Shown here: positions 1-64,000 of the stretch, piece by piece
Layout of the letters: every line of letters starts with the position of its first letter
Position numbering within the stretch: position 1 is the first letter of the stretch
Origin: Methylocystis parvus OBBP
Lineage (GTDB): Bacteria > Pseudomonadota > Alphaproteobacteria > Rhizobiales > Beijerinckiaceae
Direction of reading: 5' to 3'
NCBI RefSeq assembly: GCF_027571405.1
Contig: NZ_CP092968.1
Coordinates: 124,001 to 188,000, forward strand
Length of the DNA stretch: 64,000 nucleotides
Made by a program: the position numbers and the translations under genes
Notes under the pieces: model-generated
What the model was told of the DNA's origin: nothing
Database searches by the model: none
Seen by the model: only the letters and a program-made list of their open reading frames with translations

Positions 1-703
1 CCAGATAAGAGAGGAAGAGGGCGAGCGCGAAAAGGGCGAGCGTCGGATGCGTTCGCAGATAGTTGAGGGAGCCGATGACGTTGGCGCTCCGCCACACGAC
101 CTTTTCCGTGCGCTTCTCGGGCGCGAGCGATTCGGGAAGGATGAACCAGCCATAGACGAAATTGGCGAGGCTGAAGAAGGCGGCGGCCCAGAACGGGAAG
201 CGCAGATCGTGTTCGCCCAGCGCGCCGCCTATGGCGGGGCCGAGAATGAAGCCCAGGCCGAAGGCCGCGCCGATCAGGCCGAACCGGCCTGCGCGCTTCT
301 CCGGCGGGGTGATGTCGCTGATATAGGCGTTGGCCGTCGCGACGCTCGCCGCCGTCACGCCCGAGATGAGACGCCCGACGAAGAGGAAGGGCAGGGAAGG
401 CGCGAGCGCCATGAAGACGTAATCGAGCCCGAGGCCCAGATTCGAGGCGAGCACGACGGGACGGCGGCCGTAATGATCGGAGAGGGCCCCGAGGACCGGC
501 TGGAAGAGAAACTGCATCCCGGCCCAGGCGAAGCCGAAGACGCCGACAGCATGCGCGGCCGAGCGCAGATCCCCGCCTTCGAACTGAACGATGAGCTTGG
601 GCAGCACCGGTATGACGACGCCAAGCGCCAGCATGTCCAGCGCGACGGTGATGAGAATGAAGATGAACGCCGCCTCTCGGCGAGGCACGGGCGTCGTGGA
701 CAT
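1..703 (-). CDS. MFS transporter, TetA/TCR-like (partial, C-terminus outside window)
   Basis: The start ATG is at 701-703 on the minus strand, with an AGGG upstream. About 234 residues are present and the gene runs off the left edge. The visible part shows the N-terminal half of a major facilitator superfamily exporter: a first hydrophobic helix followed by LDMLALGVVIPVLP, the loop 2-3 signature LSDHYGRRPVV, and a helix-5 stretch AFGLGFILGPAIGG resembling the antiporter motif C of drug/H+ antiporters. This pattern fits the TCR/Tet group of 12-14 helix inner-membrane effluxers. The substrate cannot be told from the sequence. The gene is divergent from the phosphate-type porin at 1000. Confidence 0.85.
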   Translation of the reverse strand, partial: MSTTPVPRREAAFIFILITVALDMLALGVVIPVLPKLIVQFEGGDLRSAAHAVGVFGFAWAGMQFLFQPVLGALSDHYGRRPVVLASNLGLGLDYVFMALAPSLPFLFVGRLISGVTAASVATANAYISDITPPEKRAGRFGLIGAAFGLGFILGPAIGGALGEHDLRFPFWAAAFFSLANFVYGWFILPESLAPEKRTEKVVWRSANVIGSLNYLRTHPTLALFALALFLSYL

Positions 704-999
704 GGCTGACCCTGGAGTTCGTTAGCTCGACCATCCGATAGCGGCATCGGGAACGTCGGGCAAGGCGGCGTAAATGTGGCGAAACGGCGCCGAATGTGGC
801 GATCCGAACGTCAACATGACAAGGCACTGTGGCCGCTACGCCACTCGAATCAGGCTTCTAGCGCTTGAAGGTGTGGTAAACGCGTCACAGCTGAGGCGAA
901 GTCTTTTGTCACAGTCCCGTTCGAGGCCCAATCGTCACGGCTCTGTCATGTAACGACCGCTTTTCTCGCTCCCGGAAGTTAACGCTTGGGGAACGACCA
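704..999. other. Divergent intergenic region, MFS exporter / porin 1
   Basis: No coding sequence is evident. The region holds the porin 1 promoter side, with a PhoB-like box at 932-949 and the conserved leader word AAGTTAAC at 976-983 followed by GGGGAACG. A 10-bp word AATGTGGCGA occurs twice near 774 and 793. Confidence 0.5.
932..949 (+). promoter_or_regulatory. Putative PhoB box upstream of porin 1
   Basis: TCGTCAC (932-938), four bases GGCT, then CTGTCAT (943-949). The 7-4-7 spacing and the words match the PhoB direct-repeat consensus CTGTCAT-N4-CTGTCAT. The box ends 50 bp before the porin start, where a PhoB site overlapping the -35 region would lie. The same arrangement before two more porins raises confidence. 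Confidence 0.6.
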
Positions 1000-2583
1000 A
1001 TGAAATTTCGACCTGGTTATCGCGCCCTCGCCATTGCGGCGTTCGGCCTTTCGGCGGCTTTCGCCGCCACGCCCGCGGCGGCGGACACTGCCGCGGAAAT
1101 CCGCGCCCTCAAGGCGCGTCTGAACAAGCTCGAGGCGGAAGAAGCCGCCGCGAAGCGCGCCGCGCATGCCGCCGCTCAGCAGGCGCACGCCGTTCCGGCC
1201 GCCCACGTCGTCGCCGCTCCGGAAGCGCCGAAGCATTGGTATGAGAAGATGAGCTTCCGTGGTTATACGCAGATGCGCTATAACGACACGCTCAACGCCA
1301 ATCAGTGGAACGACGTCTACAGCCCCCACGACCGCTCGGTCGGGCCGCGCCGCAATTTCCTTCTCCGCCGCACGCGCCTCATCTTCTCGGGCGACGTCTC
1401 CAGCCATCTTTATCTCTACGTGCAGATGGATCTGGCGTCCGCGCCGTCGGGCACCTTCAGCAATTCGGCGACGGCGGCCACCAACCCGGTCTTCGCCTTC
1501 TACAACCTGCCTTTTGTGCAGATCGGCACTTACGGCAATGCGGCGGGCAATTTCGCTCAGATGCGCGACGCCTATGCCGACATCTCGATCGACGAGAAGA
1601 AGGAATTCCGCTTCCGCGTCGGCCAGTCCAAGATCCCCTACGGCTTCGAGAACATGCAGTCCTCGCAGAATCGTCTCGCGCTGGACCGCGCCGACGCGAT
1701 CAACTCCTGCTGCAAGGACGAGCGCGACCTCGGCGTCTTCTTCTACTACACGCCCGAGCACGTTCGTCACCTGCTCCGCGACCTCGTGAAGAACAATCTC
1801 AAGGGCACGGGCGATTACGGCATGTTCGCGCTCGGCATCTATAACGGCCAGGGCGCCAACCGCATCGAGTTGAACAACGGCGTGCACATCGTCAGCCGCT
1901 TCACCTATCCTTACGTCTTCTCGAACGGTCAGATCGTCGAAGCGTCGATCCAGGGTTATACCGGTCGCTATATGCCGACCACTTCGGCGATCACGCCGTC
2001 TCTTGGCATGGCGACCGGCTGGGCCGGCTATCGTCCGCCCGGATATCCCGGAGCCGGCGCGCCCTTCATCAATGCGCCCGGCTATGGCGACGTCACGCGC
2101 AACCTCGTGCTCAGCCAGTATCCCGGCGCCGCCTGGAACTATAGCTGTCTCAACGGCTGTCAGGGCGTCAAGGACGACCGCGTCGCCATCACCGGCGTCA
2201 TCTATCCGCAGCCCTTCGGCTTGAAGGCCGAATGGAACTGGGGCCGCGGTCCCACGCTCGATCCGACCCAGACCTATATCAGCTCGCAGCGCCTCAATGG
2301 CGGTTACGTCGAGGCGACCTACAAGTATGACGACACGCTCTATGGTCTCGGCACCTTCTTCCCATTCGTGAAGTGGCAATACTACAATGGCGGCTGGAAG
2401 GTCGAAACCAACGCGCCGCTCGCGCGCGTTCACGAGCTGGATGTCGGCGTCGAGTGGCAGCCGCTGCCCGAGGTCGAGCTGACGGCGGTCTACACCAAGA
2501 TGAACCGCACCAATACCGGCGCGGCTCCCTATCGTCAGTTCAACGCCGATCTGCTGCGCATGCAGTTGCAGTGGAACTACTGA
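1000..2583 (+). CDS. Phosphate-selective porin, OprP/OprO family (porin 1)
   Basis: 527-residue outer-membrane porin. A Sec signal peptide ends near AAAD (residue 29). A short periplasmic coiled coil follows (IRALKARLNKLEAEE), then the barrel beginning KMSFRGYTQMRYND, a hallmark of the Porin_O_P family. The protein ends LLRMQLQWNY, an aromatic C-terminal beta-signal for BAM. OprP-type trimers admit phosphate, polyphosphate or other anions. The PhoB-like box and the three further OprP paralogues downstream support a phosphate-uptake role, but selectivity residues were not checked. It differs clearly from porins 2-4 and lacks their polyproline linker. Confidence 0.88.
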   Translation: MKFRPGYRALAIAAFGLSAAFAATPAAADTAAEIRALKARLNKLEAEEAAAKRAAHAAAQQAHAVPAAHVVAAPEAPKHWYEKMSFRGYTQMRYNDTLNANQWNDVYSPHDRSVGPRRNFLLRRTRLIFSGDVSSHLYLYVQMDLASAPSGTFSNSATAATNPVFAFYNLPFVQIGTYGNAAGNFAQMRDAYADISIDEKKEFRFRVGQSKIPYGFENMQSSQNRLALDRADAINSCCKDERDLGVFFYYTPEHVRHLLRDLVKNNLKGTGDYGMFALGIYNGQGANRIELNNGVHIVSRFTYPYVFSNGQIVEASIQGYTGRYMPTTSAITPSLGMATGWAGYRPPGYPGAGAPFINAPGYGDVTRNLVLSQYPGAAWNYSCLNGCQGVKDDRVAITGVIYPQPFGLKAEWNWGRGPTLDPTQTYISSQRLNGGYVEATYKYDDTLYGLGTFFPFVKWQYYNGGWKVETNAPLARVHELDVGVEWQPLPEVELTAVYTKMNRTNTGAAPYRQFNADLLRMQLQWNY

Positions 2584-2607
2584 GCCAGTCTCATATCGGT
2601 CATCAAG

Positions 2608-2634
2608 GAACGCTCCCGGTCTCCGGGGGCGTTC
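2608..2634 (+). terminator. Hairpin after porin 1
   Basis: A 12-bp stem (GAACGCTCCCGG pairing with CCGGGGGCGTTC through one G-U) has a 3-base loop 25 bp after the porin stop. No T-run follows, so it may be a processing or attenuation hairpin rather than a full terminator. Confidence 0.45.
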
Positions 2635-2660
2635 ATTGTCATTCTGAAGGGGTCAGGTCC

Positions 2661-3374
2661 ATGCGAAAGCGCGTCCGCTCTTTTCTCATTCTTCTCGCCA
2701 TGGTCGCGACCAACGCGGCGAGGGCCGACGATTACGAAGCGGCGACCGCGGCAACCGCGAAAGGCGACGTCGCCGCCGCTTTCAAGATACTGAAGCCGCT
2801 CGCCGAGAAAGGCGAAGCGAAGGCGATGGCGGAGCTGGGCCTGATCTACATGCTCGGCAGGGGCGTCCCGGTCGATCGCGGCGAAGCGATGAAATGGATC
2901 AAACTCGCGGCGGAGAAAGGCGACCCGTCCGCGCAGGCGAATCTCGGCACGATGTATCTCGAGGGTCAGTTCACGACGCGGGACTATAAAGAAGCGATGA
3001 AATGGAACCTGCTCGCGGCCGACAAGAACGTCGCGACAGCGCAGGCCAACATCGCCTCCATGTATTACGACGGAAGCGGAGTCGCTCAGGATTACAAGGA
3101 AGCCGCAAAGTGGATGCGGCTCGCCGCAAAGCAGGGCGACCCCGAATCGCAGGTGAATCTCGGCACCATGTATCTTCTGGGACAAGGGCTGCAGGCCGAC
3201 CCGCAACGCGCTTATGTCTGGAGCGCGCTCGGGCTCGAGGCGTTGCCGATGCCGTCCAACCAGAAAAAAGAAATGCTCGAGCTTTCGGCGCAGACCCTCT
3301 CGCAGACGGACCTCGTCAAGGCCCAGGAGATGGTCAAGAAGTGCAAGGAAACGAAGCTCAAGGATTGCGACTGA
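2661..3374 (+). CDS. Exported Sel1-repeat (TPR-like) protein
   Basis: 237 residues with a signal peptide (MRKRVRSFLILLAMVATNAARA), then about four Sel1-like repeats visible as AMAELGLIYMLGRGVPVDRGEAMKW-type units, each with A..LG.MY..G and a following A.KW..LAA helix. Sel1 repeats form superhelical protein-protein scaffolds. In the periplasm they often serve envelope or signalling complexes. The start at 2661 was chosen because the signal peptide begins there; the open frame extends upstream through the hairpin without sense. It lies 77 bp after porin 1 and is closed by a strong terminator, so it may share porin 1's transcript. The partner is unknown. Confidence 0.8.
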   Translation: MRKRVRSFLILLAMVATNAARADDYEAATAATAKGDVAAAFKILKPLAEKGEAKAMAELGLIYMLGRGVPVDRGEAMKWIKLAAEKGDPSAQANLGTMYLEGQFTTRDYKEAMKWNLLAADKNVATAQANIASMYYDGSGVAQDYKEAAKWMRLAAKQGDPESQVNLGTMYLLGQGLQADPQRAYVWSALGLEALPMPSNQKKEMLELSAQTLSQTDLVKAQEMVKKCKETKLKDCD

Positions 3375-3456
3375 ACGTCGCCGCCTTCGGCGCGCCGTAA
3401 AGGCGCGACATTGACCGCCGCCGGGATTGCTTTCCCGCAACGGACGCTGGCCCCTG

Positions 3457-3493
3457 AAACGCCCCCGGATCTTTTCCGGGGGCGTTTTCTTTT
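3457..3493 (+). terminator. Rho-independent terminator after the Sel1 gene
   Basis: A 12-bp GC-rich stem (AAACGCCCCCGG with CCGGGGGCGTTT) has a short loop, followed by TTTTCTTTT. Confidence 0.85.
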
Positions 3494-3504
3494 GAACGTA
3501 AATC

Positions 3505-3676
3505 CTTCCCGATCTCTCGCTCTCGGGAGCGCCCGCAAGCTCTCATATCTTGCGAGAGGCTGATCGACAGGGATTGTTTCAGCCCCATTCAGCCAAGTCC
3601 GCCACCACGCCCCTGCGGCGATAGGCCTTGCGCCCGCTTTATCAAGCCGTTGGACGGGGGCGATTCCAAGGCCGGC
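3505..3676. repeat. 172-bp intergenic repeat, copy 1
   Basis: Nearly identical to 6042-6215, with a handful of substitutions and small gaps. Both copies lie in the gap before a tandem porin. Internal dyads: CTCTCGC (3514-3520) pairs with GCGAGAG (3552-3558), and GCAAG pairs with CTTGC inside it, giving a nested hairpin. No convincing ORF exists in it. It probably duplicated together with the porin unit. Confidence 0.85.
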
Positions 3677-3779
3677 GAAACTGACCCCTCGCCATAGCTG
3701 GCGGCAGGGAAGAGCTCGACTACGCCCAAAGCGGAAGACGCCCAAGACGCGAAGCGAACATGCAGGCAATTTGTGTCTG

Positions 3780-3960
3780 AAGTATTTCCAGTTCGTTGCA
3801 ATGCATTTCTGATTTTTTGAAACACAGCCAAAAATGTGTCTGGTTCACCCGTAATATTTCTATATTGAAACAAATATTGACATATAGAAACAAATAGGCA
3901 AAAATCAGAAATATTCTGAAATATAAGCTTACGTCTTCAGCAGGCCAAAGGATGTGTTGC
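3780..3960 (+). promoter_or_regulatory. AT-rich segment with tandem GAAACAAAT words before porin 2
   Basis: A strongly AT-rich island in a GC-rich genome. GAAACAAAT occurs at 3867-3875 and 3887-3895, 20 bp apart (two helical turns), each preceded by a TATA-like word. TTTCTATAT (3857-3865) and ATATAGAAA (3882-3890) form an inverted repeat. This looks like a bent-DNA or multi-site operator for the porin promoter. The regulator is unknown. Confidence 0.45.
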
Positions 3961-4014
3961 AAAATGGCAACTCGCTGAAATTGATGACTTCTGAGACTGC
4001 TGTGAAGACTATGT

Positions 4015-4032
4015 TTGTCACGGACCTGTCGC
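4015..4032 (+). promoter_or_regulatory. Putative PhoB box upstream of porin 2
   Basis: TTGTCAC (4015-4021), GGAC, CTGTCGC (4026-4032): the 7-4-7 layout of a PhoB box, 62 bp before the ATG. A shared GAAGACT word lies just upstream, as also before porin 3. Confidence 0.6.
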
Positions 4033-4094
4033 ATAACGCTGGCGACTATCCCGCAGCCTTAAAGCAGGCGCTTCCCCCAGGGCTGGAGAGAGAA

Positions 4095-5867
4095 ATGTTG
4101 ATCAGGAATTGGGCAATCGGCGGCGTGGCGCTCGGAGCGCTCATGTCGGCAAGCGGGATGGCCGTCGCGGCCGATGGCGCGGCGATCGACGCGCGTCTGC
4201 GGGCGCTGGAGGCGGAAATCGCCAAGCTCCGCAAGGAGGCGCATGAAGCCAAGGCGCAGGCCGCGGCCGCTTCTTCAAAAGCGACCAACGTCGCAAACGC
4301 CGCGCATTTCAAAGCGGACCCGCACGCTCCGCCGCCGCCCCCGCCGGTTTTCGTGTCCTTCAAGAACGGCATCTTCGTCGAGACGGAAGACAAGGCGTAC
4401 AGCTTCAAGGTCGGCGGCCGCATCATGGTCGACGGCGGCGGCATCGCCGAGCCGCTCAACGGCTTTTCGAGCCAGGTCGCCTTCCGTCAGATCCGCCTCG
4501 AAGTCGAGGGCAAGGCCGCGAAGGTTTGGTTCTACAAGCTGCAATATGATTTCGCCGGCACCGGCCAGGTCACCGGCAACAACCAGACGCTCGGCGGCAT
4601 CCGCGACTTCTTCTTCGGCATCCAGCATCCGGCGCTGTCGATCCCGTGGGCCAAAGACCCCATGTTCATCATGGTCGGCAGCCAGTTCGAGCCGTTCAGC
4701 CTCGAATCGACGTCGTCCTCGAAATTCCGCCCGCTCATCGAGCGCGCCATGGCCGTCGAAGGCATCGCCCCGAACCGCCATCTCGGCATTTCGCTCGGCG
4801 CTTACGGCGACAACTGGACCGGCCGCATCGGCGTGTTCTCCACGTCTATGGAAGACGCCTCGATCAGCCCCGGCCAGAACACGCCTGCCGTTTGGGGCGT
4901 TCCGAAAGCCGCCGGTTGGGTTTCGACCGGCGGCGCCCAATATGTCGACGCCGCGGGCCGTCTGACCTATGCTCCGATCAAGGACGAGCACAACCTTCTG
5001 CATTTCGGCGTCTCGGGTCGTTATCACAGCCCGAACGACGCGACCGGCGCGAGCGACGACCGCGTGCTGCGTCTCGGCAACCGCCTGCGTTCGGAGGCGA
5101 CCGTTCTCGGCCAGGGTCTGCTCGGCACGCCGGATATGTCCTGTGGCTCCTATGCGAATGGCGGCCTCTTTGGCGGCGTTCCCTTTAGCTCGGCCGCCGG
5201 CCACTGCACGAAATACGTGACCAGCTACGGCTTCGAACTCGCCGGCGCCTATGGCCCGTTCGACATGCAGGCGGAATATATCGCCACCGATTACCAGCGC
5301 GACATGAACAAGATCCTGCAGGCGCGCGCCAACGGCGTCTTCGCTCCTGGCGGCTCGAGCACGCATTTCGGCGGCTATTACGCCTACGCTCAATATTGGC
5401 TGACCGGCGAAGAGCGGGCGCAGGCTTACAGCACCTCGGACAAGGCGGGCGCCAACTTCTTCGAGCCGAAGATCAAGAATCCGCTGAGCGCCGGCGGCTA
5501 CGGCGCCTTCAGCCTGATCGGCCGTTACAGCTCGGTCAATCTGAACAGTGGCCCCTATTCGGGGACGGGCCTCGCCAATATGCTGGCCGTGTCGAACCCG
5601 ACCTATGCGCCCGCCGGCAACTTCCTCTACCAGTCGATCCTCAACGCCGGCGTCGCCGGCGGTCGTCAGGAGAACGTGACGACAGGCTTCAACTGGTATC
5701 CGGACAAGGGCGTCCATCTCCAGTTCAACTGGACGCACGTCCTTCATGTCTCGGCGCCGCTCAACGACTATAATATTGTCGGCGCTCCGATGCCGGGCCG
5801 TCAGGGCTTCTACTATAACGGCGCGCATCCGGATCTCTTCGAGGCCCGCGCGCAGATCTACTGGTAA
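4095..5867 (+). CDS. OprP/OprO-family porin with coiled-coil and polyproline linker (porin 2)
   Basis: 590 residues from the ATG at 4095, preceded by GGAGAG. The frame is open from 3954 but the upstream part crosses the PhoB box and encodes no signal peptide. Order of parts: signal peptide ending AVAAD; a trimeric-type coiled coil (IDARLRALEAEIAKLRKEA, about residues 28-60); a PPPPPP linker; and a Porin_O_P barrel starting VFVSFKNGIFVETEDK. Family marks are FEPFSLE, IERAMAVEG, YWLTGEERA and a terminal W (ARAQIYW). It should trimerise in the outer membrane and pass phosphate-like anions. It is a close paralogue of porins 3 and 4. Confidence 0.88.
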   Translation: MLIRNWAIGGVALGALMSASGMAVAADGAAIDARLRALEAEIAKLRKEAHEAKAQAAAASSKATNVANAAHFKADPHAPPPPPPVFVSFKNGIFVETEDKAYSFKVGGRIMVDGGGIAEPLNGFSSQVAFRQIRLEVEGKAAKVWFYKLQYDFAGTGQVTGNNQTLGGIRDFFFGIQHPALSIPWAKDPMFIMVGSQFEPFSLESTSSSKFRPLIERAMAVEGIAPNRHLGISLGAYGDNWTGRIGVFSTSMEDASISPGQNTPAVWGVPKAAGWVSTGGAQYVDAAGRLTYAPIKDEHNLLHFGVSGRYHSPNDATGASDDRVLRLGNRLRSEATVLGQGLLGTPDMSCGSYANGGLFGGVPFSSAAGHCTKYVTSYGFELAGAYGPFDMQAEYIATDYQRDMNKILQARANGVFAPGGSSTHFGGYYAYAQYWLTGEERAQAYSTSDKAGANFFEPKIKNPLSAGGYGAFSLIGRYSSVNLNSGPYSGTGLANMLAVSNPTYAPAGNFLYQSILNAGVAGGRQENVTTGFNWYPDKGVHLQFNWTHVLHVSAPLNDYNIVGAPMPGRQGFYYNGAHPDLFEARAQIYW

Positions 5868-5904
5868 TCGACGACGCGACGCAGTCGCACGTCACAAGAG
5901 CAGG

Positions 5905-5936
5905 AGCCGCCCGCCATTTGCGGGCGGCTTTTTTAT
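5905..5936 (+). terminator. Rho-independent terminator after porin 2
   Basis: GCCGCCCGC (5905-5913) pairs with GCGGGCGGC (5920-5928) and is followed by six T. Confidence 0.9.
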
Positions 5937-6041
5937 TGGCGCGCCGTGCGCCGCAAGCACATCCCCGAGCACATCCTCAAGAGCGGCCCGCCGTTGCGTT
6001 TGTCGACGCATCGGCGGCGTTTGCGTTGAATATGTCATGAG

Positions 6042-6215
6042 CTTCCCGATCTCTCGCTCTCGGGAGCGCCCGCAAGCTCTCATATCTTGCGAGAGGCTGA
6101 TCGACGGAGATTGTTTCAGCCCCGTTCAGCCAAGTCCGCCACCACGCCCCTTCGGCGATAGGCCTTGCGCCCTTTAATCGAGCCGCTGGACGGGGGCCGG
6201 TTCCAGGGCCAGCGG
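6042..6215. repeat. 172-bp intergenic repeat, copy 2
   Basis: Second copy of the element at 3505-3676, in the same orientation and again between a porin terminator and the next porin promoter. The same nested dyads are kept (CTCTCGC with GCGAGAG). The few differences are scattered, which suggests an older duplication under some constraint or recent gene conversion. Confidence 0.85.
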
Positions 6216-6339
6216 TTCAAGCCTCTCTAAACCGACTTGGTCAGAAAGACCGATCCGACGCCGCGGAGCGAATGCCCACGGCGCGACCGGCATATTGGTC
6301 GGACGAGATTTCCGGCGTGCGTCCGGAATTTGAGCTTGT

Positions 6340-6490
6340 CTTTCCAATGTATTTCACTTTAAGTCATGTTTATGTATGGAAATAAATACTATATTGATTT
6401 TGAAATAAAGATCAGAATTTGTAAAACGCATTCAGACTATATAGTATAGCGCATCTATATTATGTATTTTATGTTGCTAATGTACAACTA
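6340..6490 (+). promoter_or_regulatory. AT-rich segment before porin 3
   Basis: A second AT-rich island, equivalent in position to 3780-3960. GAAATAAAT (6379-6387) and GAAATAAAG (6402-6410) echo the GAAACAAAT pair before porin 2. The rest is dominated by TATA and TTTAT runs. Confidence 0.4.
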
Positions 6491-6530
6491 ATGCGAAGCT
6501 ATACGTTAGAAGTTGAAGCGAAGACTCTCT

Positions 6531-6548
6531 TTGTCACCGCGTTGTCAT
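6531..6548 (+). promoter_or_regulatory. Putative PhoB box upstream of porin 3
   Basis: TTGTCAC (6531-6537), CGCG, TTGTCAT (6542-6548), 51 bp before the ATG. The downstream leader repeats the porin 1 words AAGTTAAC (6576-6583) and GGGGAACG. Confidence 0.62.
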
Positions 6549-6599
6549 GCAGCCACGGCTCTTTTCTGCCCGGTCAAGTTAACTTCCGGGGAACGGGAC

Positions 6600-8342
6600 A
6601 TGACACGGTTGACGAAGAGATGGGTTTTCGGCGGGGTGGCGCTTGGCGCGCTGCTTTCCGCTTCGAGTGTTGCGTTTGCGGCGGGCGACGCCGGCGCGAT
6701 CGATGCGCGTCTTCGCGCGTTGGAGGCCGAGATCGCCAAGCTCCGCAAGGAAGCGCGCGAGGCGAAGGTTCAGGCGGCCGCAGCCTCAAACAAGGCGACC
6801 AATGTCGCCAACGCTGCGCATGGAAAGGCGGATCCCGCCGCGCCGCCGCCTCCGCCGCCGGTTTTCGTGAGCTTCAAAAACGGGCTGTTCGTCGAGACCG
6901 GCGACAGAGCCTACAGCTTCAAGATCGGCGGCCGCATGGTGTTCGACGGCGGCGGAACCTCTCAGCCGCTGGGCGGCCTGTCGAGCAACGCCGGGCTGCG
7001 CCAGGGTCGCCTCGAAGTCGAGGGCAAGGCGGCGAATATCTGGTTCTACAAACTCCAATATGATTTCGCCGGCAACGGCTCGGTCGCGGGCAACAACCAG
7101 GTTCTGGGCGGCGTTCGCGACTTCTTCTTCGGCATCCAGCATCCGGCGATGGCGTTGCCGTTCAGCTCCGATCCTGCCTACATCATGATTGGCAGCCAGT
7201 TCGAGCCGTACAGCATCGAAGGGCAATCCTCGACGAAGTTCCGGCCGTTCATCGAACGCGCCATGTCGACCGAGGCTCTCTTCGCCAACCGCCACGTCGG
7301 CATTTCAATCGGCGGCTATGGCGATCAATGGACCGGACGCATCGGACTGTTCTCGACCTCTTATGAAGACGCGGCTTTCTCTCCGGCGGTGAATGCGCCG
7401 GCCATGGTCGGCATTCCGAAGGCGGCCGGCTGGGTCTCGACCGGCGGCGCGCAATATGTCGATCTCGCGGGCCGCTTCACCTATGCGCCCATCCGGGACG
7501 AGCACAAGCTGCTGCATTTCGGCGTGTCCGGCCGTTACCACAGCGAGAACGACGCGACCGGCGCCAATGACGACCGCATGATGATGCTCGGCAACCGCGT
7601 CCCGCTCGAATCGCCCACCGTGCTCAGCCAAAAGCTTCTCGGCACGCCGGACCTTTCCTGCGGCGCGGTCGCGCCTTTCGGATCGCCGACCGCGGTCTCC
7701 GGAAAGTGCACGAGGTTCATGACCAGCTACGCCTTCGAACTCGCCGGCGCCTATGGTCCGTTTGATTTCCAGGCCGAATATTTCGCCAACGACTACAGCC
7801 GCAACATGGGCAACATCCTGCAGGCGCGCGCCGCCGGCGTCTATGCGCCGGGCGGATCGAGCCAGCATTTCGGCGGCGGTTATGTCTATGCGCAATATTG
7901 GCTGACGGGCGAAGAGCGCGCGCAGGCCTACGAGACCAAGGACAAGGGCGCCGGCGCCAACTTCATGGAGCCCAAGATCAAGAATCCGCTCAATGCGGGC
8001 GGTTTCGGCGCCTGGTCCGTCGGCGCGCGCTACGACACGCTCAATCTGAACAGCGGTCCGTATTCCGGTTCGGGCCTCGCCAATATGCTCGCCTACACGA
8101 CCTACATCGCGCCCAACGCCGCGATGAACTACGCGATCGCCAATTCGGGCGTCTATGGCGGACGGGCGGAAACCGTGACGACGGGCATCAACTGGTATCC
8201 CGACCGCGGCTATCATCTGCAGTTGAATTGGATCCATGCCCTGCATGTCTCCGCGCCGCTCAACACGTACAGCAAAGCCGGCTTCTACGAAAATGGCTCG
8301 CATCCCGACGTGATTTCGGCGCGCGCCATGGTTTACTGGTAA
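6600..8342 (+). CDS. OprP/OprO-family porin with coiled-coil and polyproline linker (porin 3)
   Basis: 580 residues. The ATG at 6600 follows GGGGAACGGGAC and begins a signal peptide ending VAFAAGD. A coiled coil (DARLRALEAEIAKLRKEAREA) leads to a six-proline linker and the barrel VFVSFKNGLFVETGDRAYSF. It shares IGSQFEPYSIE, IERAMSTEA and YWLTGEERA with porins 2 and 4 and ends in W. A three-residue insertion pattern and shorter C-terminal loops distinguish it. It should form a PhoB-controlled anion channel. The frame is open to 6513, but the added residues overlap the PhoB box. Confidence 0.88.
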   Translation: MTRLTKRWVFGGVALGALLSASSVAFAAGDAGAIDARLRALEAEIAKLRKEAREAKVQAAAASNKATNVANAAHGKADPAAPPPPPPVFVSFKNGLFVETGDRAYSFKIGGRMVFDGGGTSQPLGGLSSNAGLRQGRLEVEGKAANIWFYKLQYDFAGNGSVAGNNQVLGGVRDFFFGIQHPAMALPFSSDPAYIMIGSQFEPYSIEGQSSTKFRPFIERAMSTEALFANRHVGISIGGYGDQWTGRIGLFSTSYEDAAFSPAVNAPAMVGIPKAAGWVSTGGAQYVDLAGRFTYAPIRDEHKLLHFGVSGRYHSENDATGANDDRMMMLGNRVPLESPTVLSQKLLGTPDLSCGAVAPFGSPTAVSGKCTRFMTSYAFELAGAYGPFDFQAEYFANDYSRNMGNILQARAAGVYAPGGSSQHFGGGYVYAQYWLTGEERAQAYETKDKGAGANFMEPKIKNPLNAGGFGAWSVGARYDTLNLNSGPYSGSGLANMLAYTTYIAPNAAMNYAIANSGVYGGRAETVTTGINWYPDRGYHLQLNWIHALHVSAPLNTYSKAGFYENGSHPDVISARAMVYW

Positions 8343-8373
8343 GAAGCAGGGGAGGGCCCCCGCGCTTGTGAAG

Positions 8374-8401
8374 CCGCCCGGCGTAAGGCCGGGCGGTTTT
8401 T
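8374..8401 (+). terminator. Rho-independent terminator after porin 3
   Basis: CCGCCCGGC (8374-8382) pairs with GCCGGGCGG (8388-8396), then TTTTT. Confidence 0.9.
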
Positions 8402-8488
8402 ATGTCGCGTTGTTTCTGCCGGCCGCGTTTGTTTCCCCATCGTTTGGCGCGCCATATAAAGCGCCTTTTCGCCACAATTTCTCAGATT

Positions 8489-8506
8489 ATGACAGATGCA
8501 TGATAG
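8489..8506 (-). promoter_or_regulatory. Possible PhoB box in reverse orientation before porin 4
   Basis: On the minus strand it reads CTATCAT, GCAT, CTGTCAT (7-4-7). It lies 47 bp before porin 4, the same distance as the forward boxes of porins 1-3, but it points the other way. It may be real or a chance palindromic match. Confidence 0.3.
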
Positions 8507-8553
8507 CGAGAATCAGAAGGATTTCGCTTCGGTTTCAGCTTGCGTGAGGGCGG

Positions 8554-10368
8554 ATGACTTTTCGACTGAAGAAGCGCGTCTTGGCGACCAGCGCAATATG
8601 CGCGTTGATGACCGCGACGGCGGCGCAGGCCGCCGCGGATGCGGGCGCCATCGAGGCCCGCCTGCGCGCTCTGGAGCTTGAGATCGCCAAGCTTCGCAAG
8701 GAAGCGCGCGATGCGAAGGCGCAGGCCGCGGCCGCGTCAAACGCCGCCAGCAAGGCGACCAACGTCGCCAACGCCGCGCATTCCAAAAGCGACCCTCACG
8801 CGCCGCCGCCGCCGCCTCCCGTTTTTGTCTCCTTCAGAAACGGCATCTTCGTCGAGACGGAAGACAAGGCCTACAGCTTCAAGGTCGGCGGCCGCATGCA
8901 ATTCGACGGCGGCGGCATCACCGAGCCGCTCAACGGATTCTCCAACCAGGTCGGCGTCCGCCAGGTCCGCCTCGAGGTGGAAGGCAAGGCGGCGAAAGTC
9001 TGGTTCTACAAGCTGCAATACGACTTCTCCGGCACGCCGCAGGTCACCGGCAACAATCAGGTCGTCAGCGGCATCCGCGACTTCTTCTTCGGCATCCAGC
9101 ACCCGGCGATGACGCTGCCATGGTCGACGGACCCGATCTTCATCATGGTCGGCAACCAGTTCGAGCCGTTCACCATGGAGTTCACGGCTTCGTCGAGATT
9201 CCGCTCCTTCATCGAGCGCGCCATGGCGGTGGAAGGCATCGGCGCAAGCCGCCATATCGGCCTTGCGGCGGGAGCCTATGGCGACAACTGGTCCGCAAAG
9301 GCCGGCGTGTTCTCGACAAGCCCCGAAGACGCCTCGCTCAATCCGGGCCAGAACACGCCCTCGACATGGGGCGTGCCGAAACCGGCCGGCTGGGTTTCGA
9401 CCGGCGGCGCGCAATATGTCGAACTGACCGGCCGCGCGACCTATGCGCCGATCAAGGACGAACACAATCTGCTCCATATCGGCGCTTCGGGCCGATATCA
9501 CAGCCCCAATGACGCGACAGGCCTCTCCGACGACCGCGTCCTGCGTATCGGCAACCGCCTGCGCTCGGAGGCGACCGTCCTCGGCCAGGGCCTGCTGGGG
9601 ACGCCCGACCTCTCCTGCGGCTCCTATACGTTGGGCGGCTTCTTTGGCGGCATTCCCACGACGTCGGCCGCAGGACATTGCGTGCGCGACGTGACGTCCT
9701 ACGGCGTCGAACTCGCCGCCGCGCATGGGCCATTTGACATGCAGGCGGAATATATCGCGACCGATTATCACCGGAACATGGACAAGATCCTGCAGGCGCG
9801 CGCCTCCGGCGTTTATGCGCCGGGCGGCGCGAGTCAGCATTTCGGCGGCTATTATGTCTACGGCCATTATTGGCTGACCGGCGATGAACGGGCGACCGCC
9901 TATACGACTTCGGACAAGGCTGGCGCGAATTTCGTCGAACCGAAGATCAAGAATCCGGTGAGCGCGGGCGGCTTCGGCGCCTTCAGCCTCGTCGCCCGTT
10001 ACAGCGCCATCAATCTAAATAGCGGGCCTTATTCCGGGACCGGCCTCGCGAATATGATGGCCTGGGCCACTTATGTGCAGCCCAATCCCGTCAATCAGGC
10101 GGTTATCGCTAATTCGGGCGTCTATGGCGGACGGCAGGAGAACGTCACGGCCGGCTTCGACTGGTATCCGGACAAGGGAATCCATCTCCAGTTCAACTGG
10201 ACGCATGTGCTCCACGCCTCCGCGCCGCTCAACGACTACCAGCTCGGCGCGCTGGCCGTTTATGGCGGCGCGCCGTTTCCTGCCGGGCTGCTGCCCGGCC
10301 GGCAGGGCTTCTATATGAACGGCTCCCATCCCGACCTCTTCGAGGCCCGGGCGCAGGTCTACTGGTAG
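8554..10368 (+). CDS. OprP/OprO-family porin with coiled-coil and polyproline linker (porin 4)
   Basis: 604 residues; the ATG at 8554 follows GAGGGCGG. A signal peptide ends TAAQAAAD. A coiled coil (IEARLRALELEIAKLRKEA) and a six-proline linker precede the Porin_O_P barrel. The sequence tracks porin 2 most closely (FVETEDKAYSFKVGGRM, FEPFTMEF, GRYHSPNDATG) and ends ARAQVYW. It has no AT-rich upstream island and no copy of the 172-bp repeat, so its regulation may differ from porins 2 and 3. It is probably an anion porin of the same set. Confidence 0.88.
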   Translation: MTFRLKKRVLATSAICALMTATAAQAAADAGAIEARLRALELEIAKLRKEARDAKAQAAAASNAASKATNVANAAHSKSDPHAPPPPPPVFVSFRNGIFVETEDKAYSFKVGGRMQFDGGGITEPLNGFSNQVGVRQVRLEVEGKAAKVWFYKLQYDFSGTPQVTGNNQVVSGIRDFFFGIQHPAMTLPWSTDPIFIMVGNQFEPFTMEFTASSRFRSFIERAMAVEGIGASRHIGLAAGAYGDNWSAKAGVFSTSPEDASLNPGQNTPSTWGVPKPAGWVSTGGAQYVELTGRATYAPIKDEHNLLHIGASGRYHSPNDATGLSDDRVLRIGNRLRSEATVLGQGLLGTPDLSCGSYTLGGFFGGIPTTSAAGHCVRDVTSYGVELAAAHGPFDMQAEYIATDYHRNMDKILQARASGVYAPGGASQHFGGYYVYGHYWLTGDERATAYTTSDKAGANFVEPKIKNPVSAGGFGAFSLVARYSAINLNSGPYSGTGLANMMAWATYVQPNPVNQAVIANSGVYGGRQENVTAGFDWYPDKGIHLQFNWTHVLHASAPLNDYQLGALAVYGGAPFPAGLLPGRQGFYMNGSHPDLFEARAQVYW

Positions 10369-10376
10369 GTCAGGGA

Positions 10377-10403
10377 TCCGGCGCCCGCAAATGAGGCGCC
10401 GGA
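10377..10403. terminator. Hairpin between porin 4 and the convergent dioxygenase gene
   Basis: TCCGGCGCC (10377-10385) pairs perfectly with GGCGCCGGA (10395-10403). There is no T-run on either side, so terminator function is only likely from its position between convergent genes. Confidence 0.5.
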
Positions 10404-10416
10404 GGCCGCGCATGGG

Positions 10417-11067
10417 TCAATCGCACCACATGCGCATGAGATTGGCCGAATTCTTCAAAAGCATGTCGACCAGTTCGTCATGCCCGTGACGCTCGACATA
10501 AGCGCGATGCGCAATATTGAGTTCCCGTAGGATCGTGCGCTGCTGTTCGTCGCGAACCCTGCTTTGAATCCAGCCGATGCAGGCGAGACGGCTGCCGCTC
10601 GCGACCGGCGTGACCCTGTGTATGAGCCCCGTGGAATAGAGGAAGAGACTGCCGATCGCCGGTTTGACTTTGAGAAGCCCGTGCTCCTGCTCCAAAACGA
10701 GTTCGCCGCCTTCGTAATTGACGTGATCTTCCAGGAACAAGGTGAAGGAGAGATCGCAGCGGCAATCATTCATGATCGGCGCGTCGGTGTGACTGCCATA
10801 CTCCATTCCGGCGTCGTAGCGATTGACGCTCATCGCCGCGATCCGCTTGGGGATGGCGTAAAGCTCGACCTGCTCATGGGTCATGAGGCGCAAGGCGACG
10901 TCGTCGAGGATTTTACGCCCGCGCTCGCGATCCATCTGCAAGTTGTTTTTGACTTTCGCCGCGCGTCCTGTCGCGGTCGCTCCGCCTGCGAGAAAAGGAG
11001 TATCGAGGATTTTCTTGCGCAGCCGCTCTGCGGTTTCGCGATCGAGGAAATTGTCGATAAGCAGCAC
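10417..11067 (-). CDS. piuC: PKHD-type Fe(II)/2-oxoglutarate dioxygenase, PiuC/YbiX family
   Basis: 216 residues from a GTG at 11067, where homologues start (MLLIDNFLDRE); the frame extends to a TTG at 11106. The double-stranded beta-helix shows the iron ligands H-x-D in YGSHTDAPIM and a distal H in LIHRVTPV, with the 2-oxoglutarate arginine shortly after (SGSRLACIGW). KNNLQMD and GGELVLE are family marks. PiuC-type enzymes often accompany siderophore or TonB-receptor genes, but the substrate is unknown. It converges on porin 4. Confidence is high for the family and low for the role. Confidence 0.85.
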   Translation of the reverse strand: MLLIDNFLDRETAERLRKKILDTPFLAGGATATGRAAKVKNNLQMDRERGRKILDDVALRLMTHEQVELYAIPKRIAAMSVNRYDAGMEYGSHTDAPIMNDCRCDLSFTLFLEDHVNYEGGELVLEQEHGLLKVKPAIGSLFLYSTGLIHRVTPVASGSRLACIGWIQSRVRDEQQRTILRELNIAHRAYVERHGHDELVDMLLKNSANLMRMWCD

Positions 11068-11557
11068 GCCCCGGCCTTTTTCAATAACGCGCCTTGCGAC
11101 GAACAAATCGCGCCGCTCATTGAGTATGCGCGTTTCTAAGCCTGTTTCGTGACAGTCGGAGAAGAGTGCGCCCGGCGCAAACTGGCGGAGCCGCGCCGGA
11201 CGCTATTCTCGGCCGCGGATGGAGACCGGCCGATTTCATCGACAATACGCGCGGATACGCGCCGCTTTATTTCTGGATCATTGCTGCCTCCGTTTCGGAG
11301 GCGAGTCGCGGGCTCGCGGGCGAGAGACGCATTGACCGGAACCCTGGCTTACTCTAGGAGAGAACTGCTGCGCCGCAGCAAGCGCCCTCCAGCCGCGTAG
11401 ATCGGACAATGGCCGTTTCGGCCTCCGACCAGCTGTCGAGCCGCCTCACGTCTCAATCGACGGCCCGCTACGCAGGGCAAGTCCCCCCTTTTTCAACCGG
11501 ATCGAGCGTTCGCGCGCCGGAAGGGCGCGGCGCGCGATCGTCTATGAAAGACGCTAA
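11068..11557. other. Intergenic region between piuC and rhlE
   Basis: About 490 bp with short open frames (for example 11149-11400) that lack a ribosome-binding site, conserved motif or normal composition. No repeat or clear promoter seen. It must hold both divergent promoters. Confidence 0.4.
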
Positions 11558-12910
11558 GTGACCACTTTTTCCGATCTCGGCCTGCCCGAGATTCTGCTTC
11601 GCGCCCTCTCCAGTGAGGGCTATGAAACGCCGACCTCCATTCAGGCCCAAGCGATTCCGCATCTTTTGCAGGGCCGCGACCTCCTTGGCATCGCCCAGAC
11701 GGGCACCGGCAAAACGGCCGCTTTTGCGCTGCCGATCCTGGAGCGCTTCGCCGCCGAGCGGCGCCGTCCCGCGCCCTTCACGGCGCGCGCGCTCGTCCTC
11801 GCCCCGACGCGCGAACTCGCCGCGCAGATCGCCGACAGTTTCCGCGCCTATGGCCAGTTCTTGCGTCCGAGCGTCGGCGTCATCGTCGGCGGCGTCTCGC
11901 ATCGCCCGCAGATCGACATGCTGGCGCGTGGGCTGGACGTTCTGGTCGCGACGCCGGGCCGTCTGCTCGATCACATCGCTTCCGGCCGGTTCAAGCCGGG
12001 GTTCACGGAAGTCCTCGTGCTCGACGAGGCCGACCATATGCTCGATCTCGGCTTCATCGTCCCGATCCGTCAGATCGTCGCGAAGCTGCCGAAGAACCGT
12101 CAGACGCTGCTCTTCTCGGCGACCATGCCGAAAGAAATCGCCGGTCTCGCGCAGGACATGCTGAACGCGCCCGCGCAGGTTTCCGTAACGCCTGTGGCGA
12201 CGACGGCCGAGCGAGTCGATCAGCATGTGTATCTCGTCGACGGCGGCGCCAAGCGCGACATTCTCATCGAGCTGATGAGCGACGCCGCGATTTCGCGCGC
12301 CATCGTCTTCACCCGCACCAAGCGCGGCGCCGATCGGGTTGCGCAGCATCTCGACGCCGCCGGCGTCGGCGCGGAGGCGATTCACGGCAATAAGAGCCAG
12401 AGCCAGCGCATCCGCGCGCTCGACTCTTTCCGCAAGGGCCGCACGCGCGTTCTCGTCGCGACGGACATCGCCGCGCGCGGCATCGACGTCGACGGCGTGA
12501 CGCATGTCGTGAATTTCGAACTGCCGGAAGTGCCGGAAGCCTATGTCCACCGCATCGGCCGCACGGCGCGGGGCGGCGCTTCCGGGCGCGCCATATCGCT
12601 TTGCGACAATGGCGAGCGGCCGCTGCTTCGCCAGATCGAGAAGCTGACGCGTCAGTCCATACCCTCGACCGATCGTCGCAGCGCCGATCAGCGCCATGAC
12701 GATGCGCAGCCGGCGCGGCGCGTCAATCGCGGCAATGGCGGCGGCGGGAATGGGCACGGCGCGGCGCGCAACGCGCAAAAGCATCCGCGCCGCGAGGGGC
12801 CGCATCGCGAGGGACAGCGTCCGAGTGGTCAGCGACCGGCCAACGGACAGAAGCGGCGGGCGCATGGCGGTGGGAGCAATCGTCCGCAGGCCAGCCGTCC
12901 TCAGGGGTAA
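11558..12910 (+). CDS. rhlE: DEAD-box ATP-dependent RNA helicase, RhlE-like
   Basis: 450 residues from a GTG at 11558; an upstream ATG at 11544 stops after five codons. All helicase motifs are visible: Q-motif (SIQAQAIPHLLQ), motif I AQTGTGKT, Ia PTRELA, Ib TPGRLLD, II DEAD, III SAT, then in RecA domain 2 IVFTRTKRGAD, ATDIAARGIDVDGV and HRIGRTAR. After about residue 375 comes a basic, Gly/Arg/Asn/Gln-rich tail typical of RhlE. The enzyme remodels rRNA or mRNA duplexes, often in ribosome assembly or RNA decay. No operon partner is seen. Confidence 0.92.
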   Translation: MTTFSDLGLPEILLRALSSEGYETPTSIQAQAIPHLLQGRDLLGIAQTGTGKTAAFALPILERFAAERRRPAPFTARALVLAPTRELAAQIADSFRAYGQFLRPSVGVIVGGVSHRPQIDMLARGLDVLVATPGRLLDHIASGRFKPGFTEVLVLDEADHMLDLGFIVPIRQIVAKLPKNRQTLLFSATMPKEIAGLAQDMLNAPAQVSVTPVATTAERVDQHVYLVDGGAKRDILIELMSDAAISRAIVFTRTKRGADRVAQHLDAAGVGAEAIHGNKSQSQRIRALDSFRKGRTRVLVATDIAARGIDVDGVTHVVNFELPEVPEAYVHRIGRTARGGASGRAISLCDNGERPLLRQIEKLTRQSIPSTDRRSADQRHDDAQPARRVNRGNGGGGNGHGAARNAQKHPRREGPHREGQRPSGQRPANGQKRRAHGGGSNRPQASRPQG

Positions 12911-13261
12911 AGACTCAACGCCGCCCTTTCTTGCGCGGCCGGGCATGCCGACAAAATTGTGGCGCCGCCCCTCGTGCTTTGAGACGCCTGCTGCGATCTC
13001 GGGCTTGCCCGAGATCGATCCCTTAAATGCGCAAGTCGGGCGAGCCCGGCTTGCGCAGGCTCCTCAACAGGAGGGGCTTCGTCTATGACGCCAGACGGTT
13101 AGGCCTCATCCTCGAGGAGCGCGCGTCTCGACGAACGAGGTCGCCTATCGTTCATCTGCGGTCCGAGCCGTTCAATCCGGGGGCGTATCGAGCTTTATCT
13201 GTTTCCTTGCGCCCGCCAGCATCCGGCTTAGATTGAACAAGAGTCAGGGCGAGCGGCGCGC
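12911..13261. other. Intergenic region with paired hairpins before glpD
   Basis: No gene is supported; a frame at 13027-13236 crosses hairpins. GATCTCGGGC with GCCCGAGATC (about 12993-13014) and GCGCAAG with CTTGCGC (about 13028-13055) form two successive stems. A stretch near 13100-13145 resembles a dispersed GAGGAGCGCGCGTCTCG-type alphaproteobacterial repeat. Confidence 0.45.
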
Positions 13262-14722
13262 ATGATATACGATCTCTTGATCATCGGCGGCGGGATCAAT
13301 GGCTGCGCCATTGCGCGCGACGCGGCGGGGCGCGGGCTTTCCGTGCGTCTCGTCGAGCAGAACGATCTTGCGAGCGGCACGTCGTCGGCTTCTACAAAGC
13401 TCATACATGGCGGGCTGCGCTATCTTGAACTTTACGAGTTCCGCCTCGTGCATGAAGCGCTCGCAGAGCGCGAATTGCTGCTCGCCGCCGCGCCGCACAT
13501 CATCTGGCCGCTGAAATTCGTGCTGCCGCACGAGAAGGGATTGCGACCGGTCTGGATGCTGCGGCTCGGGCTTTTCCTTTACGACCATCTCGCGCGGCGC
13601 AAGCGTCTCGAGGAGTCGCATATGATCTCGCTCAAAGGCGATGCGCTCGGCGCGCCTTTGCGCGAGAGCTACAATGTCGGCTTCACTTATTCGGACTGCT
13701 GGGTCGAGGATTCACGGCTCGTCGTGCTGAACGCGCTCGACGCCAAGGAGCGCGGCGCGACCATCTCCGTGGGAACGAAGCTGATCGAAGCCAGGCGCAA
13801 GGGGGAAAATTGGGCCGCCAGGCTCGACGGCGGCGCGGAGATCGAGGCTCGCGCGCTCGTCAATGCGGCCGGCCCCTGGGTGTCGCAAGTAATCGAAGAC
13901 GCGCTGCATGTGCATTCGCGCAAGCATGTGCGCCTCGTGAAGGGCTCGCATATCGTCGTCTGCAAGCTCTATGAGGGCGACCACGCCTATATCCTGCAAA
14001 ACCCGGATGGACGCATCGTCTTCGCCATTCCCTATGAGCGCGCCTTTACGCTGATCGGAACGACGGACGTTCCTTATGACGGCGCGCCGGGCGACGTCTC
14101 CATCAGCGATGCGGAGACGGCTTATCTCCTCGACGCGATCAACCACTTCCTGCGCGTCTCCGTTCAGCGCGACGACATCGTGTGGAGCTATTCGGGTCTG
14201 CGCCCTTTGTACGACGACGGTTCTCTGAATGCGTCGGTCGTCACCCGCGATTACGCGTTCGATCTCGATGCGCCGGAAGGCGCCGCGCCGGCGCTCTCGA
14301 TTTTCGGCGGCAAGATCACCACGGCGCGCCGACTCGCGGAACATGCAATGGACGAACTGCGCCGCTTCTTCCCGCCGCACGGCGAAGCCTGGACGCAGGA
14401 CGCGGCCTTTCCAGGCGGCGACATCGAATTCGACGCCTTCCTCGCGCATCTTAAAGCGGAGAAGCCGTTTCTCGGGGACGAATGCGCGCTTCGCCTCGCC
14501 CGCGCCTATGGATCGCGCGCCGAGCGCTTTCTCGCGCATGCGCGTTCGATGGAGGATTTGGGCCGCAATTTCGGCTGCGGTCTCACCGAGGCGGAGTTGC
14601 GCTATCTGATCGAGAACGAATGGGCGCGGAAAGCCGACGACGTGCTGTGGCGGCGCTCAAAGCTGGGGTTGCATATGAGCCCGGTGGAGCAGGGGGCGTT
14701 GCGGGAACATATGGGCGGTTAA
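13262..14722 (+). CDS. glpD: Glycerol-3-phosphate dehydrogenase (FAD, quinone-linked)
   Basis: 486 residues, normal for GlpD. The N-terminal FAD-binding motif is IIGGGINGCAIARDAAGRG. The family signature GTSSASTKLIHGGLRYLE follows, with GPWVSQV and FGGKITTARRLAEHAMDEL near residues 350-370. The C-terminal helical domain is present. It oxidises sn-glycerol 3-phosphate to dihydroxyacetone phosphate at the inner membrane and passes electrons to quinone. No glpK or glpF is adjacent, so it probably serves phospholipid-derived glycerol phosphate rather than glycerol growth. It converges on the acyl-CoA dehydrogenase gene. Confidence 0.93.
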   Translation: MIYDLLIIGGGINGCAIARDAAGRGLSVRLVEQNDLASGTSSASTKLIHGGLRYLELYEFRLVHEALAERELLLAAAPHIIWPLKFVLPHEKGLRPVWMLRLGLFLYDHLARRKRLEESHMISLKGDALGAPLRESYNVGFTYSDCWVEDSRLVVLNALDAKERGATISVGTKLIEARRKGENWAARLDGGAEIEARALVNAAGPWVSQVIEDALHVHSRKHVRLVKGSHIVVCKLYEGDHAYILQNPDGRIVFAIPYERAFTLIGTTDVPYDGAPGDVSISDAETAYLLDAINHFLRVSVQRDDIVWSYSGLRPLYDDGSLNASVVTRDYAFDLDAPEGAAPALSIFGGKITTARRLAEHAMDELRRFFPPHGEAWTQDAAFPGGDIEFDAFLAHLKAEKPFLGDECALRLARAYGSRAERFLAHARSMEDLGRNFGCGLTEAELRYLIENEWARKADDVLWRRSKLGLHMSPVEQGALREHMGG

Positions 14723-14747
14723 CTTCGCTTCGCTCGCAATGACGGCG

Positions 14748-16472
14748 TCAGCGGGCGAATAACTCGCCGCCCTCCGTCACCGACTGCGCTCCCTCCGTCA
14801 CCATCTTCACCAAACCCGGCGCGGCGACGGCGACGTTCTTCGCGAAGAAATGCGCGAGCGTCTCATAGCGCGTCGCATTTGGATCGCCGGCGTGGCGCGC
14901 CGCGCCTGCGGCCTTTTCGAGTAAAGTCGCGCCGCGCGCCAAGGCGAAGAGGCGCAGAAAAGGCGTGGCGCCCGCGAGCGCTTCGTTCGGAGAGGTCTTC
15001 ATAACGCCTGCAAGATAATCGCTCGCAGCGGCGAAAGCTTCTACAGCGTCGCCTACCGCTGCGTAATGGCTCTCTTGCGCAATGGCGCGCATATCGTCGA
15101 TCTCGCGCTTCACCGCCGCGCCGCCGCTCATCGGCAGTTTGCGGCCGACGAGATCGATGGCCTGGATGCCGTTCGTCCCCTCGTAAATCGCGCAGATGCG
15201 CGCATCGCGCATGAGCTGGGCGACGCCCGTTTCCTCGATATAGCCCATGCCGCCATGAACCTGCACGGCGAGCGACGTGACCTCATTGCCGATGTCGGTC
15301 GAGAAAGCCTTGGCGACGGGCGTGAGCAGGCCGGCGCGTTCATCGGCTTCCCTGGCTTGAACGGGATCGTCGCAGCGATGCGCCCGATCGAGCGAAGCGG
15401 CTGTCTCGAAACAGATCAGACGCGCCGCCGCCGTGAGGCTCGCCATTGTCAGCAGCATGCGCCGCATGTCGGGATGCGCGATGATCGCGCTCGTCTCCGA
15501 GGCGCCGATGGCGCGTCCCTGTTTGCGCTCCCGCGCATAATCGAACGACGCCTGCGTCGCGCGCTCGGCCAGCGCCACGCCTTGCAGCCCGACATTGAGC
15601 CGGGCGTTGTTCATCATGGTGAACATGCAGGCGAGGCCGTTATGCTCCTCGCCGATCAGGTAGCCGATCGCATCTTCATAAGCCATGGTGCAGGTCGGGG
15701 AGGCGTGAATGCCGAGTTTGTGTTCGACGCCGACGCAGCGCACGGCGTTGCGCCGCGTGAAAGCGCCGTTTTCGTCCGGCAGATATTTCGGCGCGAGAAA
15801 GAGCGAAATCCCCTTCACCCCCGCCGGCGCGTCGGGAAGGCGCGCAAGAACGAGATGCAGAATATTGTCGGCGAGGTCGTGCTCGCCATAGGTGATGAAA
15901 ATCTTCTGTCCCGAAATACGATACGAGCCGTCATCGTTGCGTTCGGCGCGCGCGCGCAGCAGAGCGAGGTCCGAACCCGCCTGCGGCTCGGTGAGGTTCA
16001 TCGTTCCGGTCCATTCGCCGCTGACCAGCCTGGCGAAATAGGTTTCCTTCAACGACGCGCTGGCGTGCGCCTCCAGCGCCTCGATGGCGCCGTGCGAGAG
16101 GAGCGGGCAGAGCGCGAAGGAGATATTCGCGGCGTTCCAGATTTCCGTGCAGGCGGCGTTGAGCAGAGCTGGTAGGCCCAGCCCGCCAAATTCGGGATCG
16201 GCGGCGAGCGCGTTCCAGCCGCCCTCTCGCCAGCCGGCATAGGCCTCTCGCCAGCCGGGCGCGGTGGTCACCGCGCCATCGGCGAGCCTGACGCCGGCGC
16301 GGTCGCCGATCCGGTCGAGCGGAAGCAGCGCGCCTTCCGCGAATTTGGCGGCCTCGTTCAAAGTCTGCTCCGCCACCCCCTCGGCGATGTCCGCATAGAT
16401 CCCTCCCGCGTCGGTCCCGGCCGCCAGGCGCAGCGAGAAAAGGATGTCGGAGACGGGCGCGCGGTAGGTCAT
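14748..16472 (-). CDS. Acyl-CoA dehydrogenase, long DmdC-like type
   Basis: 574 residues, longer than ordinary 380-residue ACADs, with the extra N-terminal segment (MTYRAPVSDILFSLR) and C-terminal domain of the AcylCoA_DH_N / Acyl-CoA_dh_C group that includes 3-methylmercaptopropionyl-CoA dehydrogenases. FAD and substrate motifs: MNLTEPQAGSDLA, KIFITYGEHD, RLNVGLQG, and the catalytic-glutamate region ICAIYEGTNGIQAIDL near residue 435. It removes hydrogens from an acyl-CoA and reduces ETF. The substrate chain cannot be assigned and no other beta-oxidation gene is nearby. It lies 130 bp from the divergent zinc-ribbon gene. Confidence 0.9.
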   Translation of the reverse strand: MTYRAPVSDILFSLRLAAGTDAGGIYADIAEGVAEQTLNEAAKFAEGALLPLDRIGDRAGVRLADGAVTTAPGWREAYAGWREGGWNALAADPEFGGLGLPALLNAACTEIWNAANISFALCPLLSHGAIEALEAHASASLKETYFARLVSGEWTGTMNLTEPQAGSDLALLRARAERNDDGSYRISGQKIFITYGEHDLADNILHLVLARLPDAPAGVKGISLFLAPKYLPDENGAFTRRNAVRCVGVEHKLGIHASPTCTMAYEDAIGYLIGEEHNGLACMFTMMNNARLNVGLQGVALAERATQASFDYARERKQGRAIGASETSAIIAHPDMRRMLLTMASLTAAARLICFETAASLDRAHRCDDPVQAREADERAGLLTPVAKAFSTDIGNEVTSLAVQVHGGMGYIEETGVAQLMRDARICAIYEGTNGIQAIDLVGRKLPMSGGAAVKREIDDMRAIAQESHYAAVGDAVEAFAAASDYLAGVMKTSPNEALAGATPFLRLFALARGATLLEKAAGAARHAGDPNATRYETLAHFFAKNVAVAAPGLVKMVTEGAQSVTEGGELFAR

Positions 16473-16602
16473 ATTTTTTCTCGCATGCTGGGCATCGGTT
16501 CAATTTAGCGCGCGACAGCGCGGGCGTGGGGAAGGTCCCGCTTTTCCGCGGCTCCGTGACGGCGTAACATAGCGGCGTTGTTTTTCCACCCCGTGAGAAC
16601 CC

Positions 16603-16827
16603 ATGCCACTTTACGCCTTTCGCTGCCAGGATTGCGGCCATGATTTTGAGACCCTGGCGCGTTTCGAAGAGACGCCCGAATGCCCCGCCTGCGGCGCCGC
16701 GCATGTCGAGCGCCAGCTCTCGCTGATCGCCAAGCCCGCCGCGGGCGGCGATGCGGGCGTCGTTGAGAGCTGCGGCGCCATGTCTGGCGGGACGCCTTGC
16801 CCGAGCTGTCCGGCGCTCGCCGGTTGA
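16603..16827 (+). CDS. FmdB-family zinc-ribbon regulatory protein
   Basis: 74 residues. The N-terminus MPLYAFRCQDCGHDFE and the two CxxC pairs (CQDC at 8-11, CPAC at about 28-31) define the putative regulatory FmdB zinc ribbon. A flexible tail contains further cysteines (CGAMSGGTPCPSCPAL). Members sit near amidase, formamidase and C1 genes, but the molecular role is unproven. Its stop overlaps the TTG start proposed for the next gene, which suggests translational coupling. Confidence 0.85.
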   Translation: MPLYAFRCQDCGHDFETLARFEETPECPACGAAHVERQLSLIAKPAAGGDAGVVESCGAMSGGTPCPSCPALAG

Positions 16828-17699
16828 CGCGCGAGGAAGCGCTGCTCGGGGCGAGGCGGATTCTCGTTCCCGCCAACGGGCTGACTTTCGAGATCTATGA
16901 GGCCGGGACGGGGGAGCGGCTTGCGCTTCTCCTGCACGGCTTTCCGGAGCATGCGGTGATGTGGCGCCATCTCGTCGCGCCGCTTGTCGCAAAGGGCTAT
17001 CGCGTCTGGGCCGTCAATCAGCGCGGCTATGGCGGCACGAGCCGACCGGCGGGCAAGAAGAATTATTCGCTCGCGGCGCTGACCGGCGACGTCGCCGCCC
17101 TCATCGACGCCTCGGGCGCGCGCGCCGTCGCGCTGATCGGCCATGATTGGGGCGGTCTGATCGCCTGGGTCGTCGCGATCAGGAAGCTGCGGCCGCTGGA
17201 ACGGCTGGTCATTATCAACATCCCGCATCCGCTCTGTTTCGCGAGGGCCTGGAGACGGAGCCTTTGGCAGAAACTCAGATCCGCCTATATCGGCTTCTTT
17301 CAGATTCCCCGCTTGCCGGATTTTCTCCTTTCCGCCGGAGGCGGCGCGTTGACGGGGGCGATGCTGCGTCTTTCCGCCGGCCGAGGTGACGCTATTTCCG
17401 AGGACGTGATGGCTGTCTATCGGGACAATGCGGCCTCGCCCGGCGGCGCGACGGCGATGCTCAACTGGTATCGCCGGGCGATCCACGATTTGCGGGCGGC
17501 CCGCGACCTCGGCGCTCCCGTGGAGATTCCGACTTTGATCGTATGGGGCGCGGCGGACATCGCTTTCGGCGAGGCCTGCCTCGAGGGAACCGAGAGGCGC
17601 GTGGCTGATTTGAAGGTTGAAAAGCTGTCGGGCGTCAGCCATTTCTCTCCGGAGGACGCGCCGGACAAAGTCACGGAACTCATCAAGAATTTTCTTTAA
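16824..17699 (+). CDS. Alpha/beta-hydrolase, epoxide-hydrolase-like
   Basis: About 291 residues from the TTG at 16824 (TTGA overlap with the preceding stop); an earlier TTG at 16797 is possible. The alpha/beta-hydrolase fold shows the oxyanion loop LLHGFPEHAVMW, the nucleophile elbow GHDWGG with Asp as nucleophile, an acid in LIVWGAADIAF, and the catalytic His in GVSHFSPED. HGFPE plus an Asp nucleophile is the pattern of epoxide hydrolases and haloalkane dehalogenase relatives. In a methanotroph it could act on epoxides made by methane monooxygenase from alkenes, but that is conjecture. Confidence 0.82.
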   Translation: MTREEALLGARRILVPANGLTFEIYEAGTGERLALLLHGFPEHAVMWRHLVAPLVAKGYRVWAVNQRGYGGTSRPAGKKNYSLAALTGDVAALIDASGARAVALIGHDWGGLIAWVVAIRKLRPLERLVIINIPHPLCFARAWRRSLWQKLRSAYIGFFQIPRLPDFLLSAGGGALTGAMLRLSAGRGDAISEDVMAVYRDNAASPGGATAMLNWYRRAIHDLRAARDLGAPVEIPTLIVWGAADIAFGEACLEGTERRVADLKVEKLSGVSHFSPEDAPDKVTELIKNFL

Positions 17700-17744
17700 T
17701 GTGGGGAACCGGCGAAATTGGGTCAAAAGGCCTGATTTGGCCAG

Positions 17745-17859
17745 TTGACATGCCGCGCTTTCGTGAGAATCTGCCGACTCCGGGCTTCCTCGCGGAAGCC
17801 CTCTCTATAGCTGTTCAATCAAGGCCGAGATTTTTCGGCTTCCCAAAGGAGAACGTTCC
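17745..17859 (+). promoter_or_regulatory. infC leader with TTGACA and two hairpins
   Basis: A perfect -35 hexamer TTGACA is at 17745-17750; the -10 is weak (GAATCT at 17767). A perfect hairpin GGGCTTCC / GGAAGCCC spans 17782-17801, and a smaller GCCGA / TCGGC stem lies just before the Shine-Dalgarno sequence. These are probable leader structures. Whether they mediate control is unknown. Confidence 0.45.
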
Positions 17860-18399
17860 ATTCGCCGGCCAATGAAGAGCACCGCGGCGCCGCAGAAGGA
17901 AGGCCCGCGCATCAACCGAGAAATTCGCGCGCGTGAAGTGCAGTTGATCGATTCCGAAGGCAAGAATCACGGCGTCGTCCAATTGCTGGACGCGCTGGGC
18001 ATGGCTGAACAGGCCGGGCTCGATCTTGTCGAGATCGCGCCGAACTCGACGCCTCCCGTCTGCAAGATCCTGGATTATGGCCGCTTTCGCTTCGCCGAGC
18101 AGAAGAAGGCCGCCGAGGCCCGCAAGAAGCAGAAGGTGGTCGAGGTCAAGGAAATCAAGCTGCGTCCGGGCATCGACGAGCATGACTACGGCGTCAAGAT
18201 GAAGGCCGTTCACCGCTTTTTCGAAGAGGGCGACAAGGTCAAGGTGACCCTGCGCTTCCGCGGACGCGAGATCGCCCATCAGGACATCGGCTACCGCCTG
18301 CTGACGCGCGTGAAGGCCGAGACCGCCACTGTCGCCAAGGTCGAGCTCGAGCCGTCGATGGAAGGCCGGCAGATGGTGATGGTTCTCGCGCCAAGATAG
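17860..18399 (+). CDS. infC: Translation initiation factor IF-3, ATT start
   Basis: 179 residues if read from the ATT at 17860-17862. AAAGGAG (17845-17851) sits 8 bases before this ATT, and the reading gives [19 protein letters not shown], matching the RRPF..P...GPR.N N-terminus of alphaproteobacterial IF-3. The first ATG (17872) is 20 bases from the Shine-Dalgarno and removes four conserved residues. AUU starts are the classical basis of IF-3 autoregulation. IF3-N has [14 protein letters not shown] and [19 protein letters not shown]; a Lys-rich linker leads to IF3-C with [10 protein letters not shown] and VTLRFRGRE. It is a 30S anti-association and initiation-fidelity factor. rpmI and rplT do not follow. 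Confidence 0.93.
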
Positions 18400-18457
18400 G
18401 GCGTTTCGCTCGCCGGCCTTCCGTCCGGCGGGTTGGGGAAGGGGCTGGGTTTTGCGA

Positions 18458-19372
18458 ATGTCTATTGCGCCGTCCTGGACATTTTTCGCTCGGGCGGCCG
18501 CCGGAACGGCGCTGGCCGGAATATTGACGGCCGCGCCCGCGACGGCTCAGCTTGCGCTTCCGGGCGCGGTGGCGCCGACGCCGGAGGGCACGGTCACATC
18601 GCCGTCGGCCCCGAGGCCGAAGAAGAAAGTCAGCAGCGGCGAGATGGGGCAGGCGCGCGGCCCGGTCGTCATGCCCAAAGCTCCCTCGGAAGACACGATT
18701 ATCGGCAAGACCTTGAAGCTCGACGGCTCCGGCAGCGTGATCGAGTTTTCGCGCGGGGGAACGGATCTCCAGGTCTCCAAACTCACCCTTTCGGGCGACC
18801 GCCTGTCGCGTTCCGGCGAGGAGTGCCGGGTGGAGGTCGCCGGCATGCCTCTGAAGCTGACGTCGCAAAACAGCGGAGCTGGTCTGAGGCGCTATCAGAT
18901 CGCTTTCCCGGCCTGTCCCTTTACCCTCGACGTTCTGGACGGCGCCATCCTCGTCACCAATGAGAGCAAGGCCTGCGAGATCAAGGTCGCGGACTGCCGC
19001 GCCGATCCGAGCGGCCTGTGGGGAACGGCCGAGAGCGAGTTCGACCCGAAGAAGGCCGAGGAGATGCTCGGCGCCCGCGCCAAGGTCGAGAAGACCGTCC
19101 GCGCCGATTTCCGTGAGCTCTATCAACGCAACAGCAAGGACAAGCTGGTCCGCGGCTTCGTCGTCAAGGAGCAGGCGAGCTTCTCCTCCTGGCGCGAAGA
19201 GGTCTGCCGCAGCTACGCCAAGGAATCGGACTTCGGCTATTGCGCCCTGCGGCTCACCGAGGCCCGGACCATCGTGCTTGGCGCACAGCTGGCGGGCGGC
19301 GTGAAACTGCCTGACGGATACGCCGAAGCGGCCGCCGCTGAAGAGGCGGCGACGAAGACAAAGAGAAAGTGA
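18458..19372 (+). CDS. Exported protein of unknown function
   Basis: 304 residues from the ATG at 18458; a TTG at 18452 is in frame. A signal peptide (AAAGTALAGILTAAPATAQ) is followed by a Pro/Ser/Lys-rich linker and a domain with paired cysteines (ECRV, FPACPF, ACEI, DCRAD), probably disulfide-bonded in the periplasm. The C-terminal third (FRELYQRNSKDKLVRGFVV, SSWREEVCRSYAKESDFGYCALRLTEAR) resembles LprI-like cysteine patterns, but I do not recognise the family securely. It ends in a short Lys/Thr tail. It lies 58 bp after infC and may be read through from it. Confidence 0.7.
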   Translation: MSIAPSWTFFARAAAGTALAGILTAAPATAQLALPGAVAPTPEGTVTSPSAPRPKKKVSSGEMGQARGPVVMPKAPSEDTIIGKTLKLDGSGSVIEFSRGGTDLQVSKLTLSGDRLSRSGEECRVEVAGMPLKLTSQNSGAGLRRYQIAFPACPFTLDVLDGAILVTNESKACEIKVADCRADPSGLWGTAESEFDPKKAEEMLGARAKVEKTVRADFRELYQRNSKDKLVRGFVVKEQASFSSWREEVCRSYAKESDFGYCALRLTEARTIVLGAQLAGGVKLPDGYAEAAAAEEAATKTKRK

Positions 19373-19460
19373 CGGGTTTGCGCTACAGCCGCGCGACGAA
19401 ACGCAAGCGGACGTAAACCCCGTCGCCTCAGCGGAGAACCGAGCTTCCCGGCCACAGGCG

Positions 19461-20333
19461 TCAGCCGCCCTTCCGCATCAGCATCCCACGCGCCGGGTCG
19501 TAAGCGATGATCGCCGCGATCAGGAAGACGCTCGTATACCCCGTGACCGCGAGCAGCGAGACCCATTCAATCTGTTGATAGAAGGCGAAGCGGATCAGCT
19601 CGACGGCGTGGGTGAAGGGATTGACCGAGCAGACGTAATAAAGCCAAGGGCTCGACTCCTTCACGCGCCAGAGCGGATAGAGCGCGGAAGAGGCGAAGAA
19701 CATCGGGAAGATGACGAAGTTCATCACGCCCGCGAAATTTTCGAGCTGCTTGATGAGCGAAGAAAGCAGCATGCCGAGCGCGCCCAGCATGAGCCCGCCG
19801 AGCGCCAGCGCCGGCAGCACGGTCAGATAGCCCCATTTCGTCGGCGGCTCGATCTCCCAGAAATAAGCGATGAGCAGGAAAGCGTAGACCTGCAGGATCG
19901 ACACGGCGACGCCGGCGAAAAGCTTGGCGCCGAGCAGGAACCAGCGCGGGAAGGGCGAGACGAGCAACGTCCGCATATTCCCCATCTCCCGGTCGTAGAC
20001 CATGGAGAGGGACGACTGCATGCCGTTGAAGAGCTGGATCATCGCCATGAGGCCGGGCGCGATATAGACCTCGTAAAGCACGTAGGTTTCGTAAGGCGGG
20101 ATGATCGAAATGCCGAGCACCTGCCGGAAGCCGGCCGCGAAGATGAAGAGCCAGACGAGCGGCCGCACGAGCGCGGAAATGAAACGCTCGCGCTGATGCA
20201 GAAAGCGCAAGCCCTCGCGCCAGACGACGCCCATGAGGCAGATGAGATATTGGCGCGCGCTAAACCCCCTCTCCCCCCTCGCGGGGAGAGGGTTGGGGTG
20301 AGGGGCAGGGCCGCTGGTCCGGCTCATCGTCAT
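19461..20333 (-). CDS. lutF: ABC-2 type permease of the PQQ/lanthanide-linked ABC system (LutF-like)
   Basis: 290 residues from the ATG at 20333. An ABC-2 membrane protein with about six helices (LVRPLVWLFIFAAGF, GLMAMIQLFNG, FAGVAVSILQVYAFLLIAYF, ALALGGLMLGALGMLLSSL and others) and the motif MVYDREMGNMRTLLVSPFP. It is the permease partner of LutE. In Methylorubrum extorquens the lut genes are needed for lanthanide transport. The first 23 residues (PAPHPNPLPARGERG) are translated dispersed repeat. The next in-frame ATG (20234) would delete residues resembling homologue N-termini (RQYLICLMGVVWRE), so the repeat seems to have replaced the original start. Confidence 0.82.
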   Translation of the reverse strand: MTMSRTSGPAPHPNPLPARGERGFSARQYLICLMGVVWREGLRFLHQRERFISALVRPLVWLFIFAAGFRQVLGISIIPPYETYVLYEVYIAPGLMAMIQLFNGMQSSLSMVYDREMGNMRTLLVSPFPRWFLLGAKLFAGVAVSILQVYAFLLIAYFWEIEPPTKWGYLTVLPALALGGLMLGALGMLLSSLIKQLENFAGVMNFVIFPMFFASSALYPLWRVKESSPWLYYVCSVNPFTHAVELIRFAFYQQIEWVSLLAVTGYTSVFLIAAIIAYDPARGMLMRKGG

Positions 20334-20413
20334 CTGAGCGCGCTCTTGATTTTCGAGATCGTCATTGCCGCTCGCCCCTCACCCTCACCCTCTCCCCGCT
20401 TGCGGGAAGAGGG
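20265..20413. repeat. Inverted pair of dispersed palindromic repeats between lutE and lutF
   Basis: 20265-20306 and 20374-20413 are inverted relatives of one GC-rich family (CTCTCCCC...GGGGAGAG with a CACCC/GGGTG flank). They overlap both genes: the last nine residues of LutE (SLFPQAGRG) and the first part of LutF are encoded by them. Related elements occur at 55993-56093, 57556-57672 and 58621-58733. Confidence 0.8.
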
Positions 20414-21140
20414 AATTGGCGCCTGTGATCGTCGCGAAAGCTGCGCCAATATCCGACGCGTTATTCTCCGCCACAATATCCGCCGCCCGGCCCGCCGCCA
20501 GCGCCTTGCCGTGATGCAGGATGACGACCTGATCGTCGTCCTCGATTTCGTCGATGAGATGGGTGGTCCACAAAACGCCGAGGCCCTCGTCGCTCACCAG
20601 TCCGCGCACATGGGCGAGGAGGTCGGCGCGCGCCTTGATGTCGAGACCGACGGTGGGCTCGTCGAGCAGAAGCAGCTTCGGCTTGTGCAGCAGCGCGCGG
20701 GCGATCTCGACGCGGCGCATCTGGCCGCCCGAGAGCGCGCGCGCTTTGTCATTCGCCCGCTCCGCGAGCCCGGCGCGCGCGAGCGCCGCCATGCCCAATC
20801 GACGCGCTTCCAGCGGTCCGATTCCGTGCAGCGCCGCGTGATAGACGAGGTTCTGAATCAGCGAGAGTTCAAGATCGAGCGTGCGCGCCTGAAAGACGAC
20901 GCCGAGGCTGCGCAGCGCCGCGCCCGGGTCGCGCATGACATTGGCGCCGAAAATATCGATCTCGCCGTTACGCGCCGCGTAAAGCCGCGTCACGAGCGAG
21001 AAGAGCGTGCTCTTGCCGGCGCCATTGAGCCCGAGCAAAACCGTGAAGCTCCCCGGCGCGACGGTGAAGGATACGTCGTCGAGCGCCTTACGTGATCCGT
21101 AAGAGTGGGAGAGATGAGAAATGGAGAGGGCGTCTATCAT
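20385..21140 (-). CDS. lutE: ABC transporter ATP-binding protein, PQQ/lanthanide-linked (LutE-like)
   Basis: 251 residues from the ATG at 21140, preceded by AAAAGGGAGC; an upstream frame runs through a dispersed repeat. ABC ATPase motifs: Walker A LGLNGAGKST, Q-loop VVFQARTLDLELS, signature LSGGQMRR, Walker B LLLLDEPTVGLD, and H-loop TTHLIDE. The NLVYHAALHGI segment and the gene context match the family named ATP-binding protein of the PQQ-dependent alcohol dehydrogenase system (TIGR03864), the LutE group. It drives the LutF permease, using LutA as binding protein, probably for lanthanide or chelated lanthanide movement across the inner membrane. Confidence 0.87.
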   Translation of the reverse strand: MIDALSISHLSHSYGSRKALDDVSFTVAPGSFTVLLGLNGAGKSTLFSLVTRLYAARNGEIDIFGANVMRDPGAALRSLGVVFQARTLDLELSLIQNLVYHAALHGIGPLEARRLGMAALARAGLAERANDKARALSGGQMRRVEIARALLHKPKLLLLDEPTVGLDIKARADLLAHVRGLVSDEGLGVLWTTHLIDEIEDDDQVVILHHGKALAAGRAADIVAENNASDIGAAFATITGANSLFPQAGRG

Positions 21141-21177
21141 GCTCCCTTTTCCGCCGCCATTGCGTGGAGCGTCAGCG

Positions 21178-21240
21178 ACGAAGCAATCCAGAGCCACATT
21201 GACGCCCCTGGATTGCTTCGCTGCGCTCGCAATGACGGCT
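21178..21240. repeat. Dispersed palindromic repeat (GGATTGCTTCG family)
   Basis: CGAAGCAATCCAG and CTGGATTGCTTCG form the dyad, followed by GCTCGCAATGACGG. A second copy is at 50420-50487 and a fragment (CTTCGCTCGCAATGACGGCG) at about 14728-14747. It lies in the lutD-lutE gap. Confidence 0.75.
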
Positions 21241-21285
21241 GACCGGTTCGGTCGCGGGGAGAGGAAATATAAAAATCCGGCCTCG

Positions 21286-22365
21286 TCATTGCGGCGCCAC
21301 CACGACGCCCCAGGGAAAAGAGCCGACCGGAATCGACTTCACCACTTTCAGATTCGCCACGTCGATCACCGACACGTCATTTGAGACGCCGTTCGCGGTG
21401 AGCAGATATTTTTCATCCGGCGTAAAGGCGAGGTGCCAGACGCGCTGTCCGACGAGGAGATATTTCTCGACCTTCTTCGTCTCCGCGTCGATCACCGCAA
21501 CGCGGTTCGCCGGGCCGAGCGCGACGAAGGCGCGTTTGCCGTCCCTGGTGATGGAAACGCCGATGGGCTGGATCGCCTCTTTCGACATTCCGGGAATTTC
21601 GAAGCTGATCTTCTGCTTCAGCTCTTTTTTGATCGGATCGATCACGGCGACTGTGCCGCCGACCTCCGACGACACCCAAAGCTCGCTGCCGTCTTTCTTG
21701 AATTCCGCAAATCTTGGACGTCCGTCGACGAGAATATTGGCGACGATCTGCTTCGTCCGCGTGTCGATGAGATGCGCCATATTCGTCGTTTCCGACGTAT
21801 TGACGAGCAGTTTGCCGTCGGGGCTCACGGCCATGCCTTCCGGTTCGACGCCGACTGGGATGTCGCCGATCTGCTCCCTGCGCTTCACGTCGATGAGCGT
21901 GACGAGATTGTCGTTCTCGTTGGAGACGTAAATCGTGTCGCCGCCCGGCGAGAGCGCGAGCAATTCGGGATCGGGTCCGGAGGGCAGCTTGCCGGTGAGC
22001 TTCAGCGTCTTGGTGTCGAGGACCTGAATGGCGTCGTCGTCGCCCGCGCAGATGTAAAGCTCCGTGCCGTCCTTGTTCAACTCGATGCCGCGCGGACGAC
22101 GGCCGACTTTCACCGTCGCCGTCGCCGCCAGCCTGTCCGTGTCGATGACGGTGATCGAGTTGCCTTTTTCATTGCTGATATAGGCTGTGTAGGCGAAAGC
22201 CGGGGAGACGGAGAGCAGCGTAATGAACAGCGCTGTAGCAACCGCATGCACGTCATGCCCGCGCTTGTCGCGGGCATCCACGCCGCGCGGCTCGTTTGCT
22301 TGGCGTGGATGGCCGGGACAAGTCCGGCCATGACGGGGGGAGACGCCGGCAAAGAACTTGTTCAT
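21286..22365 (-). CDS. lutD: Periplasmic YVTN beta-propeller protein, PQQ/lanthanide-linked (LutD-like)
   Basis: 359 residues from the ATG at 22365, which overlaps the lutA stop as ATGA. About seven YVTN-type blades are visible (AYISNEKGNSITVIDT, LYICAGDDDAIQVLDT, IYVSNENDNLVTLID, LLVNTSETTNMAHLID and so on), as in the PQQ-dependent catabolism-associated beta-propeller family (TIGR03866). The hydrophobic signal segment ATALFITLLSVSPAFA starts only about residue 42. Residues 11-38 are a translated palindromic repeat inserted into the signal peptide. A GTG at 22251 would give a shorter leader without basic residues. Its role in lanthanide uptake or dehydrogenase assembly is not settled. Confidence 0.85.
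   Translation of the reverse strand: MNKFFAGVSPRHGRTCPGHPRQANEPRGVDARDKRGHDVHAVATALFITLLSVSPAFAYTAYISNEKGNSITVIDTDRLAATATVKVGRRPRGIELNKDGTELYICAGDDDAIQVLDTKTLKLTGKLPSGPDPELLALSPGGDTIYVSNENDNLVTLIDVKRREQIGDIPVGVEPEGMAVSPDGKLLVNTSETTNMAHLIDTRTKQIVANILVDGRPRFAEFKKDGSELWVSSEVGGTVAVIDPIKKELKQKISFEIPGMSKEAIQPIGVSITRDGKRAFVALGPANRVAVIDAETKKVEKYLLVGQRVWHLAFTPDEKYLLTANGVSNDVSVIDVANLKVVKSIPVGSFPWGVVVAPQ
22252..22334. repeat. Cloverleaf-like dispersed repeat inside the lutD signal-peptide region
   Basis: The outer dyad GTCATG / CATGAC encloses two small hairpins (CCCGCG...CGCGGG and GGCCGG...CCGGCC) and a central ATCCACGCC / GGCGTGGAT stem. The element is translated in frame in lutD. Related words (GTCATGCCCGG...GACCGGGAATCC) occur near 41084. 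Confidence 0.75.
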
Positions 22366-23540
22366 TTCAACCTGCATTTCGTTTCGGGCTGATCCGGCCC
22401 CAGCGTGTCGAGCTCCGTCATCTGATGCAGAAAGCCTTCCTGCGGCGAGACGGAGACGGTCATGCGGCCGTCAGAGAGAAGGATGGGCTGCCGCAATTGC
22501 TGGTTCCACGGGCGCAGCGTCTGGCGAACGCCCTTGAAAGCGGCGATGGAGAAATCCTTGCCGAGCATGAAGTCGCGAATTTTCTCCGGCGCGTTCGAAC
22601 CGGTGCGCGTCGCCGCTTCGCCGATCATGCGCATGGCGAGCCAGGCATTGTTGTCGCGCGCATTCATCAGGCGACGAAAGGCCGCCATGAAGCGGTTCTG
22701 CAATTGGCGCGCGCCCCATTGCTCATGCGCGGCGTCCCAGCTCGTGGGATAGAGCCCCGCCGAGCCCGCGACCGGGCGCGGGTCCCATGTGCGATAGGGG
22801 AGATAGCCCGCGAAGACTTCGCTTTCGTCGACCGCGACCAGCGCGTCGTAAACCGGCGCGTTTTGCGTCAGAACCGGCATCTGGCGCTGCGTCTGCACGG
22901 AGCCCGAGTCGCTGCGCCGCCCTCCGCCTGTGTCTTCATAGACGCGCTCTTCGACGATCTTCGCGCCGAACTTCTTCGCCGCGCGTCGATAGGCCTGCGC
23001 CAGCAATTCGTCCTGCTCATGCGAGCCCTTGATCAGCAGCCATTTGCGCCACTGTTTCCAGACGAGATATTGCGCGAGCGCATCGGCGAGCATGGCGCGC
23101 GACGGCGCGACATGGATGACGTTGGCGCGGCAGTCTTCCTCACGCAAGCGCTCATCGGGCGCGGAGACGTTGAAGAGAAGCGCGCCTTTCGACTTCGCGC
23201 GTTCGCTCGCCATCAAAAGGCGATCGGGCGCGAGATCGGCGATGATGAATAGCGCGCCCTTCTCGGTCAGCGTATCGACCCCAGCGGCGATATCCGCGCC
23301 CTCTTCAAGCTTTTCGTCGAGAGCTTCGAATGTCTGATTGGTGAATTTGCCGGTCGTATTGTTGTCGGCGGCGCCGAGAAGCGCGCCCGCGAGCGTATCG
23401 TCCGCGGCGGGAATATCCAGAATGGAGAGGGTTTCCGTCGAATGCAATTCGCGCAGCACGCCGATTTTCACATTCAGCGCATCGGCCGCGACGGGCGTGG
23501 CGGCCAGTAAAAGAATGCAAGCGGCGGCGAGGCGTTTCAT
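22362..23540 (-). CDS. lutA: Periplasmic substrate-binding protein of the PQQ/lanthanide-linked ABC system (LutA-like)
   Basis: 392 residues; signal peptide MKRLAAACILLLAATPVAADA. A type I periplasmic-binding fold related to the Leu/Ile/Val receptors: KIGVLRE, ALFIIADLAPDRLL, ALLFNVSAPDERLR, WKQWRKWLLIKGSHEQDELL, VAVDESEVFAGYLPYRTWDPRPVAGSAGL (read in pieces). It matches the family described as substrate-binding protein of the PQQ-dependent alcohol dehydrogenase system (TIGR03863); LutA of methylotrophs belongs here. It overlaps lutD by four bases (ATGA), so the two are translationally coupled. The ligand is inferred to be a lanthanide species. Confidence 0.86.
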   Translation of the reverse strand: MKRLAAACILLLAATPVAADALNVKIGVLRELHSTETLSILDIPAADDTLAGALLGAADNNTTGKFTNQTFEALDEKLEEGADIAAGVDTLTEKGALFIIADLAPDRLLMASERAKSKGALLFNVSAPDERLREEDCRANVIHVAPSRAMLADALAQYLVWKQWRKWLLIKGSHEQDELLAQAYRRAAKKFGAKIVEERVYEDTGGGRRSDSGSVQTQRQMPVLTQNAPVYDALVAVDESEVFAGYLPYRTWDPRPVAGSAGLYPTSWDAAHEQWGARQLQNRFMAAFRRLMNARDNNAWLAMRMIGEAATRTGSNAPEKIRDFMLGKDFSIAAFKGVRQTLRPWNQQLRQPILLSDGRMTVSVSPQEGFLHQMTELDTLGPDQPETKCRLK

Positions 23541-23603
23541 GGCCTTCTACATGGCCGCTTTGGCGCGCGGGATCAAGTCGAAGAACCCACGCGCCCGGGC
23601 ATG

Positions 23604-24005
23604 TCAGCGGGTCAGGCGCAGAACGGCCTTGCCCTTCTTGGACGCGAATTCCTTGTCATCCAGCGTGCCGTCATTGTCCGGATCGGCGTCCTTGAAAAGC
23701 GAAGCGGCGGCGGCGAGGAATTCATTCTTGTCCAGCGTGCCGTCATTGTCGGGATCGGCCGCCTTCAGTTCTTTCTTGGAAAGACGGCCCTGCAACTCCT
23801 TCGAGTCGAGCGTTCCATCATTGTCCTTTTCAAGCTTTTCGAAGAGCGCTTCCACAGCCTTGTTGAGCTCGTTGATGTCGACCGTCGCGTCGTTGTCCGT
23901 GTCGAGCGTCGCCACGGGAGACGCTTTTTTGGCGAAAGCCGGTTCGATCGGCGCAGCGATTATCGTGGCCGCCGTAAGCGCCGCGGCAAGAAAGGTCTTG
24001 TTCAA
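23604..24005 (-). CDS. lanM: Lanmodulin-like periplasmic EF-hand protein
   Basis: 133 residues from a TTG at 24005 with an excellent AGGAGG five bases upstream; signal peptide NKTFLAAALTAATIIA...AFA. Four EF-hand loops: DTDNDATVDINE, EKDNDGTLDSKE, DPDNDGTLDKNE and DPDNDGTLDDKE, separated by 12, 13 and 12 residues. This compact spacing, total length and C-terminal tail match lanmodulin, whereas calmodulin-type pairs are spaced by about 25. Proline at loop position 2, a lanmodulin hallmark, is kept only in loops 3 and 4. Loop 1 has Ala for Gly6; loop 2 starts with Glu. It should bind rare-earth ions in the periplasm. It lies between lutH and lutA, as expected for a lut locus. Confidence 0.88.
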   Translation of the reverse strand: MNKTFLAAALTAATIIAAPIEPAFAKKASPVATLDTDNDATVDINELNKAVEALFEKLEKDNDGTLDSKELQGRLSKKELKAADPDNDGTLDKNEFLAAAASLFKDADPDNDGTLDDKEFASKKGKAVLRLTR

Positions 24006-24081
24006 GTCAGCCTCCTGTCTGGGAAGAACGGAACCAAATATAGGGAGTTCGTCCCGCGCCGTCATTAGGCGCTCCTGGCTC

Positions 24082-24107
24082 AAAAAAGGCGGCCCCATGG
24101 GGCCGCC
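24082..24107 (-). terminator. Rho-independent terminator between lutH and lanM
   Basis: On the minus strand a perfect stem GGCGGCCCC / GGGGCCGCC (24088-24107) is followed by TTTTTT. It ends lutH transcription, so lanM and lutA-F need their own promoter. Confidence 0.88.
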
Positions 24108-24140
24108 AGTTGGTCGAGGGTCGCCGGGAAAGCGGGCCCG

Positions 24141-27100
24141 TCAAAAGAGATTCGAGCCCCAGTTGAAATGATAGTTGACGCCCGCGCGCAGGATCACGCC
24201 GTCGAACTGGACCTTGGAGACGGGGCTGTTCGCCCAGAGGAGCCCGCCCGGCGCGATGCGATCGGCGCTCGCTTGGCCTCTCGCGCAGGCGCCGCCCGAA
24301 GTGTTCGTCGCCTGACTCGAGCAGACCGTCGCGAGCGGCAAGGAGACGAGGTCGACCGCGCCGAGATTGTAATAAAGGCCCTCCGCCTTGGCGCTCCAAT
24401 TGTCGGCGAACATCCACTCGACGCCGCCGCCCGCCGACCAGCCGGCGCGGACGCCGGAATAGCTGGAGCCTCCGAGGGCGGCGGGATTCGCGTAATTCCA
24501 CGCCAGCACGCCGACGTCATTCTCGCGCTGAATGCTGGACGCGTTGAAATGCGCGGCGGACGCATGGACCTCGCCATAAGCGAGACCGCCCGTGCCGTAA
24601 GCAAGAAGCGTATCGGTGACGGCGTAGCCGACCTTGCCGCGGAAGGTGCCCAACCAGTCCATACCGGCGGAGACCGAACCGCCGCCGACGGCCTGGCGCG
24701 TGATGACGAGGCTCTCAAGCCCGCCGCCCTCGGGCTTGTCGATATAGCCTGCGCGTTCATACAGCGAGCCGTTATATGCGCCCTTGCCGCGGAAGATCGT
24801 TCCCTGGAAATCGGCTTCGGCGCCGAGAACGACACTGGACTCGTCCTGATAATTCCAGCCGATCTGGCCGCCGCCGACGAAGCCGCTGCGGCTGACATTG
24901 GCGATGCCCGAATTTGCGAAGGCCGGCGCGGTGGGCTGGAACAGACCCCACCAGGCGGCGCCGTCGTCCTCGGGCTCCTCGGCGAGGATCTTCTCGTTCC
25001 AAAGCTGCGCGAAGCGGTCGCCAAAGCCGTTGGGATAGACGTTGACGTCGGTCGTGGCGCCCCAGCCATAGCCGGCGTTCAAACCGGCGTAGAGGCCGGC
25101 CCATTTGCGCGGCGTCGGCGCGTCTTCGCCGCGTTCGCGCGCGAGCTGGTCGCGGGCCGAAGCCATCCAACCGGAGGGCTCCGCGCCGAAATTCCATTTC
25201 ATGCCGGCGTAGAAGGCCGTCGGCGGTCCGACGGAAACCATCTTCGGATTCGAGAAATTGGCGAAGTTGATCGAGTCGGTTTCGAAGAAGGTGCCGAAGC
25301 TTCGGGCGCGCGTATTGGTGGCGTTTTCGACCAGCGCATAGAGCTGAAGCGCCTTCGTCACGTCGTAGGAGGTGCGCAGGTTCAGAATGGCGTAGGGCGA
25401 AAGCGTGCCGAACTGATTGGCCCAGTCGCCGACGAGGTAGGAGCCGGCCGCATAGACGAGATCGCCGCCGACCTTCCATCTGGGCGTCACGGCGTAATCG
25501 GCGCCGGCCTTGAAGCGATGCGGCGCGATGCCCGGCAGCGTCGCGCCGGGATTGACGAGTATCGAGGGCGAACCCACGACGAGGGCGGCAGGATTGGCCG
25601 GCGCGCCGAGCCAGTTCTGCGAATTGAAATAGGCGTCGGTCAGCGTGTAGTTCACATAGGCCGACAGGCGCTCGCCGGCATAGCGCATGGACAATTCCAC
25701 GCCCTGACGCACTGTATTGCCGGCATTGGTGAAATAGCCGCGGCCGTTGATGCTGCTCGGTATGCTCAGAATGTCGTTGAAGGCGTTGGTGCGGAAAATT
25801 CCGGCCGACCATTGGACCGTCCCGGGCAACATGCCGAAGGACGGGTGAATATCGGCGGGTCGGAAGCCGCCGCGCAGACCCAGATCGATCGTGTTGGACG
25901 TCACCTGCTTCAGCGGCGGGTCGGAGACGAGGAAAGAGTCGATCAGGCAGGGACGGTTGGGATCCGAGCAGCCGAGCTCCAGCGGAGTCGGCGCGCGGTT
26001 GGCGACCGAATAGCTGCCATAGGCCGCGATCTGGGGCGTAAGCTTGTAGGTCAGGCCGCCCATCGGATTGATGTGGTCGAAGACATTCGTCGAGTTCAGC
26101 GCAATGCCAGCCTGATCGTACATCTGGACGCTGGCGCGGTTGTAGCGCAGGCCGCCCGTCGCGGTGAGCCTGTCCGTCAGATCGAGCGAATCCAGCGCAT
26201 AGGCGCCGAGATAATAGTTGGAGACGCTGAGCTTGACCGGGGAGATTCCCGCGGCGGGCTCATGGGGGAAGAAGTTGAACCCTGTGACGGTATAGTCGGA
26301 ATTGATGATTCCCAATTCTTCGTTCGCCGCGAAATTCGTAAATCCGTGCTCCAGATTGACGCCGGCCGTGAACTTGTTCGGGAAGCCGAAAATCTTGTCG
26401 GTATTGTTGATCTGGCCGGTGAAGCCGAGCGTATTGATCCGGGTCCAGGTGCGGTCGATCGCGCCGAGCGCGGGGCCGCCGGGCGCGGCGTTGAAGAAGT
26501 TCGGAACGCCCGTCGCCGCGCCGTCCCCGGTCTCGCAGAAGGCCTCGCCGTCCTCGCATTCGAACTCGGTCGTATTGCCGTCGACGCGCGCCTGATTATA
26601 GCCGCGATAATGAATGTCGCCGAGGAGCTTCGTCGTCGGATTGACCTGAACCTGACCGTTCAGATCGAACATCATGACCTGATTTTTATAGGTCTGCGGC
26701 GTCGTGTAGGTCGAGGCTTTGTTCGCCGCGACCATATCGACCGGCGCGGGGCCGGAGGCGCCGAAGCGATTGGAGCCGAGCGTGACGTTGGCGTGGACTT
26801 CGGCGTTCTCGCCGCGCCAGCCAAGGTCGCCGTAGAAGCGCTTGATCTGCGAGCCGGAGAAATAGCGATAGCCGGAATCCCCCGCCGCCTCGCCGGCCGC
26901 ATACATGGCGAAGTCGCCGATGCGGCGGCCATATTGGAAGGCGCCCTGGCGGCGGTTGAAGGACCCGCCGCGCAGATCGAGTTCGGCGCCCTGCCAGGTG
27001 AAGCCGTTCTTCATGTCGAGGACGATGGCGCCGCCAATGGCGTTGAGGCCGTAAAGCGGATTGCCGGTCTCGATCGCGACATTGTCGATGGCGACGCTCG

Positions 27101-27623
27101 GGATCAGATCCCAATTGACCGTGTCGCCCCACATCTCGTTGATGCGGACGCCGTTCTGGAACACGGCGAGCCCCTGCGGCACGCCGGCGTAGGGCGAGGC
27201 GACGAAACCGCGATAGTCGACCTCGGGGAAAGAAGGATTGCCGCCGACGTCATTGACGGTCACGCCCGGCGCCGCGCGCACGAGCGCGTCGGCGACGTTG
27301 AACTTGCGTGAATTGGCGATTTCCCTGTCGCTGACGACATGGACCGATGCAGGGACCTGATAGGTGACGAGCGGCGAGACGTAAGGCGCCGGCGCCGTGA
27401 TCGGCGCGGGCTGCGCGACGCGGGCCGCCGACGGCGCGCTGCGCGCCGCGGGGCCGGGCGCCGCCTGCACGGGAGCAGGCGAAGGACGAGCGGCGGAACG
27501 TGAAGAGGATCGCAGCGGCGTCGCGCCGATTTCGATCGTCGGCAAGGATTGCTGCGCGAAAGCCGATCCGGAAGTCAGCGCGGCGCCGAGCGCGATGAGA
27601 GAGACTTGCTTTTTGAACTTCAT
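24141..27623 (-). CDS. lutH: TonB-dependent receptor fused to a second outer-membrane beta-barrel (LutH-like)
   Basis: 1160 residues; signal peptide ending AFA, TonB-box-like LPTIEIGATP, Pro/Ala-rich linker. The plug domain is about 85-220 (NVADALVRAAPGVTVNDVGG, YGLNAIGGAIVLDM). The 22-strand barrel runs to about 811, ending YAGMKWNF with a C-terminal-type aromatic beta-signal. A 25-residue linker then leads to WAGLYAGLNAGYGWG (about 840), the start of an Omp25/RopB-type OMP_b-brl domain that ends VNYHFNWGSNLF at the C-terminus. Ordinary receptors stop at the first signal. An acidic loop with ECEDGEAFCETGDGA is a possible metal site. Neighbours lanM and lutADEF suggest it imports a lanthanide chelate; siderophore uptake is an alternative. 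Confidence 0.88.
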   Translation of the reverse strand: MKFKKQVSLIALGAALTSGSAFAQQSLPTIEIGATPLRSSSRSAARPSPAPVQAAPGPAARSAPSAARVAQPAPITAPAPYVSPLVTYQVPASVHVVSDREIANSRKFNVADALVRAAPGVTVNDVGGNPSFPEVDYRGFVASPYAGVPQGLAVFQNGVRINEMWGDTVNWDLIPSVAIDNVAIETGNPLYGLNAIGGAIVLDMKNGFTWQGAELDLRGGSFNRRQGAFQYGRRIGDFAMYAAGEAAGDSGYRYFSGSQIKRFYGDLGWRGENAEVHANVTLGSNRFGASGPAPVDMVAANKASTYTTPQTYKNQVMMFDLNGQVQVNPTTKLLGDIHYRGYNQARVDGNTTEFECEDGEAFCETGDGAATGVPNFFNAAPGGPALGAIDRTWTRINTLGFTGQINNTDKIFGFPNKFTAGVNLEHGFTNFAANEELGIINSDYTVTGFNFFPHEPAAGISPVKLSVSNYYLGAYALDSLDLTDRLTATGGLRYNRASVQMYDQAGIALNSTNVFDHINPMGGLTYKLTPQIAAYGSYSVANRAPTPLELGCSDPNRPCLIDSFLVSDPPLKQVTSNTIDLGLRGGFRPADIHPSFGMLPGTVQWSAGIFRTNAFNDILSIPSSINGRGYFTNAGNTVRQGVELSMRYAGERLSAYVNYTLTDAYFNSQNWLGAPANPAALVVGSPSILVNPGATLPGIAPHRFKAGADYAVTPRWKVGGDLVYAAGSYLVGDWANQFGTLSPYAILNLRTSYDVTKALQLYALVENATNTRARSFGTFFETDSINFANFSNPKMVSVGPPTAFYAGMKWNFGAEPSGWMASARDQLARERGEDAPTPRKWAGLYAGLNAGYGWGATTDVNVYPNGFGDRFAQLWNEKILAEEPEDDGAAWWGLFQPTAPAFANSGIANVSRSGFVGGGQIGWNYQDESSVVLGAEADFQGTIFRGKGAYNGSLYERAGYIDKPEGGGLESLVITRQAVGGGSVSAGMDWLGTFRGKVGYAVTDTLLAYGTGGLAYGEVHASAAHFNASSIQRENDVGVLAWNYANPAALGGSSYSGVRAGWSAGGGVEWMFADNWSAKAEGLYYNLGAVDLVSLPLATVCSSQATNTSGGACARGQASADRIAPGGLLWANSPVSKVQFDGVILRAGVNYHFNWGSNLF

Positions 27624-27792
27624 ATCCCCAGCCCGAATGTCTTTAGGCGTCTATCTTCGGCGAGGGTTATAACTTCGAGATCGGCGCCGCGTCCCGCGCG
27701 GGCGAAGCATTTATGACAATATTCCCCGGATGTGGCGCCGTAGCTACAGTTCTGAAAAGTAACGGTTTTCTTGGGCCGCGCTCCCGTCGGTT

Positions 27793-27809
27793 TCGGGAAA
27801 ATTTCCCGA
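27793..27809. promoter_or_regulatory. Perfect palindrome between the sensor kinase and lutH
   Basis: TCGGGAAAATTTCCCGA is perfectly symmetric (17 bp). It lies 8 bp after the kinase stop and 170 bp before lutH. Either an operator for lutH or a terminator-like stem for the kinase; no strong T-run follows. Confidence 0.4.
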
Positions 27810-27816
27810 TCTTCGA

Positions 27817-29133
27817 CTATACTTTCAAACTTGCGCCAAGACGCAGCGTCGTCGAGAGGCTCGCGCCGCCGCCCGGAAGGTTCGTTATCTCCAACGTTCC
27901 GCCGAGCGCGCCGACTCTCTCCGCCATGCCGCGCAGGCCAAGGCCGCCATTGGTCCGGGTTTCAGGCAGGCCTGCGCCGTCATCCGTGACGCAGATGCGC
28001 AGGCGGTCGCCATCGCGCCAAATCGCGACTTCGATGCGCGCCGCGCCCGAATGGCGGAAAGCGTTGGTCAATCCTTCCTGCACGACGCGATAGGCTGTGA
28101 GCGCGGTGATCTCGTCCATCTCGCCGCGCGCGCCTTCGGTTGCGAGTTCGATGTCGACGTCGGCGCGCGTCTCGCGCCATCCCCGCACAAGCGCCTGAAT
28201 TGCGTCGGCGAGCCCCATCTCCGCCAGTGCGGCGGGGCGCAGCCTCCCGAGAATGCGCCGGTTAACCTGCTGCAGGGCGGCGATTTGCGCATCGATCTTC
28301 TCGGCGTCCTCCGCGAGCCGCGCCGGCTCCGCGTCGGGGTTGCGCGCCTTGCGCGCCAGTGCTCCGACGCCAGCGCGCACGGTGAAGAGAAAGGGTCCGA
28401 TTTCGTCATGCAGATCGCGCGCAATGTCGCGGCGTTCTTCGTCCTGCACATGGATCATGCGCCGCAGGAGGAGACGGTTCTCCTCGTCGAGACGCTCGAG
28501 CGTGGCGGCGAGCGCATTGATGCGTTCCGCAATCGCGACGAATTCCGGCGGACCGTCGGCCGGAACGCGCATGGCGCGATCGCCCTGTTCGAGCCGCAGC
28601 AGCCCTTCGGACAATGACGCAATGGGACGCAGCGTGCGCGAGACCGCGTAGGAAACGAGCGCGAAAGCCGCGCCCGCGACGGCTGTTGCGCCAATGGCGA
28701 GCCAGACGATCTCCTGCCAGATTTCGTCGATTTCATCCGCGGGATTTGCGGCGATGTCGATCGCGCCGAGCGGCGTCTCGATTCGCGTCGGCGGCGGCGC
28801 GCGGAACACCAGCGCGCTGAACCATTCGGGCGCAGGCTTTTCAGCCGGCTGGACGGGACCTTCCTGTCCTTCAAAAGTCGCTCGGACATGGCGCAGCCGC
28901 CGCAGGTCTTCGAGCAGCTCCGCAACTTCCGATTTCGGATCGCTCGACGTCGAAAGGCGGGGCAGGGTTGCGTAAACGAGATCGCGCGCAAGTCGCGTCG
29001 CGCCTTCCGCCTCGGCGTTGACGCGGGATCCGGCATGCAGGATCAACAGTCCCACGCCAAAGAGGAGGCCCGCCGCCAGCACGCCGCCGAGCAGCAGCGA
29101 CAGACGCGCGCGTAGGGACAGTCTTTGGAGCAT
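27817..29133 (-). CDS. NarL-family sensor histidine kinase (HisKA_3)
   Basis: 438 residues. TM1 is at about 10-32 (LLLGGVLAAGLLFGVGLLIL), with a periplasmic domain of about 110 residues and TM2 at about 143-165. A HAMP follows (SRTLRPIASLSEGLLRLEQGD). The phospho-acceptor block is DEERRDIARDLHDEIGPFLF with the HisKA_3 histidine. HATPase_c shows VVQEGLTNAFRHS, VTDDGAGLP and GGLGLRGMAERV. It resembles kinases of methanol and alcohol oxidation (MoxY/FlhS-like), but that is a context inference. The partner regulator is divergent at 29320. The position beside lutH suggests control of lanthanide or alcohol-oxidation genes. Confidence 0.88.
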   Translation of the reverse strand: MLQRLSLRARLSLLLGGVLAAGLLFGVGLLILHAGSRVNAEAEGATRLARDLVYATLPRLSTSSDPKSEVAELLEDLRRLRHVRATFEGQEGPVQPAEKPAPEWFSALVFRAPPPTRIETPLGAIDIAANPADEIDEIWQEIVWLAIGATAVAGAAFALVSYAVSRTLRPIASLSEGLLRLEQGDRAMRVPADGPPEFVAIAERINALAATLERLDEENRLLLRRMIHVQDEERRDIARDLHDEIGPFLFTVRAGVGALARKARNPDAEPARLAEDAEKIDAQIAALQQVNRRILGRLRPAALAEMGLADAIQALVRGWRETRADVDIELATEGARGEMDEITALTAYRVVQEGLTNAFRHSGAARIEVAIWRDGDRLRICVTDDGAGLPETRTNGGLGLRGMAERVGALGGTLEITNLPGGGASLSTTLRLGASLKV

Positions 29134-29237
29134 GGCCGTTTCCTGTTGGAAAAGGCGACGACTTTGACGACCGCGCGCAATGCGGTCAATCTTGGGGCGG
29201 GACTGCGCCGGGCGGCATGTGAATAGTTGATCGCGAG

Positions 29238-29266
29238 CAATACCTCCCTTTTACGGGAAGGTATTG
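29238..29266. promoter_or_regulatory. Inverted repeat in the kinase/regulator promoter region
   Basis: CAATACC and GGTATTG flank a CCC...GGG core, giving TACC...GGTA half-sites like those used by NarL/LuxR-type regulators. It is centred about 68 bp before the response-regulator start. Candidate autoregulatory site. Confidence 0.45.
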
Positions 29267-29319
29267 GGCTCACCGTCGCAGATTGTCCTTTGCTCAACTG
29301 CGCAAAATGTGGAGTAGCA

Positions 29320-29940
29320 ATGCGCGTTCTTATCGTCGACGACCATCCGATCATCGTGGCGGGCTGTTCGGCCATGCTCGCCGGCGAAGGCGACATAGAA
29401 GTGTTCAACGCGCGCGACGCCGAGACGGGGCTCGTGGCTTTTCAATCGCACAAGCCGGACGTCACCGTCGTCGACATCGCCATGCCCGGCCCCTCCGGAC
29501 TCGAATTGACGCGGCGCATATTGGATTGCGACCCTGCCGCGCGCATCGTCGTCTTCAGCATGAATGACGATCCGATCTTCGCCGCGCGGGCGATCGAGGC
29601 GGGAGCCAAGGGGTATGTCACCAAGAATGACGATCCCTATCTGCTGCTGAAGGCGGTGCGGGAGGTCGCGGAGGGCGGCGTGTTCCTGATGCCGAAAATC
29701 GCCAATCAGCTGGCCTTCGAGAAAAGCGGCGGCGCCGTCAGTCCGCTCTCGGCGCTCACGGGGCGCGAACTCGAAATATTGCGCATGCTTGGCGCGGGCC
29801 TCGGCATGGCGGAGATCGCCGAGGCGACGCAGGTCTCCTACAAGACGATCGCCAATAGCTGCTCGATCATGAAGCGCAAACTTGGCGCCCGCACGCCGAT
29901 GGAGCTGATGAAGATCGCTCTGGAGCAGAAGCTGGCGTGA
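29320..29940 (+). CDS. NarL/LuxR-family response regulator
   Basis: 206 residues from the ATG at 29320, with GGAG seven bases upstream. The receiver has VLIVDDHPII, the phospho-Asp in PDVTVVDIAMPGPSG (about residue 53), a Ser switch residue (VVFSMNDD) and Lys in GAKGYVTKND. The C-terminal LuxR helix-turn-helix is LTGRELEILRMLGAG...MAEIAEATQVSYKTIAN, ending RTPMELMKIALEQKLA. It pairs with the divergent HisKA_3 kinase. The closest functional analogues by architecture are MoxX/FlhR/ExaE-type activators of alcohol-oxidation genes, but no target can be assigned from sequence alone. Confidence 0.88.
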   Translation: MRVLIVDDHPIIVAGCSAMLAGEGDIEVFNARDAETGLVAFQSHKPDVTVVDIAMPGPSGLELTRRILDCDPAARIVVFSMNDDPIFAARAIEAGAKGYVTKNDDPYLLLKAVREVAEGGVFLMPKIANQLAFEKSGGAVSPLSALTGRELEILRMLGAGLGMAEIAEATQVSYKTIANSCSIMKRKLGARTPMELMKIALEQKLA

Positions 29941-30019
29941 GAGGGAGTGGGGGCCGGGCGCTCGCCTCTCCCCGTGGAAACGGGAAGAGGGAGAGAAGGC
30001 GCTTGCGAGCCTCGGAGCC

Positions 30020-31048
30020 TTACTTCGCCGCCGCGTCCGGATAAGGCTCCGGCGCCGAGTAATTGGCCGGAACCGCTCCCGTCAGGCTCCCGAGAAAGGC
30101 CACGATCTCCGCCGCGTCCGCGTCGCTCAGCGTCTCGCCGAGCTGGACCTTCCCCATGACCTTCACGGCTTTGGTCAGATCGGCGACCGAACCGTCGTGA
30201 AAATAAGGTGCCGTCTTGGCGACGTTGCGCAGGCTCGAGACCTTGAAGACATAAAGATCCGCGTCGTTCTTCGTGACGTCGGCGCGGCCCTTGTCCGGCG
30301 TCTTGGAGCCGGTCTCGGTCCAGTAATCCGCGCTCACGCCGAATTTCTGAAAAGAGTCGCCGCCGATGCCCGGGCCGTTATGGCAGGAGGCGCAGCCCGT
30401 ATCGATGAATTTGCGCAGGCCCGCCTGCTCCTGCGGCGAGAGCGCCTTTGCGTCGCCGGCGAGGAAAGCGTCGAATTTCGAGGGCGTGAGCAGCGTCCGC
30501 TCGAAGGTCGCGACGGCCGCGCCCCAATTCTTCGAGTTGATGGGGTCCTTGTCGTCGGGAAAGGCCTTGGCGAAAGCCTCGGCATAGGCCGGAATCGCCT
30601 TCAGCTTGCTCATCGCCGTCGCCTGATCCGGATTGCCGAAGCTTGCCGGCCCGAGCAGCGATTTTTCGGCTTGCTCCTCAAGCGTTTCGCGGTCGCCGCG
30701 CCAATGCTGTTTGACGTTCAGGCTGGCGTTGAAAATCGACGGCGCGTTGCGCGGGTTTTCCTTGCCGAAGACGCCGATCGCCTTGGGGAGCCCGTCCGTC
30801 GCCTGCTTGTCGGGCAGATGACAATGCGAGCAGCTGACATTGCCGTCCATGGAGACGCGATTTTCGAAGAAAAGCCGACGGCCGAGCGCGGCCCGCGCTG
30901 TCTGCGTCGATTCCGTCGCGGCCGGCTTGATCGGCTGGAAAGACGCCTGGGCATCGGAAAGAAGCTTCCTGGCGTCAAGCGGCTCGGCCCAGGCCGGAGC
31001 GGCGAGAACCGCCACAGTCAATGAAACCAAAAAACGCAAATTGCGCAT
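30020..31048 (-). CDS. Di-heme cytochrome c peroxidase / MauG-superfamily protein
   Basis: 342 residues; signal peptide ending APAWA. Two c-type heme sites, CSHCH (about 72-76) and CASCH (about 220-224), sit in the two halves of a CCP/MauG fold. Landmarks are LGRRLFFENRVSMDGNVS, KENPRNAPSIFNASL and VFKVSSLRNVAKTAPYFHDG. Such periplasmic enzymes reduce H2O2 with cytochrome c, or (MauG) oxidise a protein cofactor. It lies 148 bp downstream of pqqA but a terminator separates them. Peroxidase activity is the simplest assignment; a MauG-like maturation role for a quinoprotein is conjecture. Confidence 0.88.
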   Translation of the reverse strand: MRNLRFLVSLTVAVLAAPAWAEPLDARKLLSDAQASFQPIKPAATESTQTARAALGRRLFFENRVSMDGNVSCSHCHLPDKQATDGLPKAIGVFGKENPRNAPSIFNASLNVKQHWRGDRETLEEQAEKSLLGPASFGNPDQATAMSKLKAIPAYAEAFAKAFPDDKDPINSKNWGAAVATFERTLLTPSKFDAFLAGDAKALSPQEQAGLRKFIDTGCASCHNGPGIGGDSFQKFGVSADYWTETGSKTPDKGRADVTKNDADLYVFKVSSLRNVAKTAPYFHDGSVADLTKAVKVMGKVQLGETLSDADAAEIVAFLGSLTGAVPANYSAPEPYPDAAAK

Positions 31049-31085
31049 ATTCGCCTCCGCATAGGCTTATTTGAATTCGAGCAAA

Positions 31086-31149
31086 AAAAAATCGAGCCGA
31101 GTAAGAAACGCCAGCTTTCGCGGCGCTATTCCTACTGGCTCGATTTTTT
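31086..31149. terminator. Bidirectional hairpin terminator downstream of pqqA
   Basis: AAAAAATCGAGCC (31086-31098) and GGCTCGATTTTTT (31137-31149) are exact complements and bracket further pairing (AGTA/TACT, CGCC/GGCG). T-runs on both strands allow termination either way. It makes pqqA effectively monocistronic. Confidence 0.82.
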
Positions 31150-31195
31150 GTGGACGGTCCGCGGCGAGAAGCCGGCGGCGACTCGCGCGAAATCT

Positions 31196-31273
31196 TTAGA
31201 TTTCAGCCGACGAGTAGGCGGTGACTTCCATGCCAACGCAAACTTCGACGATCACAGGGGTGGTCCAAGCCAT
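31196..31273 (-). CDS. pqqA: PqqA, precursor peptide of pyrroloquinoline quinone
   Basis: 25 residues, starting MAWTTPVIVEVCVGMEVTAY and ending SSAEI. The E-V-T-x-Y motif places Glu16 and Tyr20 exactly where PqqA carries the two residues that PqqE cross-links to build PQQ. The ATG at 31273 is seven bases from GGAGGA; an upstream ATG at 31279 is too close. Length and motif make the call near certain despite the small size. pqqBCDE are not in the window, so this is a detached copy, possibly one of several. PQQ is the cofactor of methanol and lanthanide-dependent alcohol dehydrogenases, which fits the adjacent lut genes. Confidence 0.95.
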   Translation of the reverse strand: MAWTTPVIVEVCVGMEVTAYSSAEI

Positions 31274-31668
31274 TGTCATTTCCTCCGTTTCGAACTTCGG
31301 CGGCTGTGTCCTGCTCTTGTTCCCGGCTGCTTGGGCTGGGCCATAGGGGCAGGTTCAAGCTCGGCGAGAGCATTATCATGATCGCCAGGGGCGTGCAATT
31401 GACCCGCCGCGCGCATTTTCGGGAAAAAGAGGAACTCTCTGGGCCGAGACTGCCCGCTCCCGGCGTGCGACGCCCAAGCGTCTCGACACGAGGCGTGACG
31501 GCTGATAGGCATAGCGCGCCTTCCGGTAAAAGCTCCGGAAGCGCGTCAAGCAAAAAACTTCAGAGTTTTCCTCCTTCTAAGAGCAAAGCGAGGGCGACTC
31601 TGGCCCGCGCGTTCAAAGAGCGCGGCGAACTCAACGACCGCCCTGGAGCGGCACGAGGCAAGAAGCGG
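31274..31668. other. Divergent control region, pqqA / fhcBADC
   Basis: 395 bp with no supported gene, although the fhcB frame is open across it. A hairpin TTCCGG (31521-31526) / CCGGAA (31535-31540), extended by GCGC on each side, lies about 130 bp before fhcB. Promoters for pqqA and fhcB must be here; no clear sigma70 hexamers seen. Confidence 0.4.
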
Positions 31669-32781
31669 ATGAGCAAAGCTTCGCTCGACGGCAAAGCGAT
31701 TGCGCTCGATGACGCCTTTAAGCAGGCGGCGAGCATTTTGAGCGGCGCCAAATTTCCCCTCGTCGCGGGGCTGGGCGCCGACGTCCCGGGCGCCCGCGCG
31801 GCGATCCTTCTGGCGGAGCGGCTGCGCGGGGCCTTCGACCATCTCGCTTCGCGTGATTCCCTCGTCGATCTCGACGTGAAGCGCTCCTTCGGCATGTTCA
31901 CCACGACCGCGAATGAAGCGCGCGTGCGCGCCGATGTCGTGATTCTTGTCGGCCCCGGCCTCACGAAGCAGTGGCCCGGCATGCTGGAGCGTCTTGCGCT
32001 GGATCAGGCCCCCCGGCACGGAACCCATGCCGGCCAGCCGCGCAAGGTGATCTGGATCGGTCCCGACGCTAGCGAAGCCGGCGCCGTCCCCGGCGCCAAG
32101 GTCGTTCCGGCGAGCTTGCAGGAAATCCCCGGCGTTCTCGCTGTATGGCGCGCCCGCGTCGGCGGCCGCCGCGTCAATCCGGAGAAAATCGACGCCGCCA
32201 AGCTCGAACTCGTGGACGGGGTCGCCGACACGCTCAGAAACGCCAAATTCGGCTGCTTCGTCTGGGCGTCCGCCATCGGTCTGGACGCGCTGACCGTCGA
32301 GATGATGCAGGCGCTCGTCACCGACCTCAACGTCACCACGCGCTTCACCGGCCTGCATATCGGCGGTCGCAGCGGCGCCTCGGGCGTCACGCAGGTCGCC
32401 GGCTGGATGACGGGCTTTCCGCCGCGCACGGGCTTCGGTCGCGGCTATCCCGAGCATGATCCGTGGCGCTTCGAGGCGTCGCGCCTCGTCGACAGCGGCG
32501 AGGCGGACGCGGCTCTTTGGATTTCAGCCTTTGACGGCGAGGCGCCGTCCTGGTCGCGGAGCGATATTCCGCTGATCACGCTGGCCCCGGCCGGCGCCGC
32601 GCCGTCGCGCGGGCTTTATATCGAAGTCGGCCAGCCCGGCGTCACCCATGACGCCGTGCTCATGGCCCAGGAGACGGGCGGACTGACGCTGCGCGCGGCC
32701 ACGGCGCCGTCCGACGCGCCGACGGTCGCGCAAGTCATCGACGCCATCATGGCGAATGTTTCGGAGGTCGCGCCTTGCTGA
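31669..32781 (+). CDS. fhcB: Formyltransferase/hydrolase complex subunit B
   Basis: 370 residues from the ATG at 31669 (GAGG upstream). Homologous to the FwdB/FmdB subunit of formylmethanofuran dehydrogenase but lacking Fe-S cysteine clusters, as in the bacterial Fhc complex, which does not use molybdopterin chemistry. Visible landmarks: FPLVAGLGADVPGARAAI, DVKRSFGMFTTTANEARVRAD, GGRSGASGVTQVAGWMTGFP and GYPEHDPWRFEA. In methylotrophs Fhc converts formyl-tetrahydromethanopterin to formate through a methanofuran analogue. It is the first gene of fhcBADC and overlaps fhcA. Confidence 0.93.
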   Translation: MSKASLDGKAIALDDAFKQAASILSGAKFPLVAGLGADVPGARAAILLAERLRGAFDHLASRDSLVDLDVKRSFGMFTTTANEARVRADVVILVGPGLTKQWPGMLERLALDQAPRHGTHAGQPRKVIWIGPDASEAGAVPGAKVVPASLQEIPGVLAVWRARVGGRRVNPEKIDAAKLELVDGVADTLRNAKFGCFVWASAIGLDALTVEMMQALVTDLNVTTRFTGLHIGGRSGASGVTQVAGWMTGFPPRTGFGRGYPEHDPWRFEASRLVDSGEADAALWISAFDGEAPSWSRSDIPLITLAPAGAAPSRGLYIEVGQPGVTHDAVLMAQETGGLTLRAATAPSDAPTVAQVIDAIMANVSEVAPC

Positions 32782-34409
32782 CAGTTTTGCGTGGCGGCCA
32801 TGTCGTCGATCCGGCGACGGGCAAGGACAGCGTCGGCGACGTCTGGTTCGAGGACGGCCGCATCGTCGCGCCGCCGGCCGGCGGCAAGGCCGATCAGGAG
32901 ATCGACGTCTCCGGCCATGTCGTGATGGCGGGCGCGATCGACATTCACTCCCACATCGCCGGCGGCAATGTGAACACGGCGCGCCTGCTGCTCCCCGAGC
33001 TGCATCGCGGCATTCGCGCGCGCCTCGCCAATACGCCGCTCTCGACGGCCAAATGGTCGACCTATGAGACCGGCCGTCTCTACGCGCAGATGGGCTTCAC
33101 GACGGTCGTCGAACCGGCGATGGCGCCGCATCATTCGTTGCAGACGCATTACGAACTCAACGACGTGCCGATCATCGACAAGGGCGCGCTGACGGTTCTC
33201 GGCAATGACGATTTCCTGCTGCGCCAGATCCGCGCCGGCGAGTCAGAGAGCGCGATCAACGACTATGTCGCGCAGACGGTGAGCGGCACGCGCTCGCTGG
33301 GCCTCAAATGCATCAATCCGGGCGGCTGCGAGGCCTTCAAGGAGAATATGCGCGCCTTCGGGCTCGACGACGAGGTGCCTTTCTACGGCACGACCTCGCG
33401 CCAGATTTTCCAGACGCTGCAGAAGGCGACGCAGGCGGTGGGCATCCATCACCCGCTGCATCTGCACATGAACAATCTGGGCATCGCCGGAAATATCGAC
33501 ACGGCGCTCGCGACGATCGACGCGTCGCAGGGCCTGCCGCTGCATCTCGCCCATATCCAGTTCTACGCTTACGGCAAGGAAGGAAAGAACGCCTTCTCGT
33601 CGGCCGCGGCGGCTTTCGCCGAGAAGATCAACGCCAATCCGAACGTCACGGTCGACGTCGGGCAGGTGATGTTCTCGCAGACGGTGACGATCTCCTCCGA
33701 CGTGCTGAAGCAGTTCAACAGCATGCCGGGCGCCAGCCCGAAGAAGGGCGCGATCTTCGACGGCGACGCCAATGGCGGCGGCATCGTGCCTTACGCCTAC
33801 AAGGTCTCAAACTACTATAACGCGATCCAGTGGGCGGCGGGTCTGGAGCTGTTCCTGCTCATCAAGAACCCGGAGCAGGTCTTCTTCACCACCGACCATC
33901 CGAATGGCGGCCCGTTCACGGCCTATCCGGAGCTCTTCGCGCTGCTGATGAGCGCGGAGCTGCGCGAGGAGATGCTGTCGCGCCTGCCGGCCGAGGTGCT
34001 GGAGCACACGACGCTGCCCTCGCTCAAGCGCGAATATAATTATTACGAGATCGCGCAGATGAGCCGCTCCGGCGCCGCGAAGCTCTTCGGCTTCAAGGAC
34101 CGCGGAACGCTCGAGCCGGGCTCGATCGCCGACATCGCGGTCTATAAGAAGAATCGCGACGTCGCCGGCATGTTCCGCAAGGCGGCTTACGTCTACAAGG
34201 ACGGCGAGCTTGTCGTGAAGGATGGCGAGGTCTCGCATTACAAGCGCGGCAAGACGCTGCATATCAGCCCGCGCTACGACGCCAACATCAACAAGCGTCT
34301 CGACGCCTATTACGAGGAGCTTTACGGCCTGCCGCGCGGCATTTTCGACGTGCCCGACGCCGCTCTGCCGAACAAGGACGCCTTTGCGGAGGTTGCATGC
34401 AAGGAATAG
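32775..34409 (+). CDS. fhcA: Formyltransferase/hydrolase complex subunit A (amidohydrolase)
   Basis: 544 residues from a TTG at 32775 with GGAGG eight bases upstream; it overlaps the fhcB stop. Amidohydrolase fold with the zinc motif DIHSHIAGGNVN (about 55-66), a likely carboxylated-Lys strand near LKCINPGG, HHPLHLHMNNLG and a late Asp in FFTTDHPNGGPFTAYPE. It hydrolyses the formyl group from the formyl-methanofuran analogue to give formate. C-terminal GTLEPGSIADIAVYKK is the usual small beta-domain. Together with FhcB, D and C it forms the cytosolic complex of formaldehyde oxidation. Confidence 0.94.
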   Translation: MLTVLRGGHVVDPATGKDSVGDVWFEDGRIVAPPAGGKADQEIDVSGHVVMAGAIDIHSHIAGGNVNTARLLLPELHRGIRARLANTPLSTAKWSTYETGRLYAQMGFTTVVEPAMAPHHSLQTHYELNDVPIIDKGALTVLGNDDFLLRQIRAGESESAINDYVAQTVSGTRSLGLKCINPGGCEAFKENMRAFGLDDEVPFYGTTSRQIFQTLQKATQAVGIHHPLHLHMNNLGIAGNIDTALATIDASQGLPLHLAHIQFYAYGKEGKNAFSSAAAAFAEKINANPNVTVDVGQVMFSQTVTISSDVLKQFNSMPGASPKKGAIFDGDANGGGIVPYAYKVSNYYNAIQWAAGLELFLLIKNPEQVFFTTDHPNGGPFTAYPELFALLMSAELREEMLSRLPAEVLEHTTLPSLKREYNYYEIAQMSRSGAAKLFGFKDRGTLEPGSIADIAVYKKNRDVAGMFRKAAYVYKDGELVVKDGEVSHYKRGKTLHISPRYDANINKRLDAYYEELYGLPRGIFDVPDAALPNKDAFAEVACKE

Positions 34410-35305
34410 TTCGCAACGGCGTGCGCATCGACGAGAGTTTCGCCGAAGCGTTTCCCATGGCCGCGACGGGGCTGATCGTCACGGCGCCGACCCGCAAATG
34501 GGCCAATCAGGCCGCCGCGACGGCGACGGGTTACGCGACGTCGGTCATCGGCTGCGATTGCGAGGCCGGCGTCGACTGTGAGCTGTCGGAGGAGGAGACG
34601 CCCGACGGGCGCCCCGGCGTACGGCTGCTCTTCTTCGCTTTCTCGACGAAGGGCGCGGAAAAGGCGCTCGTCAACCGCGTTGGCCAGTGCATCCTCACCT
34701 GCCCCGGCACCGCGCTTTACTCCGCCTTCGACGGCGACGTGAAGATCAAGGTCGGCGACTCCATGCGCCAGTTCGGCGACAAATGGCAGATGTCGAAGGC
34801 GATCGACGGGCGTCGCTTCTGGCGCGTTCCGGTGATGGACGGCGAGTTCTTCGTCGAGAGCCAGGTCGGCGTGCTGAAAAAATGCGTGGGCGGCGGCAAT
34901 CTGCTCATTATGGGCGCCGATTGGGAGTCCACGATGCGCGCGACCGAGGTGGGCGTCGAGGCGATCAACGCCGTGCCGGATGCGATCATGCCGTTCCCGG
35001 GCGGCATTGTGCGATCGGGCTCCAAGGTCGGCTCGCAATATAAGGGCATGAGCGCCTCGACCAACGACGCCTATTGCCCGACGCTGAAGGGCGTGACCAA
35101 GACGGCGCTCGAGGACGATATCGGCTGCACGCTCGAGATCGTCATTGACGGCCTCACCGACGAGGCGGTGCGCGTCGCCATGCGGGCGGGCCTCAAGGCC
35201 ATCATCGATATGGGGCCCGAGAAAGGCGCCAAGCGCGTCGGCGCCGGCAATTACGGCGGCAAACTCGGCCCGTTCCACTATCATCTGAAGGATTTGCTGC
35301 CGTGA
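34397..35305 (+). CDS. fhcD: Formylmethanofuran:tetrahydromethanopterin formyltransferase, FhcD
   Basis: 302 residues, normal for Ftr/FhcD. The ATG at 34397 overlaps the end of fhcA and follows GGAGG. Conserved stretches: FAEAFPMAATGLIVTAP, VGQCILTCPGTALYSAFDG, LIMGADWESTMRATEVGV, PFPGGIVRSGSKVGSQYK and NYGGKLGPFHYHL at the C-terminus. It moves the formyl group between tetrahydromethanopterin and the methanofuran analogue. Its final codons overlap the GTG of fhcC by four bases, so the whole operon is translationally coupled. Confidence 0.95.
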   Translation: MQGIVRNGVRIDESFAEAFPMAATGLIVTAPTRKWANQAAATATGYATSVIGCDCEAGVDCELSEEETPDGRPGVRLLFFAFSTKGAEKALVNRVGQCILTCPGTALYSAFDGDVKIKVGDSMRQFGDKWQMSKAIDGRRFWRVPVMDGEFFVESQVGVLKKCVGGGNLLIMGADWESTMRATEVGVEAINAVPDAIMPFPGGIVRSGSKVGSQYKGMSASTNDAYCPTLKGVTKTALEDDIGCTLEIVIDGLTDEAVRVAMRAGLKAIIDMGPEKGAKRVGAGNYGGKLGPFHYHLKDLLP

Positions 35306-36111
35306 GTTCCTTCACTCTCACGCTCCGTCAGGAGCCGCCGCAGCGCGTCGACCTTTCCGCGCTCACGCCCGACCGCCTCGCCGGCAAGTCCGTTGCAGAC
35401 ATCGAGAAGATCGAGATCGGCGCGACCCGCGCCTCGACCAGGGTCGGCGACGTTTTCAAGGTCGCGGCGGGCGATCTCAAGACGCTGCGATATGAGGGCG
35501 GCTCGTCTCGTTTCGACCTCGTCGGGGCGAAGCTGCTGCCCGAGTTCTCGATCCATGTCGAAGGCGATGTCGGACTGCAGGTCGGGCGTCTGGCCAAAGG
35601 CGGCAGGATCACGGTGTCCGGCAGCGCCGGCGCCTATGCGGCTTCAGGCAATGAAGGCGCGCATATCGAGATCAAGGGCGACGTCGGCGAGATGCTCGCG
35701 GCGCCGCTCGCGGGCGAACTCGGCGGCATGTCGGGCGGTCGCGTGGTCGTGCGCGGCAAGGCCGGCGCGCGGGCGGGCGACCGGCTGCGTCGCGGCATCC
35801 TGATCATCGAAGGGGATGCTGGCGAGGATTTGGGCTCCCGCATCATCGCGGGCACCGTCATCGTCCTCGGCGAGACGGCCGGACGCGTCGGCTATCTCAA
35901 CAGGCGCGGTTCGCTCGTGCTGGCCAAGCGTAAGGATTTCGGCCCCACTTATATGGATTGTGGTCCGCATATCCTTGCTTTCGCGGGCTTTTTCGCTCGC
36001 GGCCTGAAAGCAGACAGCGCCGCCGCCTCGGCGCTTCTCACCGGCAAGTTGCAGCGCTTTGGCGGCGACACGGCGGTCTATGGCAAGGGCGAGATATTGA
36101 CGCCCGCCTGA
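35302..36111 (+). CDS. fhcC: Formyltransferase/hydrolase complex subunit C
   Basis: 269 residues from the GTG at 35302. Homologous to FwdC/FmdC and the C-terminal domain of glutamate synthase (GXGXG-type right-handed beta-helix). Repeating glycine turns are visible in SGSAGAYAASGNEGAHIEIKG, GELGGMSGGRVVVRGKAGARAGDRLRRG and GTVIVLGETAGRVGYLNRRG (each in parts). It is the structural scaffold subunit of Fhc. The gene order is B-A-D-C. No fae, mch or mtdB is adjacent, so the remaining C1 pathway is encoded elsewhere. Confidence 0.93.
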   Translation: MSSFTLTLRQEPPQRVDLSALTPDRLAGKSVADIEKIEIGATRASTRVGDVFKVAAGDLKTLRYEGGSSRFDLVGAKLLPEFSIHVEGDVGLQVGRLAKGGRITVSGSAGAYAASGNEGAHIEIKGDVGEMLAAPLAGELGGMSGGRVVVRGKAGARAGDRLRRGILIIEGDAGEDLGSRIIAGTVIVLGETAGRVGYLNRRGSLVLAKRKDFGPTYMDCGPHILAFAGFFARGLKADSAAASALLTGKLQRFGGDTAVYGKGEILTPA

Positions 36112-36233
36112 CCGGCATTACCCTTGCTTCATATCAAACGCCGCCGGACAGAGCGATCTGGCGCGTTCTCTCGTCGATCTGGCTTCGCCTGATCGGAGAA
36201 CGCGCTGGCGGCGTTCATGCAAGGGGTGTCGCC

Positions 36234-36449
36234 ATGAATTTCGTGGAATTGATCCTCACGGTCTGCACGCTCGCCCAGCCGGCCGCCTGCGACGAGCGCA
36301 AGCTCATGCTCGAATCCGCCACCGGCTCCACGGGGAACTGCATGATGCAGGCCATGCCGTATATCGCCCAATGGTCGGGTGAGCATCCCAATGTGCAGGT
36401 GACTCGCTGGCGCTGCGTCCCGCCCGGAGCGGAGGGGGACAAGATTTAA
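36234..36449 (+). CDS. Small conserved protein of unknown function
   Basis: 71 residues from the ATG at 36234 (AAGGGG upstream). The sequence MNFVELILTVCTLAQPAACDE with paired cysteines (CT, CDE), then NCMMQAMPYIAQWSGEHP and VTRWRC, resembles a small family common in alphaproteobacteria with conserved cysteines and a QW.GEHP..V.RW.C core. A weak N-terminal hydrophobic stretch could be a signal or anchor. No function is known to me. It follows fhcC by 120 bp and precedes putA. Confidence 0.7.
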   Translation: MNFVELILTVCTLAQPAACDERKLMLESATGSTGNCMMQAMPYIAQWSGEHPNVQVTRWRCVPPGAEGDKI

Positions 36450-36589
36450 CTCGCGGAGTTCTTCCCGCTCACATCTTCCCGCAGCGTCAGCAGCGCGGCG
36501 CGAGGCGCTCATATTGTCATCTCTTTGTCGGACGCGCGCCCGCTCCCATATTCCCCATATTGTCATCTGATCGGGGGCGCCGCGAAGTC

Positions 36590-39500
36590 ATGCAGAGGGA
36601 ACCGCCGCCTTTCGTCGCGCCGTACGCGCCGCCGGACGAGGCGTTCGCGGCGGCGTTCCTCGCCGGGCGCCCCGACCCGGACGCCCGCGCCGACATCGAC
36701 GCAAAAGCGCGCGCCCTCATTCGCGGCATGCGCGCGCAGCACAGCGCACTGGGCGGCGTCGAAGATTTCCTGCATGAATTCTCGCTCTCCTCGCGCGAGG
36801 GCCTCGCCGTCATGGCGCTGGCGGAATCGCTGTTGCGCGTGCCGGACGATGCGACGGCCGATCAACTGATCGTCGACAAGCTGACGGCCGGCGACTTTTC
36901 CCATCACGAAGCGGCGTCCGATACGCTGCTGGTTCAGGCCTGCGCCTACGCGCTCGGTCTATCCGCGCGCCTTGTCGGGCAGGGAGAGCCGCGCGGCCTC
37001 GTCGCCGATCTCGCGCGGCGCCTCGGCCTGCCGACCTTGCGCGTCGCCGCGCGCCAGGCCATGCGGCTCATGGGCGCGCATTTTGTTTTCGGCGAGACGA
37101 TCGGCGACGCGCTGGCGCGCGCAAATGGGGCGAGCGAGCGTTTCTCCTTCGACATGCTGGGAGAGGGCGCGCGCAGCGCGGCGGACGCGGCGCGTTATTT
37201 CAACGCATATGCGAACGCCATAGGCGCGATCGGCGAACAGGCGAGCGACAGGCCGCCGCCCGATCGCCCCGGAATATCCGTGAAGCTTTCGGCGCTGCAT
37301 CCGCGCTACGAGGCGATTTCGCGCGAGCGCGTCTTGAAGGAGCTGCCGCCGCGCGTGCTGGAGCTGGCGCGGCTTGCGAAAGACCGCGATCTCGTCTTCA
37401 CGATCGACGCGGAGGAAGCGGACCGGCTCGAACTTTCGCTCGACGTGATCGCGCGCGTCGTCGCCGATCCGTCGCTCGCCGGCTGGGACGGGTTCGGCCT
37501 CGCCGTGCAGGCTTATCAGAAGCGCGCGAGCGCGGTGATCGATTACGCCGCCGCGCTCGCCGACGCCCATGATCGCCGCTTCATGCTGCGGCTCGTCAAA
37601 GGCGCTTATTGGGACAGCGAGATCAAGCGCGCGCAGGAGCGAGGGCTCGCCGATTATCCGGTCTTCACGCGCAAAGCGATGACCGATCTCAATTACGACG
37701 CCTGCGCCGCGACGCTCCTCGCGCAACCGCGCATCTATCCGCAATTCGCTACGCATAACGCCCGCAGCGTCGCTGAAATTCTCATGCGCGCCGGCGCGGA
37801 CCAAGACTTTGAATTCCAGCGCCTGCACGGCATGGGCGAGGCGCTTTACGCCGCGCTCGCCGAGACGAGCGACGCTCCCGTGCGCGTCTATGCGCCGGTG
37901 GGTCCGCATCGCGATCTGCTCGCCTATCTCGTGCGAAGGCTCATCGAAAATGGCGCGAATTCCTCCTTCGTCGCGCGCGCCGCCGATCCGCAGACGCCGG
38001 AGGACTTGCTCGTCGCGGATCCGCATGAGGCCCTTCGCGACGGCGCCCGTCATTCGCGGCTGGCGAAGCCCTCGCAAATCTACGCGCCTCTCCGCGCCAA
38101 CTCGCAAGGCGTCGAATTCGGCGACAGGCGCGCGCTCGCGGCGCTGCTCGAGGAAATGGACGCAGCGCGCGAGCCGAGCGAAGCAGAGCCGAGCGCGGCC
38201 ACGAAAAGCGCCCCAAGAGACGCGGCGTCGCCTATCGACGGGGCGAGGGTCGGCCGCGTGATCGAGGCGGACGCCGATAATGTGCGCACGATGATGGCGG
38301 CGGCGTCGGCGGCTTTCCCGCGCTGGAACGCGACGCCTGTCGCGACGCGCGCGCAAATCGTCGAAAGCGCCGCCGGCCTCCTCGAAGCGCGGCGCGGCGC
38401 CTTCATCCCGCTGCTGCAAAGCGAAGGCGGCAAGACGCTCGACGACGCGCTCGCGGAGCTGCGCGAGGCGGCCGATATGTGCCGCTATTATGCGGGGCAG
38501 GCGCGGGCGATCTGTTGCGAGCACAGGCTCCCCGGCCCTACCGGGGAGGACAATCGCCTTCGATATGACGGGCGCGGCGTCTTCGTCTGCATTTCGCCAT
38601 GGAATTTCCCGCTCGCGATTTTTCTCGGGCAGGTCGCCGCCGCGCTCGTCGCGGGAAACGCCGTCGTCGCCAAGCCGGCCGAGCAGACGCCGCTCATCGC
38701 CGCGAAGGCGGTCGCGTTGCTTCATGAAGCCGGCGTCCCGCGCGACGTTCTGCAATTCGCGCCGGGCGCCGGCGACGTCGGCGCCGCTCTGGTCGCCGAT
38801 TCGCGCGTCGCGGGCGTCGTCTTTACCGGTTCGGCGGAGGTCGCACAGAAAATCAACCGCTCTCTCGCCGCCCGCGAAGGCGCAATCGCGCCTCTCATCG
38901 CGGAGACCGGTGGGATCAACGCGATGATCGTCGACTCCACGGCGCTGATCGAACAGGTCGTCGACGACGTTCTCGCTTCCGCCTTCCGCTCGGCGGGTCA
39001 GCGTTGCTCGGCCCTGCGGCTGCTTTGCCTGCAGGAGGATATCGCCGCGGGCGCCATCGAGACGCTGATCGGCGCGACAAAGGAATTGCGCATCGGCGAT
39101 CCGCGCGAACTCGGCGTGCATGTCGGGCCTGTCATCGACGATGAGGCCAAGCAGCGTCTCGACGCTTACATAGCGGAACAGAAATCCCTCGGCCGCGTGA
39201 TTTACGAAGGCGAGGCGCCGACGAGCGGGACCTATGTCGCGCCGCATATCATACGGCTCGGCCGCGTCTCCGATTTGAGGCAGGAGGTTTTCGGTCCGGC
39301 GCTGCACGTCACAAGCTGGCGCGCGGAAGAATTCGATGCGCTTCTCCGCGAGGTGGAGGCCTCCGGTTTCGGCCTCACCTTCGGGCTGCAAACGCGCATC
39401 GAGGAGCGTATTCGTTTCGTCGCGGCGCGCGGGCCGGCCGGCAATGTCTATGTCAATCGCAACATGATCGGCGCCGTTGTCGGCAGCCAGCCCTTTGGCG

Positions 39501-39634
39501 GCTTCGGCCTGAGCGGCACGGGGCCGAAGGCGGGCGGACCGGATTATCTGCGGCGCTTCGTCCGCGAGACGACGGTAACCATCAATGTCGCGTCCTTCGG
39601 AGGCGACGCCGCGCTCCTCTCGCTCGGGGAATAG
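36590..39634 (+). CDS. putA: Bifunctional proline dehydrogenase / P5C dehydrogenase PutA
   Basis: 1014 residues from the ATG at 36590; a TTG at 36560 is also open. The N-terminal PRODH domain has GISVKLSALHPRYEA, FTIDAEEADRLELSLD, RLVKGAYWD and PQFATHNARS, with FAD. The C-terminal ALDH domain has SPWNFPLAIFLGQ, the general base in AETGGIN, the catalytic Cys in SAGQRCSALR, and FGPALHV. It lacks the N-terminal ribbon-helix-helix DNA-binding domain of E. coli PutA, so it is a short, non-regulatory PutA. It converts proline to glutamate at the inner membrane, with electrons to quinone. Confidence 0.95.
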   Translation: MQREPPPFVAPYAPPDEAFAAAFLAGRPDPDARADIDAKARALIRGMRAQHSALGGVEDFLHEFSLSSREGLAVMALAESLLRVPDDATADQLIVDKLTAGDFSHHEAASDTLLVQACAYALGLSARLVGQGEPRGLVADLARRLGLPTLRVAARQAMRLMGAHFVFGETIGDALARANGASERFSFDMLGEGARSAADAARYFNAYANAIGAIGEQASDRPPPDRPGISVKLSALHPRYEAISRERVLKELPPRVLELARLAKDRDLVFTIDAEEADRLELSLDVIARVVADPSLAGWDGFGLAVQAYQKRASAVIDYAAALADAHDRRFMLRLVKGAYWDSEIKRAQERGLADYPVFTRKAMTDLNYDACAATLLAQPRIYPQFATHNARSVAEILMRAGADQDFEFQRLHGMGEALYAALAETSDAPVRVYAPVGPHRDLLAYLVRRLIENGANSSFVARAADPQTPEDLLVADPHEALRDGARHSRLAKPSQIYAPLRANSQGVEFGDRRALAALLEEMDAAREPSEAEPSAATKSAPRDAASPIDGARVGRVIEADADNVRTMMAAASAAFPRWNATPVATRAQIVESAAGLLEARRGAFIPLLQSEGGKTLDDALAELREAADMCRYYAGQARAICCEHRLPGPTGEDNRLRYDGRGVFVCISPWNFPLAIFLGQVAAALVAGNAVVAKPAEQTPLIAAKAVALLHEAGVPRDVLQFAPGAGDVGAALVADSRVAGVVFTGSAEVAQKINRSLAAREGAIAPLIAETGGINAMIVDSTALIEQVVDDVLASAFRSAGQRCSALRLLCLQEDIAAGAIETLIGATKELRIGDPRELGVHVGPVIDDEAKQRLDAYIAEQKSLGRVIYEGEAPTSGTYVAPHIIRLGRVSDLRQEVFGPALHVTSWRAEEFDALLREVEASGFGLTFGLQTRIEERIRFVAARGPAGNVYVNRNMIGAVVGSQPFGGFGLSGTGPKAGGPDYLRRFVRETTVTINVASFGGDAALLSLGE

Positions 39635-39763
39635 GCGCGACATTTTGGCTCTGCGGCGGAGCTTGAAGCGGGCAGGGGCGCTGCCGATTTTCTTTGGCGC
39701 AAGGAGATCTGCGAGCGTCGTCCGAAGGCGTCGGCGCGCGCAGTCGACATTATGGAGGCGGAC

Positions 39764-40276
39764 ATGACCGAAGAGCGGACACCTGCGAAAAGAGATGGCG
39801 GCGGCGCGCTGGTTCCTCCCGATATTTGGGACTGGCGGCCTTTCGAGGCGTTGCGCCGTCAGCTCGATCGCTTCTTCGACGAGGCGCCGGTACAGAGGCG
39901 CTCGGGCGATTTCGAACCGTTCGAGCGCTTTATGGGTTGGCAGGGGACGCCGCCTGTCGATTTCGTGGAGCGCGACAACGAATATGAAGTCACCGCCGAG
40001 CTTCCCGGCCTCGATCAGAAGGATGTGGAGGTGAAGGTCGCCAATGGCGCGCTCGTCGTCCATGGCGAGAAGAAGATGGAGCGCGAGGAGAACAAGGAAG
40101 GCATGTTCTTCTCCGAGCGCCGGTATGGATCGTTCAAACGCAGCTTCAGGCTGCCGGAAAACGCCGACATCGACAAGATCGCGGCGCATTTCGAGAAGGG
40201 CGTGCTGAAAATCACCCTGCCGAAAACGGCGCAGACCGTGACCCAGGAAAAGAAGATCGACATCGCCGTCAAATGA
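39764..40276 (+). CDS. Hsp20/alpha-crystallin small heat-shock protein
   Basis: 170 residues from the ATG at 39764; GGAGG lies five bases upstream and overlaps an earlier ATG at 39752, which favours the later start. An N-terminal arm rich in aromatic residues (DIWDWRPFEALRRQLDRFFDE) precedes the alpha-crystallin domain (PPVDFVERDNEYEVTAELPG, GVLKITLPK), with the C-terminal extension QTVTQEKKIDIAVK. It is an ATP-independent holdase of the cytosol. It stands alone, between putA and a ferritin-like gene, with its own terminator. No ROSE-type thermometer was recognised in the 129-bp leader. Confidence 0.9.
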   Translation: MTEERTPAKRDGGGALVPPDIWDWRPFEALRRQLDRFFDEAPVQRRSGDFEPFERFMGWQGTPPVDFVERDNEYEVTAELPGLDQKDVEVKVANGALVVHGEKKMEREENKEGMFFSERRYGSFKRSFRLPENADIDKIAAHFEKGVLKITLPKTAQTVTQEKKIDIAVK

Positions 40277-40327
40277 GGCGCCGCCATTAAATGCTGTTCG
40301 CACAGCATATGGACTTTGCAAATTCTG

Positions 40328-40357
40328 AAGGGCGCGCAATAATTTCGCGCCCTTTTT
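40328..40357 (+). terminator. Rho-independent terminator after hsp20
   Basis: GGGCGCG (40330-40336) pairs with CGCGCCC (40346-40352), extended by an A/T flank, followed by TTTTT. It ends 28 bp before the next start. Confidence 0.85.
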
Positions 40358-40384
40358 ACGCAGGCTGGCACAGGGATTCAGATT

Positions 40385-40861
40385 ATGAAGGTTGAGGACT
40401 TCCTCGCCCACGCAATTCAGCTCGAATCCGAGGCGGCGATGCGGTTCGGCCAGCTTGCCGACGTTATGACGACGAATGGCAATGCGCAGGTCGGAAAGCT
40501 TTTCCGCCGCTTGTCCGATTATTCGCGCCTTCATCTTTCCGACGCCAGGGCGCGTTCGGGATTTCGCGAATTGCCTGAGCTGCGCCCCGAGGATTTTGTG
40601 TGGCCAGATCTCGAGAGCCCGGAAAGCGCGGCGATTTGGGGCGCGGACCCCTTTATCGGCCGCGAGGAGGCGCTCACCATCGCGCTGCAGGCGGAGCTTG
40701 CGGGACTTGATTATTATCAGTCCGTCCATGACGCCACCGACGATCCCGAGACGAAAATTCTCGCCAAGGAATTTGTCGAGGAGGAGCGCGATCATGTTTC
40801 GGAATTGCGCAAATGGATCGCGGCGCACAAGGCCGGCGAGAAGCTGCCGAGCGAGCCGTAG
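40385..40861 (+). CDS. Ferritin-like (rubrerythrin-type) di-iron protein
   Basis: 158 residues, all-helical. Carboxylate/histidine metal ligands appear as two E...E/H pairs: AIQLESEAAMRF with LSDYSRLHLSDA in the first half, and ALQAELAGLDYYQSV with EFVEEERDHVSEL in the second, the ExxH pattern of a di-iron four-helix bundle. There is no rubredoxin domain. Possible roles are peroxide detoxification or iron handling; the partner is unknown. The product is cytosolic, with no signal peptide. It is separated from hsp20 by a terminator and so has its own promoter. Confidence 0.8.
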   Translation: MKVEDFLAHAIQLESEAAMRFGQLADVMTTNGNAQVGKLFRRLSDYSRLHLSDARARSGFRELPELRPEDFVWPDLESPESAAIWGADPFIGREEALTIALQAELAGLDYYQSVHDATDDPETKILAKEFVEEERDHVSELRKWIAAHKAGEKLPSEP

Positions 40862-40978
40862 TCAGCGGAGCATATGACGGAGCGCCTCGTAGAGGCTGAC
40901 GTCCACCGCGATCAGCATGACGCCGATAAGCGCGGCCTGCGCGATATATTTGTAACTGTAGCCTCGGCGCGCCTGCAT
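40862..40978 (-). CDS. Small single-TM peptide (38 aa)
   Basis: 38 residues, MQARRGYSYKYIAQAALIGV then a continued hydrophobic helix and a basic end (HMLR). A good GGAGG lies seven bases before the ATG. A positively charged N-terminus followed by one membrane helix suggests an inner-membrane micro-protein. No family is recognised. It abuts the ferritin-like gene tail to tail. Coding is supported only by the ribosome-binding site and composition. Confidence 0.5.
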   Translation of the reverse strand: MQARRGYSYKYIAQAALIGVMLIAVDVSLYEALRHMLR

Positions 40979-41205
40979 CTTCGCTCCCTCCGCGAAGGCG
41001 GGAGGTAGAGGGCAGGGACCTGGCGGCAAGATGCGGTGACGCGTTTGGCGTCGGGCGCGCGACGCCGCGCGCGATTTCCAGCGTCATGCCCGGAGCGCGT
41101 GTCGCGACCGGGAATCCTCAAAAGCGGCGATCTCTCGCTCTCTATCGAAGTCCCGATCGGGCGCGCGGCTCGTCGGGAATGACAGCGGACCACATTCCGT
41201 CCAGC

Positions 41206-42462
41206 TTATCCCGCCCGCGCTTCTCTCACCGGCTTGCGCATCATGCGCGGCAGCACGAGATGCGGCAGCACGCCTTCGCGGATAACCGCCCGGCGAAGCG
41301 GTCCCAAGGTCGCGACGGCGATGAAGCTCGCGCCGCGGAAGAGGTCGACCGGCAGATAGGGGATGATGAGGGAGCGGTTGAGCACGTCCACGCCATGGGT
41401 GCGGAAGCCGATGTCGGCGCGCCGATGGCGGTCGTAGCGAATGAGCGCGCGCTCGAGTTCGCGGGAATTGCGCAGATCGACGCTCGCGAGACAATCCTCC
41501 AGATCGGCGACGTCGCGCAGGCTGAGATTGAGGCCCTGCGCGCCGATCGGCGGGAAGATGTGACAGGTCTCGCCGACGAGCGCGAGGCGTCCCTTGGCGT
41601 GCTGCGACACCTGCATGCCGCCCATGCGGAACTGGCCGATGTCGCTTTCGATCTTCATCGCGCCGAATTCGGACTTGGCGTAGTCCTCGATTTCATATTC
41701 CAGCTCTTCGCGCGGCTTGGCGAGGCGGCGGCGAGCGTCCGCGACGCTCATCAGCCAGACGAGGCTGGAGCGGTGCGGGGCGTCCTCGCGCGGGGGCAGC
41801 GGGACAAGGGTGAAGGGGCCCGAGCGCGTGTGCCACTCGGTGGATATGTTGTCGTGCGGGAATTCGTGGCGCAGCATCATGGTCAGCGCCACTTGCGGAT
41901 AGGTCCATTCTTTCACGTCGATGCCGGCGACGGCGCGCGCGCGGCTGTTGCGGCCGTCGGCGGCGACGATGAAATCGGCCTCGATCCGGCGGCCGTCGGC
42001 GAGGATCGCGGCGGCCCCCGCGCCGTTCAGTTCGTAATCGACGATATCCGCCTCGATCAGCTCGATCTCCGGCTTGCTGCGGACGAGGTCGAGCAGCACG
42101 CCAACGAGTTCGTCATTGGAGATGTTCACGCCGAGCGCGGGCAGATCGACCTCGCTCGCGCGCAAGGTGAGCTCCGGGACGGGGAAGAGCTGATCCGTGT
42201 CGTCGATCATATGGATCGCCTCCACGGGGCAGGCGAGCGCCTTCACCCGGTCCAGCGCGCCAAGCGCGCCAAGGAAACGGACGGACGCCTCGAAGAGAGC
42301 GACCGTGCGGCCGGGAAGCGGCGGCGGAATGCGGCCGACAAGCGCCGTCTTGAGGCCCGAGCGCGCGAAGGCGAGCGCGGCGGCGAGGCCGGTCGAGCCG
42401 GCGCCGGCCACAAGAATGTCGGTCTTCGTCGTCGCGCCGCCCGGCGCGGAAAACTCGGTCAT
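41206..42462 (-). CDS. FAD-dependent aromatic monooxygenase, UbiH/UbiF/COQ6 family
   Basis: 418 residues from the ATG at 42462, with AGGAG six bases upstream; the frame is open to 42885 without support. FAD motifs: ILVAGAGSTGLAAALAFARSG at the N-terminus (GxGxxG), the UbiH-type loop IVAADGRNSRAR, and GRLALVGETCHIFPPIGAQGLNLSLRDVADL near residue 290, the COQ6/UbiH signature. These cytosolic/membrane-associated flavoproteins hydroxylate the ubiquinone precursor ring. Which ring position is used cannot be told. Cys-His in GETCHIFPP is slightly unlike the usual GDAAH. Confidence 0.88.
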   Translation of the reverse strand: MTEFSAPGGATTKTDILVAGAGSTGLAAALAFARSGLKTALVGRIPPPLPGRTVALFEASVRFLGALGALDRVKALACPVEAIHMIDDTDQLFPVPELTLRASEVDLPALGVNISNDELVGVLLDLVRSKPEIELIEADIVDYELNGAGAAAILADGRRIEADFIVAADGRNSRARAVAGIDVKEWTYPQVALTMMLRHEFPHDNISTEWHTRSGPFTLVPLPPREDAPHRSSLVWLMSVADARRRLAKPREELEYEIEDYAKSEFGAMKIESDIGQFRMGGMQVSQHAKGRLALVGETCHIFPPIGAQGLNLSLRDVADLEDCLASVDLRNSRELERALIRYDRHRRADIGFRTHGVDVLNRSLIIPYLPVDLFRGASFIAVATLGPLRRAVIREGVLPHLVLPRMMRKPVREARAG

Positions 42463-42699
42463 AGCGGAACTCCTGATCTTGCGGCTGTTATAGCGGCCCG
42501 CATCCTCAAGGGCGAGGGTCGCGGGGGCGCGATTTTGCCGCGCGCAGTCGCAGCCCGGCCGGCGGGTTCCAGGGCGCGGCGCGCAGCCTGTCATAGCTTC
42601 GTCCGCTTCGACGATTATGCGCGCGGTCGAACGGCATGCTAATCGGTTCCATATTATCGAACGGCGATTTGCCTTCGTTGCGGCGAGTGGAGGTTTCGA

Positions 42700-43671
42700 A
42701 TGGTCAAGGCGATTCGCGTGCACCGGCCCGGCGGCCCCGAGGCCTTGCAGCTCGAGGAAGTCGAACTGGCCTCTCCCGGGCCCGGCGAGGTGCAAATCCG
42801 CCATCGGGCCATCGGCGTGAATTTCATCGACATCTATCGCCGCACGGGAGCCTATCCGGCCGAATATCCCTTCATTCCCGGCCATGAAGGCGCGGGGCAG
42901 ATCGTCGCCGTCGGCGAGGACGTGAAGGATTTCGAGGAGGGCGACCGGGTCGCCTATGTCGGCGCGCTCGGCGGCTATAGCGAGGCGCGCAATATCTCCG
43001 CCGCCTCAGTGATCCATCTGCCGAAGTCGCTGAGCTATGAGCAGGGCGCGGTGACCATGCTGAAGGGTCTGACCGCGCAATATCTCCTGCGCCGGACCTT
43101 CCGGGTGAAAAAGGGCCACCGCGTTCTGGTCCATGCCGGGGCGGGCGGCGTCGGCCAGCTTCTCTGTCAATGGGCCAACGCGCTCGGCGCCAAGGTCATC
43201 GCGACGGGGGGCTCGCCGGAGAAAGCGGAGATCGCCGCAAAGGCGGGCGCGCACCATACGATTCTCTACCGCACGGAAAATTTCGCCGAGCGCGTCAAGG
43301 AGATCACCAAGGGACGGCTCTGCGACGTCGTTTATGACGGCGTGGGGCGGGCCACCTTCCCGGCCTCGCTCGATTGTCTCGCCCCGCTCGGCATGTTCGT
43401 CAGCTTCGGCTCGGCCTCCGGGCCCATCGAGGCGTTCGACCTTGGCCTCCTCTCGCAGAAGGGCTCCCTTTTCGCGACGCGCCCGTCGCTTTTTACCTAT
43501 ATCGCCAAGCGTCGGGATTATGAGGACATGGCCGAGGACATGTTCCACGCGGTGAAGCGCGGCAACCTGACGATTGCCCCGCCGGAAGCCTTTCCGCTCG
43601 CCGACGCCGCCAAGGTGCATGCGGCGCTCGAATCGCGCCAGACGACCGGCGCCATGGTCCTGATTCCCTGA
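42700..43671 (+). CDS. NADPH:quinone oxidoreductase (zeta-crystallin/QOR type)
   Basis: 323 residues, MDR superfamily without catalytic zinc. The ATG at 42700 follows GGAGG. GroES-like domain: IRHRAIGVNFIDIYRRTGAY and PFIPGHEGAGQIVAVG. The nucleotide fold is VLVHAGAGGVGQLLCQWANALGAKVIATG (in parts). The end ALESRQTTGAMVLIP is typical of QOR. It catalyses one-electron quinone reduction or alkenal detoxification. It is divergent from the UbiH-type gene; the 237-bp gap shows no clear operator. Confidence 0.9.
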   Translation: MVKAIRVHRPGGPEALQLEEVELASPGPGEVQIRHRAIGVNFIDIYRRTGAYPAEYPFIPGHEGAGQIVAVGEDVKDFEEGDRVAYVGALGGYSEARNISAASVIHLPKSLSYEQGAVTMLKGLTAQYLLRRTFRVKKGHRVLVHAGAGGVGQLLCQWANALGAKVIATGGSPEKAEIAAKAGAHHTILYRTENFAERVKEITKGRLCDVVYDGVGRATFPASLDCLAPLGMFVSFGSASGPIEAFDLGLLSQKGSLFATRPSLFTYIAKRRDYEDMAEDMFHAVKRGNLTIAPPEAFPLADAAKVHAALESRQTTGAMVLIP

Positions 43672-44092
43672 TTTGGGGGCGGGGAGGCTGCGCCGGGCTA
43701 CAATTCGCGCGTGTGTTGTTTTTCCGCCACGGCCGGCGCCGCCCGGAATCAGGGCTGCGTTCAACTGTTTGAAAAGCTGAGACTCCGGCCTTTGGCCAGC
43801 CGACGCCGGCGTCTCGAAATCAAGGCCTTGACGCGCGTCAAAACGGGATTCTCCCCTTTGGATGGCGGCTGCGGCGAAAAATGCGCGAGCATTTTTCCCA
43901 AAATGGGCTATTCTCGAATCGTTCCGGCTTTGAGGTTCCTCCCGCCTCTCGATTAGCCCGAGCTGCCTTGGAGACCCGGCCTCGACGCCGGGTTTTTTTC
44001 TGGCGGCCCCAGGACGACGGCTCCCTTTCATGTTGCAATCCGTGACGAAGAGTCCCATCCTTTGGGTGCGGCCGAAGCCATGGCCGTGAAGC
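43672..44092. other. Intergenic region between qor and rsfS
   Basis: 421 bp without a supported gene. It contains a perfect AT-rich hairpin (43876-43897: GAAAAATGC / GCATTTTTC, loop GCGA), a TTGACGCGCGTCAA palindrome near 43828, and the strong terminator at 43974-43999. A gene-poor short transcript between 43828 and 43999 is possible but unproven. Confidence 0.4.
43974..43999 (+). terminator. Rho-independent terminator upstream of rsfS
   Basis: ACCCGGC and GCCGGGT form the stem around a CTCGAC loop, followed by seven T. It lies 300 bp after qor, far for that gene, so it may end an unannotated short RNA. Confidence 0.82.
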
Positions 44093-44515
44093 ATGAGGGT
44101 TGCAACGCTGTCGACAAGTGTTCATCCGGGGGCGGAGACCCGTTCCCAGCCGAAGATCGGCGCCAACGCGTCGCTTTCTGGCTCGATCGTGCATAACGTC
44201 CTCAACGCGCTGGACGATTCCAAAGCCGAGGACGTCATTTCCATCGATCTGCGCGGCAAGACCGCCCTCGCCGATGAAATGATCATCGCGACAGGGCGCT
44301 CCACCGTTCATGTCGGGGCCATCGCCGACAAGGCGATCCGGGCGCTGAAAGACGCTGGCGTCACCGCCCGCGTCGAGGGTCTGCCCCAGTGCGACTGGGT
44401 GCTGATCGACGCCGGCGACGTCATCATCCACGTCTTCCGTCCCGAGGTGCGTCAGTTCTACAACCTCGAAAAGATGTGGGGCGGCGACCGTCCGGTCGAG
44501 ATGCGGCTGGTTTAA
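44093..44515 (+). CDS. rsfS: Ribosomal silencing factor RsfS (Iojap)
   Basis: 140 residues; the conserved domain starts near residue 33 (IVHNVLNALDDSKAEDVISIDL) and continues DEMIIATGRSTVHVGAIADKAIRAL, EGLPQCDWVLIDAGDVIIHVF and EVRQFYNLEKMWG. The first 30 residues are not conserved, so a later start is possible, though none has a better ribosome-binding site. RsfS binds L14 on the 50S subunit and blocks subunit joining under starvation. It is followed 18 bp later by rlmH, the usual alphaproteobacterial pairing; nadD is not upstream here. Confidence 0.92.
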   Translation: MRVATLSTSVHPGAETRSQPKIGANASLSGSIVHNVLNALDDSKAEDVISIDLRGKTALADEMIIATGRSTVHVGAIADKAIRALKDAGVTARVEGLPQCDWVLIDAGDVIIHVFRPEVRQFYNLEKMWGGDRPVEMRLV

Positions 44516-44533
44516 GCCAAGAGACCGGCGGTC

Positions 44534-45013
44534 TTGCGGCTTGGGATCATTTGCGTGGGCCGGCTGAAGGCCGGTCCCGAGCGTGAAATCTACGCGCGTT
44601 ACGCCGAGCGCATCGCGGCGCTGAGACGTATCGGGCTCGACGGGCTCGACCTCAAGGAAATCGACGAGAGCAAAGCGAAAAGTCCGGCCGAGCGCATGGC
44701 GCGCGAGGGCGAGGAGATGCTGTCGCTGCTGCCTTCCGATTCGGCCCTCATCGTCTTCGACGAGCGGGGCAAGGCGGCGGACAGCGCGGCTTTTGCAGGC
44801 TTTATCGGCCGGGAGCGCGACGCCGGGCGCAAGGCCGCGTGGTTCGCGATCGGCGGCTCGGAGGGACTGGACGCCGTCGTCCGGGCGCGGGCCACGGCCG
44901 TGTTCTCCTTCGGCGCGATGACGCTGCCGCATCAGCTCGTGCGCATATTGGCGGCCGAGCAGATTTATCGGGCGATGACCATTCTGTCAGGCCATCCTTA
45001 CCACCGCGCCTGA
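44534..45013 (+). CDS. rlmH: 23S rRNA pseudouridine-1915 N3-methyltransferase RlmH
   Basis: 159 residues from a TTG at 44534 (MRLGIICVGRLKAGPE). SPOUT-fold methyltransferase: LIVFDERGKAADSAAFA, WFAIGGSEGLDA (SAM-binding glycine loop) and the C-terminal signature MTLPHQLVRILAAEQIYRAM with HPYHRA. It modifies helix 69 of the large subunit. It is in an operon with rsfS. The length is as usual for the family. Confidence 0.95.
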   Translation: MRLGIICVGRLKAGPEREIYARYAERIAALRRIGLDGLDLKEIDESKAKSPAERMAREGEEMLSLLPSDSALIVFDERGKAADSAAFAGFIGRERDAGRKAAWFAIGGSEGLDAVVRARATAVFSFGAMTLPHQLVRILAAEQIYRAMTILSGHPYHRA

Positions 45014-45448
45014 CGTTCCGGCGTCGCTCGTCAGCCCGAGAGCTTCTGCGTCCGGCGACGACGCTCCCCAATACAAGGTCATGCTTGCGACGCTCGTCCG
45101 CCGTTGCCGGAGGGCAATGAAAAAGCGGCCTGTCCGGGTGCGTTGGACAGGCCGCCACTTCCCCTCAAATCCCCGCCCTGAAACGAGAAAAGCCTAATCT
45201 CGCCACAAGTTCCGGCCAAGCGTAGCCGTCATGGCGAACCATGTTCGAATCAAACTAAGAGCGGGCGTTGCATTGCGGCCACAGTGCGGCGGGGAGCGAT
45301 CATGGCGGCCCGGCGCGCGGGGGGCCCACCCGCCGGGCCTGGCCGCTCGAAACGGGCAGAGAATCGAGCGGCTTGAACTTGACCATAATCGCCGGCGACG
45401 AAACGACAAGCTGTTCGGGATATGAGCCGGAGAAAAATTGGAGGTCGG
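45014..45448. other. Intergenic region after rlmH
   Basis: 435 bp. A strong hairpin GCGGCCTGTCC / GGACAGGCCGC spans 45125-45155; its A-rich flank is on the left, so it would terminate transcription on the minus strand. No gene is supported in the remainder. Confidence 0.45.
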
Positions 45449-45964
45449 ATGAGGCGCGCCGCGAGAGGCTTATCTATCGTTCTTATCGGCATGCTTTTAA
45501 GCCCGCCCGTCTCGGGGGAGGAAAAGAGCGGCGGCGGTCCGAACGCCAGCGAAAAGGGATGGATCGCCGCTTGTCTCAAGGACAATGGCGACGAGGCGAC
45601 CGCCTTCTCGGCCTGCGTCGGCAAAGTGACCGGAGCCTGTCTCGGCCTCGAGGATGCGCCAAAATCCATCAAGTCTTCGGACAAGAACGGCCATCCGCGA
45701 AGCTGTGCGCCGGTCGAGGGAAGGATTTGGGACGACGATCTGAATCGATGGTACGGCGACGCCGTCAAAGTCGTCCCGGCGGAGGCGAAGGATAAGCTTC
45801 GCGACGCTTAGCGGGCGTGGATCGCCTATCGCGCGGCGAAATGCGAGGTCGAAAGCGCATTGCATCCGGCGCCGCTCGGGGAAGATAATCGCGCTTATTG
45901 CCTGATGGAGGAGACGGCGCGGCGCGCGCTGCAATTGCGCGCCATCGCGACGGACAGCTACTAA
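45449..45964 (+). pseudogene. Exported LprI-like (DUF1311) gene interrupted by an in-frame TAG
   Basis: The ATG at 45449 has GGAGG four bases upstream. A signal peptide (LSIVLIGMLLSPPVSG) and an LprI-type domain follow: CLKDNGDEATAFSAC, then SCAPVEGRIWDDDLNRWYGD, then DKLRDA and TAG at 45809-45811. The same frame continues RAWIAYRAAKCEVESAL...CLMEETARRALQLR to TAA at 45962. LprI proteins carry LR.AQRAWI.YRDA.C here, so the TAG stands exactly for the conserved Gln (CAG to TAG, one change). The two halves together are full length (171 codons). It is either a recent pseudogene, a strain or sequencing mutation, or amber read-through. LprI-type proteins inhibit lysozyme in some bacteria. Confidence 0.8.
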
Positions 45965-45976
45965 TCGGGGTGCGGC

Positions 45977-47080
45977 TTGAGCAGATTCCCTTTCACGATT
46001 CTTTCCTTCAGCGCGCTGCTCGCTTTCTTTTCCGGCGCCTGGGCGAAAACGCGGCCGCCCACGCCGCCGGCCGACGCGCCCGCCGCCGCGGCGGCCAATG
46101 CGCAGCCGGGTCCCCGTCATGTGCCGCCGCGCGTCATTCCCGTCCCCGGCGACGTGAGCAAGCAGTTGCAGGCCTTCATCCGCATGCCCTATCCGCCGGG
46201 CGTGTTATCGCCGCCGCCCAAAACGGCTGCGGAATGGGGGGCGCTCAACAAGCGCTTCGCGGCGGAATGGACCGCGCCGCTCGCGGATTTGCGCAAGCAG
46301 TTGCATGTCTCGGTCGAGGCGACGGAGATCGCCGGCGTCAAAGCCTATCTCGTGACGCCGCGCGACCTTCGCCCGGAAAACGTCAATCGCATGCTTCTGC
46401 ACCTGCATGGCGGCGGTTACGTCTTCGGGGGCGGAGAAGCGGCGACCAGTGAAGCGATCATGATGGCCGGCATCGGCGGCTATCGCGTCATTTCCGTCGA
46501 CTACCGCATGCCGCCCGACTTCCCGTTTCCGGCCGGGCTCGACGATGCGCTGACCGTCTGGCGATCGATCGCGCAGACGATCGATCCGAGGAACATGGCT
46601 GTGTTCGGGTCGTCGGCGGGCGGCGGGCTGGCGCTGGCAATGGCGCTGAAGGCGAAGGACGAAGGACTGCCGCTTCCGGCGGCCGTGTCCGCCGGGACGC
46701 CCTGGTCGGATCTCGACAAGATCGGCGACAGCTATTTCGCCAATGAATATGTCGACAACATGCTTGTCGCCTGGGACGGCTGGCTGGGGGGCGCGGCGCG
46801 GCTTTACGCAAACGGCCACGACCTCAAGAACCCCTATCTCTCGCCGGTCTATGGAAACTACAAAAATTTCCCGCCGACGATCCTGACGACCGGCACGCGC
46901 GATCTGTTTCTGTCCAACACCGTCCGCGTTCATCGCGCGCTGCGCCGTGCGGGGGCCGAGGCGGATCTCAATGTCTATGAGGGCATGAGCCACGCGCAAT
47001 ATGCGGGGCCGGGCATGCCGGAAGCGCGGGAGGTTTTCGAGGATATTGCGCGTTTTTTCGACGCGCGGCTGGGCAGGTGA
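45977..47080 (+). CDS. Exported alpha/beta-hydrolase, HSL-type esterase/lipase
   Basis: 367 residues from a TTG at 45977, 12 bp after the LprI-like frame. Signal peptide (FTILSFSALLAFFSGAWA), then a Pro/Ala linker. HSL-family marks: oxyanion motif HLHGGGYVFGGG, nucleophile GSSAGGG, catalytic Asp in TGTRDLFLSN, catalytic His in GMSHAQY. It hydrolyses short acyl esters in the periplasm; the natural substrate is unknown. It shares its transcript direction with the preceding broken gene. Confidence 0.85.
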   Translation: MSRFPFTILSFSALLAFFSGAWAKTRPPTPPADAPAAAAANAQPGPRHVPPRVIPVPGDVSKQLQAFIRMPYPPGVLSPPPKTAAEWGALNKRFAAEWTAPLADLRKQLHVSVEATEIAGVKAYLVTPRDLRPENVNRMLLHLHGGGYVFGGGEAATSEAIMMAGIGGYRVISVDYRMPPDFPFPAGLDDALTVWRSIAQTIDPRNMAVFGSSAGGGLALAMALKAKDEGLPLPAAVSAGTPWSDLDKIGDSYFANEYVDNMLVAWDGWLGGAARLYANGHDLKNPYLSPVYGNYKNFPPTILTTGTRDLFLSNTVRVHRALRRAGAEADLNVYEGMSHAQYAGPGMPEAREVFEDIARFFDARLGR

Positions 47081-47091
47081 ATGAGCGGGCT

Positions 47092-47178
47092 TCAGCCGTA
47101 GAACCAGCCGACCATCGCCGCGCCGATGAAAAACAGAACGAAGCCAATGGCGATTATTTTCCAGAGACCTTCCGGCAT
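47092..47178 (-). CDS. Small single-TM peptide (28 aa)
   Basis: 28 residues: MPEGLWKIIAIGFVLFFIGA then AMVGWFYG. AGGG lies about eight bases before the ATG. Almost the whole peptide is one membrane helix with Gly-rich interior faces. No family is recognised. The evidence is the ribosome-binding site and strong hydrophobic periodicity only. Confidence 0.45.
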   Translation of the reverse strand: MPEGLWKIIAIGFVLFFIGAAMVGWFYG

Positions 47179-47363
47179 GCGGACACCCTATGCTCAGCAA
47201 AACGGCCCGTCGCTACATCCGCGCTCGGGCCGCTTCTCAAGGCGACGCCTCAATCGCCGCCTCGAGCTAAGATAGGAGCCGCTGGGCCTGGCGACAAGGG
47301 AGCGCCCGCTCGCCTCTCCGGGTCGTTGTCCGCTTCACCGGCGCTTTCCCGGGGCGACTGCGA

Positions 47364-47564
47364 TCAATCGCGCGCCACGGACCGGATTTCCTGGGTCGGT
47401 TTCTCCGATTGCGCGACGTCGACCGGGACGGCGGCCGTCTTGGCCGGACGATGGGCGAGATCCGTGTGGCGTTTGGCCGGGCCGCCGACGCTCGTCGCGA
47501 AGCCCAGAGCAAGGAAGCCGATCCAGAACGCGGCCGGCACGAGTTTCGAATTGGCAAGCGTCAT
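47364..47564 (-). CDS. Small exported or membrane protein of unknown function
   Basis: 66 residues from the ATG at 47564 with GGGAGG six bases upstream. The N-terminal segment LVPAAFWIGFLALGFATSV is a signal anchor. The rest is polar (KRHTDLAHRPAKTAAVPVDV...). The start and hydrophobic pattern look real, but there is no recognisable family. It is divergent from the MocR regulator. Confidence 0.6.
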   Translation of the reverse strand: MTLANSKLVPAAFWIGFLALGFATSVGGPAKRHTDLAHRPAKTAAVPVDVAQSEKPTQEIRSVARD

Positions 47565-47651
47565 GTCTTCCTCCCGGCGCTTCCTGCGTTTTTGCGCTTA
47601 TTAGACTTTCTCAAGAACTGCCTGCCGAAAAGCGCCAGAGAGGCGCTTGCT

Positions 47652-47737
47652 TGTGGCGCCAATTAAAAGTTTCTTGACAAAAGCGTGTCCGGCCCTGGTC
47701 GCGCGCTTTCCCTATGCCACTTAAGTCTGTGGCGCCA
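47652..47737. promoter_or_regulatory. Direct TGTGGCGCCA repeats and TTGACA before the MocR gene
   Basis: TGTGGCGCCA is at 47652-47661 and again at 47728-47737, bracketing a TTGACA hexamer (47674-47679). MocR/GabR-type regulators bind spaced direct repeats at their own promoters, so these are candidate autoregulatory sites. GGCGCC within each word is itself palindromic. Confidence 0.45.
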
Positions 47738-47835
47738 GATTAGGATGGGGACGTGGATCTATGAGGTTGCGAAAGACGGCCGTAATCGTCATGTAAGGCA
47801 GCCGCCGATCAAATTTCTGCGCGGAAACCGTAACA

Positions 47836-49365
47836 ATGACGAGCACGGCTTCAATCGTTCGTCCAACGCCCGTGGTCCGGAGCGGCCACGCGCAATTGTC
47901 GATCATCTTGAAGGAATCTGAAAAGTCGACGCTGCAGACGCAGATTTTCGACCAGATCCGCACCATGATCCTGAATGGGCAGCTGCGCGGGGACGATCCG
48001 TTGCCGACGACGCGCGAATTGAGCGCGCAGCTCGGCGTCTCGCGCAATACGGCCGTGCTCGCCTATGAGCGGTTGATCGCCGAGGGCTACATCCGCACCA
48101 AGCCTTATGTCGGCACCTTCGTCTCGCCCGATCTGCCGGACACCGCCTTTCTCTCGACGGCCGCGGAGCGCCCCGCGGCGGCGCCGCTCGCCAATCAGCC
48201 CTCGCCCGAGGGCGAAACGCTGAAAAGCTTGCGCACGCATCGGCTGGCGACGATGGATCGCCGCCGGCTCGCGGCTGATTTCTGGGTCGGCCGCCCCGAT
48301 TGGCGCAGCTTTCCGCTCAAGGCGTGGTCGCACCACATCAAGGCGCGGCTGAAATCGGCCGGCACGCGATTGACGAGCTACAACGACCCCGCCGGCCTCC
48401 TCGAGCTTCGCCAGGCGCTCGCCAAGCATCTCGCGCCCGCGCGCGGCGTCGTCTGCGACGCCGAGCAGATCATCATTGTCGGCGGCTGCCAGGACGGCTT
48501 CAATCTTGTCGGACGTCTGCTGGTTTCGCCGGGTTCGACCGCCGTGGTCGAGTCGCCGTGCTATCAGGGCGCGGCCTTCGTGCTCGAAAGCCTCGGCGCC
48601 AAGCTCCATCCCGTGCCGATCGACCGCGACGGTCTCGACGTGACGAAGCTTCCGCATGAGAAGGGAGCGGTCGCCTATGTCACGCCGTCACATCAATATC
48701 CGATCGGCGTGACGATGAGCCTGCAACGGCGAATCGAGCTTCTGTCCTGGGCGACGCAATATGACGCCTACATCATGGAAGACGACTATGACAGCGACTT
48801 CCGCTTCGTCGGCTCGCCCCTCACCGCCCTGAAGGGTTTGGACCGCAACGAGCGCGTCATCTATCTCGGCACCTTTTCCAAATGCATGGGGCCGGGTCTG
48901 CGTCTCGGCTATGTCGTCGCCCCGCCGCGGCTCGTGGAAAGCTTCCGCCGGATGAAGATGCTCATGAACAACGGCCAGAGCTGGCTGGAGCAGGCGGCCA
49001 TGGCGGATTTCATGGCGAGCGGCGAGTTCGGCCGCCATCTGCGCCGCATCAGGCAGCTCTATCGCGAGCGGCGCGACGCGCTGCTCGGCGCGCTCCACAA
49101 GCATTTCGGCGAATGCGAGATTTACGGCGAGCAGGCCGGCATGCATCTCGTTTGGAAGCTGCCGGAAGGTTTCCCGACCGCGGCGGAGGTCGAGGCGAAG
49201 GGCCTGGCGGCGGGCGTCGGCGTGTGTTCGCTCGCGACGGGTTCGGCGTTGCGGTTCGGGACGAATGATGATGGCGACCGGTTGCTGATGCTCGGCTTCG
49301 TCGCGCTGACCGAGAAAGAGATCGAGGACGGCATCGCCCGGCTCGCCGGCGCGCTGAAGGGGTGA
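47836..49365 (+). CDS. MocR/GabR-type regulator (GntR domain fused to aminotransferase)
   Basis: 509 residues. An N-terminal GntR winged helix (QTQIFDQIRTMILNGQLRGDDPLPTTRELSAQLGVSRNTAVLAYERLIAEGYI, in parts) is followed by a fold-type I PLP domain from about residue 120: YNDPAGLLELRQALAKHL, GCQDGFNLVGRLL, MEDDYDSDFRF, and the PLP lysine in GTFSKCMGPGLRLGY. Such proteins sense PLP or an amino compound and control nearby transport or amine-metabolism genes. The target is not evident here. Confidence 0.92.
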   Translation: MTSTASIVRPTPVVRSGHAQLSIILKESEKSTLQTQIFDQIRTMILNGQLRGDDPLPTTRELSAQLGVSRNTAVLAYERLIAEGYIRTKPYVGTFVSPDLPDTAFLSTAAERPAAAPLANQPSPEGETLKSLRTHRLATMDRRRLAADFWVGRPDWRSFPLKAWSHHIKARLKSAGTRLTSYNDPAGLLELRQALAKHLAPARGVVCDAEQIIIVGGCQDGFNLVGRLLVSPGSTAVVESPCYQGAAFVLESLGAKLHPVPIDRDGLDVTKLPHEKGAVAYVTPSHQYPIGVTMSLQRRIELLSWATQYDAYIMEDDYDSDFRFVGSPLTALKGLDRNERVIYLGTFSKCMGPGLRLGYVVAPPRLVESFRRMKMLMNNGQSWLEQAAMADFMASGEFGRHLRRIRQLYRERRDALLGALHKHFGECEIYGEQAGMHLVWKLPEGFPTAAEVEAKGLAAGVGVCSLATGSALRFGTNDDGDRLLMLGFVALTEKEIEDGIARLAGALKG

Positions 49366-49408
49366 GCGCGCCCTCTCTCTGCGTGACGTGGAGAGGCGAC
49401 GCGCGCGT

Positions 49409-50365
49409 TTACTTCAGCCGGTAAACCCACCAGCCCTTGTGCTGATAGACGAGTTCGAAACGCGCCAATTGCGCCGGGTTCGACGTCGAAAACGGCAGGA
49501 GTTTCGCAATGAGCGCGTCGGCGTCGCCGCCGCGCTCGAAATAATGCAAACGCACCGCGCCGCGGATGGGCTCCGCCGCAAAGGGGCCCTCGATCTTGTT
49601 GTCGCGCATCCACTGCAGGGCGGATTTGATGACGCCGTGCGAGATGCCGGACGACGGGAAATCCTTATAAGCGATCGAGACGCGCCCGGGCCGTGCGGCG
49701 GCCGCTTTCCAGACGTCTGATATATGCACGGCGACAAAGGCGGGCTTGTCGCCCGCGAGTTTCGCCAAGGCGTCGGCGCCCTGCGCTTCGTTGGAAAGCA
49801 GGGCGTCGATAAAGCGGCTGAAGCTTTCATGCGACGGCGCCTCCGCGCCTGCTCCCCAGCGCGCGCGCTCTATATTTCCGGCTTCTGTCCAGGATGGCGG
49901 AATGAGCAGGCCCGCAGCTTCGCTATCGTCGAGCGGCGCGTTGCGCTTCGCCGCGATACGGATGGCGCGAGACAAATCCCACCATGCGAGAATCGCGGCG
50001 TCGTCAGGGACATGCTCGCGCATGGCGGTGAGCACTTTGGCGATGTCGGAGGCCGCAACGTCCGGGAACAGGATCGATTCGGTGACATCGTTCCGCCAGA
50101 CAAGCGGCGCGAGACGCACGCCGTCTTTCGCGACAAGGCCGGTCGCGAGGGGGCGACGTTCTTCGGGGCTCTTGATCTCGACGCGCTGCAATGATTCTCG
50201 CGCGAGGCCGAGGCTCGCGAGTTCCTTCGCCTCGTCGTCAGCTGCGGGCGTAATGGCGAGCGCGTAATGCGAGACGGGCGCCAGCGTCGAATAGCCGGCC
50301 CAGCCAAGGAGGGCGAGGCCGCTGGCGACGAGGCCGGCGCCGATGATCTTTTTCATATCGGACAT
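49409..50365 (-). CDS. haoB: HaoB, hydroxylamine-oxidation accessory protein
   Basis: 318 residues from the ATG at 50365 (MSDMKKIIGAGLVASG); an ATG at 50356 is equally possible. One N-terminal membrane anchor (GLVASGLALLGWAGYSTL) precedes a periplasmic domain with ILAWWDLSRAIRI, LIPPSWTEAGNIERARWG, and the conserved end LLPFSTSNPAQLARFELVYQHKGWWVYRLK (in parts), which fits the HaoB family found beside hao in ammonia oxidisers and methanotrophs. Its biochemical role is unknown. It lies 135 bp downstream of haoA, with a palindrome and a dispersed repeat between. Confidence 0.85.
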   Translation of the reverse strand: MSDMKKIIGAGLVASGLALLGWAGYSTLAPVSHYALAITPAADDEAKELASLGLARESLQRVEIKSPEERRPLATGLVAKDGVRLAPLVWRNDVTESILFPDVAASDIAKVLTAMREHVPDDAAILAWWDLSRAIRIAAKRNAPLDDSEAAGLLIPPSWTEAGNIERARWGAGAEAPSHESFSRFIDALLSNEAQGADALAKLAGDKPAFVAVHISDVWKAAAARPGRVSIAYKDFPSSGISHGVIKSALQWMRDNKIEGPFAAEPIRGAVRLHYFERGGDADALIAKLLPFSTSNPAQLARFELVYQHKGWWVYRLK

Positions 50366-50388
50366 TTCCGCGATTGCGAGCATCTATT

Positions 50389-50412
50389 CGAAGTCGGGTA
50401 TACCCGACTTCG
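50389..50412. promoter_or_regulatory. 24-bp perfect palindrome between haoA and haoB
   Basis: Each half reads CGAAGTCGGGTA, and the halves join without a spacer. It is centred about 35 bp upstream of haoB. It may be an operator, a processing hairpin or part of the neighbouring dispersed repeat. Confidence 0.5.
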
Positions 50413-50419
50413 CAGAATG

Positions 50420-50487
50420 GCGAAGCAATCCAGGAGCAGGCGTCGCGGCTCTGGATTGCTTCGTCGCATTCGCTCCTCGCAATGACG
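50420..50487. repeat. Dispersed palindromic repeat (GGATTGCTTCG family), haoA-haoB gap
   Basis: GCGAAGCAATCCAG and CTGGATTGCTTCG form the dyad, followed by GCTCCTCGCAATGACG. Same family as 21178-21240. Confidence 0.75.
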
Positions 50488-50500
50488 CGAGGCTTTCGAG

Positions 50501-52210
50501 TTACGCCTTCTTCCGGTCCCGCATCATCAGGATCGCGCCGCCGATGATCACCGCCAGCAGGCCAAGCCCCGCCGCGACGCTGCGGCGCAAGGGCGAGTAG
50601 AGTTCGAGATCGCCGCGCTTCTCGCCGGAGATGCGCTTCAGCTCGGCGCGGATTTCCGCCGCCTCGCGCAGCTTCGTGTCCTCGTCATTGATCCTGGCGG
50701 CGGCGCCGATGAGCTGCGACCAGCCTTCCGAATAGGTGTAGCCGCCGGGATTCATATGGGCGAGCGCCTTGTAATGCTTGATCTGATGGTGCTCCCACAT
50801 ATCCGCGAAGACATATTCGATCATGCTCGGATTATTGCCCTTCTGCCAGAAGAGCTGGAAGAAGCCGCCGGCCTCGTCCTTCTCAGGCGCGGGCGGCGCG
50901 GGACGGTTCGTTTTCTGTCCCGGCAGCAGCTTGTCGTTGAAGAGCTTCACGAGCACGCTGCGCGACTTCTCGGTGATATCGAGGCCTGCGATGACGCCCT
51001 TGTCCATGTCGTCGAGATAGGCCCGCGCGAAGCTGTCGGAGTGACAGTTCGTGCAGGTCGAGACCCAGGACTCCTTGCGCGCGGTAAACCACGGATGGTT
51101 CAGATTCTCGGCGATCTTCGGCATGGGCACGAAGGCCCAGCGCGCCTTGCGCACCATGTTGTGCGTGAACTTGCCCTGATACTCCATGTGGCAGAAAGCG
51201 CAGGTCGGGGCGTTCATATGGCCCTTTTCCATCGCTTCCGAGAGCGGCGCGTTCCAGTCCCACTGATCGCCGCGGGCCTGATAGACCGTGCCGTGCTTCG
51301 AAAGCATGTAGCCCTCGAATTCATTGTGGTCGACGCCGTTGTGGCATTGCGCGCAGGCCTGCGGCTTGCGGGCCTCGACCGCTGAGAATTCATGTCGCGT
51401 ATGGCAGGAGTTACAGGTCGTCTGCGGCGTATGGCAGAAGGTGCAGCCTTCCGCGACTTCGCGCTGCTCCATCGCCGCCCAGATCGCGTTCTCGACATTC
51501 GCCTTCATCGACAGCGCATGCGAGGGATGGCCCGGCTTCCACTGGTCCTGCGGCCAAGTGAAGGTGTCGCGCTCGGATTCGCGCTCGGCGAATTGTTGGA
51601 CGTGGCACTGGCCGCAGGCGGCGGCGTCCGGCATCTTCAGTTCGGCCTTGTGTTGGCCATGCTGCTGGCCGACGCCCATATGGCAGTCGATGCAGCCGAC
51701 CTCCTTCAGGCTTTCGCCGGCCTTGAGCTTGCCCATGGATTGGAGGTTCGCCTCCACTTCCTTGATCATCGCCTTTTTATAGGCGCGGGAGTCGCTGTCC
51801 GGCAGCTTGCGGATGTCGTCGAGATTGCCATGGGCGCTGCTTTTCCAGCTATGCGTCCAGCCGGGCGTCGTCTGGCTGTGGCATTCGACGCATTGCGCGC
51901 GCGTGGCGTCGACGTCGACCGTTTGCGGCGGCTTATAGAAACTGTGCGGATTGAGATATTTCGATATCGGGATCGGCTCCCAATATTTCGAAAACGACCC
52001 CTTGCCCGCGCCTTGCGTTTCGTCGTGATAGCGCTTCTCCAGCGCATCGAAGAGTTCTCTGGGAGAAGCGGATTTGGAGAGACCTAGGGCCTTGTATGTT
52101 TCGTCCGGGGTCTCGGCGCGGGCGGGCGTCAAGGCGATCATCGCCGCGCCGGCAAGCGTTAACAGGCCGGCGCAGAGGCGACGGCCAAGAACAGCTCCAA
52201 AAATCGACAT
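50501..52210 (-). CDS. haoA: Hydroxylamine dehydrogenase, octaheme cytochrome c
   Basis: 569 residues from the ATG at 52210, preceded by GAGGGG; the upstream frame lacks a signal peptide. Signal peptide MSIFGAVLGRRLCAGLLTLA. Eight CxxCH sites are visible: CVECH, CIDCH, CGQCH, CTFCH, CNSCH, CAQCH, CAFCH and CTNCH. The motif HYKALAHMNPGGYTYSEGW carries the tyrosine that in aerobic HAO cross-links to the P460 heme, so an oxidative enzyme is expected. A C-terminal membrane helix (AAGLGLLAVIIGGAILMM) anchors it. It oxidises hydroxylamine made when methane monooxygenase attacks ammonia, limiting toxicity and yielding NO/nitrite. Confidence 0.95.
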   Translation of the reverse strand: MSIFGAVLGRRLCAGLLTLAGAAMIALTPARAETPDETYKALGLSKSASPRELFDALEKRYHDETQGAGKGSFSKYWEPIPISKYLNPHSFYKPPQTVDVDATRAQCVECHSQTTPGWTHSWKSSAHGNLDDIRKLPDSDSRAYKKAMIKEVEANLQSMGKLKAGESLKEVGCIDCHMGVGQQHGQHKAELKMPDAAACGQCHVQQFAERESERDTFTWPQDQWKPGHPSHALSMKANVENAIWAAMEQREVAEGCTFCHTPQTTCNSCHTRHEFSAVEARKPQACAQCHNGVDHNEFEGYMLSKHGTVYQARGDQWDWNAPLSEAMEKGHMNAPTCAFCHMEYQGKFTHNMVRKARWAFVPMPKIAENLNHPWFTARKESWVSTCTNCHSDSFARAYLDDMDKGVIAGLDITEKSRSVLVKLFNDKLLPGQKTNRPAPPAPEKDEAGGFFQLFWQKGNNPSMIEYVFADMWEHHQIKHYKALAHMNPGGYTYSEGWSQLIGAAARINDEDTKLREAAEIRAELKRISGEKRGDLELYSPLRRSVAAGLGLLAVIIGGAILMMRDRKKA

Positions 52211-52287
52211 TTTTCCCCTCGGCGCGCGAGACTTCTCTGTGGCGGCATTGTCGTTAGCGGCGCAGTTAGTGGGAAGAACCACAGCTT

Positions 52288-52306
52288 TTGGCGCAAATGG
52301 CGCCAA
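52288..52306. promoter_or_regulatory. Inverted repeat upstream of haoA
   Basis: TTGGCGC (52288-52294) and GCGCCAA (52300-52306) with a 5-bp spacer lie 78 bp before haoA and 73 bp before the divergent phosphatase. Candidate operator; the regulator is unknown. Confidence 0.4.
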
Positions 52307-52378
52307 CCCTGCTTTCTTCCGCCCGCGTCCGACTCGTTGTCGTCCTTTCGCACCATAAATGAAATCACAGATTGGACC

Positions 52379-53116
52379 ATGACAGGACGAACGATCTTGA
52401 ACGCGGCCGCGCCGGACGGGTTACGCATTTACGCGGTCGGCGACATTCACGGTCGCGCCGATCTTCTGGCGCGCCTTGGCGATCTCGTCGCGGCCGACCT
52501 CCGCAGAGGCGATTACGACGAGGCGTTGACGATCTTTCTCGGCGACTATGTGGACCGCGGACTCGATTCGCGCGGCGTCGTCGAACGCCTCAGGCTGGCA
52601 GATTTTCCGACTCCCATCATCACGTTGCGCGGCAATCACGAAGACGCGATGCTGCGCTATCTCGACGATCCGGCGATGCTCGACCAGTTCGCCGCCTTTG
52701 GCGGGCTCACGACGCTGGCGTCCTACGGGGTCGATCCGGGCAGGGAGATGCGCAATGGCGGCGCGCCGGCGGTGCTGGCGGCGTTTCTCGCGCATTTTCC
52801 CAGGGCGCATCGGGACTTTCTCGAAAAGACGGAATATTCCGCCGAATTCGGCGATTACTTCTTCTGTCACGCCGGCGTGCGGCCGCATGTGCCGCTGGAA
52901 AGGCAGGATCCGCAGGACCTGATCTGGATTCGCTATGAATTCCTGAACTATCGCGGGGCGTTCGGAAAAGTCGTCGTGCACGGGCATACGCCGCATGCGC
53001 ATGTCGAAAATCTGGAAAACCGCATCAATCTCGACACCCACGCCTTCAAGAGCGGCCGGCTGACCGCGGTCGTGCTGGAGGGAGAAGGGCGAAGGTTTAT
53101 CGATACGGCCGGCTGA
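52379..53116 (+). CDS. Serine/threonine-type metallophosphatase (PrpA/ApaH-like)
   Basis: 245 residues from the ATG at 52379. Calcineurin-like phosphoesterase motifs in order: GDIHGR (about 20), GDYVDRG (about 55), GNHE (about 84), FFCHAGVRP (about 165) and HGHTPH (about 205), which supply the two-metal site. It is a cytosolic protein or diadenosine-tetraphosphate phosphatase; the substrate cannot be assigned. It is divergent from haoA, though functional linkage is not implied. Confidence 0.88.
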   Translation: MTGRTILNAAAPDGLRIYAVGDIHGRADLLARLGDLVAADLRRGDYDEALTIFLGDYVDRGLDSRGVVERLRLADFPTPIITLRGNHEDAMLRYLDDPAMLDQFAAFGGLTTLASYGVDPGREMRNGGAPAVLAAFLAHFPRAHRDFLEKTEYSAEFGDYFFCHAGVRPHVPLERQDPQDLIWIRYEFLNYRGAFGKVVVHGHTPHAHVENLENRINLDTHAFKSGRLTAVVLEGEGRRFIDTAG

Positions 53117-53174
53117 TATGCATCTTCAAAAGCAGGTATGAATTCTTGCTGTAATCCCCGCAAAAATGGAAGCG

Positions 53175-53552
53175 TCAGCCCACCCTCAACTCGAACGCAT
53201 CCTCCAGATGGCGCGGCAGTTTCCCCGGCGCGATGAAGATCGCGTCGCCGCGCAGCGTGCAGTTCATCGCAAAGGGGTGGGTTGCGACCCAGCGGTTGAC
53301 GGCCCGTGAGATGCGGCGCTGCTTTTGCGGGGTGATGGCGATGAAGGCCTCTTCCAGATCGCCGCGCGCCTTCACTTCGACAAAGGCGATCGTGCCTCCG
53401 CGCTTCGCCACGATGTCGATTTCCCCATCCTTGATGCGGAAGTTGCGGTCGAGGATCGCGTAGAGGCGCGCCCGAAGCCAGAGCGTGGCGATGGTTTCGG
53501 CCTGAAGGCCATAGGCGCGGGCGGCGCGGCGGGCGTTTTCCGGGTCGTTCAT
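53175..53552 (-). CDS. yraN: UPF0102 / YraN family nuclease-like protein
   Basis: 125 residues. The restriction-endonuclease-like fold of YraN is shown by ARAYGLQAETIATLWLRARLY, the core motif GEIDIVAKRGGTIAFVEVKAR (D and ExK catalytic-type residues), and SRAVNRWVATHP. The function is unproven, possibly DNA-repair related. It lies immediately downstream of rsmI, a conserved pairing. Confidence 0.92.
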   Translation of the reverse strand: MNDPENARRAARAYGLQAETIATLWLRARLYAILDRNFRIKDGEIDIVAKRGGTIAFVEVKARGDLEEAFIAITPQKQRRISRAVNRWVATHPFAMNCTLRGDAIFIAPGKLPRHLEDAFELRVG

Positions 53553-53620
53553 GCCGCAAGCTTAACCGTCGATGCGAGGGAAGCGAAGCGCCCCCCGACA
53601 GCGCCGCGACGATGTGATGC

Positions 53621-54535
53621 CTACTTTCCCCGTTCCGCCGCCAGCTGCAGCGCCCGCGCATAAACCTGCCGGCGCGGCTGGCCGGTCGCGGCCGACACCA
53701 CGCTCGCGGCGTCCTTCACCGAATAGGAGTCCAACGCCTCCGTGAGCCGCGCGTCGAGATCGGCCTCCGCGGCTTCGGCGGCGCCTGCTTCCGGCGGGGC
53801 GATTAGAAGGACGATCTCGCCCCTTGGCGGCTCCTCGGTCGCGAGCGCGTCCGACAATTCGTCGAGCCGGCCGCGCCGGACCGACTCGTATATCTTCGTC
53901 AGCTCGCGCGCGATCGCCGCGCTCCTTGGACCGAGAATCGCCGCCGCGTCGGCAAGGGTCTCGGACAAACGTCTCGGGCTTTCGAAAAAGACCAGCGTTC
54001 CCGGCACCGGCGCCAGTTCGGCGAGACGCGCGCGGCGGGGGCCGCTTTTGTGCGGCAGAAAGCCCTCGAAAAAGAAGCGGTCGGTCGGCAGGCCCGCGAC
54101 GACCAGAGCGGCCAGAACGGCGGAAGGGCCGGGGACGGATGTGACATGGACGCCCTTCTTCAGCGCCTCCTGCACCAGCTTGAAGCCGGGATCGGAGACG
54201 AGCGGCGTGCCGGCGTCCGAAACCAGCGCCAAAGCCGCGCCGGATTCGAGCCGCGCCAGCAAATGCGGACGAATCACCTTGGCGTTGTGCTCGTGATAGG
54301 CGACGAGCGGCGTCGAGATGCCGTAATGCGCCAGAAGATTCTTGGTGACGCGCGTGTCCTCGGCGATCACCGCGTCGGCGGCGGCGAGCGTCGACAGCGC
54401 GCGGAAGGAAATGTCCTTGAGATTGCCGATCGGGGTCGCGACAACATGCAGACCCGGTTCGATTTTCTCCGCCTCGGCGCGCAGGCCGAAGGCCGTGTAG
54501 CCCGCGGCGGGGGAGGGGGCGGCGTCGCTGGCCAT
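53621..54535 (-). CDS. rsmI: 16S rRNA 2'-O-ribose C1402 methyltransferase RsmI
   Basis: 304 residues from the ATG at 54535; the frame is open further upstream into the divergent promoter. Tetrapyrrole-methylase fold: LHVVATPIGNLKDISFRAL, AEDTRVTKNLLAHYGI, LVSDAGTPLVSDPGFKLV, VTSVPGPSAVLAALVVAGLP and FFEGFLPHK. It methylates C1402 in the decoding centre together with RsmH. It is divergent from the LpoA-like lipoprotein and followed by yraN, the arrangement common in proteobacteria. Confidence 0.95.
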   Translation of the reverse strand: MASDAAPSPAAGYTAFGLRAEAEKIEPGLHVVATPIGNLKDISFRALSTLAAADAVIAEDTRVTKNLLAHYGISTPLVAYHEHNAKVIRPHLLARLESGAALALVSDAGTPLVSDPGFKLVQEALKKGVHVTSVPGPSAVLAALVVAGLPTDRFFFEGFLPHKSGPRRARLAELAPVPGTLVFFESPRRLSETLADAAAILGPRSAAIARELTKIYESVRRGRLDELSDALATEEPPRGEIVLLIAPPEAGAAEAAEADLDARLTEALDSYSVKDAASVVSAATGQPRRQVYARALQLAAERGK

Positions 54536-54714
54536 GGGCGAAAACTCCAAAGGCGTTCGATATGTCGGCCGATTGTTCGGAATATGGAACGATCTGGCCT
54601 GTCTCGGCAAGGCCTCATTTTATGCTCATTCTGTCATCTATTGACTTTCGGTCGGGGAGGCGGACCCTATGCGCTGGAACAGGCGCGGGGTCATCCGTCG
54701 CAGGGGGTTGGACG

Positions 54715-55944
54715 ATGTATTTTATTGCGGGCTTTCGTGGCGCCCCGTCGCGCCGTGGCGCGCTCGGGCTCTTCGCGGGCGCGGCGGCGTTGGCCCTCGC
54801 CGCCTGCAATCCCGGTTCGGGACCGGGCATTCCGGGCGCCAAGGACCTGCGCATCGGCGCGCCGGCTCCCGCGGGTCAGGTCGCGGTGGCGGACGCCGGC
54901 GAGACGATCGGCGAGGGGGCCGTCAAGGTCGCGCTGATCGTGCCGCTCACCGGCCCCAACGGCGCGTCCTCGGTCGGGGCCTCGCTGCGCAACGCGGCCA
55001 AGCTCGCTTACGCCGACAGCGGCTCGAGCGACGTCACAATTCTGGTCAAGGACGACAAATCCTCGCCCGCCGGCGCCGCCGCGGCGACCCAGGCGGCTGT
55101 CGGCGAAGGCGCCGAGATCATTCTAGGGCCGGTCTTCGCGACCGACGTGAAGGAGGCGGGCCGCGTCGCGCGCGCCGCCGGCAAGCCGGTCATCGCTTTC
55201 TCGACCGACACCTCCGCGGCCGGCAGCGGGCAATATCTTCTGTCCTTCCTCGTCGAGGGCCATGTCGATCGCGGGCTGAGCTACGCCTCGCAGAAGGGCA
55301 AGAAAGCCGTCGCGGTGCTCGCCCCCGAGAATGACTATGGCACGCTGGCGCTCGGACATTTCCAGCAGAGCGCGGCGAATTACGGCCTGCGCGTGCCGCT
55401 GATCGAGCGCTACAAGCCGGGCGCCCCGGCCGAGTCGATCCAGCGCCTCGCCGCCGCGCGCGACCAGTTCGACGCGATCTTCATTCCCGAACAGGCCGAC
55501 GCCATGCCTTCCGTCTCCAAGGAGCTGGCGGCGGCGGGACTCGACTCGAAGAAAGTGCAGATCATCGGCACAGGCCTGTGGAACGACGCGCGTACGCTGA
55601 ACCTGCCGGCGCTGCAGGGCGCCTGGTTCACCGCGCCGGAAAACGCCGGCTTCAACGCTTTCGCGACCCGCTACAAGGCGAAGTTCGGCTCGGACCCGGC
55701 CCGCATCGCGACGCTGGCCTATGACGCCGTGTCCCTCGCCATCGCGCTGTCGCGCTCGCAGGGCTCGCAGCGTTATTCAGATAATGTGCTGACGAATCCG
55801 TCGGGCTTCAACGGCGCCGACGGCGTCTTCCGCTTCAAGCCGGACGGCACCAATGAGCGCGGGCTCTCGGTGCTGGAGATCGGCAGCGGCGCAGCGAAAA
55901 TCGTCTCGCCGGCGCCGAGGACGTTTACGGGGAACGGGGCGTAG
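54715..55944 (+). CDS. Periplasmic-binding-fold lipoprotein, LpoA/penicillin-binding protein activator-like
   Basis: 409 residues from the ATG at 54715. Lipoprotein signal with lipobox ALAAC at about residue 31. The type I periplasmic-binding domain follows: VALIVPLTGPNGASSVGASLRNAAKLAYAD, DDKSSPAGAAAATQAAVGEGAEIILGP, VIAFSTDTSAAG and LAPENDYGTLALGHF (in parts). Position opposite rsmI-yraN is that of lpoA in gammaproteobacteria, so an outer-membrane activator of PBP1A-type synthases is likely; a Leu/Ile/Val-type receptor is the alternative. Confidence 0.82.
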   Translation: MYFIAGFRGAPSRRGALGLFAGAAALALAACNPGSGPGIPGAKDLRIGAPAPAGQVAVADAGETIGEGAVKVALIVPLTGPNGASSVGASLRNAAKLAYADSGSSDVTILVKDDKSSPAGAAAATQAAVGEGAEIILGPVFATDVKEAGRVARAAGKPVIAFSTDTSAAGSGQYLLSFLVEGHVDRGLSYASQKGKKAVAVLAPENDYGTLALGHFQQSAANYGLRVPLIERYKPGAPAESIQRLAAARDQFDAIFIPEQADAMPSVSKELAAAGLDSKKVQIIGTGLWNDARTLNLPALQGAWFTAPENAGFNAFATRYKAKFGSDPARIATLAYDAVSLAIALSRSQGSQRYSDNVLTNPSGFNGADGVFRFKPDGTNERGLSVLEIGSGAAKIVSPAPRTFTGNGA

Positions 55945-55992
55945 ACGGCGCTCGCTCTCGATCTACTCTGCGGATGAAGGCCGCCGCGCTCT

Positions 55993-56093
55993 ATCCCTCC
56001 CCTTGCGGGGAGGGCAGGGTGGGGAAAGGCCCGCGTAAGCGATCAAGATTGTTGACCCCCACCCTCAATCCCTCCCCGCAAGGGGGAGGGAGG
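55993..56093. repeat. Inverted pair of dispersed GC-rich palindromes
   Basis: CCTCCCCTTGCGGGGAGGG with GGGTGGGG, then the inverted CCCCACCCTCAATCCC and CCCTCCCCGCAAGGGGGAGG. Each half is a hairpin and the two halves also pair with each other. It fills the gap between the LpoA-like gene and glyS. Same family as 20265-20413. Confidence 0.8.
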
Positions 56094-56150
56094 CGGCTCA
56101 CGATCAGCGTCCGTGATTCCCTCTTCCTGTGAAACCGGGAGAGGGCAAAA

Positions 56151-58559
56151 TCACGCCCCCGCCTCTCCGGCCACCTTCCCGAAATCCGCCACGCCCGTCA
56201 TCACGCGGCGCAGCTCGGCGAGAAGGCGCAGGCGGTTGAGGCGCAGGTCGGCGTTTTCGGCGTTGACCGTCACCTTGTCGAAAAAGGCGTCGACTGGCTC
56301 GCGCAGTTTCGCCAGCGAACGCATGGCGCCGGCGAAGTCTTCCTTCTCCAGCTTCTCGGCGGTCTCCTCCCGCGCGCGGGCGATGGCGGCGGCGAGCTTG
56401 TGCTCCTCGTGCTCGATGCGCAGATTGGCGGCGTGGCGGTGCGAATAGGCGTTCGGCCCGTCCTTCTTTTCCTCGGCCTTGAGAATATTGACGGCGCGCT
56501 TGAAGCCGGCGAGCAGGTTCTTGCCGTCGTCCGTCGCGAGAAATTTGTCGAGCGCTTCGACTTTCTTCGTAATCATGAGCAGGTCGTCCTGTAACGGCGC
56601 GCCCGCGACGGTCTCCTCCTCGGAGTCGGCGAAGGCCACGGCGCCCAGCGCCGCATCGATAAGATCGTAACGGGCGCCCTTGTCGCGCAAGTAGACCTTC
56701 AGGCGGTCGATGAAAAATTCGAGGAGGGACGAAAGTTGATCCGTTCGCTCCAGTAACTGGTCTTTCGTGAGGGGACGCAGCCTCATGCTGCTGTATCTAT
56801 CAAAAGCATCGCCGAGGGCCTCGTCATCTCGGAGATGTTTTTGAGCAGCAAGGAGCGCATCAAAAGCTGGACGAGTAGAATGCATTGCGATATCGCAGTT
56901 CGCAAAGACAAAAGGCATAAGCATTGCTTCGTTTACGAGGCATAGCCTTACCTCATTCTCCAGCACAATCCTGATCACCCCCAACGCCGCCCTTCGTAGC
57001 GCATAAGGGTCCTTGCTGCCCGTCGGCTTTTCATCAATCGCCCAGAACCCCACAAGCGTATCCAGCTTGTCGGCCAGCGCCACGGCGATCGACACAGGGT
57101 CCTTCGGAACGTAATCGCCCTGGCCCTGCGGCTTGTAATGTTCGTAGCAGGCATTGGCGACGGACGCGTCCTCGCCCTGCGCCCTGGCGTAATAGCTGCC
57201 CATCAGCCCCTGCAATTCGGGGAACTCGCCAACCATCTCGGTCACGAGATCGGCCTTGCAGAGCGTCGCCGCGCGTTCGGCTTTGGCGGGATCGGCGCCG
57301 ACGATGGGAGCAAGCTCCCGCGCCAGCGCTGCGATGCGCGTCACGCGCTGCCCTTGCGTGCCGAGCTTCTCGTGGAAGACGATGTTGTCGAGCTTCGGCA
57401 GACGGTCGGCGAGCTTCGTCTTGAGGTCGGTCTCGTAGAAGAATTTCGCGTCCGACAGGCGCGCGGCGATGACGCGCTCATTGCCGGCGATCACCGTCTC
57501 GCCGCCATCCGTCGCCTCGATATTCGAGACGAGGATGAAACGGTTGGCGAGTCCGCCTCCCCCTTGAGGGGGGAGGTCGGCGGGCGTAGCCTGCCGGATG
57601 GGGGCGACGCCCCCGCCATTCGAGGCTTCACCCCACCCCGCGCCTGCGGCGCGACTCTCCCCCGCGAGGGGAGCGTGCTTGCGCAGCACGAAGCATTTCT
57701 GGTTCACGCGGATCGTCGCGCGAATGACTTCCGGCGGGATGGCCAGGAAACTCTCGTCGAAAGACCCCATCAGCGTCACCGGCCACTCGACAAGGCCGCC
57801 GACTTCCTCCAGGAGTCCCGCGTCTTCGACGAGTTCCAGCCCCTGCGCGAAGGCGAGGCCCCTGGCGTCGTGGAGGATGATGTCGCGGCGACGCTCGGCG
57901 TCGATCACGACCTTCGCCTTTTCCAGCGACATCGCATAATCCTCGAAGCGCTTCACGCGCATCTCGTAAGGCGCGAGGAAGCGATGGCCGCGCGTGACGT
58001 CGCCCGCGACGACGCCGTCGACCTCGAAGGGCACGATGTCCGGCGTCTCGTTCTCGGGCCCGAACGTGGCGACGATCGAGTGCAGCGGCCGGACCCAGCG
58101 CAGTGAATCCGACTGCCGCGAGGCTTCTCCCCAGCGCATCGACTTGGGCCAGGGGAAGCTCTTGACGACGCCGGGCAGAATGTCGGTCAGCACGGCGATC
58201 GTCTCGGCGCCGGGGCGCTCGATGACCGCGAGATAGAATTCCGCGCCCTTCTTGTCCTTCTCGATCCTGGCCTGATCGAGCGAGGCGAGGCCCGCGCTTT
58301 TGAGGAAGCCCGTAATCGCCGCCTCCGGCGCGCCGACGCGGGGGCCCTTGCGCTCCTCGCGCACGTCCGGCTGACGGCCCGGCAGACCGACGACCTGAAG
58401 CGCGAGCCGGCGCGGCGTGGCGTAGGCGGCCGCGCCCTCATAGGTCAGGCCGCGGTCGACGAGCGCATTGGTGACGAGCTTTTTCAGGTCGTCGGCCGCC
58501 TGCCTTTGCATGCGCGCGGGAATTTCTTCGGAAAAGAGTTCGAGGAGAAGGTCGGGCAT
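56151..58559 (-). CDS. glyS: Glycyl-tRNA synthetase beta subunit
   Basis: 802 residues from the ATG at 58559 ([18 protein letters not shown]), longer than the usual 690-750. Family marks: [75 protein letters not shown] and the C-terminal DALR-type anticodon domain. Two oddities: residues about 296-334 ([20 protein letters not shown]...) are a translated dispersed repeat, and residues about 528-601 are encoded by a patch near 50% G+C with atypical codons. It charges tRNA-Gly with GlyQ; glyQ would lie upstream but is not adjacent. Essential, so both inserts must be tolerated. Confidence 0.93.
57556..57672. repeat. Dispersed palindromic repeat translated within glyS
   Basis: CCTCCCCCTTGAGGGGGGAGG, GGGGGCGACGCCCCC and CTCTCCCCCGCGAGGGGAG are consecutive hairpins, with the CACCCCACCC flank of the family. 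It is kept in frame inside glyS with no stop codon. Confidence 0.8.
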
Positions 58560-58903
58560 TTCTCTCAATCGTTCGTACGCGCCTGCGGCGCGAGCGTCGC
58601 CTTGCCCCGCCGCTTCGCGGCGGCCCTCGGCCCTCCCCCTCGAGGGGAGGGTAGGGGACAGCCGTGGCCGGGCTCTTCACTCTCCCTTGGAGGGGGAGGG
58701 TCGGGCGGCGGAGCCGTCCGGGGTGGGGTGACGCGCGCGTGAATGTCCCAAGACCCGTACAACGCCGGATACATCGTGTCGAGAAGCCGTCGCGCAATTT
58801 CGCCGCGATTGCCCGCCCCCCCGCTTTCTCCAGCGGCTTGGCGCGAATCGCGGCGAGCGGATAAAGAGAGGAGGGAGGCTTCGTGAGAAGCCTCCCGAGC
58901 GAG
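58560..58903. other. Intergenic region upstream of glyS
   Basis: 344 bp between glyS and the SH3-like gene. No gene is supported. A dispersed repeat occupies 58621-58733; the rest is ordinary GC-rich sequence. glyQ is not here. Confidence 0.45.
58621..58733. repeat. Dispersed GC-rich palindromic repeat upstream of glyS
   Basis: CCCTCCCCCTCGAGGGGAGGG and CTCTCCCTTGGAGGGGGAG hairpins with a GTCCGGGGTGGGGTGACG flank. Same family as the element inside glyS 950 bp away. Confidence 0.8.
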
Positions 58904-59281
58904 TTAGCGCAGGACGCTGACGCCCGCGTTGACGACATCGCCGGCCGCGTCGACAGGCGCGGATATGACGGCGAGGCCGAGTTCGGCGGGACCGCCGTCC
59001 TGATAGCCGGCGACGCCGCCATGCGGACCGTAAAGATTCCCGTCAAGCGTGCGCGGCATATAGAGATATCCGGCGTGCGGACCATGCGTCACCGCGCACC
59101 AGCTATGGTCGCAGTGATCGATATTGACGATGTCGCCGGCGGCGAGCGTCATCAGATGGCGGCCATGGGGCTGCGTGTGCAGGACGAAATTGCCGCCGAG
59201 CATGGCTTCATAGGCGTTCGCGTTGGAGGCGCCGCCGGCCAAAGCGGCAAGGGCGAGCAGAGAAAGGCGAAGCTTACGCAT
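58904..59281 (-). CDS. Small exported SH3-like domain protein
   Basis: 125 residues from the ATG at 59281, with GGAGG five bases upstream. Signal peptide RKLRLSLLALAALAGGASNANA. The mature part has a bacterial-SH3-like pattern (FVLHTQPHGRHLMTLAAGDIVNIDHCDHSWCAVTHGPHAGYLY), in which VxVRxxPxxxSxxxxxLxxGxxV is replaced by related residues, plus a Gly/Pro tail. Likely a periplasmic or cell-wall-binding module. The function is unknown. It is divergent from surE. Confidence 0.75.
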   Translation of the reverse strand: MRKLRLSLLALAALAGGASNANAYEAMLGGNFVLHTQPHGRHLMTLAAGDIVNIDHCDHSWCAVTHGPHAGYLYMPRTLDGNLYGPHGGVAGYQDGGPAELGLAVISAPVDAAGDVVNAGVSVLR

Positions 59282-59401
59282 ATGTTCCTCCGAACAAGGT
59301 TTTTCTTGCCAAGAAACAGCGCTGTACAAGGCGTAAGGTTCCGCTCTCCGAAAAATTTTTCCCGGCCCTTGACTAATGCTGCGCCGGTTCGAGGCTCCTG
59401 A

Positions 59402-60193
59402 ATGCGCATTCTCGTAACCAATGACGACGGAGTCCATGCGCCCGGCCTCGCCGTCGCGGAGAAGATTGCGCGCGAGATTTCGGACGACGTCTTCGTCGTC
59501 GCGCCGGAATGGGAGCAATCGGGCGTCGCGCACTCTCTGTCTCTCAACGATCCCTTGCGCCTGCGCGAGATTTCGCCGCGCCATTACGCCGTGAAGGGCA
59601 CGCCGACCGACTGCGTGATCATGGCGGTGCGCAAGCTATTGCTCGACCATCCGCCGGATCTTGTCCTTTCCGGGGTCAATAGCGGACAGAACATTGCGGA
59701 GGACGTCACCTATTCCGGCACGATCGCCGGCGCCATGGAGGCGACGATTCTCGGCGTTCCGGCGATCGCGCTGTCGCAATGCTACGACTTCTTCGCGGGC
59801 GAGCGCGTGGTTTACTGGACTTGCGCGGAAACGCATGGCGGCCGCATCGTGCGCAGGCTGCTCGCGGCCGGCATTCCGCAAAACGTGCTCATGAACGTCA
59901 ATTTCCCCGCTTGCGGGCCGGGCGACGTCAAAGGCGTCGCGGTGACCATGCAGGGGCGGCGCAGCAATGATCTGATGCGGATCGAGGACCGCAAGGACGG
60001 GCGCGGCAATCCTTATCACTGGATTTCGTTCCAGCGGGCCAATTTCACGCCCGGCGCCGGAACGGACCTGCTGGCGGTGGAGGAGAAGAAGATCTCGGTG
60101 ACGCCGCTGCAGCTCGACCTCACGGACCATCCGACCGTGACCCGGCTCGCCGCCGAATTTGACGCGGACGCGCCGGGGGAGAAGACAAGCTGA
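59402..60193 (+). CDS. surE: 5'/3'-nucleotidase SurE
   Basis: 263 residues. The N-terminal metal and catalytic motif MRILVTNDDGVHAPG, then VVAPEWEQSGVAHSLSL, YAVKGTPTDCV, LVLSGVNSGQNIAEDVTYSGTIAGAMEA and NVNFP. It dephosphorylates nucleoside monophosphates and short polyphosphate in stationary phase. Its stop overlaps the region of the pcm start (pcm begins at 60193), giving tight coupling in the conserved surE-pcm-nlpD cluster. Confidence 0.96.
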   Translation: MRILVTNDDGVHAPGLAVAEKIAREISDDVFVVAPEWEQSGVAHSLSLNDPLRLREISPRHYAVKGTPTDCVIMAVRKLLLDHPPDLVLSGVNSGQNIAEDVTYSGTIAGAMEATILGVPAIALSQCYDFFAGERVVYWTCAETHGGRIVRRLLAAGIPQNVLMNVNFPACGPGDVKGVAVTMQGRRSNDLMRIEDRKDGRGNPYHWISFQRANFTPGAGTDLLAVEEKKISVTPLQLDLTDHPTVTRLAAEFDADAPGEKTS

Positions 60194-60867
60194 TGATCGA
60201 GCCCGCCAAAGCCGCCTTCGAGGAGCGCGCGGCGCTGCTTCTCGCCGTGCGTCAGGCGGGCGTGCGCGACATCTCGGTGATGCGCGCGATCGAGGCCGTG
60301 CCGCGCGAGGCCTTCGCGCCCTACAAATTTCGCGACCTCGCCAATCGCAACATGGCCCTGCCGCTCGGCTGCGGGCAGACCATGTCGCGCCCCGCCGATC
60401 TCGGCCGCCGCATCGAGGCGCTGCGGATCGGCCGCGGCCATCGCGTTCTGGAGGTGGGGACCGGCTCCGGCTATGGGACGGCGATACTCGCGCGGCTCGC
60501 CCGCGAGGTCGTTTCGCTGGAGCGGTACGAGACGCTCGCCATCGAGGCGGCGCGGCGTCTTGCGGCGCTGCCCGCCGCCAACGCCGCAGCGCTGCATGGA
60601 GACGGTCTCGCGCCGGCGCCGACGCTGGGACAATTCGACCGCATCGTCGTGCAGGCCGCGCTCGATGCGCCGCCCGCCGCGCTGCTGCAACTGCTTTCTC
60701 CAGGCGGGGCGTTGGTTTACGCGCGCCGTGACTTCGCAGAGGGCGAAAAACGCCCGCGTCAACGATTGATTAAGGTTGATCGAATTGAAGGGGGCGATCT
60801 GCGCGAAAACGATCTCGGCCCGCACAGCCTTGGCGCGGCGGCGTTTGGCGTCGCAAAAGCCCTGTAA
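60193..60867 (+). CDS. pcm: Protein-L-isoaspartate O-methyltransferase
   Basis: 224 residues from the ATG at 60193, overlapping the surE stop. PCMT motifs: VPREAFAP, LPLGCGQTMSRP, SAM loop VLEVGTGSGYGTAILARLA, and FDRIVVQAALDAPPAALLQLLSPGG. It repairs isoaspartyl residues in aged proteins. The second gene of surE-pcm-nlpD. The usual VTAA of the post-loop is VQAA, a mild variation. Confidence 0.93.
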   Translation: MIEPAKAAFEERAALLLAVRQAGVRDISVMRAIEAVPREAFAPYKFRDLANRNMALPLGCGQTMSRPADLGRRIEALRIGRGHRVLEVGTGSGYGTAILARLAREVVSLERYETLAIEAARRLAALPAANAAALHGDGLAPAPTLGQFDRIVVQAALDAPPAALLQLLSPGGALVYARRDFAEGEKRPRQRLIKVDRIEGGDLRENDLGPHSLGAAAFGVAKAL

Positions 60868-60993
60868 TTCAGGCGTTTGGGACATGATGAAGATTTTAGC
60901 GACGGCGTTGTCGCGGGATTCATCTTAAACGCCTCCTTAACCCGCTTGCGCGTAGAACTGACGTGTTGATGGTGCGTGCGAGTGGGTCGCGTC

Positions 60994-62625
60994 ATGGCTA
61001 TAGAGCGTCAGATTGCTTTTTCGCGGGTCGCGGTGCGGCTCATGATGGCCGCGGGAGCGGCCGCCCTGATGGCGGGTTGTTCAGACGCCTCGCGTTTTTC
61101 CGATCCCTTCGCCGATCCTTTCACCTCGGGCGCCGCCCCGAAGGTTGCGAATTATCGCGGGGTGGATCGCTCGCCGACCGGCGCGATCGCAAATCCGGCC
61201 CCGGCCCGGGTCGAGTCCCGTCCGCTGCCGGCTCCGGCCGCCCCGACTGCGCCGCGCACGCTGGCTCCCGTCGCCGCCGCTCCGCTGCCCGCCGGCCAGA
61301 CCGGCTCGCACTGGACCGCCGATGGCGGCACGCCGGTCACCGTGGCTTCCGGCGAGACCGCCGGCATGCTGGCGACGCGCTATGGCGTGCCGACCGACGC
61401 CCTGCTGCGCGCCAATGGCTACAGCACGGCCGCCCAGGTTCAGCCGGGCTCGCGTCTGATCGTCCCGGTCTATCGCGCCGGCGCCGTCGCTCATTCTGGT
61501 CCGGCCGCCGCGCCGGCGCCCGTCAAGGTCGCTGAAGCCAAGCCGGAGCCCAAGCCCGACCCGAAGGCCGAGGCCGCCGCCGCCCGGGAAGAGCAGCGCA
61601 AGGCCGAGGCGGCCGCCAAGGCCGCCCGCGAAGATCAGCGCAAGGCCGAAGCCGCCGCGAAGGTCGCCCGCGAGGACGAGGCCAAGGCGAAGAAGGCCAA
61701 GGCCGCCGCCGACGAGCAGGAGCTGAAGCGCCAGAAGAAGGCCGAGGCCGAGAAGGCCGCCGAGGAGGCGCGTCTCGCCAAGGTGGAGGCGGAGAAGCAG
61801 GCCGCGCAGAAGGCCGCGGAGACCAAGCGTCTCGCCGACGCCAAGAAGGCCGACGCGAAGAAGGAGGCCGAGATGAAGGCCGCCGAGGCCAAGGCCGCCG
61901 CCGACAAGGCGAAGCTCGCCAAGGTCGAGGCCGCGAAGTCGAAGGCCGACGCCGCCAAGGCCGCCGAAGCCAAAGCGGAAGCCGCGAAGGCCGCCGAGGA
62001 AGCCAAGCTCGCCAAGGCCGAAGCCGCCAAGGCGGCGAAGGCCGAGCGTCTCGCCAAGGCCGAGGCCGCGCGCGACGAAGCCGCCGCCGCGGCCGCTGAA
62101 AAGCAGGCCGCCGCCTCCGAGAAGCAGCAGCAGAAGGTCGCCCAGGCCGAGAAGCCCGCGGAGCCGGCGCCCGCCGCGCGTCAGGTCGACAAGACCACGA
62201 CGACCGCCTCCATTCCGCCGGCCGAAGAGGCGACCAAGGTCTCTCTCGACAGCGACAAGCCCGAATTCCGGTGGCCCGCGCGCGGCCGCATCATTCAGGG
62301 CTTCTCGACGGGCGGCAATGACGGCATCAACATCGCCGTGCCGGAAGGCACGCCGGTGAAGGCGGCCGAAGGCGGCACGGTGGCTTACGCCGGCAGCGAG
62401 CTGAAGGGCTATGGCAATCTGGTGCTGATCCGTCACCCGAACGGCTTCGTCACCGCCTACGCCCATAATGGCGAACTGGACGTGAAGCGCGGCGACTCCG
62501 TGAAGCGCGGCCAGACGATCGCCAAATCCGGCCAGTCCGGCAATGTCGGCTCCCCGCAGCTTCACTTCGAACTGCGCAAGGGCTCGACCCCGGTCGATCC
62601 GACGAATTACCTCGCGGGTCTGTAA
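60994..62625 (+). CDS. nlpD: NlpD-like lipoprotein: LysM plus M23 peptidase domain
   Basis: 543 residues from the ATG at 60994. Lipobox ALMAGC (Cys at about 29). A LysM domain is near residues 108-157 (VTVASGETAGMLATRYGVPTDALLRANG). Then comes a coiled coil of about 230 residues almost entirely of Ala, Lys, Glu and Arg (AEAAAKAAREDQRKAEAAAK pattern). The C-terminal LytM/M23 domain (WPARGRIIQGFSTGGNDGINIAV, YGNLVLIRHPNGFVTAYAHN, SPQLHFELRKG) has N in GGNDGINI where active enzymes carry the HxxxD zinc residues, so it is probably an inactive amidase activator as in NlpD/EnvC. It acts in septal peptidoglycan splitting. Confidence 0.92.
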   Translation: MAIERQIAFSRVAVRLMMAAGAAALMAGCSDASRFSDPFADPFTSGAAPKVANYRGVDRSPTGAIANPAPARVESRPLPAPAAPTAPRTLAPVAAAPLPAGQTGSHWTADGGTPVTVASGETAGMLATRYGVPTDALLRANGYSTAAQVQPGSRLIVPVYRAGAVAHSGPAAAPAPVKVAEAKPEPKPDPKAEAAAAREEQRKAEAAAKAAREDQRKAEAAAKVAREDEAKAKKAKAAADEQELKRQKKAEAEKAAEEARLAKVEAEKQAAQKAAETKRLADAKKADAKKEAEMKAAEAKAAADKAKLAKVEAAKSKADAAKAAEAKAEAAKAAEEAKLAKAEAAKAAKAERLAKAEAARDEAAAAAAEKQAAASEKQQQKVAQAEKPAEPAPAARQVDKTTTTASIPPAEEATKVSLDSDKPEFRWPARGRIIQGFSTGGNDGINIAVPEGTPVKAAEGGTVAYAGSELKGYGNLVLIRHPNGFVTAYAHNGELDVKRGDSVKRGQTIAKSGQSGNVGSPQLHFELRKGSTPVDPTNYLAGL

Positions 62626-62684
62626 AAAAGCGCTGGGAGAAATTCTCCGGCGTTCGCGAGACACTTACGTCCGGAGAAAAGCTA

Positions 62685-62722
62685 GGCGGCGGGTCCCAGG
62701 AAAGGCCCGCCGCCGGTTTTTG
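62685..62722 (+). terminator. Rho-independent terminator after nlpD
   Basis: GGCGGCGGG (62685-62693) pairs with CCCGCCGCC (62706-62714), followed by TTTTTG. Confidence 0.9.
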
Positions 62723-62733
62723 TTTTCAGGCCT

Positions 62734-63039
62734 TCAAAGCGCGGGCAAACCGTTGATCGCCCGGGCGCGGGCGCATTTCTCGTCGCGCGGCTGCGCCTCC
62801 CGGCAGGGCGAGGGCCGGCTTTCATAGGCGATGCAATGCGTTTCGCTCCCGACTTCCCCGGACAGCGCCACGCAGCGCGGCGATCTGCAATTGGTGCCGC
62901 GCATATTGGCGAGGACCGAGGTCAGCGGCTCGTACAGCCCTTCCGGCAGCCCGTTTTCCGCCGCCTCCGCCCAGTAGAAGGAGACGCGGAAGGCGGCGCA
63001 GCAGGCGCCGCAGGCGGTGCAGGGATTGATCTCTTCCAT
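62734..63039 (-). CDS. YkgJ-family cysteine-cluster protein
   Basis: 101 residues. The N-terminal cluster NPCTACGACCAAFRVSFYW and the later NCRSPRCVAL, CIAYESRPSPCRE carry about eight cysteines in the pattern of the CxCxxCC zinc/iron-chelating domain (YkgJ/UPF0153). Probably a cytosolic metal-binding protein of unknown role. It is divergent from the small exported protein at 63135, with a terminator of nlpD between it and its convergent neighbour. Confidence 0.88.
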   Translation of the reverse strand: MEEINPCTACGACCAAFRVSFYWAEAAENGLPEGLYEPLTSVLANMRGTNCRSPRCVALSGEVGSETHCIAYESRPSPCREAQPRDEKCARARAINGLPAL

Positions 63040-63134
63040 CGCGCCCCCTTATGTCTCCTCCGGCGTGTCGCCGCCGTGGCGGTCGCTTCGGCCAGATCCG
63101 GCGTCCAAAATCCATCCGAAGGGATTCAACCCCC

Positions 63135-63449
63135 GTGAAATACCGTCTCGCCTGCCTTTTCGCCCTCTCCGTGACTCCGGCGTTCGCCGTCGATCCGACC
63201 GGCATTCCGGAATGCGACGCGCTTCTCCATCGCTACGAGGCTTGCTCCGGCCAATTGAAGCCCAAGCAGGTGCATGAGGCGCAAAAGGAGCTGCTCGACG
63301 CGGCGATGGGCATGCGCGCGGCCTCGACCGACCCGACGAAGCGCGCCGACCTCATCCGCTATTGCAACGACACGTTCGAGCAGATGAAGAAACAGAGCGA
63401 CATCAAGGACTGCATGTCGCAGGCGGAGTCGGCTGCGCCGAAGCCGTAA
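63135..63449 (+). CDS. Small exported protein with four cysteines
   Basis: 104 residues from the GTG at 63135; the longer frame upstream lacks a signal. Signal peptide KYRLACLFALSVTPAFA. Mature part: GIPECDALLHRYEACSGQL, KELLDAAMGMRAASTDPTKRADLIRYCNDTFEQMKK and IKDCMSQA. Paired Cys-x10-Cys helices suggest two disulfide-linked hairpins. The family is unknown to me, though such small Cys-helix periplasmic proteins are frequent in Rhizobiales. Confidence 0.72.
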   Translation: MKYRLACLFALSVTPAFAVDPTGIPECDALLHRYEACSGQLKPKQVHEAQKELLDAAMGMRAASTDPTKRADLIRYCNDTFEQMKKQSDIKDCMSQAESAAPKP

Positions 63450-63486
63450 CGGGGCGAGCCAGCTGACCATCAGTCAGCCGCCGCCG

Positions 63487-64000
63487 TCACCCCTCCGCGC
63501 CCATAATCGCCTTCCCGGCGACGCAGGCCTCGATATATCCCCGCGCCCGCATCTCCGTCAGTCGCGACACTGTGCGCTCGAATTCGCGCGCCTCCCCGCC
63601 ATGCGGCGCTGTATAGAGATGCTGCGGCTCCGCCTCGGCGGAGATGGCGAGCAGCGCATGCGCTTCATAGAGAACGTCGACCAGCATGATCAACCGGCGC
63701 GCCTCGTTGCGCTGGTCCGGCGCCAGGACGGGAACGCCGTCGAGGATCACCGCGTCGAAGCGCCGGGCGATGGCGAGGTAATCGGCGGCGGCGAGCGGAC
63801 GTCCGCAGAGATCCCAGAAGCCCATCCGCGCGACACGCCCGGCGCATTCCGGAATGTGGATGACGCGGCGCCTGATCTCCAGCGTCTCCGGTGCGCCGCG
63901 CGGCTCGCCTGACAGCGAGACGAAGAGAGCGTCCATGGCCGCCCGGGCGCGGCTGTCGATGGGCGAGAAAAAAACCTCGCCCGCGCAGTCCTGCCTTTCG
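63487..64000 (-). CDS. zapE: ZapE/AFG1-type AAA+ ATPase (C-terminal part, cut by window end)
   Basis: About 170 C-terminal residues; the gene enters from the right edge. The frame reads through SPIDSRARAAMDALFVSL, then WDLCGRPLAAADYLAIARRFDAVILDGVPVL, NEARRLIMLVDVLYEAHALLAIS, EAEPQHLYTAP and FERTVSRLTEMRARGYI, which match the end of the cell-division ATPase ZapE (AFG1/LACE1). The Walker motifs lie outside the window. ZapE destabilises FtsZ polymers at the septum under stress. Confidence 0.9.
   Translation of the reverse strand, partial: ERQDCAGEVFFSPIDSRARAAMDALFVSLSGEPRGAPETLEIRRRVIHIPECAGRVARMGFWDLCGRPLAAADYLAIARRFDAVILDGVPVLAPDQRNEARRLIMLVDVLYEAHALLAISAEAEPQHLYTAPHGGEAREFERTVSRLTEMRARGYIEACVAGKAIMGAEG

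Follow-up and report, generated by a model that had tools for sequence, protein, structure and literature searches.

Gene organization and assignment of the receptor

The window analyzed here is a 64,000-nucleotide stretch of the Methylocystis parvus OBBP genome (contig NZ_CP092968.1, positions 124,001 to 188,000). It contains a lut cluster (Table 1), in which the lutA-, lutE- and lutF-type genes and lanM all scored above the model cut-offs (TIGR03863, TIGR03864, TIGR03861 and NF053806) within 8.2 kb. A TonB-dependent receptor gene heads the cluster, and the sensor histidine kinase gene next to it is also found beside unfused lut clusters.

Table 1. Features of the lut locus, with positions in the window.
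Feature	Position	Strand	Evidence
Fused gene, 1160 aa: LutH-like TonB-dependent receptor with C-terminal 8-stranded barrel	24141..27623	(-)	
Signal peptide, about residues 1-24	27552..27623	(-)	Sequence; assignment inferred
Receptor, residues 89-812: plug (Pfam 89-199) and barrel ending at F812	25188..27359	(-)	
Linker of 28 aa (residues 813-840), modelled with low confidence	25104..25187	(-)	
Small 8-stranded barrel, residues 841-1160, starting at W841	24144..25103	(-)	
lanM, lanmodulin, next gene downstream of the receptor	23604..24098	(-)	NF053806, 154.6 bits (cut-off 135)
lutA-type periplasmic binding protein	22362..23540	(-)	TIGR03863, 462.3 bits (cut-off 413.6)
PQQ-associated beta-propeller protein	21286..22377	(-)	TIGR03866, 509.9 bits (cut-off 287.3)
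lutE-type ABC ATPase	20385..21197	(-)	TIGR03864, 332.4 bits (cut-off 302.25)
lutF-type ABC permease	19461..20333	(-)	TIGR03861, 395.6 bits (cut-off 241.35)
Sensor histidine kinase, upstream of the receptor	27817..29133	(-)	
Response regulator, divergent	29302..29940	(+)	

The first-pass annotation had described the receptor gene as coding for a TonB-dependent receptor that continues in the same frame into an Omp25-type barrel. This was borne out: no stop interrupts the 1160 codons that follow the ATG, and the fold prediction shows both domains to be complete. In the fused protein, the plug and the receptor barrel were recognized by PF07715 and PF00593, both above their cut-offs, and also by fold comparison; PF13505 gave 21.3 bits on the small barrel against a gathering cut-off of 28.7; the precomputed annotations list PF13505 in four of 25 fused relatives (P0003, P0005, P0007 and P0011). 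The motif QQSLPTIEIGATPLRS, conserved just after the signal peptide in the alignment of fused relatives, is the probable TonB-box region. An aromatic receptor end had been placed at about residue 811, followed by a 25-residue linker. Both elements exist, the end lying exactly at F812 and the linker comprising 28 residues. All 25 fused proteins have F or Y at this place, which matches the C-terminus of unfused relatives, where the final residue is F or Y in 81 of 82. The small barrel had also been credited with a terminal Phe of its own, and the window protein does end in Phe. However, the last residue differs among the 25 fused relatives, which makes the stretch ...GVNYHFNW, about 7 residues before the C-terminus, the likelier conserved end signal.

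The receptor resembles LutH and lies at the head of a lut cluster, with lanM next to it, so that it is very probably a lanthanide receptor; the earlier suspicion of a metal role was right in this respect. In strain AM1, lutH is reported to be required for lanthanide uptake and to be repressed by lanthanide (PMC7391723). The window protein shares the plug and barrel of LutH from Methylorubrum extorquens AM1/PA1 and is 37-41% identical over the receptor part to proteins of the Methylobacterium/Methylorubrum loci (lut genes occur in many of the Methylobacterium loci and lanM in some). These proteins, in contrast, match it only up to residue 809-849 (891 in L091), and in none of these loci was a small-barrel match found in the receptor frame. 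TonB transporters with solved structures, PqqU/YncD among them, are 20% identical and do not have a second barrel; the PqqU NCBIfam model gave 67 bits, its cut-off being 1200. The fused receptor is the single LutH-like receptor of the window genome, the next TonB receptor having an E-value of 2e-11. In five Methylocystis/Methylocystaceae loci (L047, L048, L049, L050 and L052), the same position is occupied by an unfused LutH with 60% identity. Taken jointly, the anatomy and the LutH assignment are held with high confidence, and it is gene context and homology that speak for a lanthanide function.

Authenticity and origin of the fusion

As judged from the sequences, the fusion of receptor and barrel is genuine. 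The junction is read through in 24 other non-redundant proteins, 62-88% identical to that of the window. Together with the window protein they make up 25 fused clusters, chosen for being full-length, and each of these has a linker of 27-35 residues; the counter-example L044/P0026 ends just past the receptor. In the frame of the gene, third-position GC is 0.82-0.84 in the linker and directly on either side of it. In seven usable pairs out of eight, dN/dS was 0.10-0.19 for the receptor, 0.19-0.37 for the small barrel and 0.13-0.62 for the linker, the last over 26-27 codons only; by this measure both barrels are under purifying selection. It should be noted that the open frame at the junction proves nothing alone, because one further frame is also open across the stretch examined, and it is the relatives that carry the proof. 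The possibility raised earlier of a missed stop or frameshift at the junction is thus excluded, as far as sequence can do so, by the read-through in relatives, dN/dS and third-position GC. An assembly or gene-calling artefact merging two genes is vanishingly improbable: the fusion recurs in many independent genomes and metagenomes and is under purifying selection, and nothing in favor of an artefact was found. A separate 366-aa model does exist in Methylocystis sp. JAN1 (P0216), but its start is an internal Met within the last part of the receptor. P0217, P0223, P0224, P0227 and P0229 likewise begin inside the receptor, and all six were rejected as separate small-barrel proteins.

The sequence comparisons indicate that the fusion arose once and was lost at least once. 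In a quick tree, the fusion was gained one time, on a long stem branch (0.40 changes per site; SH-aLRT 100); SH-aLRT is the only support measure of this tree, and its long-branch warnings concern L059, L015, L066, P0085 and L012, none of them in the fused group. The 14 fused small barrels analyzed likewise formed one clade (SH-aLRT 100). The tree contains three changes, which reduce to one gain and one sure loss, because P0027, labelled unfused, is really a fused protein cut short within the small barrel, and P0028 stops short of the junction and is uninformative on fusion. The sure loss is L044/P0026, a receptor without the small barrel. The fusion occurs in 13 of 39 genomes of the genus, and 23 carry only an unfused LutH. 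Among the strains with the fusion is the laboratory Methylocystis strain B8 (L054). In a narrower set, fused and unfused forms never occurred together (13/13 genomes); mutual exclusion was nevertheless refuted in the wider search, where G113 carries both. A tblastn search of the kinase-lanM gap in G108 and G105 for a lutH remnant gave no match better than E 0.76. The first-pass annotation had suggested looking for the fusion in Methylosinus and Methylocystis receptors. It does occur in other Methylocystis, but the two Methylosinus loci examined (L059 and L061) did not show it, and it was seen only in Methylocystis-type genomes. On this sequence record, the extra barrel on the probable lanthanide receptor of some Methylocystis is old and maintained by selection.

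Predicted structure and relatives of the small barrel

The full-chain model shows two barrels, as had been anticipated, and leaves their relative position undefined (pTM 0.64, with pLDDT below 50 over most of the linker). The small barrel modelled alone reached a pLDDT of 90.9. According to the models, there are two complete closed barrels on one chain. The smaller one is OmpA/OmpW-like, and with four modelled strands of 31-35 residues it should rise well above the membrane. Foldseek on the lone barrel returned poor superpositions (rmsd 14.5-31.3 among the 50 matches listed). A second structure comparison (VIA) gave OmpW, OmpA and NspA; a Legionella porin shared the best Z with OmpW and OmpA. 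A two-barrel PDB chain was absent among the structure matches listed, an absence that carries no weight. The barrel of a TonB receptor has 22 strands by family. Because both strand numbers are even, both ends of the chain and the linker would be periplasmic, and the chain topology appears to be no obstacle to two barrels. The idea that the small barrel acts as a lid is unlikely on the same grounds: with a periplasmic linker, it must lie beside the receptor.

The earlier statement that no well-studied example of two barrels in series exists went too far. Outer-membrane proteins with several barrels have been recognized as a class (Solan et al. 2021, as cited in PMC8592465 and PMC11494523), and according to the same two papers GfcD is predicted to have 12- and 13-strand barrels linked by a periplasmic domain. 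The window protein resembles GfcD/YjbH-type proteins in having more than one beta-barrel per chain but differs in combining a TonB receptor with an 8-strand barrel across only 28 residues. Furthermore, among the 120 long proteins listed of 247 found, 95 are other chains with the same small-barrel type. Barrels of this type, in up to four copies, are joined to ShlB/FhaC, alginate-export and unrelated TonB receptor proteins; no such partner bears the name of a lanthanide protein, but few of them have names at all. The small barrel is C-terminal in the ShlB/FhaC chain P0142 and in TonB-receptor chains, and one is N-terminal in the alginate-export chain P0169. No report of LutH fused to a second barrel was found in titles and abstract openings, most subscription journals being outside this coverage, and the words 'barrel', 'fusion' and 'Omp25' are absent from the main text of a survey of methanotroph LutH (PMC12482762).

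The fused barrel shares the WxGxYxGLNAGY start and the 8 strands of the Omp25/PF13505 small barrels of Rhizobiales. It is about 37-48% identical to free single-barrel relatives, several of them named Methylocystis, and up to 54% identical to the barrels of a 614-aa two-barrel frame (G089). Among 25 N-termini of free barrels listed, 24 have their own signal peptide, followed by ADLP in 22, whereas the fused barrel has neither a signal peptide nor a free mature N-terminus. Linkage of Omp25 to peptidoglycan by LD-transpeptidase has been reported (PMC12729407). The fused barrel starts from the receptor linker and does not have the free mature N-terminus needed for this linkage. Judging from these sequences, a single small-barrel type seems to serve Methylocystis and its neighbors as a portable module. 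It is found with TonB receptors, with two-partner secretion pores and with alginate exporters, which would make the purpose of an extra barrel comparable across chains.

Fused-specific features and possible roles

Two cysteines (C1101 and C1113) and an acid at 927 were found in 25/25 fused and 0/83 free barrels; the cysteine pair and the periplasmic acids are fused-only. Acids are also enriched in the fused barrels at 970 (92% vs 12% in free barrels), 882 (68% vs 2%), 883 (64% vs 1%) and 965 (60% vs 1%). The first loop of the window barrel reads NEKILAEEPEDDG. These fused-only and enriched features say that the fused barrel is shaped for something specific, insofar as sequence can tell. With the membrane borders assigned by hand from the model, the extracellular net acid was +4.2 in fused LutH barrels (n=25), +1.4 in barrels of other fused chains (n=95) and +0.9 in free barrels (n=83; fused LutH vs free, Mann-Whitney p 8e-5, a test that treats relatives as independent although all 25 fused barrels trace back to a single fusion). 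The pI of the whole small barrel was 5.1 in the fused (n=25) vs 6.6 (n=85).

Based on the above results, the best overall explanation, with a roughly even chance of being correct, is that one polypeptide forms two side-by-side outer-membrane barrels. BAM would read an aromatic end signal twice, at F812 and then at the C-terminus, and fold both barrels, and TonB would drive the import of lanthanide or a lanthanide-metallophore via the receptor alone. The small barrel would then offer no uptake pore and would be a tethered lateral partner, a fixed neighbor at the receptor rim setting place and spacing among the free small barrels of the membrane. This partner role we propose tentatively, at somewhat less than even confidence. 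Its generic form is favored because the same barrel type sits on ShlB/FhaC, alginate-export and unrelated TonB receptor chains and because relatives have the receptor without it (unfused LutH and L044/P0026); it is weakened because a generic role leaves the fused-specific features unexplained.

An alternative is a surface metal trap, suggested in the first-pass annotation, in which a tall acidic extracellular part would gather lanthanide ions or complexes at the receptor mouth and raise their local concentration. The lanthanide context, the higher net acidity and the enriched acids at 882, 883, 965 and 970 give it modest support. On the other hand, the extracellular net acid of individual fused barrels lies anywhere between -2 and +12, only 970 is near-constant among the fused-specific loop acids, and D927, the most constant fused-only acid, sits in a periplasmic turn, as does D1074. 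In addition, the receptor domain is less acidic in fused than in unfused proteins (net acid 8.5 vs 13.2), so that the total charge of the chain hardly rises. We regard the trap as doubtful. A little more doubtful is an assembly or retention device, the small barrel serving as a second strong BAM signal for a long receptor or as a stabilizer after insertion. It is C-terminal in 25/25 fused LutHs and ends P0142 and the TonB-receptor chains as well, but unfused LutHs end normally in an aromatic residue and need no helper, and in P0169 one small barrel is N-terminal. Cleavage of the folded chain within the linker, giving two independent proteins, is very unlikely. The linker is indeed of low model confidence, charged and the fastest-changing part in most pairs; its length, however, stays at 27-35 residues in all 25 fused proteins, and nearly all free small barrels listed carry signal peptides of their own.

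Returning to two barrels side by side, a bolder version is improbable but worth stating: a lanthanide harvester confined to one Methylocystis branch, in which a tall cation-gathering barrel with a fused-only extracellular cysteine brace would load the neighboring TonB receptor. If true, it would be a cell-surface capture and import machine in one chain. The locus hints that methanotrophs have a component of rare-earth uptake not yet studied. It is also an example, made by nature and kept by selection, of two barrels of unequal size following each other on one chain, with which the handling of such chains by BAM becomes testable. The single-barrel version in sister species and the loss variant L044/P0026 provide natural controls for deletion and swap experiments.

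Receptor, junction and gene neighbourhood

The receptor part of the fused gene terminates ...GPPTAFYAGMKWNF at F812, and the small barrel begins WAGLYAGLNAGYGWG, 28 residues further on, within a single open frame of 1160 codons. A protein search gave the window protein and 24 further non-redundant clusters (coverage 94–100%, identity 62–88%; one of the 25, P0009, is without its N-terminus), and all 25 cross the junction, with linkers of 27–35 residues. The third-position GC (GC3) was 0.82 before the linker, 0.83 within it and 0.83–0.84 after it. Based on eight pairs of fused genes, dN/dS was 0.10–0.19 for the receptor, 0.13–0.62 for the short linker and 0.19–0.37 for the small barrel (L042-L046 was saturated and unusable). 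Given that every junction is read through, GC3 is continuous and dN/dS is low across both barrels, the artefact reading of the fusion was rejected, as far as sequence data allow. The first-pass annotation was thus right in placing both parts in one frame, and the junction, which it wished to see checked for a missed stop or frameshift, is intact. In Methylocystis sp. JAN1, a 366-aa small-barrel model (P0216) starts within the last part of the receptor, which may be broken, split or mis-called.

Downstream of the receptor, genes for lanM, a lutA-type binding protein, a PQQ-associated beta-propeller, an ABC ATPase and a permease were found, all exceeding NCBIfam cut-offs; a histidine kinase and a divergent response regulator lie upstream. 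Five Methylocystis/Methylocystaceae loci (L047, L048, L049, which ends before the permease, L050 and L052) have a matching gene order, but their receptor, at the corresponding position, is unfused and 60% identical; the fused one is the single LutH-like receptor in the window's genome. According to PMC7391723, combined loss of lutH and mxaF in M. extorquens AM1 arrested methanol growth with La3+, and La3+ repressed the lutH promoter about fourfold. Because of the lut/lanM context and the homology with LutH, a lanthanide role of the fused receptor is strongly suggested. A MauG-like gene adjoins the lut cluster both in the window and in the same five loci, and formylmethanofuran dehydrogenase-like genes (C1 metabolism) lie nearby.

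Features of the fused gene, its surroundings and further small-barrel frames
Feature	Location	Strand	Remarks
Fused receptor gene	window 24141–27623	−	
Plug	residues 89–199		Pfam
TonB receptor barrel	residues 304–767		Pfam
Outer-membrane barrel, PF13505	residues 909–1087		Pfam; sub-threshold, 21.3 bits vs. cut-off 28.7
Opposite-strand open frame	window 24168–27311	+	1047 aa; probably G+C-rich shadow frame
MauG-like di-heme protein	window 30020–31048	−	PF03150; under NCBIfam cut-offs
Formylmethanofuran dehydrogenase B- and A-like genes	window 31273–34409	+	A exceeds its cut-off, B under
Alginate-export barrel, then C-terminal small barrel	L163:1801–4356	−	one 852-aa open frame; window's genome
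Small barrel, then about 280 residues	L164:1060–2838	−	593 aa; ends VTGVGMKF; window's genome
Three successive small-barrel frames	L165:1756–5036	+	34–37% identical to fused barrel; window's genome
Two-barrel frame	G089:C1:4163408–4165123		614 aa
Two-barrel frame	G101:C29:27803–29482		657 aa

Distribution and history of the fusion

A tree built from the receptor part alone had 94 rows, namely 25 fused proteins, 60 unfused proteins from the list and 9 loci. In it, the fused proteins formed one group (SH-aLRT 100) whose stem measured 0.40 changes per site; L044/P0026/P0028 and P0027 also fell within this group. P0027 is a fused protein that breaks off within the small barrel, and P0028 stops before the junction. 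L044 (shared by G105 and G138) and P0026 end ...NFDAEPTGLMAWAPN, just past the linker start, i.e., as a receptor with leftover linker, and no barrel was found anywhere in the 14.4 kb of L044. Since the fused proteins are one group and these naturally truncated receptors lie inside it, the history of the fusion, as read from the tree, is one gain and one clear loss. The small-barrel tree (99 rows) included 14 of the 25 fused barrels, and these formed one clade (SH-aLRT 100). The last residue of 82 unfused relatives (741–899 aa, chosen from P0029–P0120 by length alone) was F in 61, Y in 20 and L in 1; at the matching place, the 25 fused proteins have 13 F and 12 Y.

Among 39 genomes of the genus, including the window's own, matches (E threshold 1e-100) occurred in 37, the two others being 77% and 73% complete. 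The fused form was present in 13 genomes (with partial matches in G145 and G139), and only unfused LutH, with 56–60% identity, in 23. G138 has a receptor 82% identical, with the match ending at a stop at residue 831. G113 is the sole genome of the 39 with both fused and unfused LutH. In the named genome collection (80 loci retained out of 133), both parts share one frame at nine loci (L038–L043, L045, L046 and L054), titled Methylocystis, Methylocystaceae or Alphaproteobacteria; no small barrel was found in the receptor frame at 70, and the remaining one is the truncated L044. The fusion, which had been proposed for a search in Methylosinus and Methylocystis, thus recurs at other Methylocystis loci, while the loci among the 80 titled Methylosinus, as well as Methylobacterium, Methylorubrum and Methylocapsa, all have receptor frames with no small barrel.

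The place of the fused gene was compared in ten genomes (the window, G099–G104 and G106–G108). The full lut cluster surrounds it in the window only, and it adjoins lanM in G103 and G106; neither lanM nor lutA was found in the available flanks of the other seven, some of which are short (about 2–3 kb downstream in L043 and L038). The truncated gene of G105 is also apart from the lut cluster. In most fused-gene genomes compared, with short flanks in some, the receptor is moved out of the lut locus. The lut clusters retained in G108 (L167) and G105 (L169) have no lutH between the kinase and lanM. L054 has the fused gene flanked by a CNNM/CorC-type gene on one side and by 2-oxoglutarate dehydrogenase genes on the other.

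The small barrel and its possible role

The 25 fused barrels were compared with 83 free relatives. C1101 and C1113 occur in all of the fused and none of the free barrels. The first periplasmic turn has D927 in 25/25 fused barrels, and no free one carries an acid at that position. Acids at 928 and at 1074 occur in 80% of fused vs. about 1% of free barrels, and extracellular acids at 882 (68% vs. 2%), 883 (64% vs. 1%), 965 (60% vs. 1%) and 970 (92% vs. 12%). With membrane borders that we assigned from a predicted model, the extracellular net acid was +4.2 for fused barrels (range −2 to +12), +0.9 for free ones and +1.4 for 95 barrels of other fused chains, whereas the receptor domain is less acidic in fused than in unfused proteins (8.5 vs. 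13.2). As for the N-termini, 22 of the 25 compared in free barrels have a signal peptide followed by ADLP, mostly with a proline-rich stretch. In Brucella Omp25, the N-terminus reportedly ties the protein to peptidoglycan (PMC12729407); the fused barrel is without this free end, so the N-terminal anchoring route would be closed to it.

Long proteins with this barrel type numbered 247, of which 120 were listed and counted by hand twice. The LutH fusion accounts for 25 of those listed. According to Pfam, the other 95 comprise 37 with ShlB/FhaC or its POTRA domain, 22 with a TonB receptor barrel, 8 with alginate export and 1 with an autotransporter barrel, along with 27 having small-barrel or porin families only or no Pfam family. 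Adding this type of small barrel to other chains appears to be a habit of the lineage.

We suggest that BAM would fold both the receptor, which retains its own end signal, and the small barrel, that uptake through the receptor would be powered by TonB, and that the small barrel would be its tethered neighbour. Tentatively, it may be a general partner which places, spaces or stabilises outer-membrane proteins. Since this barrel type has been joined to chains of very different function, we favour such a role over lanthanide binding; the fused-only cysteines and acids nevertheless show a specialisation of this barrel copy. We consider the metal trap raised in the first-pass annotation rather unlikely. 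That the barrel serves as an assembly aid is unlikely, and cleavage of the fused chain is very unlikely.

LutH is already known, and so are multi-barrel outer-membrane chains, reportedly described by Solan et al. 2021 (as cited in PMC8592465 and PMC11494523), contrary to the earlier view that two barrels on one chain had no well-studied example. A lanthanide receptor with an extra barrel in one chain was not found in the literature searched, most subscription journals being outside the search; the new element would be the multi-barrel arrangement in a putative lanthanide receptor.

The 22 listed TonB chains (P0168, P0180, P0182 and 19 more; 1155–1932 aa) barely align with LutH in their receptor part (best alignments of 50–70 residues, with an additional longer weak one in P0168) and then carry four small-barrel matches (19/22) or three (3/22). 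P0168 has four PF13505 stretches. It is possible that the chains with three or four small barrels are five-barrel proteins. P0166 (1555 aa) has five tandem PF13505 stretches and no further Pfam domain. The barrels of the two-barrel frames in G089 and G101 are 51–54% identical to the fused barrel, closer than free single barrels. In the window's own genome, the residues that follow the small barrel in the L164 frame may form another barrel.
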